Shown here in pieces: positions 1-64,000 of a DNA stretch of 64,000 nt (position 1 is the first letter of the stretch; each line of letters opens with the position of its first letter). The translations under genes were made by a program, and so were the position numbers. The notes beneath the pieces are model-generated. The model was given only the letters and a program-made list of their open reading frames with translations. It was not told the DNA's origin and made no database searches. The stretch is from Saccharothrix espanaensis DSM 44229. GTDB lineage: Bacteria > Actinomycetota > Actinomycetes > Mycobacteriales > Pseudonocardiaceae. The DNA is taken from the NCBI RefSeq assembly GCF_000328705.1, contig NC_019673.1:4898001-4962000 (forward strand). Direction: 5' to 3'.

Positions 1-2
1 CC

Positions 3-95
3 CAGGAACTCATCCACGGCAGCACCGCCACCGCGTTCCGGGACCGGCTCCTGTCCGACTTGATCGGCACGCTGGCCGCCGGCCGCACGCCCTGA
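3..95 (+). CDS. C-terminal end of an unidentified protein (partial)
   Basis: An open frame enters from the left edge and stops at TGA 93-95, giving a 30-residue tail that ends AAGRTP. Its alternating Leu/Ile/Arg pattern suggests a C-terminal helix, as in many regulators, but 30 residues are too few to name a family. It converges on the molybdenum hydroxylase operon that ends at 166. The 70 bp between the two stops hold nothing recognisable. Confidence 0.45.
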   Translation, partial: QELIHGSTATAFRDRLLSDLIGTLAAGRTP

Positions 96-165
96 CGTCG
101 GCGGCGGCCCGAGGGCGGCCCTCCGCCCCGTCGCGGGCGCGGCTGCCGCAAGCGGTTCCGCGCCA

Positions 166-687
166 TCACGACCCGGCGGACACGCCCTGGCTCCCGGGAC
201 CGGCGGTGCCCGGCGGCCCGTCCGCGCGCCGCCGGTTCTCGTCGCGGGCCGCGGCGATCGCCTTCACGATCGCGTTGTAGCCGGTGCAGCGGCACAGGTT
301 GCCGGTGATCGCGGTGCGGATCTCGGCTTCGGTCGGTGTCGGGTTGTCGCGCAGCAGTTCCGTGGCCACCGCGAGCATCCCGGGCGTGCAGAAACCGCAT
401 TGCAGCGCGTGGTGGCGGCGGAACGACTCCTGGAGCGGGTTCAGCTCCGTGGTCGCCAGGCCCTCCACAGTCATCACCTCGCTGCCTTCCGCCTGGGCCG
501 CCAGGACGCAGCACGACCGGGCCGTAGCGCCGTCCAGCAGGACCGTGCACGAGCCGCACGCGCCGTGCTCGCAGCCCACGTGCACACCGGTGAAACCCAC
601 GTCGTGGCGGAGGAAGTCGGCGAGCGTGCGGCGGGGTTCGCAGTCCGCCTCCTGCGCGCGGCCGTTCACCGTGACGCTGATCTTCAC
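166..687 (-). CDS. coxS: Molybdenum hydroxylase [2Fe-2S] small subunit (CoxS/XdhC-type)
   Basis: This is the iron-sulfur electron-transfer subunit of a xanthine dehydrogenase/CO dehydrogenase-family enzyme (173 aa). The plant-ferredoxin cluster is C39-x4-C44-x2-C47 with C59 or C60, in CEHGACGSC. The second, all-helical cluster is C97GFC100 and C132RC134 (QCGFCTPG and LCRCTGY). Length is normal for the family. It is the last gene of a three-gene operon, and its GTG start overlaps the stop of the medium subunit by 4 bp (GTGA), implying translational coupling. Substrate cannot be read from this subunit. Confidence 0.93.
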   Translation of the reverse strand: MKISVTVNGRAQEADCEPRRTLADFLRHDVGFTGVHVGCEHGACGSCTVLLDGATARSCCVLAAQAEGSEVMTVEGLATTELNPLQESFRRHHALQCGFCTPGMLAVATELLRDNPTPTEAEIRTAITGNLCRCTGYNAIVKAIAAARDENRRRADGPPGTAGPGSQGVSAGS

Positions 688-1529
688 TCGGTCACCGCCT
701 GTCGTAGTGCCCTGCGGGTCAGCACGGCCGTCATGTCGCGCCGGTACGCGGCCGGCGCGTGCACGTCGTCGACCGGGTCTGTCTCGGCCGCCGCCGCTTC
801 GGCCGCCGCCTCCAGCACGTCCGGAGTCGGGACCGCGCCGCGCAGCAGGCGCTCGGCGGCGTGCGCGCGGATCGGCGTGGGTGCCGCGCCGGCCACCGCG
901 ACACGGGCGTCGGTCACGACGCCGTCGGCCGACACCAGCGACGTGAAGACCGCCGCCAGCGCCAGGTCGTCGGGGCGGCGGCTCAGCTCGGCCATGCCGT
1001 GGCGGGCGGTCGACGGCAGCAGCGGGACGCGGATCGCGGTGAGCAGCTCATCGGCGGCGAGCGCGGTGCGGTGCGGGCCGAGGAAGAAGTCACGGGCGTC
1101 GATCGTCCTGGTGCCGGCCGGACCGTGCGCGGTGAACACCGCGTCCGCCGCGAGCAGGACGGCCGGGAGCTCGGCCGCCGGGTCGGCGTGCGCGACGCTG
1201 CCGCCGACCGTGCCCCGGTTGCGCACGGACACGTTCGCGACGTGGGTCAGGGCTTCGGCCAGCAACGGCGCGGCCAGGCGCACGACCGGCGACGTCTCGG
1301 CGGCGCGGAGCCGGGTCAGCGCGCCGAGCACGAGCGCGGTGGCGGTCCGCTCGACGCCGGCCAGCGGCAGCCAGGACACGTCGACCACGAGCGCGGGCCG
1401 CCGGGCCCGCAGGTTCAGCAGCGGCACCAGGCTCTGGCCGCCCGCCAGCACGGCGGAGCCAGGTCCGAGGGCCGCCACCGCTTCGGCCACGGAGGACGGG
1501 CGCAGGTACTCGAAGGGCGCGGCCTTCAC
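684..1529 (-). CDS. coxM: Molybdenum hydroxylase FAD-binding medium subunit (CoxM-type)
   Basis: This 281-aa protein begins KAAPFEYLRPSS. It has the FAD pyrophosphate-binding AGGQSLVPLLNLR near residues 30-45 and the second flavin motif RNRGTVGGSVAHADPAAELP near 105-125, followed by a C-terminal CO-dehydrogenase-flavoprotein region. The GTG start overlaps the large-subunit stop by 4 bp, and its own stop overlaps the small-subunit start in the same way. It passes electrons from the Fe-S subunit to FAD. A longer upstream reading of this frame only shadows the large subunit. Confidence 0.92.
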   Translation of the reverse strand: MKAAPFEYLRPSSVAEAVAALGPGSAVLAGGQSLVPLLNLRARRPALVVDVSWLPLAGVERTATALVLGALTRLRAAETSPVVRLAAPLLAEALTHVANVSVRNRGTVGGSVAHADPAAELPAVLLAADAVFTAHGPAGTRTIDARDFFLGPHRTALAADELLTAIRVPLLPSTARHGMAELSRRPDDLALAAVFTSLVSADGVVTDARVAVAGAAPTPIRAHAAERLLRGAVPTPDVLEAAAEAAAAETDPVDDVHAPAAYRRDMTAVLTRRALRQAVTE

Positions 1530-3874
1530 CGGCCACCTCCCGCTCGAATCGCCGCCAGCAGGTCCGGCGGCGTGATCGGCAACCCGGTGATGCGCACCCC
1601 GAACTCCGCGAGCGCGTCCTCCACGGCGTGCGCGATCGCCGCGCCGCCACCGATCACCCCGGCCTCGCCGGCACCCTTGAACCCGCCGGGGACGTGCTCG
1701 GCGGGCGTCTCCAGGTGCGAGATCCCGATCGGCGGCACCACCGCCGCGGTCGGCAGCAGGTACTCGGCGAACGACCGGGTCAGCGCCTCGCCGGACGGGC
1801 CGTACGCCAGCCGTTCGTACAGCGCGCCGCCGATGGCCTGCACCGCGCCGCCGGCCAGTTGGCCCTCGACGATCATCGGGTTGATCACCGTGCCGCAGTC
1901 GTGCGCGATGAGGTAGCCGAGCAGGTTCACCACGCCGGTCTCCACGTCGACCGAGGCGAGCACGGCCGTGCAGCCGAACGCGGTGACGACGTTGACCGGG
2001 TCGTAGACCTCGCGCTCGTGCAGCGTCGGCTCCTCGTCCTCGGGCAGCACGCCGGCGGGCCGCCGGTAGGCCGCGTCGCCGATCGCGGCGAAGCTCACCG
2101 CCGAGCCCGGCGCGCCCGCGACCGACACCACGCCGTCGGCGATCACCAGGTCGGCCGGCGAGGCTTCGAGGATGTGCGCGGCGATGCGCAACACCTTGGC
2201 GCGCAACCTGGTCGCCGCGTTGAGCACCGCCGCCCCGCCGACCGCCGCCGCCCGGCTCGCCGCCGTGCCGTACCCGGTGTAGGGGCTGGAGTCGGTGTCG
2301 CCCGCCACGACCGAGACGTGGTCCAGCGGGACGTCCAAGGCGTGCGCGGCGACCTGCGCCAACGCCGTGTGGATGCCCTGGCCCATCGACGTCTGTCCGG
2401 TGTGGACGGTGACGTGCCCGGTGGAGTCGATGCGCACCACGGCTTCGTCGAACCCGGAGTGGTCCAGCCCGGCCAGGTTCACGATCCGGGACGGCGCGAA
2501 CCCGGCCACCTCGTTCTGGAACGAGTACCCGACGCCGACGTGCGCGCCGCCGGCCCGCGCCTCGGCCACGAAATCCGCCCACCCGGCCTGCCGCACGGCG
2601 TCCAGGCAGAGGTCCAGGCACTCGGCGTAACGGCCGCTGTCATAGACGAAAACGGGACTCTGGTAGGGGAACTCGGTCACGAAGTTGCGCCGCCGCACGT
2701 CGTGCGGGTCGAGTCCGAGCCGCCGGGCCAGCGCCTCGACCATGTGCTCGTGCACGAAGTTCGCCTTCGGCAGCCCGTAACCCCGGTACGAGCCGTACGG
2801 CGTCTTGTTGGTGAGGACGGCGACCACGTTCATCTCGTACGCCGGGATCGCGTACGGCCCGGTCATGACGGCCGCGGCCGTCCAGCACGGGCTGACGCCG
2901 ACGGTGCTGAAGTTCGCGCCGAGCACGCCGTGCAAGGTGCCGCGCAGCCCGGTGATCGTGCCGTCGGCACGGGCCGCGATCTCGACGTCGATGTGCTGCT
3001 CGCGCGAGTGCACGGTGGCGACGAAGCTCTCCCGCCGGTCCTCGACCAGCTTCACCGGCCGTCCCGCCGCCCGGGACAGGACGGCGGCCACCACCTCGTC
3101 GCCGTAGAAGTCGAACTTGTTGCCGAACCCGCCGCCGATGTCCGGCACGCGCACCCGCACCTTGTCCACCGAGAGCCCCAGCACCTCGGCGAACAGTTCA
3201 CGGGCCAGGTGCGGCGCCTGGGTGTTGAGCCACACGTCCAGGCGTGCGGTGAACGGGTCCCACGTCGCCACGACGCCGCGCGTCTCCAGCGGCGTGCCCA
3301 TCTGGCGGGCGAACCGGAACGACTCGCGCAGCACCACGTCCGCCGCCGCGAACGCCGCTCCGACATCGCCCTGCGCCACCACGGTGCGGCCCGCGACGTT
3401 GTCCGGCCAGTCCTCGTGCAGGCGCGGCGCGTCCGGGGCCAGCGCCTGCTCCAGCGTCGTGACGGCGGCCAGCGGCGCGTACTCGACCTCGACCAGTTCC
3501 AGCGCGTCCTCGGCGGTGGCCCGGTCGACCGCCGCCACGGCCGCCACACCGTGGCCGGGGTAGAGGACCTTCCCGACGGCGAGCGGGTAGGCGACCGGCT
3601 GCGGCGCGTCCGGCGAGAGCCGCCACACCACCGGTTGCGGCCGGCGCACCACCGACCGCACGTCCGCGCCGGTCACGACGGCGAAGACGCCGGGGTGCGC
3701 GGCCGCCGCCGCCGTGTCGACCCGGACGATCCGGGCGTGCGGGTGCGGACTGCGCAGGACGGCCGCCTCCAGCACGCCCGGCGGCCGGATGTCGTCGATG
3801 TACACCGCGCGCCCGGTGAGCATGCGCACGTCCTCCGCGCGGCTCACCCGCGCGCCGATCAGCCCACCGCCCAC
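1526..3874 (-). CDS. coxL: Molybdenum hydroxylase Mo-cofactor-binding large subunit (CoxL/XdhB-like)
   Basis: This is the catalytic subunit (782 aa). An N-terminal Ald_Xan_dh hammerhead domain (LTGRAVYIDDIRPPG) precedes the molybdopterin-binding domain with GGGFGNKFDFYGDE, SMGQGIHTALAQ and the terminal GAGEAGVIGG whose Glu is the expected catalytic base. The active-site loop reads GSYRGYGLPKA. That is neither the AYRCSFR of form I CO dehydrogenase nor the AYRGAGR of form II, so oxidation of a carbonyl or N-heterocycle substrate is more likely than CO oxidation. It is the first gene of the operon; the GTG start follows a GGGGGTGAGG-like ribosome site. No Mo-cofactor insertion genes are adjacent. 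Confidence 0.9.
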   Translation of the reverse strand: MGGGLIGARVSRAEDVRMLTGRAVYIDDIRPPGVLEAAVLRSPHPHARIVRVDTAAAAAHPGVFAVVTGADVRSVVRRPQPVVWRLSPDAPQPVAYPLAVGKVLYPGHGVAAVAAVDRATAEDALELVEVEYAPLAAVTTLEQALAPDAPRLHEDWPDNVAGRTVVAQGDVGAAFAAADVVLRESFRFARQMGTPLETRGVVATWDPFTARLDVWLNTQAPHLARELFAEVLGLSVDKVRVRVPDIGGGFGNKFDFYGDEVVAAVLSRAAGRPVKLVEDRRESFVATVHSREQHIDVEIAARADGTITGLRGTLHGVLGANFSTVGVSPCWTAAAVMTGPYAIPAYEMNVVAVLTNKTPYGSYRGYGLPKANFVHEHMVEALARRLGLDPHDVRRRNFVTEFPYQSPVFVYDSGRYAECLDLCLDAVRQAGWADFVAEARAGGAHVGVGYSFQNEVAGFAPSRIVNLAGLDHSGFDEAVVRIDSTGHVTVHTGQTSMGQGIHTALAQVAAHALDVPLDHVSVVAGDTDSSPYTGYGTAASRAAAVGGAAVLNAATRLRAKVLRIAAHILEASPADLVIADGVVSVAGAPGSAVSFAAIGDAAYRRPAGVLPEDEEPTLHEREVYDPVNVVTAFGCTAVLASVDVETGVVNLLGYLIAHDCGTVINPMIVEGQLAGGAVQAIGGALYERLAYGPSGEALTRSFAEYLLPTAAVVPPIGISHLETPAEHVPGGFKGAGEAGVIGGGAAIAHAVEDALAEFGVRITGLPITPPDLLAAIRAGGGR

Positions 3875-4152
3875 GCCTCACCCCCGGTCGTCGCCGACCT
3901 CCACCCTGGCACCGATCTGCGGTCGCGGGGAATCACGCAGACGGTTACAAGCGCCGTCCGATCGCGTCGCCCGCCCCGCCGCCGAACGGCGGTCACGACG
4001 GACAGCGGTCACGAAGGGGCGCGGGACAGTCCACTTCGGACCGTCGAGCCGCGAACGGCCTTTCGGCGGTACTGCGACTTCACCGGATCGACTTTTATGA
4101 ACCCCGTCGAACCGGACCCGACGACAACTATCGCGCTTCGCCAGGGAGAATA

Positions 4153-4524
4153 ATGAACACTGCCACCACCCGCCGGATCGGAATGGCCGCGCTGGCCTTC
4201 GCAGCCGTCGCGGCATCGGTCGTCGCGGGCAATTCAGCGGCTGCGGCGCAAGCCGGGGGCCCGACCGCGGACGGCGTCGGCACCAGCGGTCTGCACAGGT
4301 CCTGGGCGTGCAGCCCACCGGCCGGTTTCACCTGGTCGGCCGTGCGGATCAACACCAATTGCGCCTGGCGCTTCGAGTACTACCTGCTCGACCCGGTGAA
4401 CTACAACCTGACCGGGGTCTACGCCTGCAACATTCCATCCGGCTACACCTACACCGCGTCCCGGCAGGGCAACAACTGCTCCACCTCCGGATCCAGCTAC
4501 GAATACCGACTGGCGAAAGCCTGA
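4153..4524 (+). CDS. Small secreted protein with two Cys-x16-Cys repeats
   Basis: The family is not recognised. The 123-aa product has a Sec signal peptide (TRR, then an Ala-rich hydrophobic stretch, likely cut after SAAAAQA) and a mature part of about 85 residues. The mature part holds two similar units, WACSPPAGFTW...NTNC and YACNIPSGYTY...GNNC, each with two cysteines exactly 16 residues apart and each followed by an aromatic-rich strand (FEYYL, YEYRL). This implies two small disulfide-closed modules. An AGGGAG ribosome site at 4142-4148 supports the ATG. It stands alone and diverges from the coxL operon. Confidence 0.8.
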   Translation: MNTATTRRIGMAALAFAAVAASVVAGNSAAAAQAGGPTADGVGTSGLHRSWACSPPAGFTWSAVRINTNCAWRFEYYLLDPVNYNLTGVYACNIPSGYTYTASRQGNNCSTSGSSYEYRLAKA

Positions 4525-5017
4525 CCGAGTCGGACAATCGGCCGCAGCGCATTCCCCGCCGAACGACGGCTTCACCAGCACGATCCCATCGGCCAGGTCG
4601 ACTCCGGCGGCGACCGCCCACGCCAGGTCGCCGCGCGGGGTGAAGGAGCCCTGGACTGGGTTGCCCGCCCCCTACCGACCGCAGTGACAGCCTGGCCCCG
4701 CCACTGGTCCACGCGGCGGCGACCGAGGCGTGAGGGCCGGGCCTGTCCACCCGGCCCGGCCCCCGGCGCTGGTGGGGCTCGCACCCAAGGTATTGATGAG
4801 CCTCGAAGTCGCGAGCCACGACGCCCACACCACGACGGGCACCGGTTCGCGCGTCGAACTCCGCCGGGCACTGGCCCGCTGATCGGGCCGCCGCGTTCTG
4901 CGCCACGCTCCGAAGTGGATCCCGAGGCCTCGCCGCCGGGGCGCGTCGCGTCAACTGTGTCCTTCGTCTACTCGCGCAGACTTGATTGACTCCAGAAATT
5001 GAACAACACTGCGGCGC
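4525..5017 (+). other. Gene-free stretch before the furA-katG scar
   Basis: No convincing gene is seen. On the minus strand around 4565-4665 there is a protein-like stretch (GSFTPRGDLAWAV, then GVDLADGIVLV) with no sensible start or continuation, possibly an old fragment. An AT-richer block at about 4980-5005 (TTGATTGACT, then AAATTGAACAA) just before the furA remnant could be the former furA promoter or autoregulatory site. Confidence 0.4.
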
Positions 5018-5339
<322 letters not shown>

Positions 5340-5342
5340 CCG

Positions 5343-5385
5343 CCGCCGTCCGGACCGGCCGCCCCTCGGCCGGTCCGGACGGCGG
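5343..5385. terminator. Strong hairpin terminator
   Basis: A perfect 19-bp stem (arms 5343-5361 and 5367-5385) with a 5-nt loop lies 4 bp after the katG remnant stop and just before the convergent gene that ends at 5412. It is probably the original katG terminator, retained after the deletion, and can act bidirectionally. Confidence 0.8.
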
Positions 5386-5411
5386 TCCGTCCACTGTGGA
5401 GCTTCGGGGGA

Positions 5412-6428
5412 TCAGGCGGCTTTCCTGCTGCGCCGCCAGAGGAAGAACGCCACACCCGCCGCGACGACCAGCGCGCCGCCGACAGGGATCAGGACGTTGG
5501 CCGGCGGCCACGGCGACCGGACGATCTTGACGACCTCGACCACCGCGCGGTAGGGCTCGTCGGTCGAGGCGCGGGTGATCCGGACGTCGTCGGTGATGTG
5601 CTCCGGCCGGAACTCGCCGTCGTAGCGGGTCAGGAAGCGCGGGGTGGTCAGCAGCGCGGACAGCTTCGGGTGCTGCGCGTCCGGCTCCAAGCGACCCGCG
5701 AAGGTCAGCTCCGGCGCGTCGCCCTTCGGCGCGGGGTTGCCGATGTCGACGCGGTGGTCCGCCAGCACGTACAGGCGCAGCGGCTGGACCTGCTCCGCGG
5801 TCTTCGACAGCCGCATCGGGTAGATCGGGGTGTCGGTCTCGAAGGTCAGGCGCATCGGCGGCAGGCCGTCGGAGAGGCTGCCGGACGCCGGTGACAGTCG
5901 CACCGCGACGACCAGCCAGCCCTCCGCCAGGTAGGGTTGCAGCGCCCCACCCAGCTTCTCGGGCAGCGTGAAGTCGTTGGTCCCCAACCACTCCGTCACG
6001 GCGGACACGTCGGTGCCGCTGAGCTGGGCCACGTCGTAAGGCCCGACGTCGACCCGGTCCACGACCGTCGCGCCGCGCCCGGGTGCCGAGCCGCCGACGC
6101 CGTCACCTTGCACGACGACCTCGCGCTCCACCGTGTCCGGGCGGCTGACCTGGTCGAGTTCGGTGAACAGCCCGCCGTCGGCGACCTCGAACCGGGCGCG
6201 CGCGGGCACCGGCATCAGGAACGCCGCCTGCTTCGCCTCGGACCGGGTCTGCACCGCCAGGGTGATCGACTCCGTGCGCCCGTTCACCTCGACCAGCGCT
6301 GTTTCCTGTTGCGTGCGCAGCTTGTCGTTCGCGACGAACGCACCACAAGCACACGCCCCCGACACCGCCGGGTTGACCACCACCAAGGCAGCGGCGACCG
6401 CCACCACCGCCGCGATCCGAGCCGTCAT
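5412..6428 (-). CDS. DUF2330-type secreted/membrane-anchored protein
   Basis: This 338-aa protein has a signal peptide (MTARIAAVVAVAAALVVV), a cysteine motif right after it (GACACGAFV), and a C-terminal hydrophobic segment followed by LWRRSRKAA, so it is probably an extracellular domain anchored by one C-terminal helix. The region ETALVEVNGRTESITLAVQT, then FLMPVPARARFEV, is typical of DUF2330. Function is unknown. I prefer ATG 6428, preceded by AAGG, over an in-frame GTG at 6443 with no ribosome site. Confidence 0.72.
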   Translation of the reverse strand: MTARIAAVVAVAAALVVVNPAVSGACACGAFVANDKLRTQQETALVEVNGRTESITLAVQTRSEAKQAAFLMPVPARARFEVADGGLFTELDQVSRPDTVEREVVVQGDGVGGSAPGRGATVVDRVDVGPYDVAQLSGTDVSAVTEWLGTNDFTLPEKLGGALQPYLAEGWLVVAVRLSPASGSLSDGLPPMRLTFETDTPIYPMRLSKTAEQVQPLRLYVLADHRVDIGNPAPKGDAPELTFAGRLEPDAQHPKLSALLTTPRFLTRYDGEFRPEHITDDVRITRASTDEPYRAVVEVVKIVRSPWPPANVLIPVGGALVVAAGVAFFLWRRSRKAA

Positions 6429-6498
6429 TCGACCTTGAGCCACGCCACGTCCGACGCCCTCGGCGGCCTTTCGGTTCCGCTCCGGGGGACGCCCGCGG

Positions 6499-7341
6499 TC
6501 AGTCGGACCAGACCGGTTCGCCCTCGATGGTCCGTGCCGAGAGCACGTCGCAGCCCATCTCCCGGACGGCGGCGAGGATCACCGCGCGGGCCCCGACCTC
6601 GTCCCCCGGCGGGAACGCCACGCGGACCTGGTGCCCGTAGCAGTTCTCGTAGGTGAGCCGCCAGTCCCGGTCGACGGCCTTGAAGTGGTCCTGCCGGTTG
6701 CCCTCGCCGTCGTCGAACCCACCCCGGTCCGCGGTCGGGTGCAGCGCGTCGCGCAGGATCCGCAGGCGATCCCCGTGCGAACCCTCGCCTTCGGACAGTC
6801 GGACGTGGACGTGCGACAGCTCGCGGTGGGCGTCGAACCACGGCACGGCGGGCGGGGCGCCCAGCAGCGGGACGTCCAGCCGCCCGCTGAGGTAGCCGTG
6901 CAACAGCCCGACCGCGCCGACTTCGTAGCGGGCGGCACCACTGCGGGGGTTCCACACCACGGTCGGCCAGTCGTCGGGCTCGCCTTCGGTGAGCCAGCAC
7001 AGCGCGTCGCCGTTGCCGGTGAGCGCCCACTCCAGCAGGCCGCCGGGCTCGGGGTGCAGCGGGTGCGGGACGTCCTCGGGCCACTCCTCCCGGTGCTCGC
7101 CGAAGACCTCGATCAGGCCGAGCCCGCGCGCGACCAGGCCGCCCGGCCCCTGGTCGGTGGGGAACGGGCTCAACAGCCCGATGTCGCCGAACCCGCCCGT
7201 GCCGTAGCGGGCGGTCAGCGCGGCGAAGTCGGACGGCAGGCGCAGCCCCAGTGCCGCTTGCGCGGCCCGCCAGTCACCCTCCGCGCCGACCGGCGACGCC
7301 GGGGGCGGTACCAGCGATACCAGGTCGTCGATGGTGGTCAC
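6499..7341 (-). CDS. SMI1/KNR4 (SUKH)-like protein
   Basis: This soluble 280-aa protein has an N-terminal SUKH-type signature: W at WRAAQAALGLRLPSDFAAL, then YGTGGFGDIGLLSP, then LEWALTGNGDALCWLTEG and the closing pattern PTVVWNPRSG. SUKH domains include toxin-immunity proteins, but many actinobacterial copies stand alone, as here; no polymorphic toxin is adjacent. The C-terminal 100 residues (VHVRLSEGEGSHGDRLRILR) are not recognised. GTG 7341 (MTTIDDLVSL) is chosen over a TTG three codons upstream. Confidence 0.65.
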   Translation of the reverse strand: MTTIDDLVSLVPPPASPVGAEGDWRAAQAALGLRLPSDFAALTARYGTGGFGDIGLLSPFPTDQGPGGLVARGLGLIEVFGEHREEWPEDVPHPLHPEPGGLLEWALTGNGDALCWLTEGEPDDWPTVVWNPRSGAARYEVGAVGLLHGYLSGRLDVPLLGAPPAVPWFDAHRELSHVHVRLSEGEGSHGDRLRILRDALHPTADRGGFDDGEGNRQDHFKAVDRDWRLTYENCYGHQVRVAFPPGDEVGARAVILAAVREMGCDVLSARTIEGEPVWSD

Positions 7342-7362
7342 GCCGGGCAACCCTACCGACCG

Positions 7363-7869
7363 TCACGGCCCGCGCAGGAACGGGCGTGCCGCGCCGTTGA
7401 GGCGGTCGACCGTCGAGCCGAACTCCGCCGTGGGCAAGGACACCGCGAACGACCACCCGCGTTCTCCCCTGTCCTTGGAGCCGCGCCGCCGCCTGATCGG
7501 CGTCTCGTGCAGGGAGCCGTTCGCACTCAGCAGGTAGATGGCGTCGCTGTCCCCGACGCCGTCGGGTGTCGGCAACGGGCGCGTCTCGAACCGCACGACC
7601 TCGTTCCACGGCACCACGTACGCGCGCTTCTGCGCGTTGTAGATCAAGACGCCACGCGGGCCCAGGTAGACACCGGCGCGCGCCGATCGCCACACCGTGA
7701 ACCCGGCGGATCCGAGGAACAGGAACAGGAAAGCGGTCCCTCCGACCTCACCGGCCTGCACCAGGAACACACCCGCGCCGATCGCGGCGGCGACCAGGCC
7801 GACCTCGGCCGGCCCGACCACGTCCCAGGTCACCTTCCCGTTCGGCACCACCCGCAGCCACTCCCCCAT
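7363..7869 (-). CDS. Small membrane protein with PH-like domain
   Basis: This 168-aa protein has two adjacent hydrophobic helices near residues 20-65 (AEVGLVAAAIGAGVFLVQAG and TAFLFLFLGSAGFTVW). A bacterial-PH-like beta region follows (GVYLGPRGVLIYNAQKR, VVPWNEVVRFE, DSDAIYLLSANG). The layout, two TM helices then a PH-like fold, is common in actinobacterial proteins of unknown role. It starts at ATG 7869 and is a probable singleton between SUKH and siderophore-reductase genes. Confidence 0.65.
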   Translation of the reverse strand: MGEWLRVVPNGKVTWDVVGPAEVGLVAAAIGAGVFLVQAGEVGGTAFLFLFLGSAGFTVWRSARAGVYLGPRGVLIYNAQKRAYVVPWNEVVRFETRPLPTPDGVGDSDAIYLLSANGSLHETPIRRRRGSKDRGERGWSFAVSLPTAEFGSTVDRLNGAARPFLRGP

Positions 7870-7994
7870 GCGGGCAGCATCTGCCACCGATCGGACGGGC
7901 GCAATCGACCGGAGGACGGATCGCCCCGCACCTGCGCCACAACACGTCGGCAGGCCCGGACCCACCCGAACGCCGCCTGGTTCTTCGGGCCCGG

Positions 7995-8840
7995 TCAGTC
8001 CTCGTCCGGCTCGTGGGCGGTGTCCTCGGACCGGCCCACCCGCCAGTAGCCGCCGAAGCAGACCCGCTTGCGGTCCACCCCGAGGTCGGTGACGAAGTGC
8101 CGGCGCAGCTCGCGGACCAGGCTCGACTCGCCGGCCAGCCACACGTACCCGGGCCCGTCCGGCAGCACCGCCGCGCGCACGGCCGCCGACAGGGCGGAAG
8201 CACCGGAGCCGCGCACCAGCCAGGTGACCGAGACGCCGGCGGGCAGCGCCCAGTCCACCCGGTCGCCCTCGGCGGGCACTTCGAGGAAGACCTGCGCCGC
8301 GGCGTCGGCGGGCAGCGCCTCGACGATGTTCGAGATGGCCGGCAGCGCCGTCTCGTCCCCCACCACCACCTGCCACCCGGTGTCCGCCGGTGGCACGTAG
8401 TCCGCGCCGATGCGCTCGCCGGCGCGGTAGCCGGGGTACCGCCGGTCCGGGGCGAGCAGGACGGCCCGGTCGCCGGGCGTCACGACGCCCGCCCAGCGGG
8501 AGGCGGGGCCGGTGTCGCCGTGCCGGACGAAGTCGACGTCGATCTCGCCGTCGCGCGCGGCCCGGATCGTGTAGGTGCGCATGATCGGCCGCTCGGCCTC
8601 GGCCAGCTCCCGGTAGCGGGCGTACCAGTCGGGTCCTCGCGGCACGTCCGGGACGACCTCGCCGGGGCGCGGCAGGAAGACCTTGATCCGCTGGTCGGGG
8701 CCGCTGGTGGTGATGTCGCGCAGCCCCTCGCCGCCGAACGTGACCCGCACCAGGCTGGCACCGACCGACCGCACGGCCAGCACCTCGGCGTCGAAGTGCC
8801 GGAAGGGCTCGACCTCGACCTCGGTCGTCGTGACAGACAT
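7995..8840 (-). CDS. Siderophore-interacting protein (NAD(P)H-dependent ferric siderophore reductase)
   Basis: This 281-aa protein has the FAD-binding domain with the RTYTIR motif (MRTYTIRAARDGEIDVDFV) and HGDTGPASRWA of the SIP/ViuB family. An NAD(P)-binding half follows (VVVGDETALPAISNIVEALP, then VWLAGESSLVRELRRHF) and the usual GYWRVGRSED end. It releases iron from imported siderophores in the cytoplasm by reducing Fe(III). An iron-regulator box about 60 bp upstream of the ATG supports iron repression. No siderophore biosynthesis or uptake genes are in the window. Confidence 0.92.
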   Translation of the reverse strand: MSVTTTEVEVEPFRHFDAEVLAVRSVGASLVRVTFGGEGLRDITTSGPDQRIKVFLPRPGEVVPDVPRGPDWYARYRELAEAERPIMRTYTIRAARDGEIDVDFVRHGDTGPASRWAGVVTPGDRAVLLAPDRRYPGYRAGERIGADYVPPADTGWQVVVGDETALPAISNIVEALPADAAAQVFLEVPAEGDRVDWALPAGVSVTWLVRGSGASALSAAVRAAVLPDGPGYVWLAGESSLVRELRRHFVTDLGVDRKRVCFGGYWRVGRSEDTAHEPDED

Positions 8841-8901
8841 CAGCGCTACCCCGCCTCTCCTCGGACCGGGTGCGCACTACCCGTGCCACCACCCGACCCA
8901 T

Positions 8902-8920
8902 GAAGGGTAGCCTAACCTTC
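8902..8920 (-). promoter_or_regulatory. IdeR/DmdR-type iron box
   Basis: The sequence GAAGGGTAGCCTAACCTTC agrees at about 14 of 19 positions with the actinobacterial iron-box consensus TTAGGTTAGSCTAACCTAA as I remember it, and is itself near-palindromic. It sits 62 bp upstream of the siderophore-interacting protein start. Rest of the 8841-9145 gap: nothing coding seen. Confidence 0.8.
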
Positions 8921-9145
8921 ACAACCACTGGATCACCGCGGCCCCGGCGCCCGGACAGTCGCTTGTGGACGCGGACCACCGCGGAACGCCCACGGCCGGC
9001 AGAACGCCCCGACGACCTCACGGGCTGTCGCCGTGCGTGACCGCAGAGCACGCTGACGGGGTCTTGCCGGTCACCCCGACGATCATCGACGATGCGGGCA
9101 GCCTGCTCTCGACCGGGCTCCCACCACCTCGGAGGTACCTCCCGG

Positions 9146-10513
9146 ATGACCACTCAGGAGACGCTCGGACCGGGCTCGGCCACCTGGGACCGCCTCGGCC
9201 AGTGGCGCTACCTGCTGGTGGCCCACCGGACCCTGGTCCTGCAGGCCGCGCACCCGCAGATCGGCGCGGCGGTGTCCCAGTTCTCGGTCTACACCGCCCG
9301 GCCGTGGCGGCGCTACCAGCGCACCGTGGAGAGCCTCCTGACCTACGTCTACGGCACCGCCGCGGAACGCCGCCGCGAACTGGCCCGGCTGGAACGGCTG
9401 CACAGCCGGATGCGGGGGACCGACGCGCACGGCCGCCCGTTCACCGCCACCGACAACGCCGCCCGCGCCTGGGTGCACCTGACCCTGTTCGAGGGCGTCG
9501 TCACCCTCTACGAACTCGGCGGCGACGCGCTCTCCCCCGAGGAGGTCCGCCGGTTCTACGCCGAGTGGTGCGGCCTGGGCCGGCTGTTCGGGCTGGCCGA
9601 GGGCGACCAGCCCGCGACGCTGGAGGAGTTCCGCGAGTACTTCGACCGCATGGTGGCCGAGGAGCTGGAGGACAACGGGACCGTGCGGGACCTGTTGTCC
9701 GGCAGCATCTTCCGGATCCCGGTGCCCGGCGGGCTGCCGCTGCCGGAGGTGGTGTGGTCGCCGGTGCGGTACGTGATGGTCTCCGCCGCCGTGCAGGCCA
9801 CCCAGGCGACGCTGCCCGAGGTGTACCGGCGCCGGCTGCGGCTGACCAGCCCGCCCGGCGCCGGCCTGGTCGTGTCCGGGGTGCACCGCGCCATCCGCAC
9901 GGTCATGGACCTGGTGCCCAAGCCGTGGCGCTACCTGCCGTACGCCTCGGCCGCGATCAGGGCCACCGGCGAGGTCCGCGCCCGGCCGGGCAGCGCGCCC
10001 GAGGAGTTCTTCACCACGATCCTGGACCAGAGCGGCGACGGCGTGCTGCGGTGGGCGGACCTGCTCGGCATGGCCCGCGAGCTGAGCACCCACCTCGACC
10101 TCGACGCGGCCGACGAGGACGAGGTGCACGCCGCGTTCGACTCGTGGTGGCGGCAGCTGGTCACCGCCACCGGCACCCCGCCCGACGACGGGGTGGCCCT
10201 GGCCGCCTACCGCGCCGCGCTGGCCGACGGCCGCTACCCCGGCCCGGCCGACCCGGCCGAGGGGCACGGCCGGGTCGCCGACGTGATCTGCCGGCTGATC
10301 GACCGCAACGACGACGGCCAGGTGAGCCCCGCCGAGTACGCCCGGCTGCTCGCCGACAGCCCGCGCCGCCGCGAACTGGTGCTCGCGCTGAGCTCGCTGG
10401 ACGGCGACGGCGACGGCACCCTGCACACCGAGGAGTTCCGGGGCGCGTTGACCGCCTTCCTCACCGGTCGCGACGACCTGGCCGCCGCCCGCCTGCTGCT
10501 GGGCCGGGTCTGA
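9146..10513 (+). CDS. MpaB/DUF2236 family oxygenase-like protein fused to EF-hand domains
   Basis: This 455-aa protein has residues 1-270 of DUF2236/MpaB type (WRYLLVAHRTLVLQAAHPQI, then the Arg/His/Asp-containing helical core ARAWVHLTLFEGVV, then FEGVVTLYELGGDALSPEE). Related latex-clearing and mulatexin oxygenases bind a heme-type cofactor. The last ~165 residues carry EF-hand loops DQSGDGVLRWAD (about 294), DRNDDGQVSPAE (386) and DGDGDGTLHTEE (419), so calcium probably regulates or stabilises it. GGAGGT at 9131-9136 fixes ATG 9146. Its 3' end overlaps the convergent cysteine desulfurase by 53 bp. Confidence 0.85.
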   Translation: MTTQETLGPGSATWDRLGQWRYLLVAHRTLVLQAAHPQIGAAVSQFSVYTARPWRRYQRTVESLLTYVYGTAAERRRELARLERLHSRMRGTDAHGRPFTATDNAARAWVHLTLFEGVVTLYELGGDALSPEEVRRFYAEWCGLGRLFGLAEGDQPATLEEFREYFDRMVAEELEDNGTVRDLLSGSIFRIPVPGGLPLPEVVWSPVRYVMVSAAVQATQATLPEVYRRRLRLTSPPGAGLVVSGVHRAIRTVMDLVPKPWRYLPYASAAIRATGEVRARPGSAPEEFFTTILDQSGDGVLRWADLLGMARELSTHLDLDAADEDEVHAAFDSWWRQLVTATGTPPDDGVALAAYRAALADGRYPGPADPAEGHGRVADVICRLIDRNDDGQVSPAEYARLLADSPRRRELVLALSSLDGDGDGTLHTEEFRGALTAFLTGRDDLAAARLLLGRV

Positions 10514-11792
10514 CCCCGCCGGCCACGAACTCCAGCACCGCCCCGACCAGCGCGTCCACCTCGTCGGTGGTGTTGTAGAAGGCCGGCGACGCGCGCACGG
10601 TCACCGCCTCGCCCAACGCGGCCAGGGTGGGCTGGGCGCAGTGGTGGCCCACCCGCACCGCGATCCCCCGCCGGTCGAGGTGGGCCGCGAGGGCGACCGG
10701 GTCGGTGCCGTCGACCAGGAACGAGTGCACGGCGACCCGGCCCGGCGCAGCGCCGAACAGCCGCAGCCCCGGCACCTCGGCGAGCGCCCGGCACGCGTGC
10801 TCGGCCAGGTGCCGCTCGTGCGCCCGCACCCGCTCGCGGTCCAGCCCGCGCAGGTAGTCCACGGCCGCGCCGAGGCCGACCGCGCCGGCGATGTCGGCGG
10901 TGCCCGCCTCCATCCGGTGCGGTTGGCCGGCGAAGGTGGACCCGCCGAACGTCACGCGGTCGATCATGTTGCCGCCGGTCTGCCACGGCCCCATGGTCGC
11001 GAGCACCTCGCGCTTGGCGTAGAGCACGCCGATCCCGGTCGGCGCGAACATCTTGTGCCCGGACAGCACGTAGAAGTCGACGTCGAGGGCCCGGACGTCC
11101 ACCGGGAAGTGCCCGACCGCCTGCGCGCCGTCGACCAGCACGCGCGCGCCGTACCGGTGGGCCAGCGCGACCATCTCGCGGATCGGCGGGACGGTGCCCA
11201 GGACGTTGGACGCGTGGGTGACCGCGACGAGCGCCGTCCGCTGGCTGAGCAGCGCGCGGAACGCGTCGAGGTCCAGCGCGCCGGTCGCGTCGATCGGGAC
11301 GACCTTGAGCGTCGCCCGCCGACGCCGCGCGAGCTGTTGCCACGGAACGATGTTCGCGTGGTGCTCCAGCTCGGTGAGCACGATCTCGTCGCCCGCCCGG
11401 ACCTCCGCCTCGCCCCAGCTGCCGGCGACGAGGTTGACCGCCTCGGTGGTGCCGCGCACGAACACCACCTCCTCCGGTCCGCCCGCGCCCAGGAACGCCG
11501 CGACCTTCGCCCGCGCGCCCTCGTACGCCTCGGTCGCCCGGCGGGCGAGCGCGTGCGCGCCGCGGTGGACGTTGGAGTTGTCGTGCAGGTAGTAGTCCAC
11601 AAGGGACTCCACGACGGCGAGCGGCTTCTGCGTGGTGGCCGCGTTGTCCAGCCACACCAACGGGTTCCCGTCGACCGGCCGGTGCAGGATCGGGAAGTCC
11701 CGGCGGATCGCCGCGACCGGGAAGTCCGCGGCGCGCGGGGCCGGGACCCGCGCCGGGACCGACTCCCGCAGCCAGTACCTAGCGGTAGTCAT
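10461..11792 (-). CDS. SufS-like group II cysteine desulfurase, probable encapsulin cargo
   Basis: This PLP enzyme (443 aa) removes sulfur from cysteine as a persulfide. The PLP lysine is K247 in [10 protein letters not shown], the catalytic cysteine C385 in VGHHCAQP, and [12 protein letters not shown] and RGTTEAVN are intact. It starts inside the last codons of the encapsulin gene (14-bp overlap, ATG 11792), so shell and enzyme are co-translated. Cargo desulfurases of family 2 encapsulins as I know them carry a long disordered N-terminal extension; here only about 28 residues ([20 protein letters not shown]) precede the fold, plus a Gly/Arg/Pro-rich tail after residue 424. The mode of loading is therefore unclear. 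Confidence 0.9.
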
Positions 11793-13158
11793 GGTAGTTG
11801 CCGACCTCGACGTTCTCCAGCATCCCGATCGCGTCGTCCACCAGGACCGCCGCCGAGAAGTAGGACGACACCAGGAAGGACTTGATGCCCCGCTGGTCCA
11901 GCCCCATCGGCTCGACCGTGACGCCGGGCTCCCGCTCGTTGTCCAGCGCCGCCGGGCGCAGGCCCACCACGCCCTGGTGCTCCTCGCCGACGCGCAGCAG
12001 CAGGATGCTGGTCGTGCCGCCCGCGCTGCCGTCGAGCGGGATCTTGTCGCTGGGCAGCAGCGGGACGCCGCGCCAGGTGATCATGGGGCTGCCGAACACG
12101 TCCAGCACCGCGGGCGGCACCCCGCGCCGGGTGCACTCGCGGCCGAACGCGGCGATCGCCGCCGGGTGGGCCAGGAAGAACGCCGGTTTCTTCCAGACCA
12201 GCCGGAGCAGCTCGTCCAGGTCGTCGGGCGTCGGCGGGCCGGTCCGGGTGTGCACCCGCTGGGCGAGCGTGACGTTGTGCAGCAGGCCGAAGTCCCGGTT
12301 GGTCAGGATCTCGGCCTCCTGCGCCTCGCGCGCGGCCTCGACGGTCAACCGGACCTGCTGGTCGTACTGGTTCATCGGCGCGTTGTAGAGGTCGCCGACC
12401 CGGCTGTGCACCTGGAGCACGGTCTGCGCCACGCTGAGCTCGTACTCGCGCGGGTCGTCGGTGTACTCGACGAAGGTGCGCGGCAGCAGCGGCTCCCCGT
12501 CGTGGCCCGCCACCAGGGACACCTTCGCCTCGCCGGACCCGGCCCGCTCCCCCGGCCCGGCCCGCAGCCGCCCGTCGAGCCGGGGTTCGCGGGCGGCGAA
12601 CTCGGCCAGCCGGGACCGTTCGAGGACCAGCAGGTGGCACGGCGTCGCGGTGCGCGCCTCGACCGTCCACGGGCCGCAGACGGCGAAGGCGTCCGCGTCG
12701 AAGAAGTCCCCGGTGCCGGCCACACCGGTCAGCGCGTCCTGCCCGGAGGCCGACGTGCCGTGGCACTCCACCCGTCCGCTGACCACCAGGTGCAGGCGGG
12801 TGGCCCGGTCGCCCGAGGTGAGCAGCGCGCCCGGCCCGACCACCTCGGCGGTGAAGGCCGCGGCGACGTCTTCGAGCAGCGCCGGCGGGCAGTCCCGGAG
12901 GAACCACAGCTCGCGCAGGTCCTCGGGCACCGGGCGCGGGTCGGCACCGGGCGAGGTGCTGATCCGGCCGTCGCCGACGCGGTAGTCGACGAGCTGGTTG
13001 ACCCGGTAGGCGCCGGCTTCGAGGTCGACCCACGGCAACGCCCGCAACAGGTACCGGGGTGTGATCGCCCGCATCTGGGGCACGCTCTTGGTCGTTGTGG
13101 CGAGTGTCCGGGCCGCGCGGGTGGACAGGCTCGACCGCGGTTCGACCGTTCTCGTCAC
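11779..13158 (-). CDS. Family 2B encapsulin shell protein with cyclic-nucleotide-binding-like insert
   Basis: This 459-aa protein combines an HK97-fold, SrpI-like shell with an inserted cNMP-binding-like domain. The N-arm ([20 protein letters not shown], about 29-48) is followed by the insert at about 80-190 ([58 protein letters not shown]). The shell body then resumes ([85 protein letters not shown]). That arrangement defines family 2B. GTG 13158 follows GGAGGA. Whether the insert binds a nucleotide is unknown; the usual phosphate-binding Arg/Glu cassette is not obvious in it. Confidence 0.9.
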
Positions 13159-13559
13159 AAAATCCTCCGTATTCGCCGTGCGCCGATTGCCGCTTCTCGC
13201 GGCACGTGGTCGGGGTGACGCACAGCATCGGGCCGAACCCGGTGTGACGGCAAATCATCCGCCGACCACGACCGTCCACACGGGACGCCGGACCCGGCGC
13301 GGTCGGGACGCTGCGCCGACCGAGCGGCGCGGCCGGACCCGGCCGCCCACCCCGGACTCATCCGATAGGCGGTGGCGCGCGTCGCACATCTCACCCGCGG
13401 TGGGAGCCCGGGACCCCGCGCACCCGCCCGGGTGAACAATGCCGGCAAGCGGTTTCCCGTCCCACTGTCCGGACCGGATGCCGGCCGGGTGCACGAGGTG
13501 CCCGCGGGAGGGGCACCGGCGATTACCGGCGGCGGCCGGTCGCGGTGGATGATCGGCGC
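13159..13559. other. Intergenic region upstream of the encapsulin operon and a divergent membrane gene
   Basis: About 400 bp between divergent genes. Long overlapping frames exist on both strands but have no family signal or coding bias of their own. Promoters for both directions must lie here; apart from the GGAGGA site of the encapsulin gene I see no clear operator. Confidence 0.4.
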
Positions 13560-14717
13560 ATGCCGTCGACCTCCACCCGTTCCCGGGTCCGCAAGACCGA
13601 GCACTGGTTCGTCGGCGACGGCACGCCCACGATGATCGAGGGCTACGGCTTCGACAGCCACGTGCTGCCCCGGATGCTGCCCGCCCTGGGCCTGGTGACG
13701 CTGGCGAGCCTCGCGTGGCTGGTGCCGCTCAAGTCGGCCGGCGCCCAACGCTGGTACCTGCTGGCCGTCGTGCTCGGGGCGACGGTGGCCACGTGGGTCG
13801 CGTTGCGCCTGGTCGTCCGCCGGCTGCCCCGCTTGTCCCGCCCCGCGCGCGTGCTGGTCCTCGTGGTGTACGCGGTGATGCCGGTCGCCGTCCCGCTGCT
13901 CCAGCTCGTCGTCGACGACACCGTGACACCGCCGGCCGGCAGCGCGGTGGGCCTGCTGGGGTTCGTGATCTTCTTCGCCGCCGTGTTCGCGGGCACGCTG
14001 CTGGCCACCACGTACGGCCTGGGCCGGCTGCTGCGCCGGGCCGTCCGGCACACCGTCTACGACCTGCGCAACAGCGTGCAGCTGCTGGGCCGCGCGCTGC
14101 CGGCGATGCTGTTCGTGACCCTCTTCCTGTTCTTCACCGGCGAGCTGTGGCAGGCCATGAACAACTTCGCGTGGTGGCGGCTCACCCTCGTGGTGGTGCT
14201 CTTCGGCGCGATCACGGTGCTGGCCGCCGCCGCGCGCCTGCGCGACGAGACCGGCCGGGTGGAGCAGGAGCTGAGCCCGGAGCGGCTGACCGCCGCCTGC
14301 CTGGGCACGCCGCTGGCGGGCGTCGCGATCACCGAACCCCTGCGCCCCACCCCGTTGACCGGCCGGCAGAACCGCAACCTGCTGCTCATGCTTGCGACCC
14401 GCCAGCTCGTGCAGGCCGCGCTGGTGGGGCTCGCGCTGTTCGCGTTCTTCCTGGTGCTGGGCCTGCTGGTGGTCACACCGGAGACCGCCGAGCAGTGGAT
14501 CGGCTCGCCGCCGAACTACTCCAAGTGGCTGCCGGCGATCCCGACGGCCATGCTGCGCAACGCGACGTTGTTCGCCGCGTTCGGCAGCATGTACTTCGCG
14601 ATCACCTCGATGAGCGACGCGGACCACCGCAAGCAGTTCTTCGCGCCGATCATCGACGAGGTGGAGCGCACGCTGGCCGTCCGCGCCGTCTACCTGTCCC
14701 TGCGCGACCGGGCGTGA
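13560..14717 (+). CDS. Multi-spanning integral membrane protein, unknown function
   Basis: This protein of about 385 aa has roughly six to seven hydrophobic helices: LPALGLVTLASLAWLVPL, YLLAVVLGATVATWVALRLV, VLVLVVYAVMPVAVPLLQLV, GLLGFVIFFAAVFAGTLLA, PAMLFVTLFLFFTGELW, LTLVVVLFGAITVLAAAARL and GLALFAFFLVLGLLVV. Cytoplasmic loops are Arg-rich. The N-terminus holds HWFVGDGTPTMIEGYGFDSH. No family recognised. GTG 13545 (five codons upstream) is an alternative start; neither has a strong ribosome site. Confidence 0.7.
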   Translation: MPSTSTRSRVRKTEHWFVGDGTPTMIEGYGFDSHVLPRMLPALGLVTLASLAWLVPLKSAGAQRWYLLAVVLGATVATWVALRLVVRRLPRLSRPARVLVLVVYAVMPVAVPLLQLVVDDTVTPPAGSAVGLLGFVIFFAAVFAGTLLATTYGLGRLLRRAVRHTVYDLRNSVQLLGRALPAMLFVTLFLFFTGELWQAMNNFAWWRLTLVVVLFGAITVLAAAARLRDETGRVEQELSPERLTAACLGTPLAGVAITEPLRPTPLTGRQNRNLLLMLATRQLVQAALVGLALFAFFLVLGLLVVTPETAEQWIGSPPNYSKWLPAIPTAMLRNATLFAAFGSMYFAITSMSDADHRKQFFAPIIDEVERTLAVRAVYLSLRDRA

Positions 14718-14727
14718 CCCTGGAGCG

Positions 14728-15120
14728 TCAGAACCGGTGGATCGGCAGGTTGGACTCGCCCAGCAGCGCCACGGCCAGCCCGTGTTTCTCGGCCAGCGCC
14801 AACCACAGGTCGACGGCCTGCCGCTCCTGACCGTGCGAGTGCTCGCCGTACACGATCCGGGGGCCGAAGGTGAAGATCGCCGCCATCGGGTCGGTGTCCA
14901 CCAGCTCGTCGAACTCCGCGCTGGTCTCGCCGTCCTCGGGCCGTTCGGCGGCGCTGACGGTCACCGCCAGGTCCCGGTAGAACGCCTGGAGCTTCGGCGA
15001 CACGACCGACACGTCCGCCCCGGGGTGGGCGTCGAAGTAGTCGTGCTGGTCGCCGTACCAGGCTTCCCAGCCGTCGTCGTCGGTGTCGGCCGACTCGAAC
15101 GCGGCGATGTCGTAGGTCAT
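14728..15120 (-). CDS. Hypothetical acidic protein
   Basis: This 130-aa protein begins MTYDIAAFES. It is acidic and rich in Asp/Glu and aromatic residues (DDDGWEAWYGDQHDYFDAHP), then SPKLQAFYRDL and FTFGPRIVYGEHSHGQER, LWLALAEKHGLAVALLGES. Small soluble proteins of this kind occur widely in actinomycetes, often near contact-dependent systems, but no such partner is present. ATG 15120 follows GAGGTCC. It is convergent with the membrane protein, with only 10 bp between the stops. Confidence 0.6.
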   Translation of the reverse strand: MTYDIAAFESADTDDDGWEAWYGDQHDYFDAHPGADVSVVSPKLQAFYRDLAVTVSAAERPEDGETSAEFDELVDTDPMAAIFTFGPRIVYGEHSHGQERQAVDLWLALAEKHGLAVALLGESNLPIHRF

Positions 15121-15274
15121 GGACCTCGGACCCGGGCCGCCGCCGACCCGTTCCCGACGCCCGGCCCGAACCCGCTTCCCGGCGTCGTGACGCGCGTCAC
15201 CCCTGATCGCTCCCGCCGACGAGGGCGGCCGGGGCACCGCGAGGGGCCGACGAGATCGTCCTTAGGCTGAACGC

Positions 15275-15664
15275 ATGATCTTCTACACCGATGCCGAGAG
15301 CCGGACCCTGCGCAAGGCCGTCTTCGGCGTGATGGTGCTGGTGTCGCACGCCGACCCCGGCCCCGTGCTGGAGGAGCGCTACGCCGGTCTGCGGGCCCTC
15401 ACCCACCTGTCGCCGGAGTTGCGCGGCGTGCTGCACGCCTCCCGCCCCGACCTCCCCCCGGTCCCCGACGCCGAACTGGAGGAGCAGGTCGTGCAGGCGC
15501 TGGTGGCGTCGCTGAAGATCCTCACCGCCAAGGCCCCCGCGGACGCCGCCACGTTCCCGGCCGCCGTCGAGGCGATCTGCCACGAGGTGGCCGCCGCCGA
15601 CGGCCAGGTGGCCGAGGTCGAGGCCGCGGTGACCGCCAAGGTGCGCGCCGCCCTCAACGGCTGA
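15275..15664 (+). CDS. Small helical protein, possibly TerB-like
   Basis: This 129-aa, all-helical product has a last segment (EAICHEVAAADGQVAEVEAA, then VTAKVRAAL) that resembles the TerB/DjlA-type helical bundle, in which an acidic pair after an ADG turn is typical. The resemblance is short, so the assignment is tentative. ATG 15275; no partner genes. Confidence 0.5.
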   Translation: MIFYTDAESRTLRKAVFGVMVLVSHADPGPVLEERYAGLRALTHLSPELRGVLHASRPDLPPVPDAELEEQVVQALVASLKILTAKAPADAATFPAAVEAICHEVAAADGQVAEVEAAVTAKVRAALNG

Positions 15665-15673
15665 CGCCGCGCG

Positions 15674-15720
15674 CCCGCACCTCCGGCAGGCCCGCACCTC
15701 CGGCAGGCCCGCACCCCAGG
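15674..15720. repeat. Short tandem repeat, 17-bp unit
   Basis: Two perfect copies of CCCGCACCTCCGGCAGG (15674-15690, 15691-15707) and a partial third. They lie between two convergent stops and can fold with the GC-rich sequence that follows, so the block may double as a terminator. Confidence 0.6.
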
Positions 15721-15743
15721 TCGGCGCGGGCCGTGCGCCGGGG

Positions 15744-16778
<1,035 letters not shown>

Positions 16779-16827
16779 ACCGTCGAGCCTACGACGTTGT
16801 CGCCGCGCCGCAGCCCGACCGCCGGGC

Positions 16828-16862
16828 GGCCGCCCGCCGCCGAGGTCGGCGGGCGGGCGGCC
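16828..16862. terminator. GC hairpin after the secreted repeat genes
   Basis: Stem of about 14 bp (GGCCGCCCGCCGCC against GGCGGGCGGGCGGCC, one bulge) with a 6-nt loop. It follows the minus-strand gene ending at 16877 and precedes the next minus-strand gene. Confidence 0.55.
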
Positions 16863-16876
16863 GGTGGTCGGCGAGG

Positions 16877-17257
16877 TCAGTTGCTGACCAGCAGCAGGTA
16901 CCCGGAGGCCGTGCCGATGACGCACTGGTAGTCGGCCCAGACGCCGCCGTTCACGCCGTTGTCGCCCGCCGCCTCGCACGTGGGCTCGTCGGCGAAGGTG
17001 GCGATGTAGACGTCGTCGAACGAGCCGTAGGTCGGCTCCACGAACAGGCCGTAGTCGATGAAGATCGGGTTGCACGCGTAGTCGGCGAACACCCCGCCGG
17101 TCACCCCGTTGCCCCCGGCGGTCTCGCACGGGCCCTGCGGGGCCGAGAACACGAAGATGTCCGGGTCCGGCGCGGCCTGGGCCGTCGCGGCGGAGACCGT
17201 GAAGAGGGCGGCGAAGGCCGCGAGAAGGGTCGCGAGAAGGCGCACTCGTCGGTTCAT
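16877..17257 (-). CDS. Small secreted protein with two Cys-x17-Cys repeats (paralogue 2)
   Basis: This 126-aa protein has an Ala-rich signal peptide (RRVRLLATLLAAFAALFTV, cut near AQAAP). The mature part is two copies of one module: CETAGGNGV...FADYAC and CEAAGDNGV...WADYQC. Each has cysteines exactly 17 residues apart, an NGV turn and an aromatic-Ala-Asp-Tyr before the second Cys. No known family. It is a tandem paralogue of the next gene upstream (82 bp gap, same strand), probably co-transcribed. ATG 17257 with GGAGGAATCC upstream is secure. Confidence 0.82.
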   Translation of the reverse strand: MNRRVRLLATLLAAFAALFTVSAATAQAAPDPDIFVFSAPQGPCETAGGNGVTGGVFADYACNPIFIDYGLFVEPTYGSFDDVYIATFADEPTCEAAGDNGVNGGVWADYQCVIGTASGYLLLVSN

Positions 17258-17339
17258 GTGGATTCCTCCAGCGTCTTTGCGGGATCGGCGTAACACGAAC
17301 GAGCGGGTGGCGGCCCGGGGTCCCGGACGGCCACCGGAG

Positions 17340-17714
17340 TCACCAGCGGTCGACGAGCAGGGTCCAGCCGACGATGCCGAACTGGCAGTAGTAGGCGCTC
17401 CACGCGCCGTTGGTCACGCCGTTGGTCCCGACGGTCTCGCAGACGGCCTCCGCGTCGGTGAAGACCGGGACACCCGCGAGCAGGTCGGGGCTCGGGTCGA
17501 CCAGCGTGCTGTAGCCGCCGAATCCGCTCTTGCACTCGTAGCTGTCGAACACGTCGTTGGCGACGCCACCGTCGCCGATTTTCTGGCAGAGCGCCTCGGT
17601 GCCGGTGTAGAGGTGGACGGTGTTGGGGGCGGCCTGCGCGATCCCTCCGGTGAGCGCGAGGGTGGCCGCGCTCGCGGTCACCACGGCGCCCAGCACGCGC
17701 GCGAGCTTTGTCAT
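17340..17714 (-). CDS. Small secreted protein with two Cys-x17-Cys repeats (paralogue 1)
   Basis: This 124-aa protein has a signal peptide ending IAQAAP and two modules, CQKIGDGGV...FDSYEC and CETVGTNGV...WSAYYC, with the same 17-residue cysteine spacing as its neighbour. Between the modules is a linker SGFGGYSTLVDPSPD, equivalent to PIFIDYGLFVEPTYG in the paralogue. It probably makes two disulfide-closed beta modules outside the cell. Role unknown: structural, inhibitory or antimicrobial functions are all possible. Confidence 0.82.
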   Translation of the reverse strand: MTKLARVLGAVVTASAATLALTGGIAQAAPNTVHLYTGTEALCQKIGDGGVANDVFDSYECKSGFGGYSTLVDPSPDLLAGVPVFTDAEAVCETVGTNGVTNGAWSAYYCQFGIVGWTLLVDRW

Positions 17715-18670
17715 GTCGACTCTCCCACAATGTCGGATTCGACGGACCGGCGCCGCGGGGCAGCACCTGAACCGACGTTAACAGCGGATTACCGGTAACC
17801 GTCCAGCCATTCTTGTCGACTGTGAAACACCCACTGCGGAATCAACTGCAACACCACCGGAACATGCTGGTGACAGTCCTCGTAGCCAGGCATATGTGAG
17901 CTGCGTCACGCACCGTAGTAACAGTTTAGACAGTCACTTGCGGGGGTACACCGGCCAGCATTCGCAGGACGCGGTGGACCATCTGTCGCAACGCTGTGAC
18001 ACAACCGGACGGTGCCGACACCGCGCATTCGCGAGACATCCAGGTCAGCGCCCCCCAGGCCGCCCAGTCTCCCTACGTCAGCGGCGGTCGGACCTGCTCC
18101 GACGTGCCCGAACCGGCGGGCCGGCCCCACCAGGCCCGCCGGCGCTCGACCCACCTCGGGCGGGGTGTTCGCGCTCATTCCGCCCACCCGGTCCGCACGA
18201 CGCCCCGCCGGCCGGGGCGGAAAGCAGGCGCACCGCGCACCCTGTCCTTTCGGCTTGGTGCAGCCGGCCGGACGGACAGGTTCCCGGAATACCGGAGAAC
18301 CGATCCGTGCGGGTTTCCGAACTCAGTGGTTCCGCAGGCGGCACGCGGTGGTGCGCATTCTACCGAGCCGCGTCGCAGCAGTGGCGGGCGCCGTCCGAAT
18401 ACCGGACGCAAGACTGCTTGACAGCCGTCGAGAACTGCCGATGAATAACGATTTGACGCCCCGCGCGCACTTCTACCGACGGATCCGGACGACGACAAGG
18501 TGATCGCCACCACCTGTTTAACACTTTACCGCCGGCAGATCGCCTAGTTGGCGGCTCTTTCACAGAAATGTCCGCTGATAATGTCGGGACCGCGGTGCTT
18601 CCAGGGGGAGCTGAAGGCCGCCCTTCGGATTGTTCGCGCCGCGTTCACCACACAGACAGGTGGCACACAC
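17715..18670. other. Long intergenic region before the tyrosinase genes
   Basis: About 950 bp with no gene I can support; open frames on both strands are short, overlapping and compositionally flat. It is less GC-rich than its surroundings, consistent with regulatory DNA. TTACCGGTAA at 17789-17798 is a perfect 10-bp palindrome (near-perfect over 15 bp), about 75 bp upstream of the secreted-repeat gene, and is a candidate operator. Confidence 0.45.
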
Positions 18671-19060
18671 ATGCATGTCCACAGGGACGGTTCCGACAAG
18701 GCGGTCGGCCGGAGACGATTCCTCGTCGGCGGTCTGGTCGGCGGTGGCGTCGCGGTCGCCGCCGGCGCCGGGCTGATCGGGCTGGGTTCCAGCGCGCAGG
18801 CCGTGACGCTGGAGGAGTTCGACGAGATCTACGAGGGCCGGCGGATCAAGGGGTGGGCGGTCAAGGACGCCGACGACCCGCGCAGCGAGGCGACCGTCGA
18901 CGGCGACGCGCTGCACGTCATGCGCAACGGCGACGGCACGTTCACCACGTCGGTGAACCACTACGAGTCGTTCGACTCCCTCAAGACCGCGACCCGGCAC
19001 GCCGTGGACACCCTCGGCGGGCTGAGGCCGGAAACCCAACTGGCCCACCACGGCCGTTGA
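18671..19060 (+). CDS. melC1: Tyrosinase cofactor/copper chaperone MelC1
   Basis: This 129-aa protein has a twin-arginine signal (GRRRFLVGGLVGGGVAVAAG) and the MelC1 core LEEFDEIYEGRRIKGW, VDGDALHVMRNGDGTFTTS, VNHYESFDSLKTATRHAVD. MelC1 delivers copper to apo-tyrosinase and carries it out through Tat, since tyrosinase itself has no signal. The His-rich stretch of many MelC1 proteins is absent, so copper transfer may rest on fewer ligands. It sits 25 bp upstream of the tyrosinase gene as a melC operon. Confidence 0.88.
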   Translation: MHVHRDGSDKAVGRRRFLVGGLVGGGVAVAAGAGLIGLGSSAQAVTLEEFDEIYEGRRIKGWAVKDADDPRSEATVDGDALHVMRNGDGTFTTSVNHYESFDSLKTATRHAVDTLGGLRPETQLAHHGR

Positions 19061-19085
19061 TCCGGGTACAGGACAGGGGGAGATC

Positions 19086-19904
19086 ATGGGGATCCGCAAG
19101 AACCAGCAGAACCTGACCGCCACCGAGCGGTCCAACTTCGTCAACGCGTTGCTCACGCTCAAGCAGAACGGCCGCTACGACCTGTTCGTGCGGCTGCACA
19201 TCGACCGGGCCAACGGCGACAGCGACTGGGGGCTGCGGATCGGGCACCGCTCGCCGTCGTTCCTGCCGTGGCACCGCCGGTACCTGATCGAGTTCGAGCA
19301 GGCACTCCAGGAGGTCAACCCGTCGGTCACCATCCCGTACTGGGACTGGACGACCGCCGGCAGCACGTCCACGCTGTGGGCCAACGACTTCTTGGGCCCG
19401 AACGGGACGTCGGCGACCAACTGGCGGGTCAACGCCGGCCCGTTCGCCCAGTCCACCGGCCAGTGGACGCTCACCGTGCGCAGCGACTCGGCCAACTACC
19501 TGCGCCGCAACTTCGGCTCCGGCGGGCTGCAACTGCCCTCGGCGAGCGACGTGAACTCCGTCCTGGGGCTGACGACCTACGACACCTCGCCGTGGAACAG
19601 CACCTCGATCAACAGCTTCCGCAACTACCTGGAGGGCTTCCGCGGCCCGAACCTGCACAACCGGGTGCACAACTGGGTCAACGGCACGATGGCGGGCTTC
19701 GGCTCGCCCAACGACCCCGTCTTCTGGCTGCACCACTGCAACGTCGACCGCCTGTGGTCGCAGTGGCAGGCCCAGCACCCCGGGAGCACCTACCTGCCCA
19801 CCGCGGGGACGGCGAACGTGGTGGACCTCAACGAGGCGATGAACCCGTGGACCACCACGCCGAACGACATGCTCAACCACAGCGCGGTGTACACCTACCA
19901 GTGA
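19086..19904 (+). CDS. melC2: Tyrosinase MelC2
   Basis: This 272-aa type-3 copper monophenol oxidase makes melanin from tyrosine. CuA ligands are H38, H54 and H63 (VRLHIDRANG, IGHRSPSFLPWHRRYL). CuB ligands are the two His of LHNRVHNWV plus the His of FWLHHCNVDRLWSQW. IPYWDWT is intact. It has no signal peptide, as expected for MelC1-assisted Tat export. ATG 19086 follows AGGGGGAG. Length matches Streptomyces enzymes. Confidence 0.96.
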   Translation: MGIRKNQQNLTATERSNFVNALLTLKQNGRYDLFVRLHIDRANGDSDWGLRIGHRSPSFLPWHRRYLIEFEQALQEVNPSVTIPYWDWTTAGSTSTLWANDFLGPNGTSATNWRVNAGPFAQSTGQWTLTVRSDSANYLRRNFGSGGLQLPSASDVNSVLGLTTYDTSPWNSTSINSFRNYLEGFRGPNLHNRVHNWVNGTMAGFGSPNDPVFWLHHCNVDRLWSQWQAQHPGSTYLPTAGTANVVDLNEAMNPWTTTPNDMLNHSAVYTYQ

Positions 19905-19942
19905 CGGCCGCGCCCCCGACCGGGGGCGGCCGCCGCTGACCA

Positions 19943-19984
19943 CGTCGATGACCTCGCGACCACCCGGTCGCGAGGTCATCGACG
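19943..19984. terminator. Bidirectional terminator, perfect 19-bp stem
   Basis: CGTCGATGACCTCGCGACC and its exact complement flank a 4-nt loop. A second GC hairpin (19907-19930) directly follows the tyrosinase stop. Together they separate melC2 from the convergent ankyrin gene that ends at 20022. Confidence 0.85.
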
Positions 19985-20021
19985 CACCCGCGACCATCCA
20001 CAACGGACAGACGCGGGCTCA

Positions 20022-20957
20022 TCACGTCACGTCGGGATCCGCCAGGGAGAGCAACACGGCCTCCACCGCAGCGTGGCCGGCGGACGCCCGGTAGACCTCG
20101 ACCTGGGCACGCCGGTGCCGGCACCACGCGAGCGGGGTGCCGCCGAACTCCGCTTCGGTGCGACCGGGGTCGGCGCCGAGCGCCAGCAGGTGGGCGACGG
20201 ACTCCGGCTTGCCGTGCCAGGCCGCCCAGTGCAGCGCGGTCTGCCCCGACCCGTCCACCGAGTCGTCCACGGCCACCCCGTTCGACACCACCCAGTCGAC
20301 CACCGCCGACCGCCCGTTCACCGCGGCCGCCCGCAGTGCGAGGACCCGCTGCGCCGCCGTCGCGTCAGACCACTGCTCGCGCACCGGCCCGAGGTCCCCC
20401 GCACCGGCCGCCTCGACCACCCCGGCCGGCTCCGCGCCCGCCGCCACCAGCAGGTCGGCCACGTCGGTGTTGCCGTACTCGACGGCGTGCGCCAACGCCG
20501 TGCCGCCCGCGACGGCGTACCCGACCGCCCGCAGGTCCGCGCCCGCGTCGACCAGCACCCGCGCCAGCTCGACCTCGCCGTACGACGCGGCGGTGATCAG
20601 CGGCGTCTCCCGCACGTCGGCCGGCCCGTCCGCCGGCGCGCCGGCGGCGAGCAGCACGCGGGCCACCCCGCCGACCCGGTCGTGGTCGAGGATCCCGTGG
20701 AACCGGGCCGCCCCGAGGTAGTTCAGCAGGCAGGCCCCGGTGCTCCCGGCGAACCTCGAACTCATCCCGCCGCCGGCCACCTCGGGCCGTCCGGCGACCA
20801 GACCGCGCAACCGCTCGACGTCCCCGTCCGCGATCGCACGCTTCACCCCGACCGCCAGCGCGAGTTCGGCGACCGACCCGAACCCGTACCGGGCGGCCTC
20901 GGCCGGGTCGGACCGGATCGAGTCCAGCTCACGGGCTTCCGGCAACAGGTCCACCAT
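20022..20957 (-). CDS. Ankyrin-repeat protein
   Basis: This 311-aa cytoplasmic protein begins MVDLLPEARELDSIR. About six ankyrin-type units are visible, clearest in TPLITAASYGEVELARVLVD, TALAHAVEYGNTDVADLLVA, and TALHWAAWHGKPESVAHLLA followed by LGADPGRTE. It is a protein-interaction scaffold with unknown partner. GAGGAGCG upstream supports ATG 20957 over an in-frame start 34 codons further out. Confidence 0.85.
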   Translation of the reverse strand: MVDLLPEARELDSIRSDPAEAARYGFGSVAELALAVGVKRAIADGDVERLRGLVAGRPEVAGGGMSSRFAGSTGACLLNYLGAARFHGILDHDRVGGVARVLLAAGAPADGPADVRETPLITAASYGEVELARVLVDAGADLRAVGYAVAGGTALAHAVEYGNTDVADLLVAAGAEPAGVVEAAGAGDLGPVREQWSDATAAQRVLALRAAAVNGRSAVVDWVVSNGVAVDDSVDGSGQTALHWAAWHGKPESVAHLLALGADPGRTEAEFGGTPLAWCRHRRAQVEVYRASAGHAAVEAVLLSLADPDVT

Positions 20958-21096
20958 CGGGCGCTCCTCGGGTCGACCGCGTCCTGCGACACGGGGTTCC
21001 ATTGTCCCGACAAACCGCTGCGGCGGGCGCGGACCATTCGCACCCACCGCAGCGGTCACTGCCCGGGACCTCCCGGTCGGACGACTCGCCCGACGC

Positions 21097-22713
21097 CTAG
21101 GAGACGGTCCAGGTGAACGTCGTCTGCGCGGGCCCGGTGTAGCTGTCGCTGGCGTACACGGTGACCGTGTAGGTGCCGGCGGTGGTCGGGGTCCCCGAGA
21201 TCACGCCGGTCGCCGGCGCGAGGGTCAGCCCCGGCGGCAGGCCGGTCGCCCAGAACGTCAGCGGGTCGTCGTCGCCGTCCCACGCCTGGAGCGCCAGGCT
21301 GGTCGGCACCGTCCGGGTCGCCTGGCGCGGGCCCGGGTAGGCGACCCGCTCCGGGAAGTTCACGTTCGCCAGGTAGTTGCCGACCGCGGTCAGCAGGTTG
21401 GGCAGCGGGCCGATGTGCTGGGTGCCGCTCTGCGCCGTGCCGGTCGCGATCAGGATCTCCCGGGCCTCGGCGGGCGAGAGCGTCTCGCCGTTCGCCTCGG
21501 CCACGCTGAGCAGCGACGCCAACGCCGACGCGACGACCGGCGACGCGCTCGACGTGCCGGAGAAGTACGCGGTGTACTTGTCGTTCGCACCGGTGCCGTG
21601 CAGGTCGCCGTAGCCGGTGGTGGTGACGCACTCGCCCCAGCCCTGCAGGTCGACCCTGGTGCCGTAGTTGGAGAAGCCCAGCTTCGAGCGGGGCGTGCCG
21701 GTGCAGCCCGGGGCCGCGCCCGCGCCGACGATGATCGCGCCGGAGTCCGGCTTGTCGGCCGGGAAGCGCGGGCCGAAGCACGCGTTGTTGAGGTCCTGGT
21801 TGCCGTTGCCGCCGGCCTCCACGACGTGCCGCCCGGACTGCACGACGGTGACGATCGCGTCGTACACCGAGTCCCACACCTCCATGGGTGCCCAGTCGGC
21901 GCAGTAGGTGACGTGCTGCTCGATCAGCAGGACGTCACCGACGCCGACGCCCGCGCCGGCCGTGAGCAGCGCGTTGGCCAGGTCGTAGCCGTTCTCCTGG
22001 CTGACCACGTTGGTGTAGTGCAGGCCCGCTTCGGGCACCAGGCCGGTCACGCCGAAGGTGTTGGCGTCCGCGCCGATCACGCCGGTGACCGCGGTGCCGT
22101 GGTCGATGCTGGTCGGCGTGAAGTCCGGCGTGCCGTTGGCGATCAGCGCCCCGGGCAGCCGCAGCTTCGACAGGTCCTCGTGCTGGCTGTTCCAGTTGCG
22201 CTCCAGGTCGACGACCTTGACGTTGCCGCCCTTGCCGCCCGGCTTGGTGTGCGCGTAGTCCGCGTCGATCCCGCCGCTGGTGACCGGGTCGGCGTAGACC
22301 TGCTGGCCGGCGAAGTTCGGCGTGACCGGGTCACTGCCCTCCGGCTGCGGGTAGGCCACCTCGACCCGGCCGGACGCGGTGAGCTCCCGCGCGGCGGCCT
22401 TGGCGTCGACACCGGGCGCGAGCCGCACCCGCTGCCACCGCTCCAACCCCGGTGCCTGCGCCGCTTTGGCACCCACCGGCCGCAGCGCGGCCAATTTCTC
22501 GTCCAGCCGGGAGAACAGCGGCCGCACCGACGCGATCTCGCGCTCGTCCAACACCTGCCCCACCGCGGCGACGCCGACCCCGGCGGCCAGCTTCACCTCC
22601 AACACCGCGCCCGGTCCGGCCGGCGCCGCGGCGGCGGCGGGCGCGGACAGGGCGACGTTCCCGGCGCTCAGCACGAGCGCGACGGTCAGCAGTGACAACG
22701 ACTTCTTCCGCAC
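21097..22713 (-). CDS. Secreted subtilisin-like serine protease (S8) with C-terminal Ig-like domain
   Basis: This 538-aa protein has a signal peptide (KKSLSLLTVALVLSAGNVAL), then a pro-region to about residue 130, then the S8 domain. The catalytic triad is Asp in NVKVVDLERNW, His in IDHGTAVTGVIGA and Ser in SGTSSASPVVASAL; the oxyanion region is VVEAGGNGNQDLNN. The last ~90 residues are a putative Ig (He_PIG) domain, FWATGLPPGLTLAPATGVIS then GTPTTAGTYTVTV. It acts outside the cell. The GTG 22713 start gives a clean signal peptide. Confidence 0.9.
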   Translation of the reverse strand: MRKKSLSLLTVALVLSAGNVALSAPAAAAAPAGPGAVLEVKLAAGVGVAAVGQVLDEREIASVRPLFSRLDEKLAALRPVGAKAAQAPGLERWQRVRLAPGVDAKAAARELTASGRVEVAYPQPEGSDPVTPNFAGQQVYADPVTSGGIDADYAHTKPGGKGGNVKVVDLERNWNSQHEDLSKLRLPGALIANGTPDFTPTSIDHGTAVTGVIGADANTFGVTGLVPEAGLHYTNVVSQENGYDLANALLTAGAGVGVGDVLLIEQHVTYCADWAPMEVWDSVYDAIVTVVQSGRHVVEAGGNGNQDLNNACFGPRFPADKPDSGAIIVGAGAAPGCTGTPRSKLGFSNYGTRVDLQGWGECVTTTGYGDLHGTGANDKYTAYFSGTSSASPVVASALASLLSVAEANGETLSPAEAREILIATGTAQSGTQHIGPLPNLLTAVGNYLANVNFPERVAYPGPRQATRTVPTSLALQAWDGDDDPLTFWATGLPPGLTLAPATGVISGTPTTAGTYTVTVYASDSYTGPAQTTFTWTVS

Positions 22714-23193
22714 AGAGTTGCCCCCATCTCAGAAAACCACCGGTGAGGACGGGCGGAAACCACGGCGGAGCGCCATCGACGCGCGCGGAACCACACCGCC
22801 GGTCAAGGCGGTGCACGATCCCGATCCCCCGTGTATGTCCCCCGTTAACGCCCCAGTGGTTCCACTTCAGCGCACATCGCCGTCGATGTCCAGCGCCGGG
22901 GATCACCCAACTCGTCCAGACCACCGGACTCGGCTACGCGTTACCGAACTCCCCGCGCCGGCCGACGCCTTTCCTTGCGCCGTGGGGAACTTGCGCGCGC
23001 ACCGGGGTTCAGGACTCGTTGTACCGGGCCTCGTGCCGCCGGATCACCGGGTCGGTGCCGACCACGTTGACGGTGTGGTCCGCAACCCTTCCCGCAGCGG
23101 ACACCAAGTCGCCGACCCGGGACCCGCGCACCGGCCCGCTGGAGCAGGACCGGTGACCACGACGTGGGCAGTAAGCCGCTCCCGTGCGGGGAC
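22714..23193. other. Intergenic region between the subtilase and P450 genes
   Basis: About 480 bp; both flanking genes are on the minus strand, so the part next to 22713 must hold the protease promoter and the part next to 23193 the P450 terminator. Open frames here are antisense or compositional; I see no gene. Confidence 0.4.
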
Positions 23194-24519
23194 TCACCCG
23201 TCCAGCGGCTCCGCTGTGCGCACTGGGGTGATGGTGGCGGTGAGCGGGCCGTCGGGGCGGACGGTGACGCCGAACGTCGGCGCGGGGGTGGTGTGCGGAA
23301 CGACGGTGAACGCGGGCAGGAGGGTCTCCAGCAGCAGGGTCATCTCGCGCAGGCCGAACTGGACGCCCAGGCAGGTCCGGGGACCCAGGCCGAACGGGTA
23401 GTACGCGCCGGGGGCCGGGCGGGGCGCGGTGGCGGCGAAGCGGTCCGGGCGGAAGCGCTCGGGGTCGGGCCACGCGGTGTCGTCGCGGTGGGTCAGGTAG
23501 GGGCTGGTGAGGATGGTGGTGCCGGCCTCGACGCGGTAGCCGGCCAGGACGTCCTCGCGCTCGGCGTGGCGGGGCATGATCCACGCCGCCGGGTAGAGCC
23601 GCAGCGTCTCGCTGATCAGGGCGCGGATCGCGGTGCCGCGCTCGGCCGAGCCGGGTGGCGTTGCCAGGGCACGGTCGCGTTCGGCGGGGTTCTCGTGCAG
23701 CAGCAGGAACAGCCAGCTCAACGTGGTGGCGGTGGTCTCGTAACCGGCCGCCAGCAGGGTCACCAGCTCGTCCCGGATCAGCCGCTCGGTGTACTCGGGG
23801 TGCTCCTCGGCCGCCGCGAGCAGGACGTGCAGCAGGCTCGGGCCGGGCCACTCGCGGGCGGCGGCGATGGCACGGGCGGCGACGGCGTCGATCTGGGCGA
23901 GCTCGGCGGTGAGGTCGGGCGGGGCCTCGCCGGTGGCGGGCGCGAACGCGGGCAGCGCCGCGACCATCCGCCCGGCGGCCAGGAACTCCCGGTGGGTGGT
24001 CGGGTCCAGCGGCCGGCCGGTCATCGACCGCCAGATCACGTCGAGCGAGAAGTGCCGCATGTCGGCGGCGACGTCCCGGGGCTCGCCGGTCCGCGCGGCT
24101 CCGGTCCAGCGGGCGGCGATCTCGGCGACGGCGTCGCGCATCAGCCCGTCGTACCGGCGCACGCCCTGGCCGGTGAACTGCGCCTGCATCACCCGCCGCT
24201 GGGTGCGCCACCGCTCGCCGCTCGCCGCGATCATGCCGTCGCCGAGCACGGCCTTGAGCCGGTGCGAGCGCTTGACGTAGCGGTCCGGGTGCAGGGCGAG
24301 CACGTGGTGCACCGCCTCGGGCGCGGTGACCAGCACCACCCGCCGGTCGCCGAGCCGGAACCCGCTCACCCCGCCGAGCCGGCGCACGGCGGTCAGCAGG
24401 TCGACCAGCTCACCGCCGGACTCCCGCCAGCGCGCGACGGCGGCGGGGTCGAGCTCGGGGACGGCGGTGCCGGGCGCTGCGGTGTCAGGCGGTGCGGTGT
24501 CGGGCGCTGCGGTGTCCAA
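23194..24519 (-). CDS. Cytochrome P450
   Basis: This 441-aa P450 has the I-helix AGYETTATTLSW (acid pair replaced by Glu-Thr, as usual in this class), K-helix ETLRLYPAAW, PERFRPDRF, and heme loop FGLGPRTCLGVQFG with the axial Cys. It is of the class II-like/CYP102-related sort, without a reductase domain. I choose TTG 24519 because AGGAG lies 5 nt upstream; the frame stays open further but without a ribosome site. The N-terminus contains a PDTA(A/P) pentapeptide repeat encoded by a DNA tandem repeat. Substrate unknown; no redox partner nearby. Confidence 0.9.
   Translation of the reverse strand: MDTAAPDTAPPDTAAPGTAVPELDPAAVARWRESGGELVDLLTAVRRLGGVSGFRLGDRRVVLVTAPEAVHHVLALHPDRYVKRSHRLKAVLGDGMIAASGERWRTQRRVMQAQFTGQGVRRYDGLMRDAVAEIAARWTGAARTGEPRDVAADMRHFSLDVIWRSMTGRPLDPTTHREFLAAGRMVAALPAFAPATGEAPPDLTAELAQIDAVAARAIAAAREWPGPSLLHVLLAAAEEHPEYTERLIRDELVTLLAAGYETTATTLSWLFLLLHENPAERDRALATPPGSAERGTAIRALISETLRLYPAAWIMPRHAEREDVLAGYRVEAGTTILTSPYLTHRDDTAWPDPERFRPDRFAATAPRPAPGAYYPFGLGPRTCLGVQFGLREMTLLLETLLPAFTVVPHTTPAPTFGVTVRPDGPLTATITPVRTAEPLDG
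24466..24510. repeat. 15-bp tandem repeat inside the P450 N-terminus
   Basis: Three imperfect copies of GGTGTCGGGCGCTGC, each encoding five residues of a PDTAA/PDTAP linker. Repeat number probably varies between strains without breaking the frame. Confidence 0.7.
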
Positions 24520-24569
24520 GGCGTCTCCTGCTCGATCCGGAACACCGCGACTATAACGCACCGTAGTCA

Positions 24570-24579
24570 CGTGATCACG
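24570..24579 (-). promoter_or_regulatory. Palindrome in the P450 upstream region
   Basis: CGTGATCACG is a perfect palindrome. Between it and the TTG start lies TATAGT, a possible -10 on the minus strand. Together they are a plausible operator and promoter for the P450. Confidence 0.4.
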
Positions 24580-24676
24580 AGCCGCTCGGGCGGTTCCGGC
24601 GCTCCACTGCGGACGGTACCCGCCACGCCGGGAATGGCCTGGCCGCACCGGTCACCGCCGGTTAGTTTGGCCGGGG

Positions 24677-25330
24677 ATGACGGTGGAGATCGCGTGCGAC
24701 GAGTCCGGCTCCGAGGGCGAGAAGCTCGTCGGCGGCGTCACGGCGGTGTTCGCGCACGCGTCGGTCCGCCTCGACCCGGCCGACGCGGCGGCGTGCCTGG
24801 CCGAGCTGCGCGACCGGATCCGGTCGCCGGCGCTGGAGTACAAGGCCAACCACCTGCTGCGCCCCAAGCACCGGCCGACGCTGCTGTGGCTGCTCGGCCC
24901 GGCCGGTCCGGTGCTCGGCCACGCCTACGTGCAACTGGTCGACAAGCGCGCTTTCCTGCTGCACCACCTGGGCCACACCCCGCCCGGCCCGCTGGAGCCC
25001 TACAACGACGCGCTGCGCGCCCGTGGCCCGCACGGCAGCCTGGACCCGTTGTTCCCGGCGATCGTGCGCGCCGTCCGGCACTGGGGCGACGACGTGACGG
25101 TCCGCCACGACTTCCACCCGACCCTGACGGCCTCGCGGATCGCCCGGCTGCACGACGCCGCTCCCGGGCTGCGCGAGCTGACCCTGGTCGACTCGCGCGC
25201 CGACCACCGCGTCCAAGTCGCCGATTTCGTCGCGGGCGTCGCCCGGCGCATCGCCGAGGAGGAGTCCCGCGGCCACCCCGACCCGGAGGTCGCCCGCCTG
25301 CTGCGGCCCTACGTGATCGGCGTGCGGTGA
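24677..25330 (+). CDS. DUF3800-like protein (RNase H-fold)
   Basis: This 217-aa protein opens with IACDESGSEGEKLVGG, an acidic DES motif typical of DUF3800. It continues with LEYKANHLLRPKHRP, a lysine motif, and HAYVQLVDKRAF, and ends with LVDSRADHRVQVADFVAGVA, the C-terminal Asp-containing strand and helix. DUF3800 proteins are predicted metal-dependent nucleases of unknown substrate and often sit in accessory DNA. It is isolated here and diverges from the P450. Confidence 0.75.
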   Translation: MTVEIACDESGSEGEKLVGGVTAVFAHASVRLDPADAAACLAELRDRIRSPALEYKANHLLRPKHRPTLLWLLGPAGPVLGHAYVQLVDKRAFLLHHLGHTPPGPLEPYNDALRARGPHGSLDPLFPAIVRAVRHWGDDVTVRHDFHPTLTASRIARLHDAAPGLRELTLVDSRADHRVQVADFVAGVARRIAEEESRGHPDPEVARLLRPYVIGVR

Positions 25331-25370
25331 ATCCGGGACCGAACCCTGGATGCCCGCCGCCGCAAGGGTT

Positions 25371-25991
25371 TCACGCGTAGTCCAGCACCAGCCCCGCGCC
25401 GGCGGCGAGGGCGGCACCGGCGGCGGCCACGAGCGCGCGGATACCGGCGGCGCGGGGGTCGTCGGGCGGGAGGGCGAGCACCCCTGCGAGGTGGCGTGCT
25501 TCGGCGATCAGCCGGGACGCCGAGGGCACCACCCCGCCGGGTGCGCGGTTGTCCCGCACCACCGGAGCGAAGTCGACCGGCGAGCACACCACGGGTTCGC
25601 CGCTGTGGTGCAGGAAGTGGTCGAACGCGTCGAGCCGCCCGGTGCCGGTGATCCCGGGCGGGGCACCGAGCCGGCCGCGCGCGGCGGTGTGCTCGGGGCC
25701 GCGCTCCCACACCGCGCCGAGCACCGGGTCGTGGAACAGCGCGCTCTCGTCGGCCGGACCGTCGCCCGGCACCTCGCCGGAGGTCGCCCACCGTGCGGCG
25801 GCCAGCCGCAGCGCGGCGACGACCGGCCCGTCCACCCGGCCGACGTGCGCCGGCGCGTCCTCGGGCTCCGCCCAGGCCGCGAACGGGTAGTCCGCCGCCA
25901 CCGAGCACGTGCCGGTGACGACGTCCGCGTAGTGCTCCGCCGACGCGAGGTCCGGCAGCCGCGCGGGCCCGACCAGCAGCACGAGGTGCAC
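25371..25991 (-). CDS. Hypothetical protein
   Basis: This 206-aa protein begins HLVLLVGPARLPDLASAEHY and continues with PFAAWAEPEDAPAHVGRVDG, VVCSPVDFAPVVRDNRAPGG and an Ala-rich C-terminal helix. No motif is recognised; the layout suggests a soluble alpha/beta protein. GTG 25991. It converges on the DUF3800-like gene with 40 bp between stops. Confidence 0.55.
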   Translation of the reverse strand: MHLVLLVGPARLPDLASAEHYADVVTGTCSVAADYPFAAWAEPEDAPAHVGRVDGPVVAALRLAAARWATSGEVPGDGPADESALFHDPVLGAVWERGPEHTAARGRLGAPPGITGTGRLDAFDHFLHHSGEPVVCSPVDFAPVVRDNRAPGGVVPSASRLIAEARHLAGVLALPPDDPRAAGIRALVAAAGAALAAGAGLVLDYA

Positions 25992-26021
25992 GATCGGAGC
26001 CTACGCGGCCACCGGGACCGG

Positions 26022-27395
26022 TCAGAGGTAGCCGAACACCGGCGGGAAGACCAGCACGACCACCCACGCCCACCCGGCGAACACCGGCAGGTAGCTGATC
26101 TGCCACCGCTCCAGCGCCGCGAACGGCGCGCGCCCGCGGACCAGCCGGAACAGCAGCCAGGCCGACCAGACCAGGTTGGCCAGCAGGAGGACGTTCTCGC
26201 CCAGTGCGGCCGCCTTGTTCGGCGTGGTGCCGTACTCGCTGATCCGCCCGAGGACCTCCAGCAGCACCAGCACGTCGATGGCCAGCGCGCTCACCACGAG
26301 GGCGAGTTGCAGCTTGTCGAACAGCACCGGCGGGCCGAGCGGGTCGCGGGCCGAGATGGAGTAGAGCAGCAGCCCCAGCACGACCACCAGCAGCAGGTCG
26401 AACATGATCAGCGCTTCCCGCTCGACGTCGATGCCGCCGCCGGCGAACGCGAAGGTCACCAGGAAACCCAGCAGCACCGCGGTGAACAGCGGGGTGAACA
26501 GCCGGGTGAGCACCGGGGCGATGTTCTCCACGACGCTCTGCTTGGCCTCCACGAGCCACCCGGCGACCACGGCCGCCGCCACGCCGCCGCAGGGCACGAG
26601 CCATTGCCCCACCAGCGTTTCCGAGGAGATCCCGATGGCCTTGAACGTCCCGGTGGTGAACAGGACCAGCACCCCGCCGCCGAGCGCGATCAGCACGTAG
26701 TAGACGAACCACTCCCCGGTGAACCGGACGAAGTCCATCCGGCGGCGCGGTGAGCGCAGGTCGTCGGACACGTAGGCCAGCCCGACCACGAACCACAGCG
26801 CGATCGGCAGGTGGATGGCGGAGAGCACGAGCGACTGCGAGTCCTCCGCGAGCGGGTAGGCGTTGGCCGCCACCGCGCCGAGCGCGAACAACGCCAGCAG
26901 CACGCCGATCACCGGCCGCGCCGCCCGCCGCCGCCAGGCCAGGAACGCCGCCAGCCAGGGCAGCGCGAACAGGCCGATGTTCGGCGCGTAGAACGCCGGG
27001 TCGTCCTCCAGGTCCACGCCGAACAGCTCCGGCACCTTGACCGACACCGCCGCGCCCACCGCGCAGGCCACCATCGCGACCAGGTCGCGCCGGGAGCGGC
27101 TGGCGGCGGCCGGGCTGTCGGTGTCGCCGGTCAGCACGAGCTGCTTCCACAACCGTTCCGAGTGCTCGCGGGCGAACTCGCGGGACAGCTCGTCCAGGCT
27201 GCCCATCCGCTTGACGGCCACCAGGAACGCCTCGTCGGCGTGCAGGCCGGCGGCGACGAGTTCGTCGACCGACCCGCGCAGGTGGTCTTCGAGTTCGTCG
27301 GCGTCGGCGCGCCGCAGCTCCGGGCGGCGCTGGACGTAGTGCCGCCACTGGTCGAACTGGTCGGCCAGCTCGTCCCGGTCCTCCGACGCGGTCAT
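26022..27395 (-). CDS. Membrane protein with permease-prefix domain, PadR-linked
   Basis: This 457-aa protein begins with a soluble 80-residue permease-prefix-1-type helical domain (DQFDQWRHYVQRRPELRRAD, then LRGSVDELVAAGLHADEAFL, VAVKRMGSLDELSREFA). About ten membrane helices follow (for example ALFALGAVAANAYPLA, YYVLIALGGGVLVLFTTG, IMFDLLLVVVLGLLLYSI), recalling DUF4153. Such proteins are regularly co-encoded with PadR repressors; the ATG overlaps the PadR stop by 4 bp. Role unknown, possibly envelope stress. Confidence 0.78.
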   Translation of the reverse strand: MTASEDRDELADQFDQWRHYVQRRPELRRADADELEDHLRGSVDELVAAGLHADEAFLVAVKRMGSLDELSREFAREHSERLWKQLVLTGDTDSPAAASRSRRDLVAMVACAVGAAVSVKVPELFGVDLEDDPAFYAPNIGLFALPWLAAFLAWRRRAARPVIGVLLALFALGAVAANAYPLAEDSQSLVLSAIHLPIALWFVVGLAYVSDDLRSPRRRMDFVRFTGEWFVYYVLIALGGGVLVLFTTGTFKAIGISSETLVGQWLVPCGGVAAAVVAGWLVEAKQSVVENIAPVLTRLFTPLFTAVLLGFLVTFAFAGGGIDVEREALIMFDLLLVVVLGLLLYSISARDPLGPPVLFDKLQLALVVSALAIDVLVLLEVLGRISEYGTTPNKAAALGENVLLLANLVWSAWLLFRLVRGRAPFAALERWQISYLPVFAGWAWVVVLVFPPVFGYL

Positions 27396-27766
27396 GCCAG
27401 ACCTCCCCGCGCGATCCCGGTGAACGGCCGGAAGTCGCCGGCGCCCGGCCAGATCTCCTTGAGCGCGCTCACCACCGTGGCCCACTGGCGGCGCTGCTCG
27501 GCGAGCTCGGCCAGACCGTTCGGGGTGATGCGGTAGTACTTGCGCCGCCGCTCCCCCGCGACCGACTGCCAGTTCGACTCGACGTGCCCGAGGCGTTCCA
27601 GCCGGTGCAGCAGCGGGTAGAGCAGCCCCTCGGTCCAGTCGAGCTCCCCGCCGGAGAGCTCGTTGATCCGCCGCAGGATGGCGTAGCCGTAGCTGTCCCC
27701 CTCGGTCAGGATGCCCAGCACCATCGGCGTGGCCGAGGCCGCCACCAGATCTTTCGTGACCTTCAC
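27392..27766 (-). CDS. PadR-family transcriptional repressor
   Basis: This 124-aa protein has the PadR winged helix: TPMVLGILTEGDSYGYAILR then RINELSGGELDWTEGLLYPL, LHRLERLGHVESNW, RRRKYYRITPNGLAELAEQR. GTG 27766 with GGGAGG upstream is preferred over the in-frame codon seven residues earlier. It is likely autoregulated: a perfect inverted repeat sits just upstream, and the controlled membrane protein overlaps its stop. Confidence 0.92.
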   Translation of the reverse strand: MKVTKDLVAASATPMVLGILTEGDSYGYAILRRINELSGGELDWTEGLLYPLLHRLERLGHVESNWQSVAGERRRKYYRITPNGLAELAEQRRQWATVVSALKEIWPGAGDFRPFTGIARGGLA

Positions 27767-27786
27767 TTGCCTCCCGCTCTCCCTCA

Positions 27787-27822
27787 ATACCTAGAACCGT
27801 GAGGCATAGTAGTTCTAGGTAT
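27787..27822 (-). promoter_or_regulatory. Probable PadR operator: perfect 11-bp inverted repeat
   Basis: ATACCTAGAAC (27787-27797) and GTTCTAGGTAT (27812-27822) are exact complements separated by 14 bp, 20 bp upstream of the PadR start. The ATAC/GTAT ends match the ATGT/ACAT-like dyads PadR proteins favour. Confidence 0.75.
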
Positions 27823-27981
27823 CGCGACGGCGCAACAAGCCCCACGCCGGGTCGGGATGCCTCGGCGATCGTGGCCTGCTCTGCGGTGGACCGGGCGCCG
27901 CACGTCCGCCGTTCGCGGCGAACTGGTCTCAGCAGCCGCAGCGCGAGCGCCGCTGCCCGACATAGGCGGGGGCCTGCGAAG

Positions 27982-28848
27982 TCAGGGGGTGAGGCGGGCG
28001 ATCGTGCCGGACTCCAGGGCGACCCAGACGACCCCGTCCGGACCGACGGCGACGCCGTGCGGCTCCGCGCCGGGCAGGGCGTGCGTCTCGACCGCGCCGT
28101 CCGGGGTGATCCGGCCGACCCGACCGGACGCCCACTCGGTGAACCAGCACGAGCCGTCCGGCGCGGCGGCGATCGCGTGCGGGCGGGCCGCCCGGTCCGG
28201 CAGCGGGAACTCGGTGATCCGGCCGTCCGACGTGATCCGGCCGACCTGCCCCGCGCCGATCTCCACGAACCACAGCGCGTCCGAGGTCGCGGTGATGCCC
28301 ACCGGGGCCGCCTCGGCGGTGGGCAGCGGGTGGGTGGTGACCTCGCCGGCCGTCGTCACCCGGCCGATCGCGTTCGCCTGGTTGAGGGCGAACCACAGCG
28401 CGCCGTCCGGCCCCGACGCGATCATCGCCGGGAAACCGCCGCCGGGCACGTCGAACCAGGCGACCTCGCCGCCGGTCGTGATCCGGCCGACCCGACCGGT
28501 GTTCATCGCGGTGCACCACAGCGCGCCGTCCGGTCCGGCGGTCAGCCCGAACGGCCCGGCGTCGGGCACGTCGTGCGCGGTGACCGCGCCGTCGGCCGAG
28601 ATCCGCCCGATCCGGTGCCCGGCGGACTCGGTGAACCACACCGCCCCGTCCGGACCGACCACCGGCACCGACGGGCGGCCCGCCGGGTCCGGCAGCGCGA
28701 ACGCGGTGTGCCCGCCGGCCGGGTCCAGCCGCCCGATCCGGCCGTGGTGCACCTCGGTGAACCACACCGCGCCGTCCGGCGCGACGGTGATCCCGTACGG
28801 TCCCGCGCCCGGCCCGCCCACCGGGAACTCCACGATCGACACGGCCAC
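27982..28848 (-). CDS. Virginiamycin B lyase-like seven-bladed beta-propeller
   Basis: This 288-aa protein consists of about seven repeats of the form GPDGAVWFTE..HGRIGRI..DG, for example APDGAVWFTEVHHGRIGRLD, GPDGAVWFTESAGHRIGRIS and APDGSCWFTEWASGRVGRIT. This is the Vgb (streptogramin B lyase) fold. The His of ARPHAIA and of AEPHGVAV and the Glu of FTEW are candidates for the catalytic set, so linearisation of streptogramin B antibiotics is possible; many family members have other or no activity. GTG 28848 follows GGGGGGAC. Confidence 0.85.
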   Translation of the reverse strand: MAVSIVEFPVGGPGAGPYGITVAPDGAVWFTEVHHGRIGRLDPAGGHTAFALPDPAGRPSVPVVGPDGAVWFTESAGHRIGRISADGAVTAHDVPDAGPFGLTAGPDGALWCTAMNTGRVGRITTGGEVAWFDVPGGGFPAMIASGPDGALWFALNQANAIGRVTTAGEVTTHPLPTAEAAPVGITATSDALWFVEIGAGQVGRITSDGRITEFPLPDRAARPHAIAAAPDGSCWFTEWASGRVGRITPDGAVETHALPGAEPHGVAVGPDGVVWVALESGTIARLTP

Positions 28849-28883
28849 GCGTCCCCCCTCGTCCGACGATCTTGGAGGCGATG

Positions 28884-29651
28884 TTACGGAACGCGCCGGT
28901 CCCGGCGGGTGGTCCGGGTCAGCCAGTCGGCCAGTCGGGTCTCGCCGATCAGCGCGCCGGGGCCGGGCAGCAGGGTGCCGGCCTCCAGCGGGGTGCCGAA
29001 GTAGCGGGCCGCCGGGTCGGTCACGACCGTGCGCGGGTCGTGGCGGGCGGTCAGCACGGTCCGGATCCAGCCGTCCATGCCGAACACCTCGGGGCCGCCG
29101 ATCTCCACCGAGCCGTCCAACGGCGTCCCGACCGCCGTCCGGGCCACGGCCCCGGCCACGTCGGCGGCGGCCACCGGCTGCACGCCGCCGTCCGGCAGGG
29201 TCACCACGCCGTCGGCGGTCGCCGAGTCCGCGATCCCGCCGGCGAACTCGAAGAACTGGGTGGCGTGCACCAGCGAGTGGCGCAGCCCGGACTCCCGGAT
29301 CAGCCCCTCCTGCACGACCTTCGCCCGCAGGTACCCCGACTCCGGCGCGCGCTCGGCGCCCACGACGGACAGCGCGACGTAGTGCCCGACGCCCGCGCCC
29401 CGCGCCGCCGCGACCAGGTTGGTGGTGGCGGTGCGGAAGAACTCCAGCACGTCGGCGTCGGCGAACGACGGCGAGTTCGACACGTCGACCAGCACGTCCG
29501 CCCCCGCCAGGACCGCCGCCAGCCCCTCGCCGGTGATCGTGTCGACGCCGGTCGACGGTGCCGCCGCCACGGCCTCGTGCCCGTGCTCGCCCAGCCGGGT
29601 GACGACGGTGGACCCGATCAGGCCGGTCCCGCCGATCACGACGACCTTCAT
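28884..29651 (-). CDS. NmrA/SDR-type NAD(P)-binding protein, probable sigma-J target
   Basis: This 255-aa protein has the Rossmann motif GGTGLIGSTVVTRL, VLVDVSNSPSFADADVLEFF, HYVALSVVGAERAPESGYLR with the YLRAK site, and ATQFFEFAGGIAD. It belongs to atypical short-chain dehydrogenases (NmrA-like). It diverges from an ECF41 sigma factor across an inverted repeat that gives both genes the same promoter; ECF41 factors are known to sit next to carboxymuconolactone-decarboxylase, oxidoreductase or epimerase genes, which this fits. Substrate unknown. Confidence 0.85.
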   Translation of the reverse strand: MKVVVIGGTGLIGSTVVTRLGEHGHEAVAAAPSTGVDTITGEGLAAVLAGADVLVDVSNSPSFADADVLEFFRTATTNLVAAARGAGVGHYVALSVVGAERAPESGYLRAKVVQEGLIRESGLRHSLVHATQFFEFAGGIADSATADGVVTLPDGGVQPVAAADVAGAVARTAVGTPLDGSVEIGGPEVFGMDGWIRTVLTARHDPRTVVTDPAARYFGTPLEAGTLLPGPGALIGETRLADWLTRTTRRDRRVP

Positions 29652-29699
29652 GGTGACTCCTTCCGGTCGGCGCCCGGCCGTTCCAGGCGCCCGACAACC

Positions 29700-29764
29700 A
29701 GGACAGGGCGGCGGCGCGGTTCGTGACGTGGCCGCTGTCACGAACGGGCCCGCCGCCCTGTCCT
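29700..29764. promoter_or_regulatory. Divergent ECF-type promoter pair in a large inverted repeat
   Basis: Arms 29700-29727 and 29737-29764 match at 25 of 28 positions around a 9-bp centre. Read outward, the right arm gives TGTCACG-N16-TGTC toward the sigma gene and the left gives CGTCACG-N16-TGTC toward the oxidoreductase. This is close to the ECF41 promoter as I recall it (TGTCACA, about 16 bp, CGTC), so both genes probably answer to the same sigma factor. Confidence 0.78.
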
Positions 29765-29816
29765 CGTGGTGGAGCCCACCGGGCACCGGCCGCCGCCACT
29801 AGGATCGGGGAGGATC

Positions 29817-30743
29817 GTGTCGCCGACGAGTTGGGCACTGCTGGAGGACGTCTCGACCATGGCGGAGACCGTCGGCGGGGACCTCGACCGGGCGACCGCG
29901 GTGTTCGCCGAGGTCCGGCCCCGGCTGTTCGGCATCGCCTACCGGATGCTGGGCAGCGCCGCGGACGCCGAGGACCTCGTCCAGGAGGTGTGGCTGCGCT
30001 GGCAGGCCGCCGACCGGTCCGCCGTGCGCGACCCGCTCGCCTACCTGGCCACCGCCACCACCCGGCTGGCCATCAACGCCGGGCGGACCGCTCGGGCGCG
30101 GCACGAGGTCTACGCCGGCCCGTGGCTGCCCGAACCCGTCGACACCTCCGCCGACCCGCAACTGGGGGCCGAGCGGGACGCCGCGCTCCAGGTGGCCGTG
30201 CTGTTCCTGCTGGAGAAGCTCACGCCGACCCAGCGGGCGGCGTACGTGCTGCGGGAGGCGTTCGGCTACTCCTACGCCGAGATCGCCGAGATCGTCCAGG
30301 CCACCGAGACCTCCGCGCGCCAGCTCGTCAGCCGGGCGCGCCGGCAGCTCGCCGACGGCAGGCGCGCCCCGGTGACCGGTTCCGAGCAGCGCCGGCTGCT
30401 GACCGCGTTCGTGGCGGCGGCGCGGCAGGGCGACCTGGCCGCGCTGGAGGAGCTGTTCGCCGCCGACGTGGTGAGCTACTCCGACGGCGGCGGCGTGGTG
30501 CGGGCCTCGCGCATCCCGGTCGCCGGCGCGGCCACCGTGGCGAAGTACGTCCGCGCGTTCGCCGGCCACTTCTGGACGGGCGTCGAGATCTCGTGGGCGA
30601 CGGTCAACGGCGAGAGCGCCGCGCTGCTCAGCCGCGACGGCCGGGTCTTCACGGTGCTCACCGTCGCGGTCACGGCGGACGGCATCGACCGGATCTTCTG
30701 GATGATGAACCCGGACAAGCTCGCCGCGGTCGGCCGCACCTGA
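29817..30743 (+). CDS. sigJ: ECF41-type RNA polymerase sigma factor (SigJ-like)
   Basis: This 308-aa protein has region 2 (FAEVRPRLFGIAYRMLGSAA, DAEDLVQEVWLRW), region 4 (LEKLTPTQRAAYVLREAFGY, SYAEIAEIVQATETSARQLV) and a C-terminal SnoaL-like domain ending WMMNPDKLAAV. The NPDKL motif and the SnoaL domain, which modulates activity instead of an anti-sigma factor, mark ECF41. GTG 29817 after GGGGAGGATC is chosen because an upstream GTG at 29766 would precede the expected transcription start. It is likely autoregulated. Confidence 0.92.
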   Translation: MSPTSWALLEDVSTMAETVGGDLDRATAVFAEVRPRLFGIAYRMLGSAADAEDLVQEVWLRWQAADRSAVRDPLAYLATATTRLAINAGRTARARHEVYAGPWLPEPVDTSADPQLGAERDAALQVAVLFLLEKLTPTQRAAYVLREAFGYSYAEIAEIVQATETSARQLVSRARRQLADGRRAPVTGSEQRRLLTAFVAAARQGDLAALEELFAADVVSYSDGGGVVRASRIPVAGAATVAKYVRAFAGHFWTGVEISWATVNGESAALLSRDGRVFTVLTVAVTADGIDRIFWMMNPDKLAAVGRT

Positions 30744-30753
30744 CAACGGCACG

Positions 30754-30772
30754 GCCGACCACGACGGTCGGC
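30754..30772. terminator. Short hairpin between convergent genes
   Basis: GCCGACC/GGTCGGC stem with a 5-nt loop, between the sigma gene stop (30743) and the ABC ATPase stop (30787). A second GACGGTCGGCT copy follows. Moderate strength. Confidence 0.5.
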
Positions 30773-30786
30773 TGCACGACGGTCGG

Positions 30787-32559
30787 CTACACGGGCTCGA
30801 ACGCGTCGGGCACGTCGAGCGTGGCGGCCATGAGCGCCCGCGTGTAGGGGTGCGAGGGCGCCGAGAGCACGGCACCGGTCGCCCCCGACTCCACGACCCG
30901 CCCGCCGTTGAGCACGACAACGCTGTCCGCGATGCTGCGCACCACCGCCAGGTTGTGCGTCACGAAGATCATCGACAACCCGTCGTCGAGCAGCGAGCGC
31001 AGCAGCTCCACCACGGACGCCTGCACCGACACGTCCAGCGCGGAGGTCACCTCGTCGCAGATGAGCAGCTTCGGCTCGCACACCAGGGCGCGCGCGATGG
31101 CGACCCGCTGGCGCTGCCCGCCGGACAGCTCGGCCGGGTAGCGGTCGGCCAGGGCCGAGGGGATCTCGACGCGTTCGAGGGCCTCCCGCACCCGCCGCCG
31201 GCCCTCGCCCGCCCCCACGCCGAAGTAGTGGCGCAGCGGCACCAGCAGGCTGCTCTCCACGCTGCGGTGCGGGTTGAGCGAGCCGTAGGGGTTCTGGAAG
31301 ACGTACTGCACCTCGCGGCGGGTCTCCTTGTCCCGCGCGCCCGCGCCGGCCGGGATCGACCGGCCCTCGAAGGTCAGCACGCCGTCCTGCTCCTCGTGCA
31401 GGCCCACCAGGCAGCGCGACAGCGTGGTCTTGCCGCTGCCCGACTCGCCGACCAGCGCCAGGCACCGGCCCCGGGCCAGGCCGAACGACACGTCGAACAG
31501 GATCTGCCGGCCGCCGTAGCCGGCGTCGAGCCCGGCGACGGCGAACACGTCCTGTTCCCCGGAGTCGACGGCGTGCGGCTCGTGCGGCGGCGGTGGGACG
31601 CGGGGTGTCCGCGCCACCTCCTCCGTGCGCAGGCACCGCGCCAGCGTGCCCGTGGGTCCGGGCACGAGTTCGGGCCGGGTCGTGGCGCACGCGGCTGCGA
31701 CGTGCCCGCACCTCGGCGCGAACACGCACCCCGTGCGTTCCTCGCCGGCGTTCGGCGCGCGTCCCGGGATCGGCACGAGCCGGTGCCGGTGGGTGGCGGA
31801 CGGGACGGAACCCAGCAGGGCGCGCGTGTAGGGGTGGGCGGCGCGGACGAGCACGTCCCGGTCGGTGCCGCTCTCGACCACCTCACCGCCGTACATGACG
31901 GTGACGTGGTCGGCGACGTCGGCGACCACGGCGAGGTCGTGCGACACGTAGATCGCCGCCATGTCGTGCTCCCGGCACAGGTCGCGCACCATCTCCAGCA
32001 CGCGGGCCTGGGTGGAGACGTCCAGCCCGGTGGTCGGCTCGTCGAGCACGATCAGCCGGGGCCCGGCCGCGACCGCCATCGCGATGGCGACCCGCTGCTG
32101 CTGACCGCCGGAGAGCTGTCGGGGCCGGCGCTTGAGGAACGCGTCGTCGCCCGGCAGTCCCACCGCCTCCAGCAGCGGCCGCACCCGCGCCAGCGCCTCC
32201 CGCCGGGGCGCGAGCACCCCTTCGGTGAGCTGGGTCGCCAGGCTCAGACCCGGGTTGAGCGCGGTCGCCGGGTCCTGCGGGACGTAGGCGACCCGGCTGC
32301 CCCGCGCGCGGCGCAACTCGGCCGCCGGCAACGAGAGCAGGTCGACGCCGTCGACCACCACCCGGCCGCCGGTGATCCGCGCGCCCCGGCGGGCGTACCC
32401 GAGCAGGGCGAGCGCGAGCGTGCTCTTGCCGGAGCCCGACTCGCCGACCACGCCCAGCACCTCGCCCCGGCCGAGCTCGAACCCGATGTCCTCCACGATC
32501 GGCCGGCCGGTGGCGGCCACCACGACCGTGACACCGGAGACCTGGACCTCTGCGGCCAC
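30787..32559 (-). CDS. Peptide/oligosaccharide-type ABC importer, fused double ATPase (DppD-DppF)
   Basis: This 590-aa protein has two complete ATPase halves in one chain. The first has Walker A GESGSGKSTLA, signature LSGGQQQRVAIA and Walker B RLIVLDEPTT. A Cys-containing oligopeptide-transporter domain follows (GCVFAPRCGHVAAACATTRP). The second half has Walker A GESGSGKTTLS, signature LSGGQRQRVAIA and Walker B KLLICDEVTS. It energises the two permeases encoded just upstream, with 1 bp between stop and GTG. Last gene of the four-gene transport operon. Confidence 0.93.
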   Translation of the reverse strand: MAAEVQVSGVTVVVAATGRPIVEDIGFELGRGEVLGVVGESGSGKSTLALALLGYARRGARITGGRVVVDGVDLLSLPAAELRRARGSRVAYVPQDPATALNPGLSLATQLTEGVLAPRREALARVRPLLEAVGLPGDDAFLKRRPRQLSGGQQQRVAIAMAVAAGPRLIVLDEPTTGLDVSTQARVLEMVRDLCREHDMAAIYVSHDLAVVADVADHVTVMYGGEVVESGTDRDVLVRAAHPYTRALLGSVPSATHRHRLVPIPGRAPNAGEERTGCVFAPRCGHVAAACATTRPELVPGPTGTLARCLRTEEVARTPRVPPPPHEPHAVDSGEQDVFAVAGLDAGYGGRQILFDVSFGLARGRCLALVGESGSGKTTLSRCLVGLHEEQDGVLTFEGRSIPAGAGARDKETRREVQYVFQNPYGSLNPHRSVESSLLVPLRHYFGVGAGEGRRRVREALERVEIPSALADRYPAELSGGQRQRVAIARALVCEPKLLICDEVTSALDVSVQASVVELLRSLLDDGLSMIFVTHNLAVVRSIADSVVVLNGGRVVESGATGAVLSAPSHPYTRALMAATLDVPDAFEPV

Positions 32560-32560
32560 C

Positions 32561-33418
32561 TCAGTCCTTCCCTTCCGTGCGACCGACCGCCCGCGCGACG
32601 GACTCGGCGACCAGGTTGCCCCCGAGCGCCATCATCAGGATCAGCGCGATGGGCGCCAGGACCGGCAGGGGCGCGATGGGCAGCCCGTCCTGGTTCTCGC
32701 CGACCATCAGGCCCCAGTCGGCCGCCGGCGGCGCGATGCCGAACCCGAGGTAGCTCAGCGACGCGATCGCCGAGACCGCCCAGACCAGCCGCATGCCGGC
32801 CTCCACCATCAGCGGCGAGGTCACGCCGGGCAGCACCTCGCGGAGCAGGATCCGCGCCGGCGGCAGCCCGTTCGCCCTGGCCCACAGCACGTACTCGCTG
32901 CCGATCACCGGCAGCGCCGCTCCGCGCAGCACCCGGGAGACACCAGGGACGAACGCCACGCCGACGAGCACGGCGGTCAACACCGTGCCGCGCCCGAGCA
33001 TCGACACGAACAGCAGCACGAAGATGATCTCGGGGAAGCTCAGCAGCACGTCCATGGCGCGCATGAGCACCGTGTCGACCGCTCCGCCGAGGTAAGCGGC
33101 GGTGAGGCCGACCAGTCCGCCGAGCAGGACGCCGAGCACGGCGGCCAGGATCGCCATCCAGGTCAGGTCGACGCCGCCGTGCAGCAGCCGGCTGAGCACG
33201 TCGCGGCCGAGGATGTCGGTGCCCAGCGGGAACTCCGCGCTCGGACCGGCCAACGGCTGCCCCACGATCGCGTCCGGCGCGCGCGGGGCCAGGAACGGCC
33301 CGAGGACGACCAGCAGGCCGACCACCGCGAGCAGCGCCAGCCCGAGCCGGGCCTGGCCGGTGCGCACGGCGCGGCCCAGCACCGAACGGCCGGGAGTGCG
33401 CTCGACGGTCGCCGTCAT
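32561..33418 (-). CDS. ABC importer permease, DppC type
   Basis: This 285-aa protein has an N-terminal OppC_N helix (GLALLAVVGLLVVLGPFLA), LGTDILGRDVLSRLLHGG typical of DppC, and the EAA loop RVLRGAALPVIGSEYVLWAR then ANGLPPARILLREVLPG, with about six membrane helices. Its ATG overlaps the partner permease stop by 4 bp. Confidence 0.93.
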   Translation of the reverse strand: MTATVERTPGRSVLGRAVRTGQARLGLALLAVVGLLVVLGPFLAPRAPDAIVGQPLAGPSAEFPLGTDILGRDVLSRLLHGGVDLTWMAILAAVLGVLLGGLVGLTAAYLGGAVDTVLMRAMDVLLSFPEIIFVLLFVSMLGRGTVLTAVLVGVAFVPGVSRVLRGAALPVIGSEYVLWARANGLPPARILLREVLPGVTSPLMVEAGMRLVWAVSAIASLSYLGFGIAPPAADWGLMVGENQDGLPIAPLPVLAPIALILMMALGGNLVAESVARAVGRTEGKD

Positions 33419-34407
33419 CGCGACCTCCCCACGACCGCGAACACGTCCGCGAGGAGGTTGAACAGGTAGTACGCCGTCGCCAGGATCAGGATGCACGCCT
33501 GCATGACGGGCAGGTCGTGCGAGTTCACCGCGCCGACCACCGCCGTCCCGAGACCGGGGTAGGAGTAGACGTACTCCACCACGACGACGCCGGTGATCGT
33601 GACGGCCGCGACCAGGCCGGCCGCCGGGAGGCTCGCCGCGACGGCGTTGGGCAGGGCGTGCCGGAACAGGATCCGCCGGCCGGTGAGCCCCTTCAGCGTC
33701 GCCATCTGGACGTACTCGCTGTTCATGGCGTCGATGAACGAGGCGCGGACCAGGCGCCCCAGGTACATGACGCCCATCAGGGTCAGGGTGGTGATCGGCA
33801 GGACCAGTTCCGCCGGGTACCACCAGGGCAGGTCGCCGGGCGGGATGGTCGAGACGCCCGGCAGCACCCCGAGGACCGAGGTGGCGAAGAAGGCGATCAG
33901 CAGCATCCCGACCACGAACGCGGGGAGCGCGGTGAACAGCGAGGACACCGCGACGAAAGCCTTGTCCAGCGCGCTGTCCCGGCGGTGCGCGGTGAAGACG
34001 CCGACGACCACGGACAGCGGCAGGATCAGCAGCAGGGAGGCGAACCCCAGGGTGAAGGAGTTGAACACCCGCGGCCCGACCAGGTCCGCCACGGGTTCGC
34101 CGTTCTCCAGCGACGTCCCCATCTGCCCGGTGAGCATCCCGGAGAGCCAGTTCCAGTACTGCGCGGGCAGCGAGGCGTCCAGCCCGAGTTGCCGGCGCAG
34201 CGCGGCGACCTGGTCGGCGGTCGCGTCCTTGCCGAGGATGATCCGGGCGACGTCGCCCGGCAGCGCCTGCGTGACCAGGAAGAGCAGCAGCGACACCAGG
34301 ACCAGCACGAGCACGCCGAGCGCGAGCCGGTGCGCCAGCCACCGGGCGGTCGTGCGCGGCGGTGGGCCGGGGTGGGGAACGCGTGTCCGCGTCGTCGGTG
34401 AGGACAT
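33415..34407 (-). CDS. ABC importer permease, DppB type
   Basis: This 330-aa protein has the first helix LVLVLVSLLLFLVTQALPGD, then the DppB signature region QLGLDASLPAQYWNWLSGML, TGQMGTSLENGEPV, and the EAA loop YVQMATLKGLTGRRILFRHA. About six helices. It heterodimerises with the DppC-type permease encoded immediately downstream. ATG 34407 with 56 bp to the binding-protein stop. Confidence 0.93.
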   Translation of the reverse strand: MSSPTTRTRVPHPGPPPRTTARWLAHRLALGVLVLVLVSLLLFLVTQALPGDVARIILGKDATADQVAALRRQLGLDASLPAQYWNWLSGMLTGQMGTSLENGEPVADLVGPRVFNSFTLGFASLLLILPLSVVVGVFTAHRRDSALDKAFVAVSSLFTALPAFVVGMLLIAFFATSVLGVLPGVSTIPPGDLPWWYPAELVLPITTLTLMGVMYLGRLVRASFIDAMNSEYVQMATLKGLTGRRILFRHALPNAVAASLPAAGLVAAVTITGVVVVEYVYSYPGLGTAVVGAVNSHDLPVMQACILILATAYYLFNLLADVFAVVGRSR

Positions 34408-34463
34408 GACAACCTTCGTTCGCGTGCGGGGAGGGCCGGACGCCCTTCGCGCGGGGGTGGGGT

Positions 34464-36023
34464 TCAGCTGCCGACCGTCACGTTGGTGAGGAAGGACAGC
34501 GGACGGCCGCTGACGTCGGTCACCAGACCGCGGACGGTGCTGCGGTAGGGCATCAGCACGTTGACGAACGCGGGCGTGATCATCGACCCCTGCTCGTTCT
34601 CGATGCGGTGCATCCGGTTCATGATCGAGCACTGCTCCTGGCCGGTGGCCTGGAAGAGCTCGTCGGCCAGTGCGACGAACCCGGGGTTGTCCCAGTGCGT
34701 CGCGTTGCCGACCCGGCCGGGCAGCAGCGTCCCGATCACGGTCGGCAGGTACGGGGTGGGGTTGAAGTCGATGAACACCGGCCACTGGCCCCACTTCGAC
34801 AGGAACTCCGGCACGGTGACCACCTTGACCTCGACCCGCACGCCCGCCTTGGCGGCGTTCTCGGCGAACACCTGGGCCAGTTCCTGCATCCCGGGCAGCA
34901 GCCCGTCGGTCGCGATGGCGAACGACAACGTGCTCTGGCCGGCTTCGGCGAGCAGCGCCCTGGCCCGCTCGACGTCCTGCCTGCGCTGGGGGATCTCCGG
35001 CGACGGGCACTGCGGCGTGCCGGCCTCGTGGTCGTTGGCCACCCGCGCGTAGCCGCCGAAAGCGTTGGACACCACCTGGTCCCGGTCGACGAGCAGGCGC
35101 AGCGCCTGGCGCACCCGGGGGTCGTCGAACGGCGCGACCGCGGTGTTGAGGCCGATCCGCAGGGTGTAGTCGCCCTTGCTGTCGAGCAGCTCGATGTCGT
35201 CCTTGTCCCCCAACGACTTCGCGATGGTCGGGGTGGCGCCGGAGGCGATGTCGACCTGGTTGGACAGCAGGGCGTTGGCCTGCGCCTGCTGGCTCGGGAA
35301 CTCGGTGATGTCGACCGCGGCGACCTTGGGCTTGTCGCCCCAGTAGTCGGCGAACCGGGCGAGCGTCGACTGCCGCCCGGCGGTGAAGGTCCGCACCGAG
35401 AACGGTCCGGTGCCGATCGGCGCGGCGGGCACCGACCCCGCCTTGGTCATCGGCAGCAGGATGTTCGCCCAGATCTCCTTGAAGGGCCCGAAGGGCTTGC
35501 TCAAGCCGACCTCGACGGTGGTCGGGTCGACCGCCTCGACGGCGGCCGGGTCGATCCGCTCGATGAACGCCAGCCCCTGCGCGGCGTGCTCGGGGTCGCG
35601 CAGGTACTTGATGCTGGCCACGACGTCGGCGGAGGTGAAGTCGCTGCCGTCGCTGAACTTCACGCCGGGGCGCAGCTTGACCGTCCACCGCGTCAGGTCG
35701 GCGTTCGGGGTCATCTCGGTGGCCAGCGCCCACTCGACCTTGCCCTCGGGGCTCAGCCGGGTCAACCCCTCGTAGAGCAGCGCGCTGCGCAGCTGCTGGG
35801 TCGGACTCTGGTTGCTCGCATAGGGGTTGAGCGTCTCGCCGACGTCGGTGGCGGCGGCGATGCGCAGCGTGCCGCCGTCGCCGTCGCCGGCGCCGGACCG
35901 CGCCGGCGGCGCGCACCCCGCGAGCGCGGCGGCGACGAGCACGGCGGTGGCGGCGACCAGCCGGGAGGGGCGGCGGCCGCCCGGCACGGCGGGGAACGCG
36001 GGGCGTGGGGGTCTGCGCGACAC
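34464..36023 (-). CDS. Extracellular solute-binding lipoprotein (SBP family 5)
   Basis: This 519-aa protein has a lipoprotein signal with lipobox LAGC (residues about 34-37), then SBP_bac_5 features: NQSPTQQLRSALLYEGLTRL, ADLTRWTVKLRPGVKFSDGS, TSADVVASIKYLRDPE, GTGPFSVRTF and DDPRVRQALRLLVDRDQVV. Family 5 proteins bind peptides, opines, nickel or oligosaccharides; the LacI repressor and operator context leans towards a sugar-derived or opine-like ligand. First gene of the transport operon. GTG 36023. Confidence 0.92.
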   Translation of the reverse strand: MSRRPPRPAFPAVPGGRRPSRLVAATAVLVAAALAGCAPPARSGAGDGDGGTLRIAAATDVGETLNPYASNQSPTQQLRSALLYEGLTRLSPEGKVEWALATEMTPNADLTRWTVKLRPGVKFSDGSDFTSADVVASIKYLRDPEHAAQGLAFIERIDPAAVEAVDPTTVEVGLSKPFGPFKEIWANILLPMTKAGSVPAAPIGTGPFSVRTFTAGRQSTLARFADYWGDKPKVAAVDITEFPSQQAQANALLSNQVDIASGATPTIAKSLGDKDDIELLDSKGDYTLRIGLNTAVAPFDDPRVRQALRLLVDRDQVVSNAFGGYARVANDHEAGTPQCPSPEIPQRRQDVERARALLAEAGQSTLSFAIATDGLLPGMQELAQVFAENAAKAGVRVEVKVVTVPEFLSKWGQWPVFIDFNPTPYLPTVIGTLLPGRVGNATHWDNPGFVALADELFQATGQEQCSIMNRMHRIENEQGSMITPAFVNVLMPYRSTVRGLVTDVSGRPLSFLTNVTVGS

Positions 36024-36060
36024 TGGGCGGCTCCGGTCTCGGTGGCGGGCGAGGGCCAGT

Positions 36061-36074
36061 TCTAAGCGCTTAGA
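36061..36074 (-). promoter_or_regulatory. LacI-family operator 1
   Basis: TCTAAGCGCTTAGA is a perfect 14-bp palindrome with a central CG, the hallmark of LacI/PurR-type operators. It is 38 bp upstream of the solute-binding-protein start. Confidence 0.82.
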
Positions 36075-36159
36075 TCACGCTCCGACGGATGGCCCGGAAT
36101 GAACTGGGCCACACAGTACGTCCGCCACCGATGGCAGGGAAGGGGACTTGAGTGACTTT

Positions 36160-36173
36160 TCTAATCGATTAGA
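36160..36173 (+). promoter_or_regulatory. LacI-family operator 2
   Basis: TCTAATCGATTAGA is a perfect 14-bp palindrome matching operator 1 at 12 of 14 positions. Its centre is 99 bp from that of operator 1 and it is 57 bp upstream of the cupin gene, so each divergent promoter has its own site and looping between them is possible. Confidence 0.82.
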
Positions 36174-36229
36174 GCCTTGCTAGCGTCGTGGTCGAACCCC
36201 CAGCCAGCCACCCCGGAGGACGAACGACG

Positions 36230-36694
36230 ATGACCAGCCCGTACGAGCGCCTGTTCGTGAGGAAGATGCCGAACTGCCTGGCCGACCTCGTCAACGAAGG
36301 GGACGGCAGCGGCATCCCGGACCCGGACAACGTGGGCGAGGCGCTCGCCCTGATGCGCTCGCAGGAGGTCCCGGAGAGCAAGGTCCACCTGACCTACACG
36401 TGGATCAACCCGTGCGACGAGCCGGTGCAGTGGGTCAAGGAGCACGTGCACGACTACGACGAGGTCCTGATCTGGCACGGCAACGACCCGGAGAACGTCG
36501 ACGACCTCGGGGCCGAGATCTACTTCGACATCGAGGGCATCCGGCACACGGTCACCACCAGCGGCTCGGTCTACATCCCGGCGGGCGTGCGGCACTGCCC
36601 GCTCGGCTTCACCCGGGTCGACCGCCCGTTCCGCTTCAGCGCGCTGTCGCTGAGCCCGAACTACGGGTCCGACGAGCACACGCCCAAGCCGTAG
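36230..36694 (+). CDS. Cupin-fold protein in the LacI-controlled locus
   Basis: This 154-aa protein has cupin motif 1 as VKEHVHDYDEVLIWHG (two His and an acidic pair) and motif 2 as GSVYIPAGVRHCPLGFTR. It is a probable metal-binding isomerase, lyase or sensor. GGAGGACG precedes ATG 36230. It shares the operator region with the importer, so it probably acts on the imported compound. The N-terminal ERLFVRKMPNCLADLVNEGD is not part of the cupin core. Confidence 0.8.
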   Translation: MTSPYERLFVRKMPNCLADLVNEGDGSGIPDPDNVGEALALMRSQEVPESKVHLTYTWINPCDEPVQWVKEHVHDYDEVLIWHGNDPENVDDLGAEIYFDIEGIRHTVTTSGSVYIPAGVRHCPLGFTRVDRPFRFSALSLSPNYGSDEHTPKP

Positions 36695-36742
36695 GGCGTG
36701 CCCGGTCGCGCCGGCCCCCCGCCCGCCCTCGGCGGGGCCGGC

Positions 36743-36810
36743 GCGCCCACGTCAGCCGCCTGGTGCGCCCACGTCAGCCGGTCCGGTGCGACCACGTCAG
36801 CCGGCCCGGT
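36743..36810. repeat. Tandem repeat of 22-23 bp overlapping the end of the LacI gene
   Basis: Three copies (36743-36764, 36765-36787, 36788-36810) share the core CCACGTCAGCCG. The third runs into the stop codon and last codons of the repressor gene. They lie between convergent stops. Confidence 0.7.
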
Positions 36811-37813
36811 GCGGGCACCCGCACGTCACGCCGATGCTCAGCGCGCCGTCCAGCACCACCGGCACGCCGGGGTTCCCGCCCTCGTAGAAGGTCTCGTCCA
36901 GCGCGTCGAACGCGCGGACCGCGAACTGCTCGAACGGGAGGCTGACGGTGGTCAGCGGGAAGCTGCCGAGCCGGGCCTCCCGGACGCCGTCGAAGCCCAC
37001 CACCGCGAGGTCGTCGGGCACCCGCAACCCCAGGCTCGTCGCCGTGCGGATGGTGACCAGCGCCTGCTCGTCGGTCGTCGCGTAGATCGCGCGGGGCCGG
37101 TCGGCGCTCTCGATCACCTGCCGCACCACCCGGCCCGCCTCGACCCGGTCGAACGGGGCCCGGACCAGCCGGTCCCGGGTGGACAGCCCGGCATCGCGCA
37201 TCGCCTGCCGCCAACCACCTTCACGGCCGACCGCCGGACCTTCCCCGATCTCGCCGGCAACGCACACCACGTCTTCGTAGCCGTGGTCGAGCAGGTGCCG
37301 CACGACGAGTTCCGCGCCTTGGAAGTCGTTGAAGGTCACGCTCGGCGAACTCGTGTCGGGCGCGGCCCACTGCAGGTAGACGCGCGGTGTCTCGTCGTTC
37401 TGGCGGGGGCGCTCGCCGGTGGTCACGAAGATCCCGCGCGGGCGCAGCTCCGAGAACGCCTCGCCGTACTCCTCGCCGAGCGACGAGCCGTAACCGGTGT
37501 TGCCCAGCAGCGTGAGCAGCCCCCGGCGACGCCCCTCCGCCTCGACGCAGCGCGACAACTCGCCGTAGAAGGCGTTCGCGGTGTCGGGCACCAGCAGGCC
37601 GATCAGGTTGGACCGGCCGCCGCTGAGCGCCCCGGCCAGCGGGTTGCGCCGGTAGCCGAGCATCCGGATGGCTTCCTCGACCTTGATCCGGGTCTTGTCC
37701 GAGACCGGCCGGGGGCCGCCGTTGAGCACGTAGCTGACGACCGCCGTCGACGTCCCGGCGAGCCGGCCGACGTCGAGGAGGGTGGGCCGACGCGACGCCT
37801 TCTTGGCTCCCAC
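36797..37813 (-). CDS. LacI-family transcriptional repressor
   Basis: This 338-aa protein has an N-terminal helix-turn-helix (RPTLLDVGRLAGTSTAVVSY, VLNGGPRPVSDKTRIKVEEA) with hinge GYRRNPLAGALSGGRSN, then a periplasmic-binding-like sensor domain (IGLLVPDTANAFYGELSRCV, FVTTGERP, YATTDEQALVTIRTA, DDLAVVGFDG). The Cys-containing end TCGCPH is unusual. It is encoded directly downstream of the cupin on the opposite strand and most likely binds the two CG-centred palindromes between cupin and importer. Confidence 0.93.
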   Translation of the reverse strand: MGAKKASRRPTLLDVGRLAGTSTAVVSYVLNGGPRPVSDKTRIKVEEAIRMLGYRRNPLAGALSGGRSNLIGLLVPDTANAFYGELSRCVEAEGRRRGLLTLLGNTGYGSSLGEEYGEAFSELRPRGIFVTTGERPRQNDETPRVYLQWAAPDTSSPSVTFNDFQGAELVVRHLLDHGYEDVVCVAGEIGEGPAVGREGGWRQAMRDAGLSTRDRLVRAPFDRVEAGRVVRQVIESADRPRAIYATTDEQALVTIRTATSLGLRVPDDLAVVGFDGVREARLGSFPLTTVSLPFEQFAVRAFDALDETFYEGGNPGVPVVLDGALSIGVTCGCPHRAG

Positions 37814-38005
37814 GCTGCCGCTCCCCCGTCACGTCCCGCGGCCACCCCGGCGTAGGCGTCCCGCCGCCCGTGACGTGGCCACGCCACTACTTTAGAGCAC
37901 ACCGGCCCGCCCCCGCCCCGACCGCCGCCGCCTCCACTGTGGACCACCGAACCGAGGATCCACCGGACCGGGACCACCGGACTGGGGACCACCGGCACCA
38001 GCGCG

Positions 38006-38590
38006 TCAGGCCGGGATGAGTCCGGCGACGATCGGTTGGAGCTTGCGCCCCGCGGGCGAGCCCCAGTGCCGGGCGAGCGTCGTCAGGATCAGGTTGGTGG
38101 TGGTGATCCCCGCGCCCGCCGCCGCCATCCGGCGCACGGCGATGTCGTCGGCCTGCCAGGTGGTCGAACCGCCGGCGTCCGCGACGACCTCCACCCGGTA
38201 GCCCGCCTCCAGCGCCGTCACGGTGGGGTGCACGGTGCAGACGTCGTTGGTCACCCCGGCGACGATCAGGTCCCGCCGCCCGGTCGCCTCGACCGCCGCC
38301 GCGAAGTCGGGGTCCTCCATGGCGTCGACCGCTCCCGAGCGCCGGACGCGGGCGGCGTACTCCTCGGGCGCGACCTCCCGGAACTCCTCCGCCAACGGGC
38401 CCTGGACCTCCTCCTCCAGCGACGTGGTCAGCACCAGCGGCAGGTCGAGCGCCTTGGCGGCCTTGGCCAGGGCCAACGCGTTGCGCTTGAGCCGCGCCGG
38501 ATCCGTCGAGCGGACCCAGCCCATCGTGCCGACCTGGTGGTCGATGAGCACGACCGCGCTGCTCTCGGGCGTGAACAACCGGACAGCCAT
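38006..38590 (-). CDS. Isochorismatase-family cysteine hydrolase
   Basis: This 194-aa protein has the catalytic Asp in VVLIDHQVGTMGW and the nucleophilic Cys in AGVTNDVCTVHPTVTALEAG, with the preceding cis-peptide GVT. The family includes nicotinamidase, N-carbamoyl amidases and YcaC-like hydrolases; LTTSLEEEVQGPL and the end LILTTLARHWGSP resemble YcaC-like proteins. Substrate unassigned. ATG 38590 after GGGGGAGCC. Confidence 0.85.
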   Translation of the reverse strand: MAVRLFTPESSAVVLIDHQVGTMGWVRSTDPARLKRNALALAKAAKALDLPLVLTTSLEEEVQGPLAEEFREVAPEEYAARVRRSGAVDAMEDPDFAAAVEATGRRDLIVAGVTNDVCTVHPTVTALEAGYRVEVVADAGGSTTWQADDIAVRRMAAAGAGITTTNLILTTLARHWGSPAGRKLQPIVAGLIPA

Positions 38591-38699
38591 GGCTCCCCCT
38601 TCACTCGGTGACCACTCCACGCTACGACCACGGCCCCGCTCGCCGCACCGGCCGCTGACCTGCAATCCCTTGCGCGGCCCCGATTCCAGGACAGTGCGG

Positions 38700-39332
38700 T
38701 CAGCTCTTGGTCGGCGCGGACAGCGCGTCGAACCAGGAAGCCTCCGGGGTCTGCGGCGGCGCGCGGTGCAGGTGGACGGCCTCGATGCCCGCCGCACGGG
38801 CGGCCGTGAGGTCGGCGCGCGTACCACCGACGAACCCGCACGACCCGGCCGGGAACGCGCGCTCGCGCACCGCCAGCGTGATCAGGTCCGGGGCCGGCGG
38901 CAGCACGGCGGGGTCCGGCCCGGCCCGGCCGACGACGTGCCGCACGTGTTCGGCCAGCCCGTGCAGCACCAGGAACGCCCGCACGACCTCGGCGTCCAGC
39001 GCGGTCACCACGGTGATCTGGGTGCCCGCCGCGACGAGCGCGGCCAACGCCTCGCGGACGCCGGGCACGAGCCGGGCGACGGCCACGAGTTCGTGCTCCA
39101 TCCGGCACAGGTGCGCGTAGACCGCCCGCGCGGTCGCCGGGCCGATCGTCGCCGCGTGGGCCAGGACGACGTACAGGTCATCGGTCCGCGCCACCTCGCG
39201 CGGCAGCCCGCCGTCCTCGATGAGCACCCGCAACCGGTCCGCGAACCCCTGCGCGGCCGGCAGTCCGACGATCGGCCCGTCGAACGACACCAGCACGTGA
39301 TCCCGTTCCGCCAACAACTTCTCCGCCCCCAC
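38700..39332 (-). CDS. HAD-like protein with altered motif I
   Basis: This 210-aa protein has a cap region LVPGVREALAALVAAGTQIT (motif II Thr in VVTAL) and motif IV region GSCGFVGGTRADLTAARAAG then IEAVHLHR, giving a HAD-like Rossmann fold. Motif I reads LVSFDGPIVG where DxDG is expected: the first, nucleophilic Asp is Ser. It may therefore be a non-catalytic or modified HAD. GTG 39332. Probably co-transcribed with the downstream isochorismatase-like gene, 109 bp away. Confidence 0.7.
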   Translation of the reverse strand: MGAEKLLAERDHVLVSFDGPIVGLPAAQGFADRLRVLIEDGGLPREVARTDDLYVVLAHAATIGPATARAVYAHLCRMEHELVAVARLVPGVREALAALVAAGTQITVVTALDAEVVRAFLVLHGLAEHVRHVVGRAGPDPAVLPPAPDLITLAVRERAFPAGSCGFVGGTRADLTAARAAGIEAVHLHRAPPQTPEASWFDALSAPTKS

Positions 39333-39519
39333 CGCGCCCCCTCCGCCGGTACCCGGCGACCAGCATGCCGTCCCGCCCGCCTCCTGTCAGCCGTCACGGG
39401 AAGTCACCGCCGAGCTGACGCGACGTGGGCGGCGAATGCCGTCAACTGACAACGGGTTCGCGAGCCGTACCGGGCGATTGACGGCCGTTAGCGTGTGTGG
39501 ATCACACCTCGGAGGTGGC

Positions 39520-41631
39520 ATGTATCACACACGGGTTCGTCGTAGGCACAGGCGCACTGTGCTCGTGGTGGCCGCGCTGTTCTCGGTCGCCGCGCTGACC
39601 GCGGGCAACGCCGGCGCGCTCGCCGCCCCTCCCGACGGGCCGGAACACCCCTGGCAGTACGACCACTGGCCGCAGCAGCAGCCGTGGCAGCAGACCCGGG
39701 ACACCGCGCGGGTGGCGGCGCAGGCCGGCTTCCCCGGTCCCGTCGACCCGCAGAACTGGGTCAACCCGGACCACATGACGTGGGAGCGCGACTACCGGAA
39801 GGTCCCCGGCACGAACTGGGCCGACCCGTCGGTCAAGGGCTCGGTCCGGACGTTCAAGGGCGCGCTGGTGCTGCTGGACTACCCGAACCAGCCGTTCGTG
39901 GTGACCCAGCCGAAGGCGTCCACGGTGTTCGGCAACCCCAGCGCCGAGGCCCACGACATCCCGCGCGACGGGGTCGCGCAGTTCTACCGCGACTTCCTCA
40001 ACAAGCCCGGCGCGCTCAACCGCGGCCACACCGTGCACGAGTACTGGATGGAGGACTCGGGCGGGCGCTACGGCGTCGACCTGGCCTCGTTCGGCCCGTA
40101 CACCATGCCGGGCAAGGACCACGAGTACGCGATGGAGTTCCAGTCCGCCGCCGACTGCCCGGCCGGCGACCGGTGCGACCGCGACATCCGCACCGACGGC
40201 CGCGCCGCCTGGGTGGCCGACGTCGGGGCCCAGGTCCCCGCCGGGTTCGACTTCGTCTACTTCCTGTCCGCGGGCCAGGACGAGTCGGGCACCTGGCAGG
40301 AGTTCGGGATGATGAAGTTCCCGACCAAGCAGGACGTGCCGGACGCGTTCGGCCCGCCCGACCCGGCCCTGCCGAACTCCTCCAGCACCCGTTACGTGGA
40401 CTGGACGTCGTGGGCGGCGGGCTCCAGCATCTGGCCCAACGCCGGCGGCGGGTCCTCGACCCAGGCCGAGAGCTCGGGCCAGGGCGTGTACGCGCACGAG
40501 CTGAGCCACCTGCTGGGCATCGGCGACAACTACAACAACCCGTACGGCAACCCGCCGCGCCGCGCGTACACCGGGATCTGGGACATGCTCTCCCGAGGCT
40601 CGTTCAACGGCCCCGGCGGGCCGCACTCGCGCTGGGTCATCCCGGCGACGGCGGGCGCGTCGATGGGCGCGCAGCACGTGCTGCGCAACAAGATCAAGCT
40701 CGGCATCGTGGACGAGCGCAACGTGCTCCGGCTGTCCCGCGAGGCGCTCGACGAGTCCGGCCTGGTGGTCGCCAAGGTCACCGCGCGGACCGTCCAGGCC
40801 GGGTCGACGGGGCTCTCCGGGGTCAACGTCGCGCTGGGCACCGGCGACCTGTCCCCCGCCTGCGACATCCGGACCGACCCGCTGTGCGACGGCGGCGGCT
40901 ACCAGAACTACACGGTCGAGGTCGTGGACCGGATGGGCTCGGACTCGTTCACGCCGGACGCGGGCGTGCTGCTGGCCAAGACCAAGAACGAGGACCGCGC
41001 GCCGTTCGCGTGGGTGGTCGACGCCAACCCGCAGGACATCGGCATGACCGACTACGTGCTGCCGGACGGGCGCAAGGTGCCGATCACGGTCGGCGACTAC
41101 CGGCAGCTGTCGGACGCGCTGTTCCACGCCGGCACCGACTCGGGCAGCGAGTACGAGTACGTCGACCAGGCCAACCGGCTGCACTTCTACGTGCTCGACG
41201 TCAAGCGCGACGGCCAGGGCGTGCTGTCCTACACCGTCGCGATCCGGTCGCTGGACGGCGCGGGCCCGCAGAAGCGGGGCGTGCGGGTCCTGCCGACCGC
41301 CGGCCGCACCGGCCGGGACGGCGTGGCGACCTGCGAGTTCCCGCTGTTCAACACCGGGCGCGGGGCGACCCCGGCCGGGGAGCACCCGGAGGACGTCGCC
41401 CAGTACCTCGACGGCGACGTCTACCGCGTCTCGGCCCAGGCGCACGGCAGGGGCTGGTCGGTCTCGGTGCCCAACGCGCTGGCGTCGGCCAAGGCCGGCC
41501 GGCAGGTCCAGGTGCCGGTGCACGTGAAGCGGGACGGCGGGCCGCTGCTGACCAAGGTGACCCTGAAGGCCACCTCGGAGAGCGACCCGACCAAGACGGC
41601 GACCGCCACCTGCCTGGTGCTCGGCCACTGA
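39520..41631 (+). CDS. Secreted M6-like (immune inhibitor A-type) metalloprotease
   Basis: This 703-aa protein has an N-terminal RRRHRR plus hydrophobic signal (TVLVVAALFSVAALTAG). The catalytic domain carries the zinc motif YAHELSHLLGIGDNYNNP, followed by IWDMLSRGSFNGPGGPHSRW with a Met-turn-like segment, as in M6 peptidases. C-terminal beta domains contain two CEFPLF/CLVLG-type cysteines. GGAGGTGGC fixes ATG 39520. CGTGTGTG and CACACACG (39492, 39526) form an inverted repeat flanking the ribosome site and may influence translation. Confidence 0.87.
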   Translation: MYHTRVRRRHRRTVLVVAALFSVAALTAGNAGALAAPPDGPEHPWQYDHWPQQQPWQQTRDTARVAAQAGFPGPVDPQNWVNPDHMTWERDYRKVPGTNWADPSVKGSVRTFKGALVLLDYPNQPFVVTQPKASTVFGNPSAEAHDIPRDGVAQFYRDFLNKPGALNRGHTVHEYWMEDSGGRYGVDLASFGPYTMPGKDHEYAMEFQSAADCPAGDRCDRDIRTDGRAAWVADVGAQVPAGFDFVYFLSAGQDESGTWQEFGMMKFPTKQDVPDAFGPPDPALPNSSSTRYVDWTSWAAGSSIWPNAGGGSSTQAESSGQGVYAHELSHLLGIGDNYNNPYGNPPRRAYTGIWDMLSRGSFNGPGGPHSRWVIPATAGASMGAQHVLRNKIKLGIVDERNVLRLSREALDESGLVVAKVTARTVQAGSTGLSGVNVALGTGDLSPACDIRTDPLCDGGGYQNYTVEVVDRMGSDSFTPDAGVLLAKTKNEDRAPFAWVVDANPQDIGMTDYVLPDGRKVPITVGDYRQLSDALFHAGTDSGSEYEYVDQANRLHFYVLDVKRDGQGVLSYTVAIRSLDGAGPQKRGVRVLPTAGRTGRDGVATCEFPLFNTGRGATPAGEHPEDVAQYLDGDVYRVSAQAHGRGWSVSVPNALASAKAGRQVQVPVHVKRDGGPLLTKVTLKATSESDPTKTATATCLVLGH

Positions 41632-41699
41632 CCGGCCAGTCCTTCGGGTAGCCGCAGTCCCGCCCGGCGCGGGTCGAGCGGCGTCACCGGGAACACCGC

Positions 41700-41759
41700 A
41701 CGCGGTCCCCGGTCGACCTTCCGCCGCACGGGGGCGCGAAGATCGACCGGGGACCGCGT
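41700..41759 (+). terminator. Long-stem hairpin after the metalloprotease gene
   Basis: A perfect 17-bp inverted repeat (41700-41716 and 41743-41759, ACGCGGTCCCCGGTCGA) with a 26-nt GC-rich loop, 69 bp after the stop. A long-loop terminator, or possibly a site for another factor. Confidence 0.6.
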
Positions 41760-42391
41760 TGTTCCGCGCGGGTCGGCGACCGCGTCCGATATCGCCGCGG
41801 ATTCACCGTTGACACAACATCACCCGATTCCCGGAGCCCGCGTTCCGCAGAGCGTCACGGCGGCGGTGACGATTCAACCGAACGGGTTCGGACCGGACGT
41901 TCCCGGCACCGGCGGCCCGGTCGCGGGTATGCGATCCGCACCGCCCGCCCGTTTCGCCGGGTCCGACGGCAGAAACTTCCGGACCGGGCCACCCTTTCGC
42001 GCATAGCCGAATTCCAACCGGATTGGGATGACGGCCAATGCGCCGGACCGGCCCACCGCGCGCCCGGCGGTTATGCCACGCGGTTGACATCCCGTTGTAC
42101 CCGGTCGTAGCTTCTGGGTGCTGAAGCGCGGAGGTCCCGCCGCGATTGTCGGGAGTAGTGGATGTCCTTTCGTTTTTGCCAGACCGTGATCACCTGATCT
42201 TTCCCGGCCGGCTCGCGCAGACCTGTTCGGGCTGCGCGGAAACCGTCCGCTTCATCGCCTCCGCCGCGGTGCGCACGGCATCCGCGCACGTCTTCGCAGT
42301 GGCAGCGGGATTCCTTCGAGGATTCCCGCAGCGCTGGTGCGCGCCGTGCCGACCGCGTCGGACCGAACGAAAGCCCGCCCTGTGCTGACGG
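41760..42391. other. Intergenic region and long leader upstream of the dcs operon
   Basis: No gene is supported between the protease terminator and the first dcs gene. The stretch is less GC-biased than its neighbours. It holds a candidate promoter (see 42084) and a leader of about 270 nt. In the leader, ATG 42162 opens an 11-residue frame (MSFRFCQTVIT, stop 42195-42197) preceded by GGGAG, a possible leader peptide. Confidence 0.45.
42084..42113 (+). promoter_or_regulatory. Candidate housekeeping promoter for the dcs operon
   Basis: TTGACA at 42084-42089 is a perfect -35; after 18 bp comes TAGCTT at 42108-42113 as a weak -10. It points to the dcsA-like gene 280 bp downstream. Confidence 0.5.
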
Positions 42392-43153
42392 ATGGAAGCC
42401 TCAGTGATCAAGACGAATGAGCACGCCAAACTGATCTCCCAGGCGCGTGTCGGCGACGACGCGAGCGGGTGGTCCCGCACCGCTTTCGGCGAGATCGCGG
42501 ACCGGCTCACCGAACCGGATTTCCCCTGTGTTTTCTCGAAGAACGCCTTCCGGAAGCAGATCGTCCAGTTCCTGTTCGTGCCGGATGCCGGCAGCGACGG
42601 GATCCGGCACCTGGCCGACGGGCTGCTGGAGTACGTCGAGCTGTCCCGCCGCTGGGACGGCCGGCTCGATTCGGCCAGTCCGCTGGTCGTGGTTTTCGGG
42701 CCGGCCGCGGTGAATGCGCGGTCGGTGGCCGACTACCACGCTTTCGGCTGGCAGGTGCTCTCCGCGCTGCACGACCTCGACCCGGCCGGGTGGCCGGAGG
42801 GGATCGGCACCGATCCCGATTCCGAGGGCTGGTCCATGTGCTTCGACGGCATGCCGCTGTTCGTCAACATGAGCAACCCGGCGCACCGGGTCCGCCGCAG
42901 CCGCAACCTCGGCGGGCACTTCGCGCTGGTGGTCAACCCGCGTGAGCGGTTCGACGTCTTCGCCGGCGACACGCCCAGCGGCCGGCGGGTCCGGGCGAAC
43001 ATCCGCGAGCGGGTCGAGCGCTACGACGGCACGCCGCACTCGTGGCAGCTCGGTTCCTACGCGGACGGCGAGCTCGAGTGGCGGCAGTACGGGCTGATCG
43101 AGGAGAACGCCGAGCGCACCGACCGGTGCCCGTTCACGTTCCGCCGCGCCTGA
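42392..43153 (+). CDS. dcsA: Heme-dependent N-hydroxylase of the YqcI/YcgG family (DcsA-like)
   Basis: This 253-aa protein has the YqcI/YcgG features FPCVFSKNAFRKQIVQFLFV, WQVLSALHDLDPAGWPEGIG, MCFDGMPLFVNMSNPAHRVR and HFALVVNPRERFD. This family includes the heme protein DcsA, which N-hydroxylates L-arginine in D-cycloserine biosynthesis, and related guanidine hydroxylases. It is the first gene of the cluster and is directly followed by the hydroxyarginase that would use its product. Candidate heme ligands cannot be assigned by eye. ATG 42392; GTG 42404 is possible. Confidence 0.85.
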   Translation: MEASVIKTNEHAKLISQARVGDDASGWSRTAFGEIADRLTEPDFPCVFSKNAFRKQIVQFLFVPDAGSDGIRHLADGLLEYVELSRRWDGRLDSASPLVVVFGPAAVNARSVADYHAFGWQVLSALHDLDPAGWPEGIGTDPDSEGWSMCFDGMPLFVNMSNPAHRVRRSRNLGGHFALVVNPRERFDVFAGDTPSGRRVRANIRERVERYDGTPHSWQLGSYADGELEWRQYGLIEENAERTDRCPFTFRRA

Positions 43154-43208
43154 CGTCGACTCGGCGGTGGAACGGACAGTCGGTGCAACAGACAGGGAGT
43201 GCTGGTCG

Positions 43209-44030
43209 ATGATTGATCTTGTTGTGTCCCAGGGCCGGGTGGCCGACCGGGCGGCGCGGATGATCGAGGGCGCGGCGCGCACCGCGCGGGCCCTGGAGGA
43301 CCGCTACGGCGTCAAGGGCGAGTTCATCGGGGAGCCCGCGCCGGCGGTCGTGGACGACTGGACCCAGAGCCTGCCCCAGGCGCAGGACACGCTGGTCGGG
43401 CTGCGGCGGGCGGTGGAGGCCAGCTTCCGGGCCGGGAACGTGCCGGTGATGGTCGCCAACACCTGCTCGGCGAGCCTGGCCACGCTGCCGGTCGTGGCCC
43501 GGGAGCACCCGGACGCCGTGGTGCTCTACATCGACGCGCACGGCGACTTCAACACCCCGCAGACCACGGACTCCGGCTACCTGGGCGGCATGGTGCTGTC
43601 GGCCGCGTGCGGGCTCTGGGACAGCGGGCACGGTTCCGGGCTGCGGCCCGAGCGGGCCGTGCTGGTCGGGACCCGCGACGTCGACGCCGCCGAGCGCGAG
43701 CTGCTGGACCGGGCCGGGGTCCGGGTCATCCCGCCCGAGGAGGCGTCCGCGGCCAACGTCCTGGCGGCCGTCGGCGACGCCCGGGTGTGGGTGCACATCG
43801 ACTGGGACGTGCTGGACCCGGCGTACCTGCCCGCCGACTACGTCGTGCCGGACGGGATGTCGCCCGCCCAGATCCGGGCGATCTTCGCGGCCATCCCGCC
43901 GGAGCGGCTGGTCGGCGTCGAGGTGGCGGAGTTCAACGCGCCGCTGGACGACCAGGCCGCCGCCGAGGGGGTCGCCACCATCCTGGACATGCTCGCGCCC
44001 GTCTTCGAGGCGCGGGCGGGCGCCCGGTGA
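43209..44030 (+). CDS. dcsB: N-hydroxy-L-arginine hydrolase (DcsB-like, arginase family)
   Basis: This 273-aa protein releases hydroxyurea from N-hydroxyarginine. Metal-binding motifs: YIDAHGDFNTP (D109, H111, D113) and VHIDWDVLDP (D198, D200, D203); substrate-side EVAEFNAP. The usual arginase GGDHS His ligand is replaced: the segment reads VANTCSASL with Cys86. That substitution separates hydroxyarginase from housekeeping arginase and agrees with what I recall of DcsB. Its stop overlaps the next gene's GTG by 4 bp. Confidence 0.92.
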   Translation: MIDLVVSQGRVADRAARMIEGAARTARALEDRYGVKGEFIGEPAPAVVDDWTQSLPQAQDTLVGLRRAVEASFRAGNVPVMVANTCSASLATLPVVAREHPDAVVLYIDAHGDFNTPQTTDSGYLGGMVLSAACGLWDSGHGSGLRPERAVLVGTRDVDAAERELLDRAGVRVIPPEEASAANVLAAVGDARVWVHIDWDVLDPAYLPADYVVPDGMSPAQIRAIFAAIPPERLVGVEVAEFNAPLDDQAAAEGVATILDMLAPVFEARAGAR

Positions 44031-44869
44031 CCTCCCTGCCGTTCAGCAAGATGCACGGTGCCGGCAACGACTTCGTCGTGCTCGACCTGCGCGACGCGGC
44101 CGACCCCTCGCCGGAGCTGTGCCGCGCGCTGGCGGACCGGCACACCGGGGTCGGCTGCGACCTGGTCCTGGGCGTCGCGCCCCCGCGCACCGCGGACGCC
44201 GTCGCGTCCTACCGGATCTGGACCGCCGACGGCTCCCCCTCCCCGCAGTGCGGCAACGGGGCCCGGTGCGTCGCGGCCTGGGTGGTGCGCGCCGGGCTGG
44301 CACCGGGCACCGGCTTCGTGCTCGACAGCCCGGCCGGCACCCACCAGGTGGACGTGCTGGACGACGGCGGGTTCCGGGTCGTGCTGGCGGTGCCGCGGTT
44401 CGCACCCGACGACGTCCCGCTGACCGGCTTCGACGCCGAGCAGGACCGGTACGAGGCCGAGGTGGGCGGGAGGAGGCTGAGCTTCGCCGCCGCGTCGGTC
44501 GGCAACCCGCACGCCGTGATCGAGGTCGACGACGTCGGTACCGCACCCGTCGCCGACGTCGGCCCGGCCCTGCAGGGCTCGGGTCTGTTCCCGCCGACGG
44601 TCAACGTCGGCTTCGTCGAGGTCGTCTCCCCGGAGCGGATCCGCCTGCGCGTGTTCGAGTACGGCGCGGGCGAGACCCTGGCCTGCGGCAGCGGCGCGTG
44701 CGCCGCGGCCGCCGTGCTGATCCGGCAGGGGCGCGTCAAGCGCGACCTCGTCGTCTCCCTCCCGGGCGGTGACCTCCACGTCGAGTGGCCCGACCCGTCC
44801 GCACCGATCGCCCTGGCCGGCCCGGCCGTCTTCTCCTTCGAAGGACAGTTCCCCCATGCCGCTCTATGA
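44027..44869 (+). CDS. dcsC: O-ureidoserine racemase (DcsC-like, diaminopimelate-epimerase fold)
   Basis: This 280-aa, PLP-independent two-base racemase has KMHGAGNDFVVLD at the start, catalytic C75 in QCGNGARC and C220 in TLACGSGACA. In DapF the second motif is normally ERGAGET; here it is EYGAGET (Tyr212), removing an Arg that holds a carboxylate of diaminopimelate. The change suits the neutral ureido side chain. It converts O-ureido-L-serine to the D form. GTG start coupled to dcsB; its end overlaps dcsD by 14 bp. Confidence 0.9.
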   Translation: MTSLPFSKMHGAGNDFVVLDLRDAADPSPELCRALADRHTGVGCDLVLGVAPPRTADAVASYRIWTADGSPSPQCGNGARCVAAWVVRAGLAPGTGFVLDSPAGTHQVDVLDDGGFRVVLAVPRFAPDDVPLTGFDAEQDRYEAEVGGRRLSFAAASVGNPHAVIEVDDVGTAPVADVGPALQGSGLFPPTVNVGFVEVVSPERIRLRVFEYGAGETLACGSGACAAAAVLIRQGRVKRDLVVSLPGGDLHVEWPDPSAPIALAGPAVFSFEGQFPHAAL

Positions 44870-45833
44870 CAGCATCCTCGACACCATCGGCCGCACGCCC
44901 ATCGTCCGGCTCAACCGGCTCTCCCCCGGCCACGCCACGGTCTACGTCAAGGTCGAGTCGTTCAACCCGGGCGGCTCGGTCAAGGACCGGCTGGCGCTGG
45001 CCGTCATCCTCGACGCCGAGGAGAAGGGGCTGCTCAAGCCCGGCGACACGATCGCCGAGTGCACCTCCGGCAACGTCGGCATCGCGCTGGCGATGGTCGC
45101 CGCCGCCCGCGGCTACAAGTTCGTGGCGCTGATGGGCGACACGTACTCGGTGGAGCGGCGCAAGCTGATCCGCGCGTACGGCGGCAAGGTCATCCTGTTC
45201 CCCGGCAGCGAGGGCAGCGCGGGCGGCAACCGCCGGGCGGACGAGCTGGCCGAGAAGTACGGCTGGTTCCGCGCCAACCAGTTCGACAACCAGGCCAACC
45301 CCGCCTACCACCGGGAGACCACCGCGGCGGAGATCCTCGCCGACTTCGCGGGCAAGCGGCTGGACTACTTCGTCACCGGCTTCGGCACCACCGGCACGCT
45401 CACCGGCGTGGGCCAGATGCTCAAGCTCGCCCGGCCCGGGGTGCGCGTCATCGCCACCGAACCGGAGAACGCCGCGGTGCTGTCCGGCAAGGAGTGGAGC
45501 GTCCACAAGATCCAGGGCTGGTCGCCCAACTTCGTGCCCAGCCTGCTGGACCGGACCGTCATCGACGAGCTGATCACCGTCAACGAGGACGAGGGGCGCG
45601 ACATCGCGCGCCGGCTGGCCGTCGAGGAGGGCATCTTCGCGGGCATCTCCGCCGGCGCCACGCTCGCCACGGCGTTGCGCGTGGCCGAGACCGCGCCGGA
45701 GGGCTCCGTGCTGCTGGCGATGCTGCCCGACACCGGCGAGCGCTACCTGTCCACGTTCCTGTTCGACGGGGTGAGCGAGGAGTCCGACGACGAGTGGCTG
45801 GCGTCGCTGGAGCCGGCCCCGCGCGACACCTGA
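44856..45833 (+). CDS. dcsD: O-ureido-L-serine synthase (DcsD-like, cysteine-synthase fold)
   Basis: This 325-aa PLP enzyme condenses O-acetylserine with hydroxyurea. PLP Lys43 is in NPGGSVKDRLA; the substrate loop reads CTSGNVGIAL where cysteine synthases have TSGNTGI (Val74 for Thr), and the glycine-rich phosphate loop is GFGTTGTLTGVG. It may also make cysteine. ATG 44856 lies inside the end of the racemase gene, with GAAGGAC upstream, so the two are coupled. Confidence 0.9.
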   Translation: MPLYDSILDTIGRTPIVRLNRLSPGHATVYVKVESFNPGGSVKDRLALAVILDAEEKGLLKPGDTIAECTSGNVGIALAMVAAARGYKFVALMGDTYSVERRKLIRAYGGKVILFPGSEGSAGGNRRADELAEKYGWFRANQFDNQANPAYHRETTAAEILADFAGKRLDYFVTGFGTTGTLTGVGQMLKLARPGVRVIATEPENAAVLSGKEWSVHKIQGWSPNFVPSLLDRTVIDELITVNEDEGRDIARRLAVEEGIFAGISAGATLATALRVAETAPEGSVLLAMLPDTGERYLSTFLFDGVSEESDDEWLASLEPAPRDT

Positions 45834-45883
45834 TCGGACACCCCCACCCCGAGCGGGCACCCGAGCGGAACAGGAGCAGGCGC

Positions 45884-47041
45884 ATGGCAGAGTTCGTCCC
45901 CCCGGCAACGCGCTTCGTCGACCTGCCCGCGCCCTTCCGGATGAGGCGCGGCGGCGTGCTGCACGGCGCGCGCATCGGCTACGAGACGGTCGGCGAGCTG
46001 AACCCGGCCGGTGACAACGCGGTGCTGATCCTCACCGGGCTCTCGCCCAGCGCGCACGTCGCCGCGCACCCGGACAACCCCGCCCCCGGCTGGTGGGAGG
46101 CGATGGTGGGGCCGGGCAAACCGGTCGACACCAACCGCTGGCACGTCGTCTGCGTCAACTCGCTGGGCAGCTGCATGGGCTCGACCGGGCCGCCGTCGCC
46201 GGACCCGGCCACCGGCGAGCCCTACCGGCTGCGGTTCCCCGACCTGTCCGTGGAGGACATCGCGGACGCGGCGGCCGCGGCGGTGCGCGCGCTGGGCTAC
46301 GAACGGCTGGCGTGCGTCATCGGCGCGTCCATGGGCGGCATGAGCGCGCTGGCGTTGTTGACCCGGCACCCCGAGCTGACCCGCAACCACGTCAACATCT
46401 CCTCGGCGGTCCACTCGCTGCCGTTCTCCATCGCCGTGCGCTCCCTCCAGCGCGAGGCCATCCACACCGACCCGCGCTGGGACCTGGGCCGCTACGACGA
46501 GGAGAGCTACCCGGACCGCGGCATGCTCATGGCCCGCAAGCTGGGCATGATGACCTACCGGTCGGCCGACGAGTGGGACACCCGGTTCGGGCGGACGCGC
46601 GTGGCCCCAGAACGGGGCCCAGAACCGAGTTCAGCGCCGGGCTTCGAACCGGGCCCGGAACCGGCCACCGCGCCGTTCGGCGCCGAGTTCGAGGTGGAGC
46701 GCTACCTGGAGTGCCACGCCCAGCGCTTCACCCGCCGGTTCGACCCGAACAGCTACCTCTACCTCAGCCGCAGCATGGACTGGTTCGACCTCGGCGAGTC
46801 GTGCGGCGGCACCGCCGAGGAGGCGCTCGCCGCGCTGCGCCTGGACAAGGCCCTGGTGATCGGCGTGCAGACCGACCTGCTGTTCCCGCTGCGCCAGCAG
46901 CGCCAGATCGTCGAGGGGCTCAGCGCCGGCAGCGCCGACGTCGGGTTCCTGGCGCTGGAATCGCCGCAGGGTCACGACGCCTTCCTGGTCGACACCGCGC
47001 GCTTCGGACCGCCGGTGTCGAAGTTCCTGTTCGAGCTGTGA
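45884..47041 (+). CDS. dcsE: L-serine O-acetyltransferase of the MetX family (DcsE-like)
   Basis: This 385-aa alpha/beta hydrolase-fold acyltransferase has the nucleophile Ser in IGASMGGMSALAL, Asp in GVQTDLLFPLRQQ and His in SPQGHDAFLVD. The segment LTGLSPSAHVAAHP replaces the homoserine-specific loop of true MetX enzymes, which I associate with serine-specific members. It supplies O-acetylserine to DcsD. Oddity: a Pro/Glu-rich insertion of about 25 residues near 243-267, encoded by imperfect GAACCGGGCCC-like repeats. ATG 45884 after CAGGAG. Confidence 0.88.
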   Translation: MAEFVPPATRFVDLPAPFRMRRGGVLHGARIGYETVGELNPAGDNAVLILTGLSPSAHVAAHPDNPAPGWWEAMVGPGKPVDTNRWHVVCVNSLGSCMGSTGPPSPDPATGEPYRLRFPDLSVEDIADAAAAAVRALGYERLACVIGASMGGMSALALLTRHPELTRNHVNISSAVHSLPFSIAVRSLQREAIHTDPRWDLGRYDEESYPDRGMLMARKLGMMTYRSADEWDTRFGRTRVAPERGPEPSSAPGFEPGPEPATAPFGAEFEVERYLECHAQRFTRRFDPNSYLYLSRSMDWFDLGESCGGTAEEALAALRLDKALVIGVQTDLLFPLRQQRQIVEGLSAGSADVGFLALESPQGHDAFLVDTARFGPPVSKFLFEL

Positions 47042-47068
47042 CCACCCCCGGAACGGAAAGAGCCCGAC

Positions 47069-47815
47069 TTGACCGCACACCAGCCGAAAACAGCGCTCGT
47101 CACCGGGGCCAACCGCGGGATCGGCCGCGAGATCGCGCGCCAGCTCGCCGGGCACGGGATCCACGTGCTGCTCTCCGGGCGCGACCGCGACGCCGTCACC
47201 GGGGCGGCGCGGGCCCTGCGCGGCGAGGGCCTCGACGTCGAACCGCTCGTGCTCGACGTGACGAGCTCCGAGAGCATCAGCGCCGCCGCGGCGGAGGTCG
47301 AACTGCGGCACGGCAGCCTCGACATCCTGGTCAACAACGCGGGCGTCCGGGTCGAGCAGTACGGCAAGAAGCCGTCGGAGCAGTCGCTGCGGGAGTGGCG
47401 GGAAACCTTCGACACCAACCTGTTCGGCGTGGTCGAGGTGACCATCGCCTTCCTGCCGCTGATCCGCCGCTCGCCGGCCGGCCGCATCGTCAACGTCGCC
47501 AGCATGCTCGCGTCGCTGACCCGGCACAGCGACGTCGGGTCGTACACCTACAGCGACACGTTCAAGGCGCTGCCCGCCTACAGCGCGTCCAAGAGCGGGG
47601 TCAACTCGTGGACCGTGCACCTGGCCTACGAGCTGCGTGACACGCCGATCAAGGTGAACTCGGTGCACCCCGGCTACACCAAGACCGACATGAACGACGG
47701 CGCGGGCGACCTCGACGTCCAGACCGGCGCCCGGACCGGCGTCGGCATGGCCCTGCTCGACGACGACGGGCCGACCGGCAGCTACGTGCACATGGGGGAA
47801 GTGGTGCCCTGGTGA
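47069..47815 (+). CDS. Short-chain dehydrogenase/reductase in the dcs cluster
   Basis: This 248-aa classical SDR has TGANRGIG, LDILVNNAGVR, the Ser of NVASMLASL, and YSASK with catalytic Tyr and Lys, then VHPGYTKTDMN. It lies between the dcsE- and dcsG-like genes and is coupled to dcsG (GTGA). The accepted D-cycloserine route needs no oxidoreductase, so its role is open: it may be the cluster's DcsF counterpart, a tailoring step or a bystander. TTG 47069 is the only start compatible with an intact Rossmann strand. Confidence 0.88.
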   Translation: MTAHQPKTALVTGANRGIGREIARQLAGHGIHVLLSGRDRDAVTGAARALRGEGLDVEPLVLDVTSSESISAAAAEVELRHGSLDILVNNAGVRVEQYGKKPSEQSLREWRETFDTNLFGVVEVTIAFLPLIRRSPAGRIVNVASMLASLTRHSDVGSYTYSDTFKALPAYSASKSGVNSWTVHLAYELRDTPIKVNSVHPGYTKTDMNDGAGDLDVQTGARTGVGMALLDDDGPTGSYVHMGEVVPW

Positions 47816-48711
47816 AGACCGTCGCGCTCGTCACCGACGAGATCAGCCTGCCCATCGACCACGACATGCCCCCGCTGCTGCACGCGTGCCGGGCGGCGGG
47901 CCTGGTGCCCGAGGTGTGCGACTGGTACGACACCTCGGTCGACTGGTCGCGGTTCGACGCCGTCGTGCCACGCTCGCCGTGGACCTACGTGGACCGCCTG
48001 CCGGACTTCCTCGCCTGGTGCGAGGAAGTCGACGCCGCCACGCTCCTGCTCAACCCCCTGGCGATCGCGCGGTGGGTGCTGGACAAGCACTACGTCGCCG
48101 ACCTCGCCGCCCGGGGCGTGCCGGTCGTGCCGACCAGGTTCGTCGCGCCCGGCACCGACCCGCTCCCGGTGGTGCGCGAGGTCCTCGCCGAGCACCAGGG
48201 CGCCAAGGAGGTCGTGGTCAAGCCGACCATCGGCGCGTACTCCAAGAACGTCCAGCGGTTCGCCCGGCCGCTGGTGGAGGAGGCCGCCCGGTACGCGGGC
48301 AAGCTGCTGGACAACGGCGCCCACGTGATGGTCCAGCCCTACTTCGAGTCGGTCGACCGGCACGGGGAGACCGACCTGATCTTCTTCGAGGAGGAGTTCA
48401 GCCACTCCATCCGCAAGGACGCGATGCTCAGCCCGGACGGCACGGTGAACGTGCCGACGCTGGACACCCGCACGCCGCGCGAGGCCGACGCCGAGGAGCG
48501 GGCGGTCGCGCTGGCCGCGCTCGACGCGGCGGCGTCGCACCTGGGCATCGAGCGGCCCCTGCTCTACGGGCGGGTGGACCTGATCCGCGACGACGACGGC
48601 CGCCCGGTGGTGCTGGAACTCGACCTCTGCGAGCCGTCGCTCAACCTGCCCTTCACCGACACCGGCGCGACGCGGTTCGCCGAGGCGTTGGCGAGGCGGC
48701 TGGGGTCGTAG
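47812..48711 (+). CDS. dcsG: D-cycloserine synthetase (DcsG-like, ATP-grasp)
   Basis: This 299-aa ATP-grasp ligase has ATP-binding elements KEVVVKPTIGAYSKNVQRFA, NGAHVMVQPYFESVDRHGET, the metal-binding Glu/Asn end LYGRVDLIRDDDGRPVVLEL and LDLCEPSLNLPF. It would activate and cyclise O-ureido-D-serine to D-cycloserine, releasing CO2 and ammonia. Size and gene context match the S. lavendulae synthetase as I recall it. GTG 47812 overlaps the SDR stop. Last gene of the contiguous seven-gene operon. Confidence 0.9.
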   Translation: MKTVALVTDEISLPIDHDMPPLLHACRAAGLVPEVCDWYDTSVDWSRFDAVVPRSPWTYVDRLPDFLAWCEEVDAATLLLNPLAIARWVLDKHYVADLAARGVPVVPTRFVAPGTDPLPVVREVLAEHQGAKEVVVKPTIGAYSKNVQRFARPLVEEAARYAGKLLDNGAHVMVQPYFESVDRHGETDLIFFEEEFSHSIRKDAMLSPDGTVNVPTLDTRTPREADAEERAVALAALDAAASHLGIERPLLYGRVDLIRDDDGRPVVLELDLCEPSLNLPFTDTGATRFAEALARRLGS

Positions 48712-48752
48712 TGCGGTCACCGCGCCCGGCGTCGGACGGCGCGCTGCTCGCC

Positions 48753-48806
48753 GTGCGCGGATCCCCCGCCGGGCGCGGATTCCCCGCCACGCGCGGGTTT
48801 TCCGCC
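48753..48806. repeat. Three tandem 18-bp repeats downstream of dcsG
   Basis: Units start at 48753, 48771 and 48789 and share GCGCGGATTCCCCGCC-like sequence. Read in one frame they give xRGFPA hexapeptides, but no gene frames them. They lie in the 235-bp gap before the exporter gene. Confidence 0.65.
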
Positions 48807-48946
48807 GTCCACGTGGGGCCGGCTGCGGTAGCGCGCGCCCGACAGCCGCACCAGGTCGCGGTGCGGGCAATCCGCGCTATTGCGGCAAGAAACTCGTTGA
48901 CCGCGTGAGAACGCCGACCAATTCCTGCTGACTGCTACGGTGGACC

Positions 48947-49855
48947 ATGAAAACGGATAGTAGCGCTACCGCTCCTATCGGAGTATCACCACTGTCGAAG
49001 CGCCAAGGCACCATCTACGCCTCGCTGGCCGTGCTGACCTTCTCCTTCAGCTTCCCCGGAACGGTGTGGGCGCTCGACGGGTTCGGCCCGTGGAGCGCCG
49101 CCGGCGTGCGCGGCGTGCTGGCCGCGCTGATCGCGCTCGCGGCACTGCTGGCCACCCGCGCCCCGCTCCCGGCGCGCTCCGACTGGCCCGCGCTCGCCGT
49201 GGTCGCCGGCGGCTGCGCGGTCGGCTTCCCGCTGCTGACGACGCTCGCGCTGCAAACCTCGTCCACGGCGCACTCGGCGGTGGTGATCGGCGCGCTGCCG
49301 ATGGCCACCGCGGTGATCTCCGCGCTGCTGACCAAGCGCTACCCGTCCGCCCTGTTCTGGGGCGCGGCGGGGACCGGCGCGGCGGCCGTCATCGGGTTCA
49401 CCCTGGCGCAGAACAACGGCATGCCCACCGTCGCCGACCTCTACCTGTTCGCCTCGCTGGTGGTCTGCGCGGCCGGCTACGCCGAGGGCGGCCGGCTGTC
49501 GGCGCACATGCCGGGGTGGCGGGTGATCGCGTGGGGCGTCGTGCTCGCCGCGCCGGTGAACCTCGCCGTGTCGGCGGTCGCGCTGGTGCAGGAACCGGTG
49601 CACCTCACCGTGAAGGCCGTCGCCGGGATGGCCTACATCGCCGCGATCTCGCAGTTCGGCTCGTTCGTCCTGTGGTACCGGGGAATGGGGCTCATCGGCG
49701 TGGTCCGGGCGAGCCAGCTCCAGCTCGCCCAGCCGCTGCTGACGCTCGTGTGGTCCGTCCTGCTGCTCGGGGAGCTCCTGAGCCCGGCCGTCCCGATCAC
49801 CGCCGTCGTCGTGCTCGCCTGCATCGTGGTCACGCAACGCGCGAGAGCCTCCTGA
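48947..49855 (+). CDS. EamA/DMT-family exporter, probable D-cycloserine efflux
   Basis: This 302-aa protein has about ten membrane helices in two EamA halves (SLAVLTFSFSFPGTVWAL, VLAALIALAALLATRAPL, and in the second half WGVVLAAPVNLAVSAVAL, AVPITAVVVLACIVV). DMT proteins export small amino-acid-like molecules. Position directly after dcsG makes it the likely counterpart of the membrane protein DcsJ. It has its own promoter region (gap 235 bp) and ATG 48947. Confidence 0.85.
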   Translation: MKTDSSATAPIGVSPLSKRQGTIYASLAVLTFSFSFPGTVWALDGFGPWSAAGVRGVLAALIALAALLATRAPLPARSDWPALAVVAGGCAVGFPLLTTLALQTSSTAHSAVVIGALPMATAVISALLTKRYPSALFWGAAGTGAAAVIGFTLAQNNGMPTVADLYLFASLVVCAAGYAEGGRLSAHMPGWRVIAWGVVLAAPVNLAVSAVALVQEPVHLTVKAVAGMAYIAAISQFGSFVLWYRGMGLIGVVRASQLQLAQPLLTLVWSVLLLGELLSPAVPITAVVVLACIVVTQRARAS

Positions 49856-49859
49856 CCGG

Positions 49860-50408
49860 TCAGCCGTCCCGCAGGGGCGATTCGGTCAGGATCCGCCAGC
49901 CCAGACCGGTCAGCCGGTGCCGGACCGCGCCGCCGTCGCGGCGTGAGGCGATGAGCCCGACCTTGCGCAGCTCCGTCGCGCCCTGGGAGGCGGTGGAGGG
50001 GCTGACCGCCAACCGCTGCGCCAGGTCGGACGTGGTGCTCTCCTGCCGCAGCGCGTGCAGGATGCGCACCCGGGTGCGCCCGAAGACGCCCGTCAGCGCG
50101 TCGAGCCGCTCCTCGTCCGGCCGCGGCGCGGGCCCGAGCGGGCAGCACAGCGTCGCGGGCCGGTCGCCCTCCTCGGTCAGGGTCGGTTCCGAGCACCCGG
50201 CACCCAGGACGACCACGAGGCCGCGGCCGTCGAGGTGGACGTCCCGCTCCGGGTGCCGGTTCACCAGCAGCGTCGGCGGACACCACCGGACGTCCGGGTG
50301 CACCCGGTTGAGCGCCTCCTCCAGGCAGGCCCCGGCCAGGTCCTCGGGGAAGGCACCGCCGAACCGGACCCTGGCGAGGTCGGTGAGGCCGAAGTGCACC
50401 CTCAGCAT
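49860..50408 (-). CDS. ArsR-like winged-helix regulator with N-terminal DUF5937-type region
   Basis: This 182-aa protein has an N-terminal half HFGLTDLARVRFGGAFPEDL that resembles actinobacterial ArsR-associated DUF5937 proteins. The C-terminal half is a winged helix (TGVFGRTRVRILHALRQEST then TSDLAQRLAVSPSTASQGAT). ATG 50408 after GGGGGAG. It converges on the exporter with 4 bp between stops, so it is a candidate cluster regulator. Confidence 0.78.
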   Translation of the reverse strand: MLRVHFGLTDLARVRFGGAFPEDLAGACLEEALNRVHPDVRWCPPTLLVNRHPERDVHLDGRGLVVVLGAGCSEPTLTEEGDRPATLCCPLGPAPRPDEERLDALTGVFGRTRVRILHALRQESTTSDLAQRLAVSPSTASQGATELRKVGLIASRRDGGAVRHRLTGLGWRILTESPLRDG

Positions 50409-50854
50409 CTTCTCCCCCAAGAATGCGACACACCGCGTCGGCGATCGGGCCGACGCACGTCCGCGAGTCAGCATACCCAGCGACCCGACTGTTTCCAGAG
50501 GTGCCCGCGCGGTCCGCCGAGAGGCGAATTGTCCACCCTGGTAACAGGCCCGCGATTCACTCGTTCGGCGGCCCGTAAACGATCTTCGTCCCGCTTTCTG
50601 AATTAATCGAGAAGGGAGCGGCCGAACCCCGGCACCGAAGGGGTCCGCAGGTGGGTGCGCTGAACGGTGGCTTTCCGCGCCTACCACCGGGGTGTAGTGC
50701 CGGCCAGGTATCTCCATCTGCGACAAATCAATTCCGGCACACCACCGGACACCCGGTCGACCGTTAGCTGCGCAAGTACGAAGTAGAATTCAGCAAGAAT
50801 TGACCGACCCGCCGCCGAACGGCCGCACGGCCAGGGCCGCTACAGTCCCCGGAC
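50409..50854. other. Intergenic region between divergent regulator and C39-like genes
   Basis: About 450 bp, noticeably more AT-rich near 50570-50600 and 50720-50800 (for example TGAATTAATCGAGAAGG). No gene. Promoters for both flanking genes are expected here; no clear dyad was found. Confidence 0.4.
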
Positions 50855-51610
50855 GTGAACAGCGCAGAACCCCTCCCGCCCACCACCGGGACGCCGGATC
50901 CGGAGGTGCCGGGACAGGGTTGGCCCGGCGGGCGGTACGCGCCGCGCATCACCGAGCACTCGTTCGTCTGCCAGTTCGACACGCTGGCGGTGCCCGACCT
51001 CGCCAAGCGCATGTGCGGCCCGGCCTCCGCGGCGATGGTGCTGGCCCACCAGGGGCTCCTCGGCGACCAGTGGCGCGCGGCCGGCTCGCTCGCCCCGTTC
51101 GTGCGCCACGTGATCGACGCGCACGTCGACGGCGCGACCGACGTGCTGCGCCGCCGGTACACCGGGCACGGCCAGGAGTTCGACGTCACCGTGCGGCGGG
51201 TCGCCCAGCCCGACACCTGCGTGGACGGCGCGCTGGTCCGACGCCCGGACGACCGGGTCGAGCGCGGCGACGAGGCCCGGTTCACCCCCGCGTTCACCAT
51301 GGTCGGCGGCTACGACCACCGGTTCTCCGCCGCGCTGTTCGGGACGTTCGGGGTGGCCGCCCGCCTGCACCGGCTCGACGTGCGGGAGTTGGCGGCGCAG
51401 TTCGACCGCGGCGAGCTGGACTTCTTCCTGGCCTCCGTGCGCGGCGCGCTCTACGAGGGCAGCCACGTGGTGGTCGTGGACGGCTACCGCGACGGCGTGT
51501 TCACGGTGGTGGACCCCTCCGACCCCGTCTACCGCGCGGCGGTGCGCTTCTTCCCCGAGGAGACCATGGCGCACCTGTTCAACGGGTTCGGGACGGCGGT
51601 CCTGAGGTGA
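50855..51610 (+). CDS. C39-like papain-fold cysteine peptidase
   Basis: This 251-aa protein has a catalytic-type Cys in RMCGPASAAMVLAHQG, His in YEGSHVVVVDGYRDGVFTVV and Asp in VVDPSDPVYRA, the C39/NlpC-papain arrangement. It has no signal peptide or ABC-transporter domain, so it is not a bacteriocin exporter. It may process or sense a small peptide, or be a stand-alone hydrolase near the dcs genes. GTG 50855; its end overlaps the convergent MFS gene by 32 bp. Confidence 0.72.
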   Translation: MNSAEPLPPTTGTPDPEVPGQGWPGGRYAPRITEHSFVCQFDTLAVPDLAKRMCGPASAAMVLAHQGLLGDQWRAAGSLAPFVRHVIDAHVDGATDVLRRRYTGHGQEFDVTVRRVAQPDTCVDGALVRRPDDRVERGDEARFTPAFTMVGGYDHRFSAALFGTFGVAARLHRLDVRELAAQFDRGELDFFLASVRGALYEGSHVVVVDGYRDGVFTVVDPSDPVYRAAVRFFPEETMAHLFNGFGTAVLR

Positions 51611-52784
51611 CCCCGGCGATCACGCCCAGCAGCGCGAGCGAGACCACGGCGGCGGCCACCCCCAGCCCCCGGTAGCCCCACGCGGTGACCGCCGCGCCGG
51701 CCGCCACGCCGCCCAGCGCGCCGCCGACGTTCATCACCATGTCCGAGAACCCCTGCACGGTGGCGCGCGAGGCGGCCGGGACCGACTCGCCGAGCAGCGC
51801 GGACCCGGCGACGAGCCCGCAGCACCAGCCGATGCCGAGCACGGTCAGGCCGACCGCCAACAGCACCAGGTCGTGCCCGTGCGCGCCCGCGACCAGCAGC
51901 CCCGACACCGTGAGCAGGACGGCACCGGCCGCCAGCACGACACGGCGTCCGCGCCGGTCGGCCGCCCAGCCGACCAGCGGGCTCAGCGCGTACATCCCGG
52001 CGATGTGCAGGCTCATCACCAGGCCGATCGCGGTCAGCGACGCGGCGCCGTGCCCCATGTGGACCGGGGTCATCGACATGACGCCGAACATCACCGCCTG
52101 GCCGACCACCAGGGCCGTCAGCGCCACCAGGGCCGGGCGCGACCCGCGCACCGCCCGCCACGCGCCGGGGCCCCGGACCGGCGTGGCGGCCACCGGCGCC
52201 CGGCGGTCCAGGCCGACCAGGACGGTCAGCGCCGCCAGGCCGTAGGCCAGCGCCGACACCAGGAACGGGCCCGCGGCCGGGGCGAGGCCGAGCGCGGACG
52301 CCGCCCACCGGCCGGGTGCGGCGAGGTTGGGGCCCAGCACGCTGCCGACCGTGGTGGCCCAGACGACCAGCGACAAGTCGCGCGCGCGACGCCCGGGAGG
52401 GGCGTCGTCGGCGGCGGCGAACCTGGCCGCGAGGATCGCCGTCGTCCCGCTGCCGAACAGGACCAGACCCACGAGCAGGAACGGCCAACTGCCGGCGGCG
52501 GCGCTGCACGCGGCGAGGAGGGCGCCCAGCGCCCCGACCCCGTGCGCGGCCGCCAGCGACAACCGGCGGCCGGCGCGCGCCGCGACCACACCCGCCGGGA
52601 CGGCGAACAGCGCGGCACCCAGCACGGCACTCGGCTGCGCGAGGCCGGCCAGGGCGTCCGAGCCCGACAGGTCGCGCACCGCGAGGGCGCCGACCACGAT
52701 CCCCGTGGCGACCCCGATCCCGCCGAGCACCTGCGCCGCGGCGAGCACTCCGAGAACGCGCGTCCGCGTGACCGATGATTGCAC
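51579..52784 (-). CDS. MFS transporter
   Basis: This protein of about 401 aa has 11-12 helices with the MFS loop GWAADRRGRRVVLAAGAV between helices and a duplicated half structure (GVLAAAQVLGGIGVATGIVV, LVSALAYGLAALTVLVGL, LGGVAAGAAVTAWGYRGLGV). It is a drug/metabolite-efflux type. GTG 52784 is taken as start; a GTG 13 codons earlier is possible. It could be a second exporter for the cluster, but its strand differs from the biosynthetic genes. Confidence 0.82.
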   Translation of the reverse strand: MQSSVTRTRVLGVLAAAQVLGGIGVATGIVVGALAVRDLSGSDALAGLAQPSAVLGAALFAVPAGVVAARAGRRLSLAAAHGVGALGALLAACSAAAGSWPFLLVGLVLFGSGTTAILAARFAAADDAPPGRRARDLSLVVWATTVGSVLGPNLAAPGRWAASALGLAPAAGPFLVSALAYGLAALTVLVGLDRRAPVAATPVRGPGAWRAVRGSRPALVALTALVVGQAVMFGVMSMTPVHMGHGAASLTAIGLVMSLHIAGMYALSPLVGWAADRRGRRVVLAAGAVLLTVSGLLVAGAHGHDLVLLAVGLTVLGIGWCCGLVAGSALLGESVPAASRATVQGFSDMVMNVGGALGGVAAGAAVTAWGYRGLGVAAAVVSLALLGVIAGVTSGPPSRTR

Positions 52785-53159
52785 CGGTCCACTGTCCCAG
52801 AGCTCCCCGGCCGCGCGCCGCACTTTTCGCGATCACCCGGAATAATCTTCGGTACTCCGTTCGGGTGCCGACTCTGTCGGTGTCCGAACATTGCAGACCC
52901 GTGGCCTCCATGTTACGTTGGAAACGCTTCGGCGAATGGGTGGTCGACCCGATCACCGCACTCGGTCGAACTGTCGACAGGGGTTATCCACCCAAGGTCT
53001 TCCACTGGGGAATTCCGTTTTCCGACCGCCGGTCCGCGCTTCTCCGCCGGATGTTCCGCGAGCGGACACCGGCCGACCGTCCGGGAAACTCATGGCGAAC
53101 AATCCCCCGGCGCAGGTGGAACCGAATCAGCCGCAATCGGGAACTGGGGAGGCACGGCC
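52785..53159. other. Upstream region of the resistance operon
   Basis: About 375 bp between divergent genes. The frame of the next gene stays open back to 52779 but without family signal or ribosome site. TTGGAAACGCTTCGG near 52918 and a moderately AT-rich 52840-52930 region are the likely promoter area. Confidence 0.4.
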
Positions 53160-54032
53160 ATGATGAAGAAGCACACCATCATCGCCTCGGAGGAGGAGTT
53201 ACACGAGTTCGTCCGCGACGAACTCGCCGAACGCGTGTCGGACGACCTGGTGATCATGGGTGGGCACTACATGCTGTTCGCCGACGAGGACTCCGACGCG
53301 CTGGTGCCCGGCATCATCGAGGAGCAGGCGTCGGAGACCATGCGCACGCGGATCGAGCGGCGCGTCGGCATCTTCCCCGGCTACACCTGGGACCTGGCCG
53401 TGGAACTGGCCGAGAAGCACGCGGGCCAGTTCGCCGACACCCGGCTGCTGCTGCTGGTCAACGACTGGCAGTACGTGCCGACGCGAGGCCGGTCGGCGAG
53501 CGAGTTGCGGGCCGAGCACTTCGCCGGCATGGACGCGCTGCCCGCCCGCTTCCGCGAAACGCTCGCCCGCTCGTCGGTGCTCTCCGAGGCCAACGTGCTC
53601 GCCAGCCGCAAGCACCCACTGGTCTTCCCGGAGACCTGGCTCAAGTACCGCTTCCAGAAGAGCGCGGACAAGCTCGTCAAGCAGGGCAGGCTGGAGAAGC
53701 GCCTGCTGGAGACCGGCCGCGCGGGCGACGCCGAGGTCTCCTTCCTCGACGCCGACGGCAACTACCGCACGCTGATCAGCTGCGGCGTCACCGGGTGCGC
53801 GGGCGAGATCACCGAGATGATCTCCGAGGTGCACCGCGCCGGCCACCGCACGCTGCTGATCTTCGCGCCGGGCGAGTGCTTCGCCCCGGTGCGCACGGGC
53901 GTCGAGATCGCCTTGGAGCTCTACGGCCTGACCGGTATGCACGTGCTCGTCGCCGACCCCGGTGGCAGCGGCGAGATGTCCGTGGCGGAGATCTACGGCA
54001 AGACGGTCAACGCCGTCTCGTTCCGGTCCTGA
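53160..54032 (+). CDS. Protein of unknown function, first gene of the resistance operon
   Basis: The family is not recognised. The soluble 290-aa protein has segments EEELHEFVRDELAERVSDDL, IMGGHYMLFADEDSD, TRLLLLVNDWQYVPTRGRSA, a basic middle LKYRFQKSADKLVKQGRLEK, then LISCGVTGCAGEITEMISEV and TLLIFAPGECFAPVRTGVEI. Two late cysteines (SCGVTGC, GECF) near a putative nucleotide- or metal-binding loop suggest an enzyme. GGGGAGG before ATG 53160 is strong. It is followed after 13 bp by the IscS-like gene and the D-Ala-D-Ala ligase, so the three act together. Confidence 0.8.
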   Translation: MMKKHTIIASEEELHEFVRDELAERVSDDLVIMGGHYMLFADEDSDALVPGIIEEQASETMRTRIERRVGIFPGYTWDLAVELAEKHAGQFADTRLLLLVNDWQYVPTRGRSASELRAEHFAGMDALPARFRETLARSSVLSEANVLASRKHPLVFPETWLKYRFQKSADKLVKQGRLEKRLLETGRAGDAEVSFLDADGNYRTLISCGVTGCAGEITEMISEVHRAGHRTLLIFAPGECFAPVRTGVEIALELYGLTGMHVLVADPGGSGEMSVAEIYGKTVNAVSFRS

Positions 54033-54045
54033 GGCGGTCCCCGCG

Positions 54046-55188
54046 ATGCACACCGTCTACTTGGACAACTGCGCGACCACCCGGTGTCGCGACGAGGTCG
54101 TGGAAGTGATGCTGCCGCTGCTGGGCGAGCAGTTCGGCAACCCGTCCTCCGCGCACGTGATGGGCCGGCTCGCCCGCCGTGAGGTGGACCGGGGCGTCGC
54201 GGCCGTCGCGCGCTTCGTCAACGCCGACCCGGCCGAGCTGACCATCACCTCGGGTGCCACCGAGAGCAACAACCTCGTCATGCTCGGCGCGTTCGAGCTG
54301 CACGAGCGGGCACCGGCCAACGTCGTGACGAGCCCGCTGGCCCACAAGTCCACGTTGGAGGTGGCGAAGGAACTGGCCCGGCGCGGCGTCGAGGTCCGCA
54401 CCGCGCCGGTGTCGCGCAGCGGGCAGGTCGACCTCCGCGCGCTGCGCGGACTGGTCGACGACAACACCCGGCTGGTGACGGTGGACTGGGTGAACTCGGA
54501 GATCGGCACCGTGCAGGACGTCCCCGCGATAGCGGAGGTCTGCCGCGCGCACGACACCCTGCTGCACGTCGACGCGGTGCAGGCGGCCGGCCGGATCCCG
54601 ATCGACGTGGCGGCCCTCGGGGTGGACGCGCTGTCCCTGTCCGCGCACAAGGTGTACGGCCCCAAGGGGATCGGGGCGCTGTACGTGCGCGCGTCCCGGC
54701 AGCACCGCATCCGCCCGCTGTCCTTCGGCGGCGGGCAGAACCGCCTGCGCAGCGGCACCCTGCCCACCCACCTGATCGTCGGCTTCGCCCGCGCCTGCGA
54801 CCTGGCGCGGCAGGAGCTGGCGGCGAACACCGAGCGCGCCCGGTGGCTGCGCCAGATCGTCTGCGACCGGGTGTTCGCGGCGGTGCCGGGCGCGAAGCTG
54901 AACAACGACCCCGAGGTCAGCGTGCCGCACATCATCAACGTCTCCTTCCCCGGCGTCACCGGGGAGAGCCTGGTGTCGAGCCTGTCGAAGGTCGCGATCT
55001 CGACCGGCTCGGCGTGCAACTCCACCTCGCTGCAACCCTCGCACGTGCTCAAGGGCATCGGGCTGGACGACGCGGACGCCAACAGCGCCGTCCGGATCAG
55101 CCTCGACCCGACGATGGACGAGGCCGACCTCCGCTACGGCCTCGACGTGCTGTGCGACCGCGTCCTGGCGCTGCGACAGGAGTTCTGA
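54046..55188 (+). CDS. IscS/NifS-like PLP enzyme (cysteine desulfurase or variant)
   Basis: This 380-aa class V aminotransferase-fold protein has H100 in PLAHKSTLE, D176 and Q179 in HVDAVQAAGR, PLP K202 in LSAHKVYGPKGIG and mobile-loop Cys324 in STGSACNSTS. Desulfurase residues are present, but it departs from the norm in LDNCATTRC (usually LDNNATTPV) and GGGQNRLRSGT (one residue shorter than GGGQERGLRSGT). No Fe-S scaffold gene is adjacent. Lying between the unknown gene and dcsI (2-bp gap), it may be a cycloserine-tolerant copy or act on a pathway amino acid. Confidence 0.87.
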   Translation: MHTVYLDNCATTRCRDEVVEVMLPLLGEQFGNPSSAHVMGRLARREVDRGVAAVARFVNADPAELTITSGATESNNLVMLGAFELHERAPANVVTSPLAHKSTLEVAKELARRGVEVRTAPVSRSGQVDLRALRGLVDDNTRLVTVDWVNSEIGTVQDVPAIAEVCRAHDTLLHVDAVQAAGRIPIDVAALGVDALSLSAHKVYGPKGIGALYVRASRQHRIRPLSFGGGQNRLRSGTLPTHLIVGFARACDLARQELAANTERARWLRQIVCDRVFAAVPGAKLNNDPEVSVPHIINVSFPGVTGESLVSSLSKVAISTGSACNSTSLQPSHVLKGIGLDDADANSAVRISLDPTMDEADLRYGLDVLCDRVLALRQEF

Positions 55189-55190
55189 GC

Positions 55191-56132
55191 ATGGCGACGC
55201 GAGAGGTCCTGGTCATCGCGGGCGGCACGTCCTCCGAGAGCGAGGTCTCCCTCAAGAGCGGCCGACGGCTGCTGGAGGGCGCGCACGCCCTCGGACTGCG
55301 CGCCGAGCTGGCGGTCGTCGAGTCCCCGGCGGACGTGGCGGCGTTGCCGCTCGGCGCGGGCGACCTCGTCCTGATCGGCCTGCACGGCGGCTTCGGCGAG
55401 GACGGCCGCCTCCAGGCGTACCTCGACGTGCTGGGCGTCCGGTACAACGGTGCGGGCCACCGGGCGAGCGCCGTCGGCATGGACAAGGTGCTGACCAAAC
55501 AGGTCGCGGCGTCGATCGGCATCGACACGGCACCGTGCGCGCTGCTGTCGGCGCACAGCGGTCCGCCGGCGTTCGCGGACGTCGCGCGGACGCTCGGCCT
55601 GCCGTTCGTGGTGAAGCCGCGTGCCCAGGGGTGCAGCGTCGACCTCGCCCTGGTGGAGGACGAGGCCGGGTACACCGACGCGGTGGCCGCCGCGATGCGA
55701 CACGACGGCCGAGCGGTCGCCGAGCACTACGTGGACGGCGTGGAGACCACCGTCGGCCTGCTGGCCGGCGAGATCCTGCCGGCCGTCGAGATCGGCTTCG
55801 AGGGCAAGCTGTTCGACCACGCCACCAAGTTCGTCCCCGGCAGGTCCGAGTACCGACCGTCCACCCTGCCCCGGGCCGTCCAGGAGCGGTTGGCGGAGCA
55901 GTCGGCCGCGCTGTTCCGCGAACTCGACATCACCGACTACGGGCGGGTGGACTACGTCGTGCCTCCCTCCGGCACCCCCGTGCTGCTGGAGATCAACACT
56001 CTGCCCGGCATGACGAACATGAGCGTCTACGTGTACGCCTGCACGGCGGCCGGACTGTCCTATGAGGACATGCTGAGCCGGATCATCAAGGCGGTGGAGG
56101 CCAAACAACACCAACCACGCCCGGAGAGGTGA
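55191..56132 (+). CDS. dcsI: D-alanine-D-alanine ligase, self-resistance (DcsI-like)
   Basis: This 313-aa ATP-grasp ligase has VIAGGTSSESEVSLKSGRRL, LIGLHGGFGEDGRLQ, GVRYNGAGHRASAVGMDKVL, FVVKPRAQGCSVDLAL, GRVDYV and the metal site LLEINTLPGMTNMS. D-cycloserine kills by inhibiting Ddl and alanine racemase; a Ddl copy in the cluster is the known self-protection device. Differences from housekeeping Ddl (GCS in place of GSS; AGHRASAVGMDK) may reduce inhibitor binding. ATG 55191 lies 2 bp after the IscS-like stop. Confidence 0.92.
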   Translation: MATREVLVIAGGTSSESEVSLKSGRRLLEGAHALGLRAELAVVESPADVAALPLGAGDLVLIGLHGGFGEDGRLQAYLDVLGVRYNGAGHRASAVGMDKVLTKQVAASIGIDTAPCALLSAHSGPPAFADVARTLGLPFVVKPRAQGCSVDLALVEDEAGYTDAVAAAMRHDGRAVAEHYVDGVETTVGLLAGEILPAVEIGFEGKLFDHATKFVPGRSEYRPSTLPRAVQERLAEQSAALFRELDITDYGRVDYVVPPSGTPVLLEINTLPGMTNMSVYVYACTAAGLSYEDMLSRIIKAVEAKQHQPRPER

Positions 56133-56150
56133 GCCGCCGGGCTCGGCCCG

Positions 56151-56385
56151 CTCGTGGGCCGCGTCGCGCGGCCCGGATGTGCGAGGTGCCGATCACCGCG
56201 CGGTCCCAGTCCAGACTGCCGGCCGAGTGCGGCTCCGCGAACAGCAGCCCGTGCAACCGGGACCAGACGCCGGCCTCGTTCCAGCCACGCGGCCGTCGCC
56301 GGCAGGTCATCACGGAACCGACGCCCAGCTCCTGCGGGAAAACTCCCGCTGGCTGCCGGTATACAGCACGAACAGAACGCCCCGC
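56151..56385 (-). mobile_element. Decayed IS5-family transposase fragment
   Basis: On the minus strand the sequence first reads GVLFVLYTGSQREF. It then continues in another frame as PQELGVGSVMTC, RGWNEAGVWSRLHGLLFAEP and AGSLDWDRAVIGTSHIRAAR. This is the N-terminal quarter of an IS5-type (DUF4096) transposase with a frameshift near 56345. No terminal repeats or catalytic C-terminal part remain. It sits directly between the dcs resistance operon and the UvrA-like gene. Confidence 0.8.
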
Positions 56386-56420
56386 AGGCCGCGCACCGCC
56401 GAGCCAGGAAACTTCGGGGC

Positions 56421-58721
56421 TCAGTGCGCCGCCCGGGTCGCCGCCGCGAGCGCCACGCCGGTGAGCGAGTCCCGGCGTGCGGCGAGTTCGGCGGGTGGGC
56501 CCTCGAAGACGAGTCGGCCGCCTTCGGAGCCCGCGCCGGGGCCGATGTCGATGACGTGGTCGGCGCGGGCGACGACGCGCATGTTGTGCTCCACCACGAC
56601 GAACGTCGCTCCCCCGTCGATCAGGTCGTCGAAGAGCGTGGTGATGGTGTCGACGTCGTCGGGGTGCAGGCCCGTCGTCGGTTCGTCCAGCACGATCCGG
56701 TCGGCCCGGTCGCGCCTCGGGTCGCTGAGGTGCCGGGCCAGCAGGAGTCGCTGCTTCTCCCCGCCGGACAGGGTGTCGAGCGAGCGGCCCACCGCCAGGT
56801 AGCCGAGTCCCGTGCGCCGCATCCACGACATCGCGCTCGCGATCCCCGCGTGGTCGGCGAACAGCGCCGCGATGTCGGCGGGCACCGCGGCGAGCACGTC
56901 CGCGACGGACATCCCGTCCAGCTTCGCCGACAGGGCGGTGTCGTTGAAACGCAGCCCGCCGCACTCGTCGCACGGTGTCGAGACGTCGTCCAGGAACGCC
57001 AACTCGGTGGTGATGTGCCCCTTGCCCTTGCACGTGGGGCACGCGCCACGACCGTTGAAGCTGAACCACGAGGGATCGAGCCCCGACGCCGCGCTGAACG
57101 CGCCGCGCACGGCATCGGCCACACCCAGCACGGTCAACGACATCGACCGGACGCCGCCGCGCAACGGTTCCTGGCCGACGACCGTGAAGTCCGGGTGTTG
57201 GCGCGGTAGCTCGATCGTCGCGAACGAGCTCTTCCCGGATCCGGCGACGCCGGTCACCGCGGTGAGCACACCGAGCGGCACGTCGACGTCGAACCCGGTC
57301 AAGTTGTGCGAACGGGCGTCGGTCACCCGCACGGTGCTGTGCGCCGACCGCGGCACCGGCCGCAGGATCAGGGGCTCGGCGAGCAACCGGCCGGTGATCG
57401 TCCCGCTGTCGCGCAGCCCGCGCGGTGTGCCCTCGAACTCGATCCGGCCCCCGTCGGCCCCGGCGCCGGGGCCGAGGTCCACGACGTGATCGGCGACGGC
57501 GATCACCTGCGGGTGGTGCTCCACGACGAGGATCGTGTTGCCGCGGTCGCGCAGTCGCTTCAGCAGCGCGACCAAGCGCTGGATGTCGGCGGGGTGCAGG
57601 CCGGCGCTCGGCTCGTCGAAGACGTAGGTCACGTCGGTGAGGGCGCTGCCGAGGTGCCGCACGATCTTCACCCGCTGCGCCTCGCCGCCCGACAGCGTAG
57701 AGGATTCCCGGTCCAGGGTGAGGTAGCCGAGGCCGACCGAGAGCAGGGCGTCCAGCACGTGGCGGACGCCCTTGAGCGCCGGGGCCACGCGCGGGTCCGC
57801 GAAGTGGTCGAGCAGGGCACGGAGGTCCGAGACGGACATCCCCACCCAGTCCACGATGGACCGGCCGTCGACAAGGCTCGCCCGCGCCGCCGCGTTCAGG
57901 CGCGCGCCCCGGCAGTCCGGGCACCGGTGCGTGGTGACCAGCTGGTCGAGCTCGGCGCGGACGGACGCGGACATCTTGGAGCGCCCCTGCTTGAAGTAGA
58001 CGTCGCGCATCCGGGTGACCACCCCGTCGAAGCGGGCGGTCGTCGGGAACTGCGGGTCGGGGTTGTCCAGCTTGACCTGGTCGGCGTAGAGGAAGAGGTC
58101 CATCTCGGCCGGTGTGTAGTCCTTGAGCGGCTTCGACCGGTCGAACAGGCCGGCGTGGGCGAAGCGCTTCCACCGGTACACCCCCGGGCGGAACACGCTG
58201 AAGCGCACCGGTCCCTCGTCGATGTTCTTCTCCGGGTCGATGAGCTCGTCCACGTCGATGTCGAAGACGGTGCCGAGCCCCTCGCACGTAGGGCACATCC
58301 CGGACGGGTCGTTGAACGAGTAGGCCGGCGAGTACCCCGCCGACGGTTCGCCGATCCGGGAGAACACCAGCCGCAGCAGCGATGCCAGATCGGTGGCGGT
58401 GGCGACGGTGGAGCGCGCGTTGCCGGTGAACCGGCGCTGGTCGATGAGGACCGTGAACGTCAGGCCGTCCATCGCCTGCACCTCGGGCGCGGGCAGCTGC
58501 GGCAGCCGGGCCCGGATGAACGTCGAGTAGGAGTCGTTCACGAGCCTCTGCGACTCCGCGGCGATCGTGTCGAGCACGAGCGACGACTTGCCGGATCCGG
58601 ACACCCCGGTGAACACGGTCAGCAAGTGCTTGGGCACCTCTAGTGAGACGTCGCGGAGATTGTTCGTGCGGGCTCCGGTGACGACGATCGGGGCACCGCC
58701 GGCGGATTCGACTGAGGCCAT
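56421..58721 (-). CDS. UvrA-like ABC ATPase (short, drug-resistance type)
   Basis: This 766-aa protein has two ABC modules of the UvrA kind: Walker A GVSGSGKSSLVLDTI and GVAGSGKSSFATIEL, signatures LSGGEAQRVKIVRHL and LSGGEKQRLLLARHL, Walker B VFDEPSAGLHP and VLDEPTTGLHP. Zinc-type cysteine pairs are CPTCEGLG, CPDCRGAR, CPTCKGKGH and CDECGG. It is about 180 residues shorter than repair UvrA, lacking the UvrB-binding region, as in DrrC-like self-resistance proteins. It may protect against a DNA-binding compound. Adjacent to but not in the dcs operon. Confidence 0.88.
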   Translation of the reverse strand: MASVESAGGAPIVVTGARTNNLRDVSLEVPKHLLTVFTGVSGSGKSSLVLDTIAAESQRLVNDSYSTFIRARLPQLPAPEVQAMDGLTFTVLIDQRRFTGNARSTVATATDLASLLRLVFSRIGEPSAGYSPAYSFNDPSGMCPTCEGLGTVFDIDVDELIDPEKNIDEGPVRFSVFRPGVYRWKRFAHAGLFDRSKPLKDYTPAEMDLFLYADQVKLDNPDPQFPTTARFDGVVTRMRDVYFKQGRSKMSASVRAELDQLVTTHRCPDCRGARLNAAARASLVDGRSIVDWVGMSVSDLRALLDHFADPRVAPALKGVRHVLDALLSVGLGYLTLDRESSTLSGGEAQRVKIVRHLGSALTDVTYVFDEPSAGLHPADIQRLVALLKRLRDRGNTILVVEHHPQVIAVADHVVDLGPGAGADGGRIEFEGTPRGLRDSGTITGRLLAEPLILRPVPRSAHSTVRVTDARSHNLTGFDVDVPLGVLTAVTGVAGSGKSSFATIELPRQHPDFTVVGQEPLRGGVRSMSLTVLGVADAVRGAFSAASGLDPSWFSFNGRGACPTCKGKGHITTELAFLDDVSTPCDECGGLRFNDTALSAKLDGMSVADVLAAVPADIAALFADHAGIASAMSWMRRTGLGYLAVGRSLDTLSGGEKQRLLLARHLSDPRRDRADRIVLDEPTTGLHPDDVDTITTLFDDLIDGGATFVVVEHNMRVVARADHVIDIGPGAGSEGGRLVFEGPPAELAARRDSLTGVALAAATRAAH

Positions 58722-58839
58722 GACCGAACGCTACTGGGTGTGCGGAATGGACGCCGGTCTGGTCGACCTGGTGCCCCGCCGGACGTTCCGCCGACCACAC
58801 CCGCTGGTATCCGACCTTTCGCGGAGATAGCCTGGCGCG

Positions 58840-59172
58840 GTGGAATGGCGACGACACGGCGAGCGGCACCTGGTCGGCGCGGCCCTGAAAGGCGATCGGA
58901 CGGTCCACCAGCCGGACGCCCGTCGGCCCCGGTGCCCGTGGTGCTCGATCAGGCTGCGGCCCAGGCGGGTGCTGGAGGGCTGGGACCCGGGCAGCCGGCG
59001 CACCATCCACGCCTGCCTGGAGTGCGACGGCTCGTGGTGCGTGGTCGACAACCCCGGCGAACTGGTGGACGCGCTGGCCGCCTACTCGCGCGCCCGGCGG
59101 GACGGGAACGAGCAGCTGCGGGCCGGAGTGGACGGACGGCTGCGCGCACTGTCGCTGACCGTACCGGCCTGA
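58840..59172 (+). CDS. Small zinc-ribbon-like hypothetical protein
   Basis: This 110-aa protein has RCPWCSIRLRP and HACLECDGSWCVV, giving two CxxC pairs that could bind zinc, and an Arg-rich remainder. GTG 58840, about 120 bp from the divergent UvrA-like start. No homologue recalled with a function. Confidence 0.5.
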   Translation: MEWRRHGERHLVGAALKGDRTVHQPDARRPRCPWCSIRLRPRRVLEGWDPGSRRTIHACLECDGSWCVVDNPGELVDALAAYSRARRDGNEQLRAGVDGRLRALSLTVPA

Positions 59173-59199
59173 CCCTTCGCTTCAGCGCACCACAGGGTT

Positions 59200-60213
59200 T
59201 CACAAGTCCATAGTGGACTCTTCGTCAGCCGGCGTGCGCGTCGGCCTCGACAGAGTGGGAGGGTTGCCGCCGTATCGCGCGACGAGCGCGTTGCCGATCG
59301 AGGCCAGGTGGTCCAGCACGCCCGGAGGGCCGGTCACCTCCAGCCATTCGACCAGCCCGGCGAGCTCGCCGGCGAGCGCGTACTCGTTGTAGCCGCGGAT
59401 CACGACCTCGATGCGGCCGTCGGTCGTGGACCCTCCTACTTCCAGCCGGTCGCCGAGCACCATCCGGAGCCGGCTCATCCCGTCGGGCGTGCACAGCGCC
59501 TGCATCTCCAGGGGCGTCCGCCTGCGGTCGACCTCGTCGGCGATCTCGCGCCAGCTCGCGGCGAGGTCGAAGTCCTCGGGTCGCCGCACGGGTTCGCCGG
59601 TCGGGTCGACCGACGACACGCGGTCGACCCGGAAGGTCCGCCGGCCGGCCTCGGTGGCAGCGACGAGGTACCACCACGGTCCTTTCGCCACGATGCCCAG
59701 CGGGTGGGCGGTTCGCTCGCTTTCGCCGCCGTCGCGGTCGCGGTAACCCAGCCGCACCTGGACGCCGCGGATCACCGCGTCCTGGAGTTCGTCGAGGAAG
59801 TGGGGCGTTCGGCGCTCGACCCGGCTGGACCCCCATCGTTGCGGGTCCACGACCAACGACGACGACGCCGCCTCGGCCTGCACCCGGAAGGGTTCCGGCA
59901 GTGCCTGGACGAGCTTGCGCAGAGCGGCTTTCACGGCCGGCGTCGCGGCCGAGGCCTGGCCGGCGACCAGGAACAGGGCGCGGGCCTCGCTCGCGGTCAA
60001 CCCGGACAGGTCGGTGCGGGCACCGCCCACGAGGCGCCAGCCGCCGCCCCGGCCCTGCATGGAGTACACCGGCACCCCGGCCATGGCCAGGGCGTCGAGG
60101 TCGCGGCGGGCGGTGCGCTCGGACACCTCCAGCTCGCGGGCGATCTCTGCCGCTGTCGCCTGCTCACGCCGTTGCAGCAGGAGGAGGGTGGCCACCAGCC
60201 GGTCGGTTCGCAC
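59200..60213 (-). CDS. WYL-domain transcriptional regulator (YafY-type)
   Basis: This 337-aa protein has an N-terminal helix-turn-helix (RLVATLLLLQRREQATAAEI, ELEVSERTARRDLDALAMAG), then the WYL domain (VRLGYRDRDGGESERTAHPL, GIVAKGPWWYLVAATEAGRR then TFRVDRVSSV) and WCX C-terminal region. WYL proteins sense nucleotide-like or other small ligands. It diverges from the epoxide hydrolase across a perfect palindrome and probably controls both genes. GTG 60213. Confidence 0.93.
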   Translation of the reverse strand: MRTDRLVATLLLLQRREQATAAEIARELEVSERTARRDLDALAMAGVPVYSMQGRGGGWRLVGGARTDLSGLTASEARALFLVAGQASAATPAVKAALRKLVQALPEPFRVQAEAASSSLVVDPQRWGSSRVERRTPHFLDELQDAVIRGVQVRLGYRDRDGGESERTAHPLGIVAKGPWWYLVAATEAGRRTFRVDRVSSVDPTGEPVRRPEDFDLAASWREIADEVDRRRTPLEMQALCTPDGMSRLRMVLGDRLEVGGSTTDGRIEVVIRGYNEYALAGELAGLVEWLEVTGPPGVLDHLASIGNALVARYGGNPPTLSRPTRTPADEESTMDL

Positions 60214-60232
60214 GCCGCCCAGACTTCCACAA

Positions 60233-60259
60233 CAAACCGGTCATGGGGTGACCGGTTTG
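60233..60259. promoter_or_regulatory. Probable WYL-regulator operator
   Basis: CAAACCGGTCA (60233-60243) and TGACCGGTTTG (60249-60259) are perfect 11-bp complements with a 5-bp spacer, 20 bp from the regulator start and 140 bp from the hydrolase gene. Confidence 0.75.
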
Positions 60260-60398
60260 GTCGGCACGATGGTGCCATGACCTCACCGGCGGGACCCGCC
60301 GCCCACGACCACCTCGACCCTCCGCCCGTCGGAAGCGCGCCGACGCTGCCTTCGGGAACCCTCCCCGCCTGATCCAGGAAAGACGACGAGGAAACACC

Positions 60399-61364
60399 AT
60401 GGTCAACCCGACCGATTTTCCCGAGCCCACCCTTGTTCCAGTCAACGGGGTCGAACTCGAAGTCTTCGAGGCAGGCCGTGAAAACGTGGGAAATCCCATC
60501 GTGCTCTGCCACGGCTGGCCGGAGCACGCTTTTTCCTGGCGCTACCAGGTGCCCGTTCTGGCCGCGGCGGGCTACCACGTGATCGTCCCGAACCAGCGGG
60601 GTTACGGGAACTCGTCCCGCCCGGCCGAGGTGACGGACTACGACATCGAACACCTGACCGGTGATCTCGTCGCACTTCTCGACCACTACGGCTACGAAAA
60701 GGCGACCTTCGTCGGCCACGACTGGGGTGCGAACGTCGTCTGGGGACTGACCCTGCTGCACCCGACCCGTGTCGACAAAGTGATCAACCTGAGCCTGCCC
60801 TACCCCGAACGTGGCGAAACGCCCTGGATCGAGTTCATGGAACAAGTGCTCGGCGGCGACTTCTACTTCGTCCACTTCAACCGACAGCCCGGCGTCGCGG
60901 ACGCCGTGTTCGACCAGAACACGTCCCGGTTCCTGCGCAACCTGTACCGGAAGAACGAGCCCGCCAGGGCACCTCAGCCGGGCATGGCGTTGATCGACCT
61001 GGCCAGGGCGGAAGCACCACTCGGCGAGCCGCTGATGAGCGACGGTGAACTGGCCGTCTTCGTCTCCGCCTTCGAGTCGACGGGGTTCACCGGCAGCGTG
61101 AACTGGTACCGCAACCTCGACCGCAACTGGCACCTGCTGGCGGACGCGGACCCGATCATCCACCAGCCCGTTCTCATGATCTACGGCGACCGGGACATGG
61201 TGGCGAAGTCGGCGAACCTGGCGGAGTTCGTACCCGGCGTGGAGGTGGTCAGCCTGGATTCCGGCCACTGGATCCAGCAAGAGAAGCCGGAGGAGACGAA
61301 CCAGGCGATTCTGAAGTGGCTGGAACAGCAGGCCGTCACGTCGCGCCTCGTCCAGCGGCCCTGA
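60399..61364 (+). CDS. Epoxide hydrolase/haloalkane-dehalogenase-like alpha/beta hydrolase
   Basis: This 321-aa protein has oxyanion motif LCHGWPEHAFSWRYQ, nucleophile D108 in VGHDWGANVVWG, cap-domain Tyr in NWYRNLDRNW, acid Asp in MIYGDRDMVA and His in DSGHWIQQEKPEETN. The HGWP motif and cap tyrosine favour epoxide hydrolase over dehalogenase. Cytoplasmic. ATG 60399 follows GAAAGACGACGAGGAAA. It has slightly lower GC3 than its neighbours. Likely controlled by the divergent WYL regulator, and closed by a strong terminator. Confidence 0.9.
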   Translation: MVNPTDFPEPTLVPVNGVELEVFEAGRENVGNPIVLCHGWPEHAFSWRYQVPVLAAAGYHVIVPNQRGYGNSSRPAEVTDYDIEHLTGDLVALLDHYGYEKATFVGHDWGANVVWGLTLLHPTRVDKVINLSLPYPERGETPWIEFMEQVLGGDFYFVHFNRQPGVADAVFDQNTSRFLRNLYRKNEPARAPQPGMALIDLARAEAPLGEPLMSDGELAVFVSAFESTGFTGSVNWYRNLDRNWHLLADADPIIHQPVLMIYGDRDMVAKSANLAEFVPGVEVVSLDSGHWIQQEKPEETNQAILKWLEQQAVTSRLVQRP

Positions 61365-61406
61365 CCGGGTGACGAATCCCGGCGTCCGACCCACCTGATC
61401 GTCGCC

Positions 61407-61438
61407 GCTCGACCAGTCGGCCCGCCGACTGGTCGAGC
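61407..61438. terminator. Terminator after the epoxide hydrolase
   Basis: Perfect 14-bp stem (GCTCGACCAGTCGG) with a 4-nt loop, 43 bp after the stop codon. Confidence 0.8.
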
Positions 61439-61439
61439 T

Positions 61440-61642
61440 CGTGGCGCGGGCACAGTCGCGAGGATTTCCCCCTTCCCGTCGATGTAGTCGATGAGCACGT
61501 CCGACCGTTCCTCGATGGCCGCCGCCAACAACGCCACCGCAGTCGTCGTCAACTCCCGGTTCCGCGACCGCACGATCGGCCTGCCCGCGTCCAGCAGCGC
61601 GCCCACCCGGTCGAGGTGAGCAGCGAACGAACCGTTGTCCAC
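61440..61642 (-). pseudogene. Truncated minus-strand gene fragment
   Basis: From GTG 61642 a protein-like stretch reads FAAHLDRVGALLDAGRPIVR, ALLAAAIEERSDVLIDYIDG, KGEILATVPAP. Beyond about 61440 the frame loses coding character and runs antisense to the hydrolase. The VLIDYIDGKGE strand resembles WYL or helicase-associated domains, but the family is not established. Confidence 0.4.
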
Positions 61643-61705
61643 GCCGGGATTCCGCCCAGGATTACGACGGTGTCGAGTTGCCGGCGCGCAGAGGCACCGC
61701 CGGTC

Positions 61706-62060
61706 TCAGGTGAGCGTGGTGCTGCGGAAGGTGTCCAGGGTCGCGTGTGGTGGCGCCCATTTCGGTTGGGGGTGCGGTGTTCCGGCGGCCAGGAGGTAGG
61801 GCGGGGTGTGGCCGATGTTGTCCAGGCCCAGTCGGTCGGCGCCGGTGAACATCGTGTGCGTCGGGTTGTCCGTGGCGGCTTCGGCGGCGTGCGACGCGGT
61901 GTTCGCGAGGGCGGCCCGGTCTGCCGGCCTGTCCGCCTCATCGGTTTCGGCCTTCGGCAAGCAGCGCCCCGGCTTCGTGCAGGGTCTGCACCGCCTCTTC
62001 GACGGTGTCCCAAGACGCGGACCGGCGTTCGAAGGCGGCGTGGCGGATCGCCACGCGAGG
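61706..62060 (-). pseudogene. Frameshifted remnant of an unknown gene
   Basis: The upstream frame reads HAAFERRSASWDTVEEAVQT, LHEAGALLAEGRNR and stops. A different frame with high third-position GC then continues as DEADRPADRAALANTASHAA, MFTGADRLGLDNIGHTPPYL, PPHATLDTFRSTTLT to a stop at 61706. A single frameshift near 61950 would join them. Family not recognised. Confidence 0.4.
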
Positions 62061-62571
62061 TCAGGGGCCCTGGCCGCGACGAGCGGGACCCGACCCCATC
62101 CAGTGACAAGCAGGCACCGGCACCGTTCCCAGGCTGCCGGACCGTTGACCTTCCGTCATGTTCCGCGCGCCATCGGGTTCTCCGAGGGCTCCATCGAATG
62201 ACAAGGCGCAACCGGGCGAGCACGCGACGCCACCCCTCGCCGAACGCGAACATTTGTCAGACGTCCAGTACTGGCCACGCTTTCGCGATCAACGACATGG
62301 ACAGCGGCTCACAACGACGTTTCCGTGCGCCGGGTTCGCGGTATCGCCGCCGAGTTCGTCCTGGTCGCGCCGGCGCAGGAGGCGTCCGCACAGGAACTCG
62401 AACACCAGCGGAACCGTCCACTGAGGACTGTTCCGGTGGGTAAACCGGTGAACGGCCCGCCTCGTCGTCGTGGTCCCAGCGCAGCACGACCATCACGGCC
62501 GTCGACGTCCGGAACGGACCGCGGGGCGTCGCCGTGCCGAGCGGGCCCATGCGGTCGCCGGTGAAGTGGGG
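62061..62571. other. Gene-poor, probably decayed stretch
   Basis: No intact gene. One minus-strand frame around 62300-62430 gives VPLVFEFLCGRLLRRRDQDE, which is protein-like but has no start and ends after about 15 more residues. Together with the two fragments to the left it suggests an eroding gene island. Confidence 0.4.
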
Positions 62572-62760
62572 TCAGTCGGCGCAGCGGCGGCAGCTGTGCG
62601 GTCCGATCTGGCGGTCGCGCCCGCGCCAGCCCGCGCCGAGCGCCCTCGCCCACAACGCCTGCCACGCTCTCGGCGGGTGGTCGCCGTCGAACGCCCGGCC
62701 GCAGCTGTCGCAGATCAGGAGGAGGGTGGCCGGGTCGTGTTCACCGGGTATCGCGGTCAC
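62572..62760 (-). CDS. Small zinc-finger-like protein
   Basis: This 62-aa product has ICDSCGRAFDGDHPPRAWQA and GRDRQIGPHSCRRCAD: two CxxC pairs spaced as in small actinobacterial zinc-ribbon proteins with the GWRGRDR-x-GPH-C pattern, which I recognise as a recurrent but unnamed family. GTG 62760 is the probable start. Confidence 0.5.
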   Translation of the reverse strand: MTAIPGEHDPATLLLICDSCGRAFDGDHPPRAWQALWARALGAGWRGRDRQIGPHSCRRCAD

Positions 62761-62887
62761 AGCGGGATGCGTCGACTTTCCTGGCAGGTACGTTGTCCGG
62801 CGGGCACCGGCGATCGGCACCCGGTGGTCGCACCGGGATCATGGCGGCGCGCGCGTCCACTGTGGCGGACAACCACGCCGATCAACC

Positions 62888-62909
62888 TTGCGATCGGCTT
62901 GCGATCGGC
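62888..62909 (+). promoter_or_regulatory. Two tandem 11-bp direct repeats upstream of the response regulator
   Basis: TTGCGATCGGC occurs twice head to tail (62888-62898, 62899-62909), about 60 bp before the response-regulator ATG, with AGATCGGC again at 62955. OmpR-type regulators bind such direct repeats with 11-bp periodicity, so autoregulation is plausible. Confidence 0.55.
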
Positions 62910-62967
62910 GGCGGACGCGGCAGTCTGGTGGCGAACTGCTCCGGGCGGGCGTAAAGATCGGCGGGAC

Positions 62968-63651
62968 ATGGACTACTCGGTACTGCTGGTCGAGGACGAC
63001 GAGCACATCAGGCAGGCGCTCGGGCTCGCGCTGGGCGACGAGGGGTTCGCCGTGTCGGACGCGGTCTCCGGCGAGGACGCGCTGCGCGTGCTCGACCACG
63101 GGTCCTACGACGTGGTGCTGCTGGACCTCATGCTCCCCGGCGTGGACGGGCTGGAGGTGTGCCGGACGTTGCGGGCGCGCGGCGACCTGCCGATCATCAT
63201 CGTGACCGCCCGCGCCGACACCGCCGACGTGATCGCCGGGCTGGAGGCGGGCGCGGACGACTACGTCACCAAACCGCTGGCGGCCGACGTGCTGGCGGCG
63301 CGCATCCGGGCGCTGCTGCGGCGGCGCGGGGGCGGGCGGCAGGACGAGGTGCTGCGGTTCGGCGGGCTGGAGGTCCGCCCGGACGTGGGGACCGTGCACC
63401 GCGCCGGCGTCGAGGTGCACCTGACCCGGACCGAGTTCCGGCTGCTGGTGGAGCTGGGGTCGGCGGCGGGCCGGATCGTCACGCGGGAACAGCTGCTGCA
63501 ACGGGTGTGGGGCTACGACTACTTCGGCGACACCCGCCTGCTGGACGTGCACATCCGCCGGTTGCGCCGCAAGGTCGAACCCGACCCGGACGACCCGACC
63601 CTGGTGCTCACGGTCCGGGGCTCGGGGTACCGGATCGACCCGGACCGGTGA
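62968..63651 (+). CDS. OmpR/PhoB-family response regulator
   Basis: This 227-aa protein has a receiver domain with acidic pocket VEDDEH, phospho-acceptor Asp in VVLLDLMLPGVDGLEV, Thr in IIIVTARADT and Lys in DDYVTKPLAAD. The winged helix follows (VHLTRTEFRLLVELGSAAGR, VWGYDYFGDTRLLDVHIRRL then RRKVEPDPDD, TVRGSGYRID). It is coupled to the kinase gene by a GTGA overlap. Resembles CseB/MtrA-type regulators; stimulus unknown. Confidence 0.95.
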   Translation: MDYSVLLVEDDEHIRQALGLALGDEGFAVSDAVSGEDALRVLDHGSYDVVLLDLMLPGVDGLEVCRTLRARGDLPIIIVTARADTADVIAGLEAGADDYVTKPLAADVLAARIRALLRRRGGGRQDEVLRFGGLEVRPDVGTVHRAGVEVHLTRTEFRLLVELGSAAGRIVTREQLLQRVWGYDYFGDTRLLDVHIRRLRRKVEPDPDDPTLVLTVRGSGYRIDPDR

Positions 63652-64000
63652 CCCGGCTGCCGCGCCTGACCGTGCGCTGGCGGGTCGCCACCGCCCTCGG
63701 CCTGGTCTCGCTGCTGGTCACCAGCGCACTGGCGTTCGGGGTGTGGAACCTGACCTCGGGCTACATGCTGCGCCAGCGGGAGCAGAGCGCCATCAGGCAG
63801 GCCGAGGCCAACGCCCGTCTGGTCGACCGGTCGCTGCGCAACGGCTCGGAGGGGCTCACCGAGCTGCTGACCGGCCTGACCAGCGGCCCGGACTCGACCG
63901 TGCTGCTGTACCGCCCCGGCGAGGTGCTCACCAGCGGCCGGCAGATCGACACCGACGACGTCCCGCGCCGCCTGGTCGACCTGGGCAGGCGCAACACCCC
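63648..64000 (+). CDS. Sensor histidine kinase, N-terminal part (runs off the window)
   Basis: The GTG at 63648 overlaps the regulator stop. The visible 117 residues hold one membrane helix (VATALGLVSLLVTSALAFGV), then WNLTSGYMLRQREQSAIRQA and an extracytoplasmic region (VLLYRPGEVLTSGRQIDTDD). The second helix, HAMP and kinase domains lie beyond the edge. Partner of the upstream regulator; a CseC-like architecture is likely. Confidence 0.88.
   Translation, partial: MTRLPRLTVRWRVATALGLVSLLVTSALAFGVWNLTSGYMLRQREQSAIRQAEANARLVDRSLRNGSEGLTELLTGLTSGPDSTVLLYRPGEVLTSGRQIDTDDVPRRLVDLGRRNT

Follow-up and report, generated by a model that had tools for sequence, protein, structure and literature searches.

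A probable D-cycloserine biosynthetic block in Saccharothrix espanaensis adjoins a putative self-protection operon also found on Priestia plasmids

Our data are best explained by two units lying side by side in a 64,000-nt stretch of Saccharothrix espanaensis DSM 44229 (NC_019673.1, 4,898,001-4,962,000, forward strand; hereafter, the window): a complete-looking dcs block with an EamA exporter, and an operon encoding an LPD16-domain protein, an IscS-like protein, and a Ddl-like ligase (hereafter, the trio). The first unit is very probably a D-cycloserine biosynthetic block, and we infer D-cycloserine to be both its product and the cargo of the EamA transporter. As for the trio, whose functions are all predicted, we favor, with a probability of roughly 0.57, a role as a portable cassette that protects its owner from drugs mimicking alanine. 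The block and its transporter consist of the following genes:

42392..43153, plus strand: dcsA, predicted heme-dependent L-arginine N-hydroxylase of the YqcI/YcgG family (PF08892, 212 bits)
43209..44030, plus strand: dcsB, N-omega-hydroxy-L-arginine amidinohydrolase, hydroxyurea-releasing (PDB 6lug, 431 bits)
44027..44869, plus strand: dcsC, O-ureidoserine racemase, DapF fold (PDB 7vdy, 434 bits)
44856..45833, plus strand: dcsD, O-ureido-L-serine synthase, CysK fold (PDB 3x43, 574 bits)
45884..47041, plus strand: dcsE, MetX-fold acyltransferase, predicted L-serine O-acetyltransferase (NCBIfam MetX, 425 bits)
47069..47815, plus strand: SDR-family oxidoreductase, TTG start assumed (adh_short, 170 bits), a conserved part of dcs-like clusters
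47812..48711, plus strand: dcsG, D-cycloserine synthetase, ATP-grasp (NF058666, 493 bits; PDB 6jil, 411 bits)
48947..49855, plus strand: EamA/DMT transporter, candidate DcsJ-like exporter (PF00892, 77 bits)

A sequence-only reading of this DNA had described a D-cycloserine locus with a split resistance operon, an interpretation that is partly supported overall. Profile matches for each gene revealed that all of the genes it named are present, and its outer coordinates are exact, with DcsA starting at 42392 and the Ddl-like gene ending at 56132. The call of a D-cycloserine block holds: DcsG scores 493.1 bits against NF058666 (equivalog cut-off, 360) and has DcsG (6jil) as its sole PDB match, while DcsB, DcsC, and DcsD are closest to the solved hydroxyarginine amidinohydrolase, O-ureidoserine racemase, and O-ureidoserine synthase, respectively. 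For DcsB, the best ordinary arginase reaches 64 bits versus 431 for 6lug, and the arginase profile 99 bits. It had been asked whether the DapF- and CysK-fold genes might belong to primary metabolism; DcsC gives 434 bits with the racemase 7vdy versus 245 with the best DapF (DAP epimerase profile, 160 bits), and DcsD gives 574 bits with 3x43 versus 309 with the best CysK (PALP profile, 234 bits). At the level of sequence, the enzyme identities of DcsB, DcsC, DcsD, and DcsG are established.

DcsC also passes the NCBIfam DapF model (223 bits; cut-off, 115), DcsD the cysK model (391 bits; cut-off, 351), and DcsE the MetX model (cut-off, 331), and therefore profile annotation alone would label all three as primary enzymes. 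A separate DapF-like gene and the best CysK-like gene elsewhere in the genome show 38% and 43% identity. Intact motifs include the Mn ligands of DcsB, both DapF-type cysteine motifs of DcsC (starting at residues 75 and 218), the PLP-lysine motif of DcsD, GASMGG in DcsE, and TGxxxGIG and YxASK in the SDR. That the block yields a related compound such as O-ureidoserine in this strain, or is silent, could be argued from the variation of dcsC among related clusters and from the fact that D-cycloserine is read from genes alone. This is highly improbable, given that all seven reading frames are open, that their order is kept and the checked motifs are intact, that dcsC is there and retains its two cysteine motifs, and that DcsG lies far above its equivalog cut-off.

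By the known route to D-cycloserine, DcsA would convert arginine to N-hydroxyarginine, from which DcsB would release hydroxyurea, and DcsE would convert serine to O-acetylserine, from which DcsD would form O-ureido-L-serine. DcsC would then turn O-ureido-L-serine into its D form, DcsG would carry out the ATP-dependent cyclization to D-cycloserine, and the EamA transporter would export the product.

Kumagai and co-workers reportedly described the D-cycloserine cluster dcsA-dcsJ of Streptomyces lavendulae in 2010. The window appears to resemble that cluster in its A-B-C-D-E-(SDR)-G order and in having Ddl-like and membrane-protein genes nearby. In contrast to it, the block here is devoid of a second ATP-grasp gene (presumably DcsH in S. 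lavendulae), and the Ddl-like gene belongs to another operon, 5.3 kb past the EamA gene. The available portions of two reviews name a Ddl and a membrane protein as the S. lavendulae self-resistance genes (PMC6100412, PMC6804068).

With regard to other dcs-like clusters, we compared the window with the fetched stretches of 20 of them. DcsA, DcsB, DcsD, and DcsE are common to all, as are the SDR and DcsG wherever the locus reaches them, and gene order is kept. DcsA relatives at 52-74% occur in 18 loci, 16 of which are dcs-like clusters; DcsE is found in 20/20 (48-79% identity), and so is an SDR downstream of dcsE, which is partial at a contig end in one locus (L012). The EamA transporter recurs at 77-86% in half of the set (10/20). 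The racemase gene dcsC is missing from 11 of the 21 clusters. The comparison separates constant genes (A, B, D, E, SDR, and G where seen) from variable ones (C, exporter, and resistance). Neither the three trio genes in the fetched stretches nor the three genes that precede the trio (at E 1e-5) had a relative in the 20 other loci, and no Ddl above 39% identity to the trio ligase was found in the 16 dcs genomes searched. The trio is therefore not a general requirement for cycloserine production.

Downstream of the EamA gene, the DNA reads as follows:

49860..50726, minus strand: ArsR-type regulator (HTH matches)
50855..51610, plus strand: C39-like protein, weak Peptidase_C39_2 match (PF13529, 26.1 bits; cut-off, 24)
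51579..52823, minus strand: MFS transporter (PF07690, MFS_1, 113 bits)
53160..54032, plus strand: trio gene 1, LPD16-domain protein (PF18830, 41.9 bits; cut-off, 27)
54046..55188, plus strand: trio gene 2, IscS-type cysteine desulfurase homologue (Aminotran_5, 240 bits)
55191..56132, plus strand: trio gene 3, Ddl-like ATP-grasp ligase with an altered active-site pair (Dala_Dala_lig_C, 129 bits)
56089..56421, minus strand: probable IS4/5 transposase remnant adjoining the trio 3' end (DUF4096, below cut-off)

The earlier description of this part was accurate as to layout: the ligase starts about 5 kb downstream (EamA end, 49855; Ddl start, 55191), behind ArsR-like, C39-like, and MFS genes plus the LPD16 and IscS genes. 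The ligase is indeed co-encoded with an IscS-like enzyme and a second partner that had been called unknown, a label that gives way to LPD16-domain protein, PF18830 being above its cut-off. The notion of a split resistance operon fares less well, as the Ddl and its two partners are absent from the fetched stretches of the 20 other clusters and the trio also occurs on a Priestia plasmid with no adjoining dcs genes; any resistance role of the trio is a predicted one.

The trio forms a tight operon with the Ddl-like gene last. The IscS-like protein keeps the PLP-lysine motif (SAHKVYGPKG at 199) and the catalytic-cysteine motif (GSACNS at 321), and it shares these and its fold with the IscS/NifS/DndA desulfurases, from which it differs in having a ligase and an LPD16 protein as its partners. 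At 356 bits versus a cut-off of 548, it misses the curated NCBIfam IscS equivalog score, and it falls below the cut-off of every model among the 25 of 34 NCBIfam models listed. The ligase scores above the cut-offs of PF01820 and PF07478 and passes the NCBIfam subfamily NF002378 (251.9 bits; cut-off, 243); "D-Ala-D-Ala ligase" is here a fold and subfamily assignment drawn from sequence. A genome-wide check for a further Ddl, suggested earlier, uncovered five strong and one weak Ddl-like genes as well as further IscS-like genes, and both trio enzymes accordingly look like spares.

The trio ligase shares its fold and the Glu15 motif with DdlB (167 bits to 3v4z). In place of DdlB Ser150 and Tyr216 (positions that we take to follow E. 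coli numbering), it carries C and F, as does the ligase of the P. megaterium trio; among 30 aligned Ddl including these two, the C/F pair occurs in none of the other 28. Since a Tyr216-to-Phe change opens DdlB to D-lactate, the C/F pair could reflect a different product rather than drug tolerance. The residue matching Glu15 is kept, and phospho-D-cycloserine lies within hydrogen-bonding distance of DdlB Glu15, according to the accessible part of the structural report (PMC5717164). As to the desulfurase, the part available of another study reports that SufS is inhibited by D- and L-cycloserine, with a D-cycloserine IC50 of ~2.2 mM after 96 h for the S. aureus enzyme (PMC11851464), which makes SufS a weak target.

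Two soil-bacillus plasmids, NZ_CP085444.1 (Priestia megaterium) and NZ_CP072477.1 (P. aryabhattai), carry these three genes in the same order and on the same strand. The LPD16, IscS-like, and Ddl-like proteins show 58, 48, and 41% identity to their Priestia partners, each the top-ranked plasmid match, and the ligase pair scores 251 bits, as against 166 for the next organism among the matches listed. The trio is conserved as a unit across two phyla, Actinomycetota and Bacillota, its instances being that of a single actinomycete and those on the two plasmids, which have protein accessions in common. Because these plasmids are typed as non-mobilizable, the word portable rests solely on distribution. 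Next to the P. megaterium trio is a biosynthetic cluster of another kind, which includes genes for an alanine permease and an alanine racemase, representing the other target pathway of D-cycloserine; none of 11 cluster proteins from that plasmid matches DcsA-G (0/11). A transporter adjoining the Priestia trio is a remote relative (19%) of the EamA protein in the window.

This distribution, together with the C/F pair and the alanine-pathway genes beside the P. megaterium trio, underlies the self-protection reading. Further points in its favor are the Ddl named among the S. lavendulae self-resistance genes, the kept Glu15, the inhibition of SufS by cycloserine, and the spare look of both trio enzymes. 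We postulate that a spare Ddl with C and F for Ser150 and Tyr216 would keep the ligase step running under the drug, that the spare desulfurase, belonging to a class of PLP enzymes that cycloserine can inactivate, would replace a second target, and that the LPD16 protein would be an enzyme acting together with both. Counting against self-protection are the lack of the trio in the fetched stretches of the 20 other clusters, the weakness of SufS as a target, and the possible change of product; that reading also leaves the LPD16 protein unexplained.

In the main rival, rather unlikely in our estimate, the trio would constitute a small, independent biosynthetic cassette in which IscS would give sulfur, LPD16 would use it, and the Ddl-type ligase would join the product to another amino acid, its place beside dcs or the Priestia peptide-like cluster being chance or convenience. 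The desulfurase motifs are intact, three LPD16-protein cysteines are invariant between the window and Priestia (two are kept in a remote homologue), and the altered ligase pair is compatible with a different substrate. In addition, the P. megaterium neighbors, alongside ComX quorum sensing, include an aminoacyl-carrier ligase, an ACP, an acyl-CoA dehydrogenase-like protein, an ATP-grasp ligase, and a thioesterase. However, both host clusters contain D-alanine-pathway genes (a Ddl in the window; alanine permease and racemase genes in addition to a Ddl in P. megaterium), which would be surprising if the product were unrelated, and the conserved trio comes without a transporter or tailoring gene.

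The trio could also be a mobile accessory operon of sulfur or cell-wall metabolism, unrelated to D-cycloserine and deposited by an insertion element. The IS4/5-like remnant at its 3' end (DUF4096, 19.5 bits, E 0.0012; cut-off, 34.3), whose region at ~56137-56389 is repeated in congeners at 72-90% identity among the matches listed, fits chance accretion equally, and between the trio and the dcs block lie three genes that had no relative in the 20 other loci, the trio itself being unseen in the fetched stretches of those 20. Such an origin is nonetheless improbable, as the partner cluster in P. megaterium likewise concerns alanine metabolism and the trio instances in the window and in P. megaterium adjoin biosynthetic genes (for P. 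aryabhattai, 6 kb to each side were read).

Extending the self-protection reading, the trio might represent a new type of immunity cassette common to unrelated Actinomycetota and Bacillota clusters and protecting those that produce alanine-mimicking drugs. It would combine a ligase rewired around Glu15/Ser150/Tyr216 with a desulfurase acting as decoy or spare and with a cysteine-containing LPD16 enzyme that handles the drug or repairs its PLP adducts, a proposal that we regard as doubtful.

Collectively, the window adds one more actinomycete D-cycloserine block, and the racemase-less clusters raise the question of whether L-cycloserine is their product. The trio is a testable candidate self-protection module common to two unrelated pathways, and the active site of its ligase departs from that of the standard Ddl, which is the target of a tuberculosis drug, D-cycloserine.

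The sequence-only reading had placed a D-cycloserine locus at 42392 to 56132 of the window, and its ORFs, frames, and outer coordinates were correct on re-reading. We assigned gene families from Pfam and NCBIfam and chose the start codons ourselves, which gave the following layout:

42392-43153, + strand, dcsA
43209-44030, + strand, dcsB
44027-44869, + strand, dcsC (O-ureidoserine racemase gene, DapF fold)
44856-45833, + strand, dcsD
45884-47041, + strand, dcsE
47069-47815, + strand, SDR gene, TTG start
47812-48711, + strand, dcsG
48947-49855, + strand, EamA transporter gene
49860-50726, - strand, ArsR-like gene
50855-51610, + strand, C39-like gene
51579-52823, - strand, MFS gene
53160-54032, + strand, LPD16-domain protein gene, first of three in a tight operon (the trio)
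54046-55188, + strand, IscS-like protein gene, second of the trio
55191-56132, + strand, Ddl-like ligase gene, third of the trio
56089-56421, - strand, probable remnant of an IS4/5-type transposase, degenerate (DUF4096 hit under the cut-off), immediately 3' of the Ddl-like gene

A 22-nt inverted repeat (95% complementary) lies at 41700-41759, 3' of an M6-protease gene, and is perhaps a terminator separating the dcs block (dcsA to dcsG plus the EamA gene) from upstream genes. No Rfam family was found in 38000-60500 at gathering thresholds.

The order of the D-cycloserine pathway steps was reportedly established by Kumagai et al. in 2010. Among the block proteins, DcsG alone matched a cycloserine-specific NCBIfam model, the D-cycloserine synthetase equivalog (493 bits, cut-off 360), and its sole match in the PDB was DcsG 6jil (411 bits). 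DcsB best matched hydroxyarginine amidinohydrolase 6lug (431 bits versus 64 for the best ordinary arginase). The NCBIfam models of primary enzymes were also passed by DcsC (DapF, 223 bits over 115), DcsD (CysK, 391 over 351), and DcsE (MetX, 425 over 331). When the DapF- and CysK-fold genes were tested as primary-metabolism enzymes, both nonetheless scored higher against structures from the cycloserine pathway, namely DcsC against O-ureidoserine racemase 7vdy (434 bits versus 245 for the best DapF) and DcsD against O-ureido-L-serine synthase 3x43 (574 bits versus 309 for the best CysK). The genome carries a DapF-like gene (38% identity to DcsC) and a best CysK-like gene (43% to DcsD) elsewhere, and all motifs examined in the block are intact. 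The racemase step is itself backed by a passage of a review (PMC8142540). Given the DcsG equivalog and the best matches of DcsB, DcsC, DcsD, and DcsG to solved pathway enzymes, the main interpretation of the block as D-cycloserine biosynthetic was right, and we put its probability at about 0.93.

To place the block among its relatives, we compared it with 20 other clusters: a DcsA scan returned 18 loci (L001 to L018), 16 of them with neighboring dcs genes, and a DcsG search of 390 genomes of the family (Pseudonocardiaceae, a name inferred from relatives that include Umezawaea and Actinokineospora) added four. DcsG at 62% identity or more occurred in 7 of the 390, the window's own genome included; of the remaining six genomes, two gave L001 and L011 again. 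DcsG-like ATP-grasp paralogues are widespread: matches at E <= 0.001 came from 232 of the 390 genomes, with identities below the 62% group of about 40-51% among the matches listed (e.g., G000:C1:6985500-6986222). DcsA, DcsB, DcsD, and DcsE were present in all 20 clusters, as was the SDR gene after dcsE (partial in L012, at a contig end); DcsG was seen in 19, one of which (L003) has it in pieces. An EamA relative was found at 77-86% identity in 10 clusters and at 40-42% in L008 and L010. Relatives of the window's Ddl, LPD16, IscS, ArsR, C39, and MFS proteins were found in none of the 20 stretches at E 1e-5, several of which end at contig ends.

Some of these loci show peculiarities of their own. 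In L003 (11794-15578), dcsD contains a stop and the dcsG match lies in pieces, one inverted, damage attributable to decay or misassembly. The DcsA relatives of L017 (9087-9812, Marimonas) and L018 (10001-10669, a Rhodobacteraceae MAG), at 52-55% identity, were not accompanied by further dcs genes in the stretch fetched and would represent the hydroxylase in a different context. By eye, the dcsG-EamA interval of L001 (16260-18086), L005 (15911-17785), and L010 (16446-18284, minus strand) holds ORFs for GntR-aminotransferase (MocR-type) regulators, possibly a candidate PLP-binding cycloserine sensor.

Of the 21 clusters in total, the window and 9 others carry the racemase gene dcsC; it is absent from 11 (L002-L009, L011, L014, and L015), where the dcsB-dcsD gap measures 51-302 bp. 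A search of these 11 genomes, mostly drafts, for dcsC elsewhere returned DapF-like proteins only (<=43% identity), and no racemase was found among 10 flanking proteins sampled from four such loci. On well supported branches of the DcsD tree, the distribution of dcsC needs at least three changes; only one is forced by the DcsG and SDR trees, whose resolution is poorer. Two DcsG positions, selected from among all columns for the contrast they show, differ between the groups: Q at 217 occurs in 8 of 10 racemase-less rows versus 0 of 9 others (Fisher p 0.0007, relatedness ignored), and D at 146 in 10 of 10 versus 1 of 9. An Erwinia strain makes L-cycloserine naturally, and, judged from gene content, the racemase-less clusters may be L-cycloserine producers. 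Among the matches listed, no literature on an L-cycloserine gene cluster or on the trio was found in titles or the starts of abstracts.

The trio has a distribution of its own. Searched against plasmid records, its LPD16 protein matched two Priestia plasmids (58%), both with the same trio gene order. Priestia also gave the top plasmid matches of the IscS-like protein (48%, 383 bits; other organisms <=318, best 15 of 134) and the Ddl-like protein (41%, 251 bits; other organisms <=166, best 15 of 131). Among the 390 family genomes and 396 Actinomycetota, each set including the window's, the LPD16 protein was found in the window's genome alone; none turned up in phage records, in viral contigs, or, in a search run without a positive control, in 392 genomes from another genus, presumed Streptomyces. 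The window's Ddl-like gene had been described as part of a "split resistance operon"; the gene is there, and the resistance part had to be recast, as the trio was not found in the 20 other cluster stretches and occurs on Priestia plasmids.

On the P. megaterium plasmid (L064, 8635-26079), the trio stands with ComX quorum sensing and a carrier-protein pathway. Genes in this cluster encode AcpS, ACP, an amino acid--[carrier protein] ligase, an acyl-CoA dehydrogenase-like protein, a thioesterase, an alanine racemase and an alanine permease, and two EamA transporters. Its ATP-grasp ligase falls in the PRK07206 subfamily and matched the dapdiamide synthase model below cut-off. None of 11 cluster proteins compared matched DcsA-G at E 1e-3, and beyond the trio the sole match to the window was one transporter to EamA (19%). 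We regard this cluster as a candidate alanine-antagonist producer. The trio and ComX genes are also present on the P. aryabhattai plasmid (6 kb examined on each side), and the Priestia plasmids were typed non-mobilizable.

We aligned 30 Ddl proteins (the window's, that of Priestia, 5 others from the window's genome, and 23 from 16 dcs genomes). At the columns aligned to Ser150 and Tyr216, numbers we take to be those of E. coli DdlB, the trio ligases of the window and of Priestia carry C and F. The 28 others have S at the first position in 27 and Y at the second in 26, and neither C at the first nor F at the second in any. In DdlB, Glu15 belongs to one hydrogen-bonded group with Ser150 and Tyr216, and changing Tyr216 to Phe makes D-lactate usable; because of this, the C/F pair may mark drug tolerance or a different acceptor. 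The trio ligase retains Glu15, which, according to part of the report on a DdlB crystal structure, lies with Arg255 within hydrogen-bonding distance of phospho-D-cycloserine (PMC5717164). It is unlikely to be the housekeeping copy, since the genome has six more Ddl-like places, five of them strong matches and one weak.

The IscS-like protein retains its PLP lysine and catalytic cysteine motifs. Ten further places in the genome match it (best 39%). The window itself holds another class-V aminotransferase-fold gene, at 10755-11657 (- strand), that is 34% identical to it. An excerpt on S. aureus SufS gives 96 h IC50 values of about 2.2 mM for D-cycloserine and 62 uM for L-cycloserine (PMC11851464), which means that an extra desulfurase could be of use, particularly with the L form.

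LPD16 is described in part of a review as one of the domains observed solely in polyvalent proteins of conjugative elements (PMC5512222). The window's LPD16 protein had chance-level PDB matches only, and its single-sequence structure prediction was too poor for use (mean pLDDT 42.6). A search of 180 genomes from the phylum of a Pseudomonas locus gave two weak matches; the one followed up is a remote homologue of 281 aa (L138, 5760-6605, - strand) that shares GHxxL, NDWQ, CAGE, and another cysteine with the window's protein, with no match to Pfam LPD16. It stands alone, adjoining a membrane protein that by eye resembles a sodium:solute symporter.

Congeners carry up to about 250 bp of the IS4/5-like remnant, with identity reaching 90%. 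The M6-protease gene is conserved in congeners, and we looked around it for an empty site by comparing the window with eight congener stretches. In four of these, the sequence beside the gene corresponds to other window stretches far away, and none of the eight has the window's own M6-gene neighbors at E 1e-20; no insertion boundary emerged from the comparison.

Taken together, we lean slightly toward the trio being a self-protection cassette. This reading is supported by the altered ligase site, by the further D-alanine-pathway genes of the P. megaterium cluster, and by the naming of Ddl, in passages of two papers (PMC6100412, PMC6804068), as one of two self-resistance genes of the S. lavendulae cluster. 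It is weakened by the trio not being seen in the other 20 clusters, by the desulfurase being a weak D-cycloserine target, by the non-mobilizable typing of the Priestia plasmids, and by the IS4/5-like remnant abutting the trio. The dcs block is another example of an already known cluster type, and it is the adjoining cassette that sets this locus apart.
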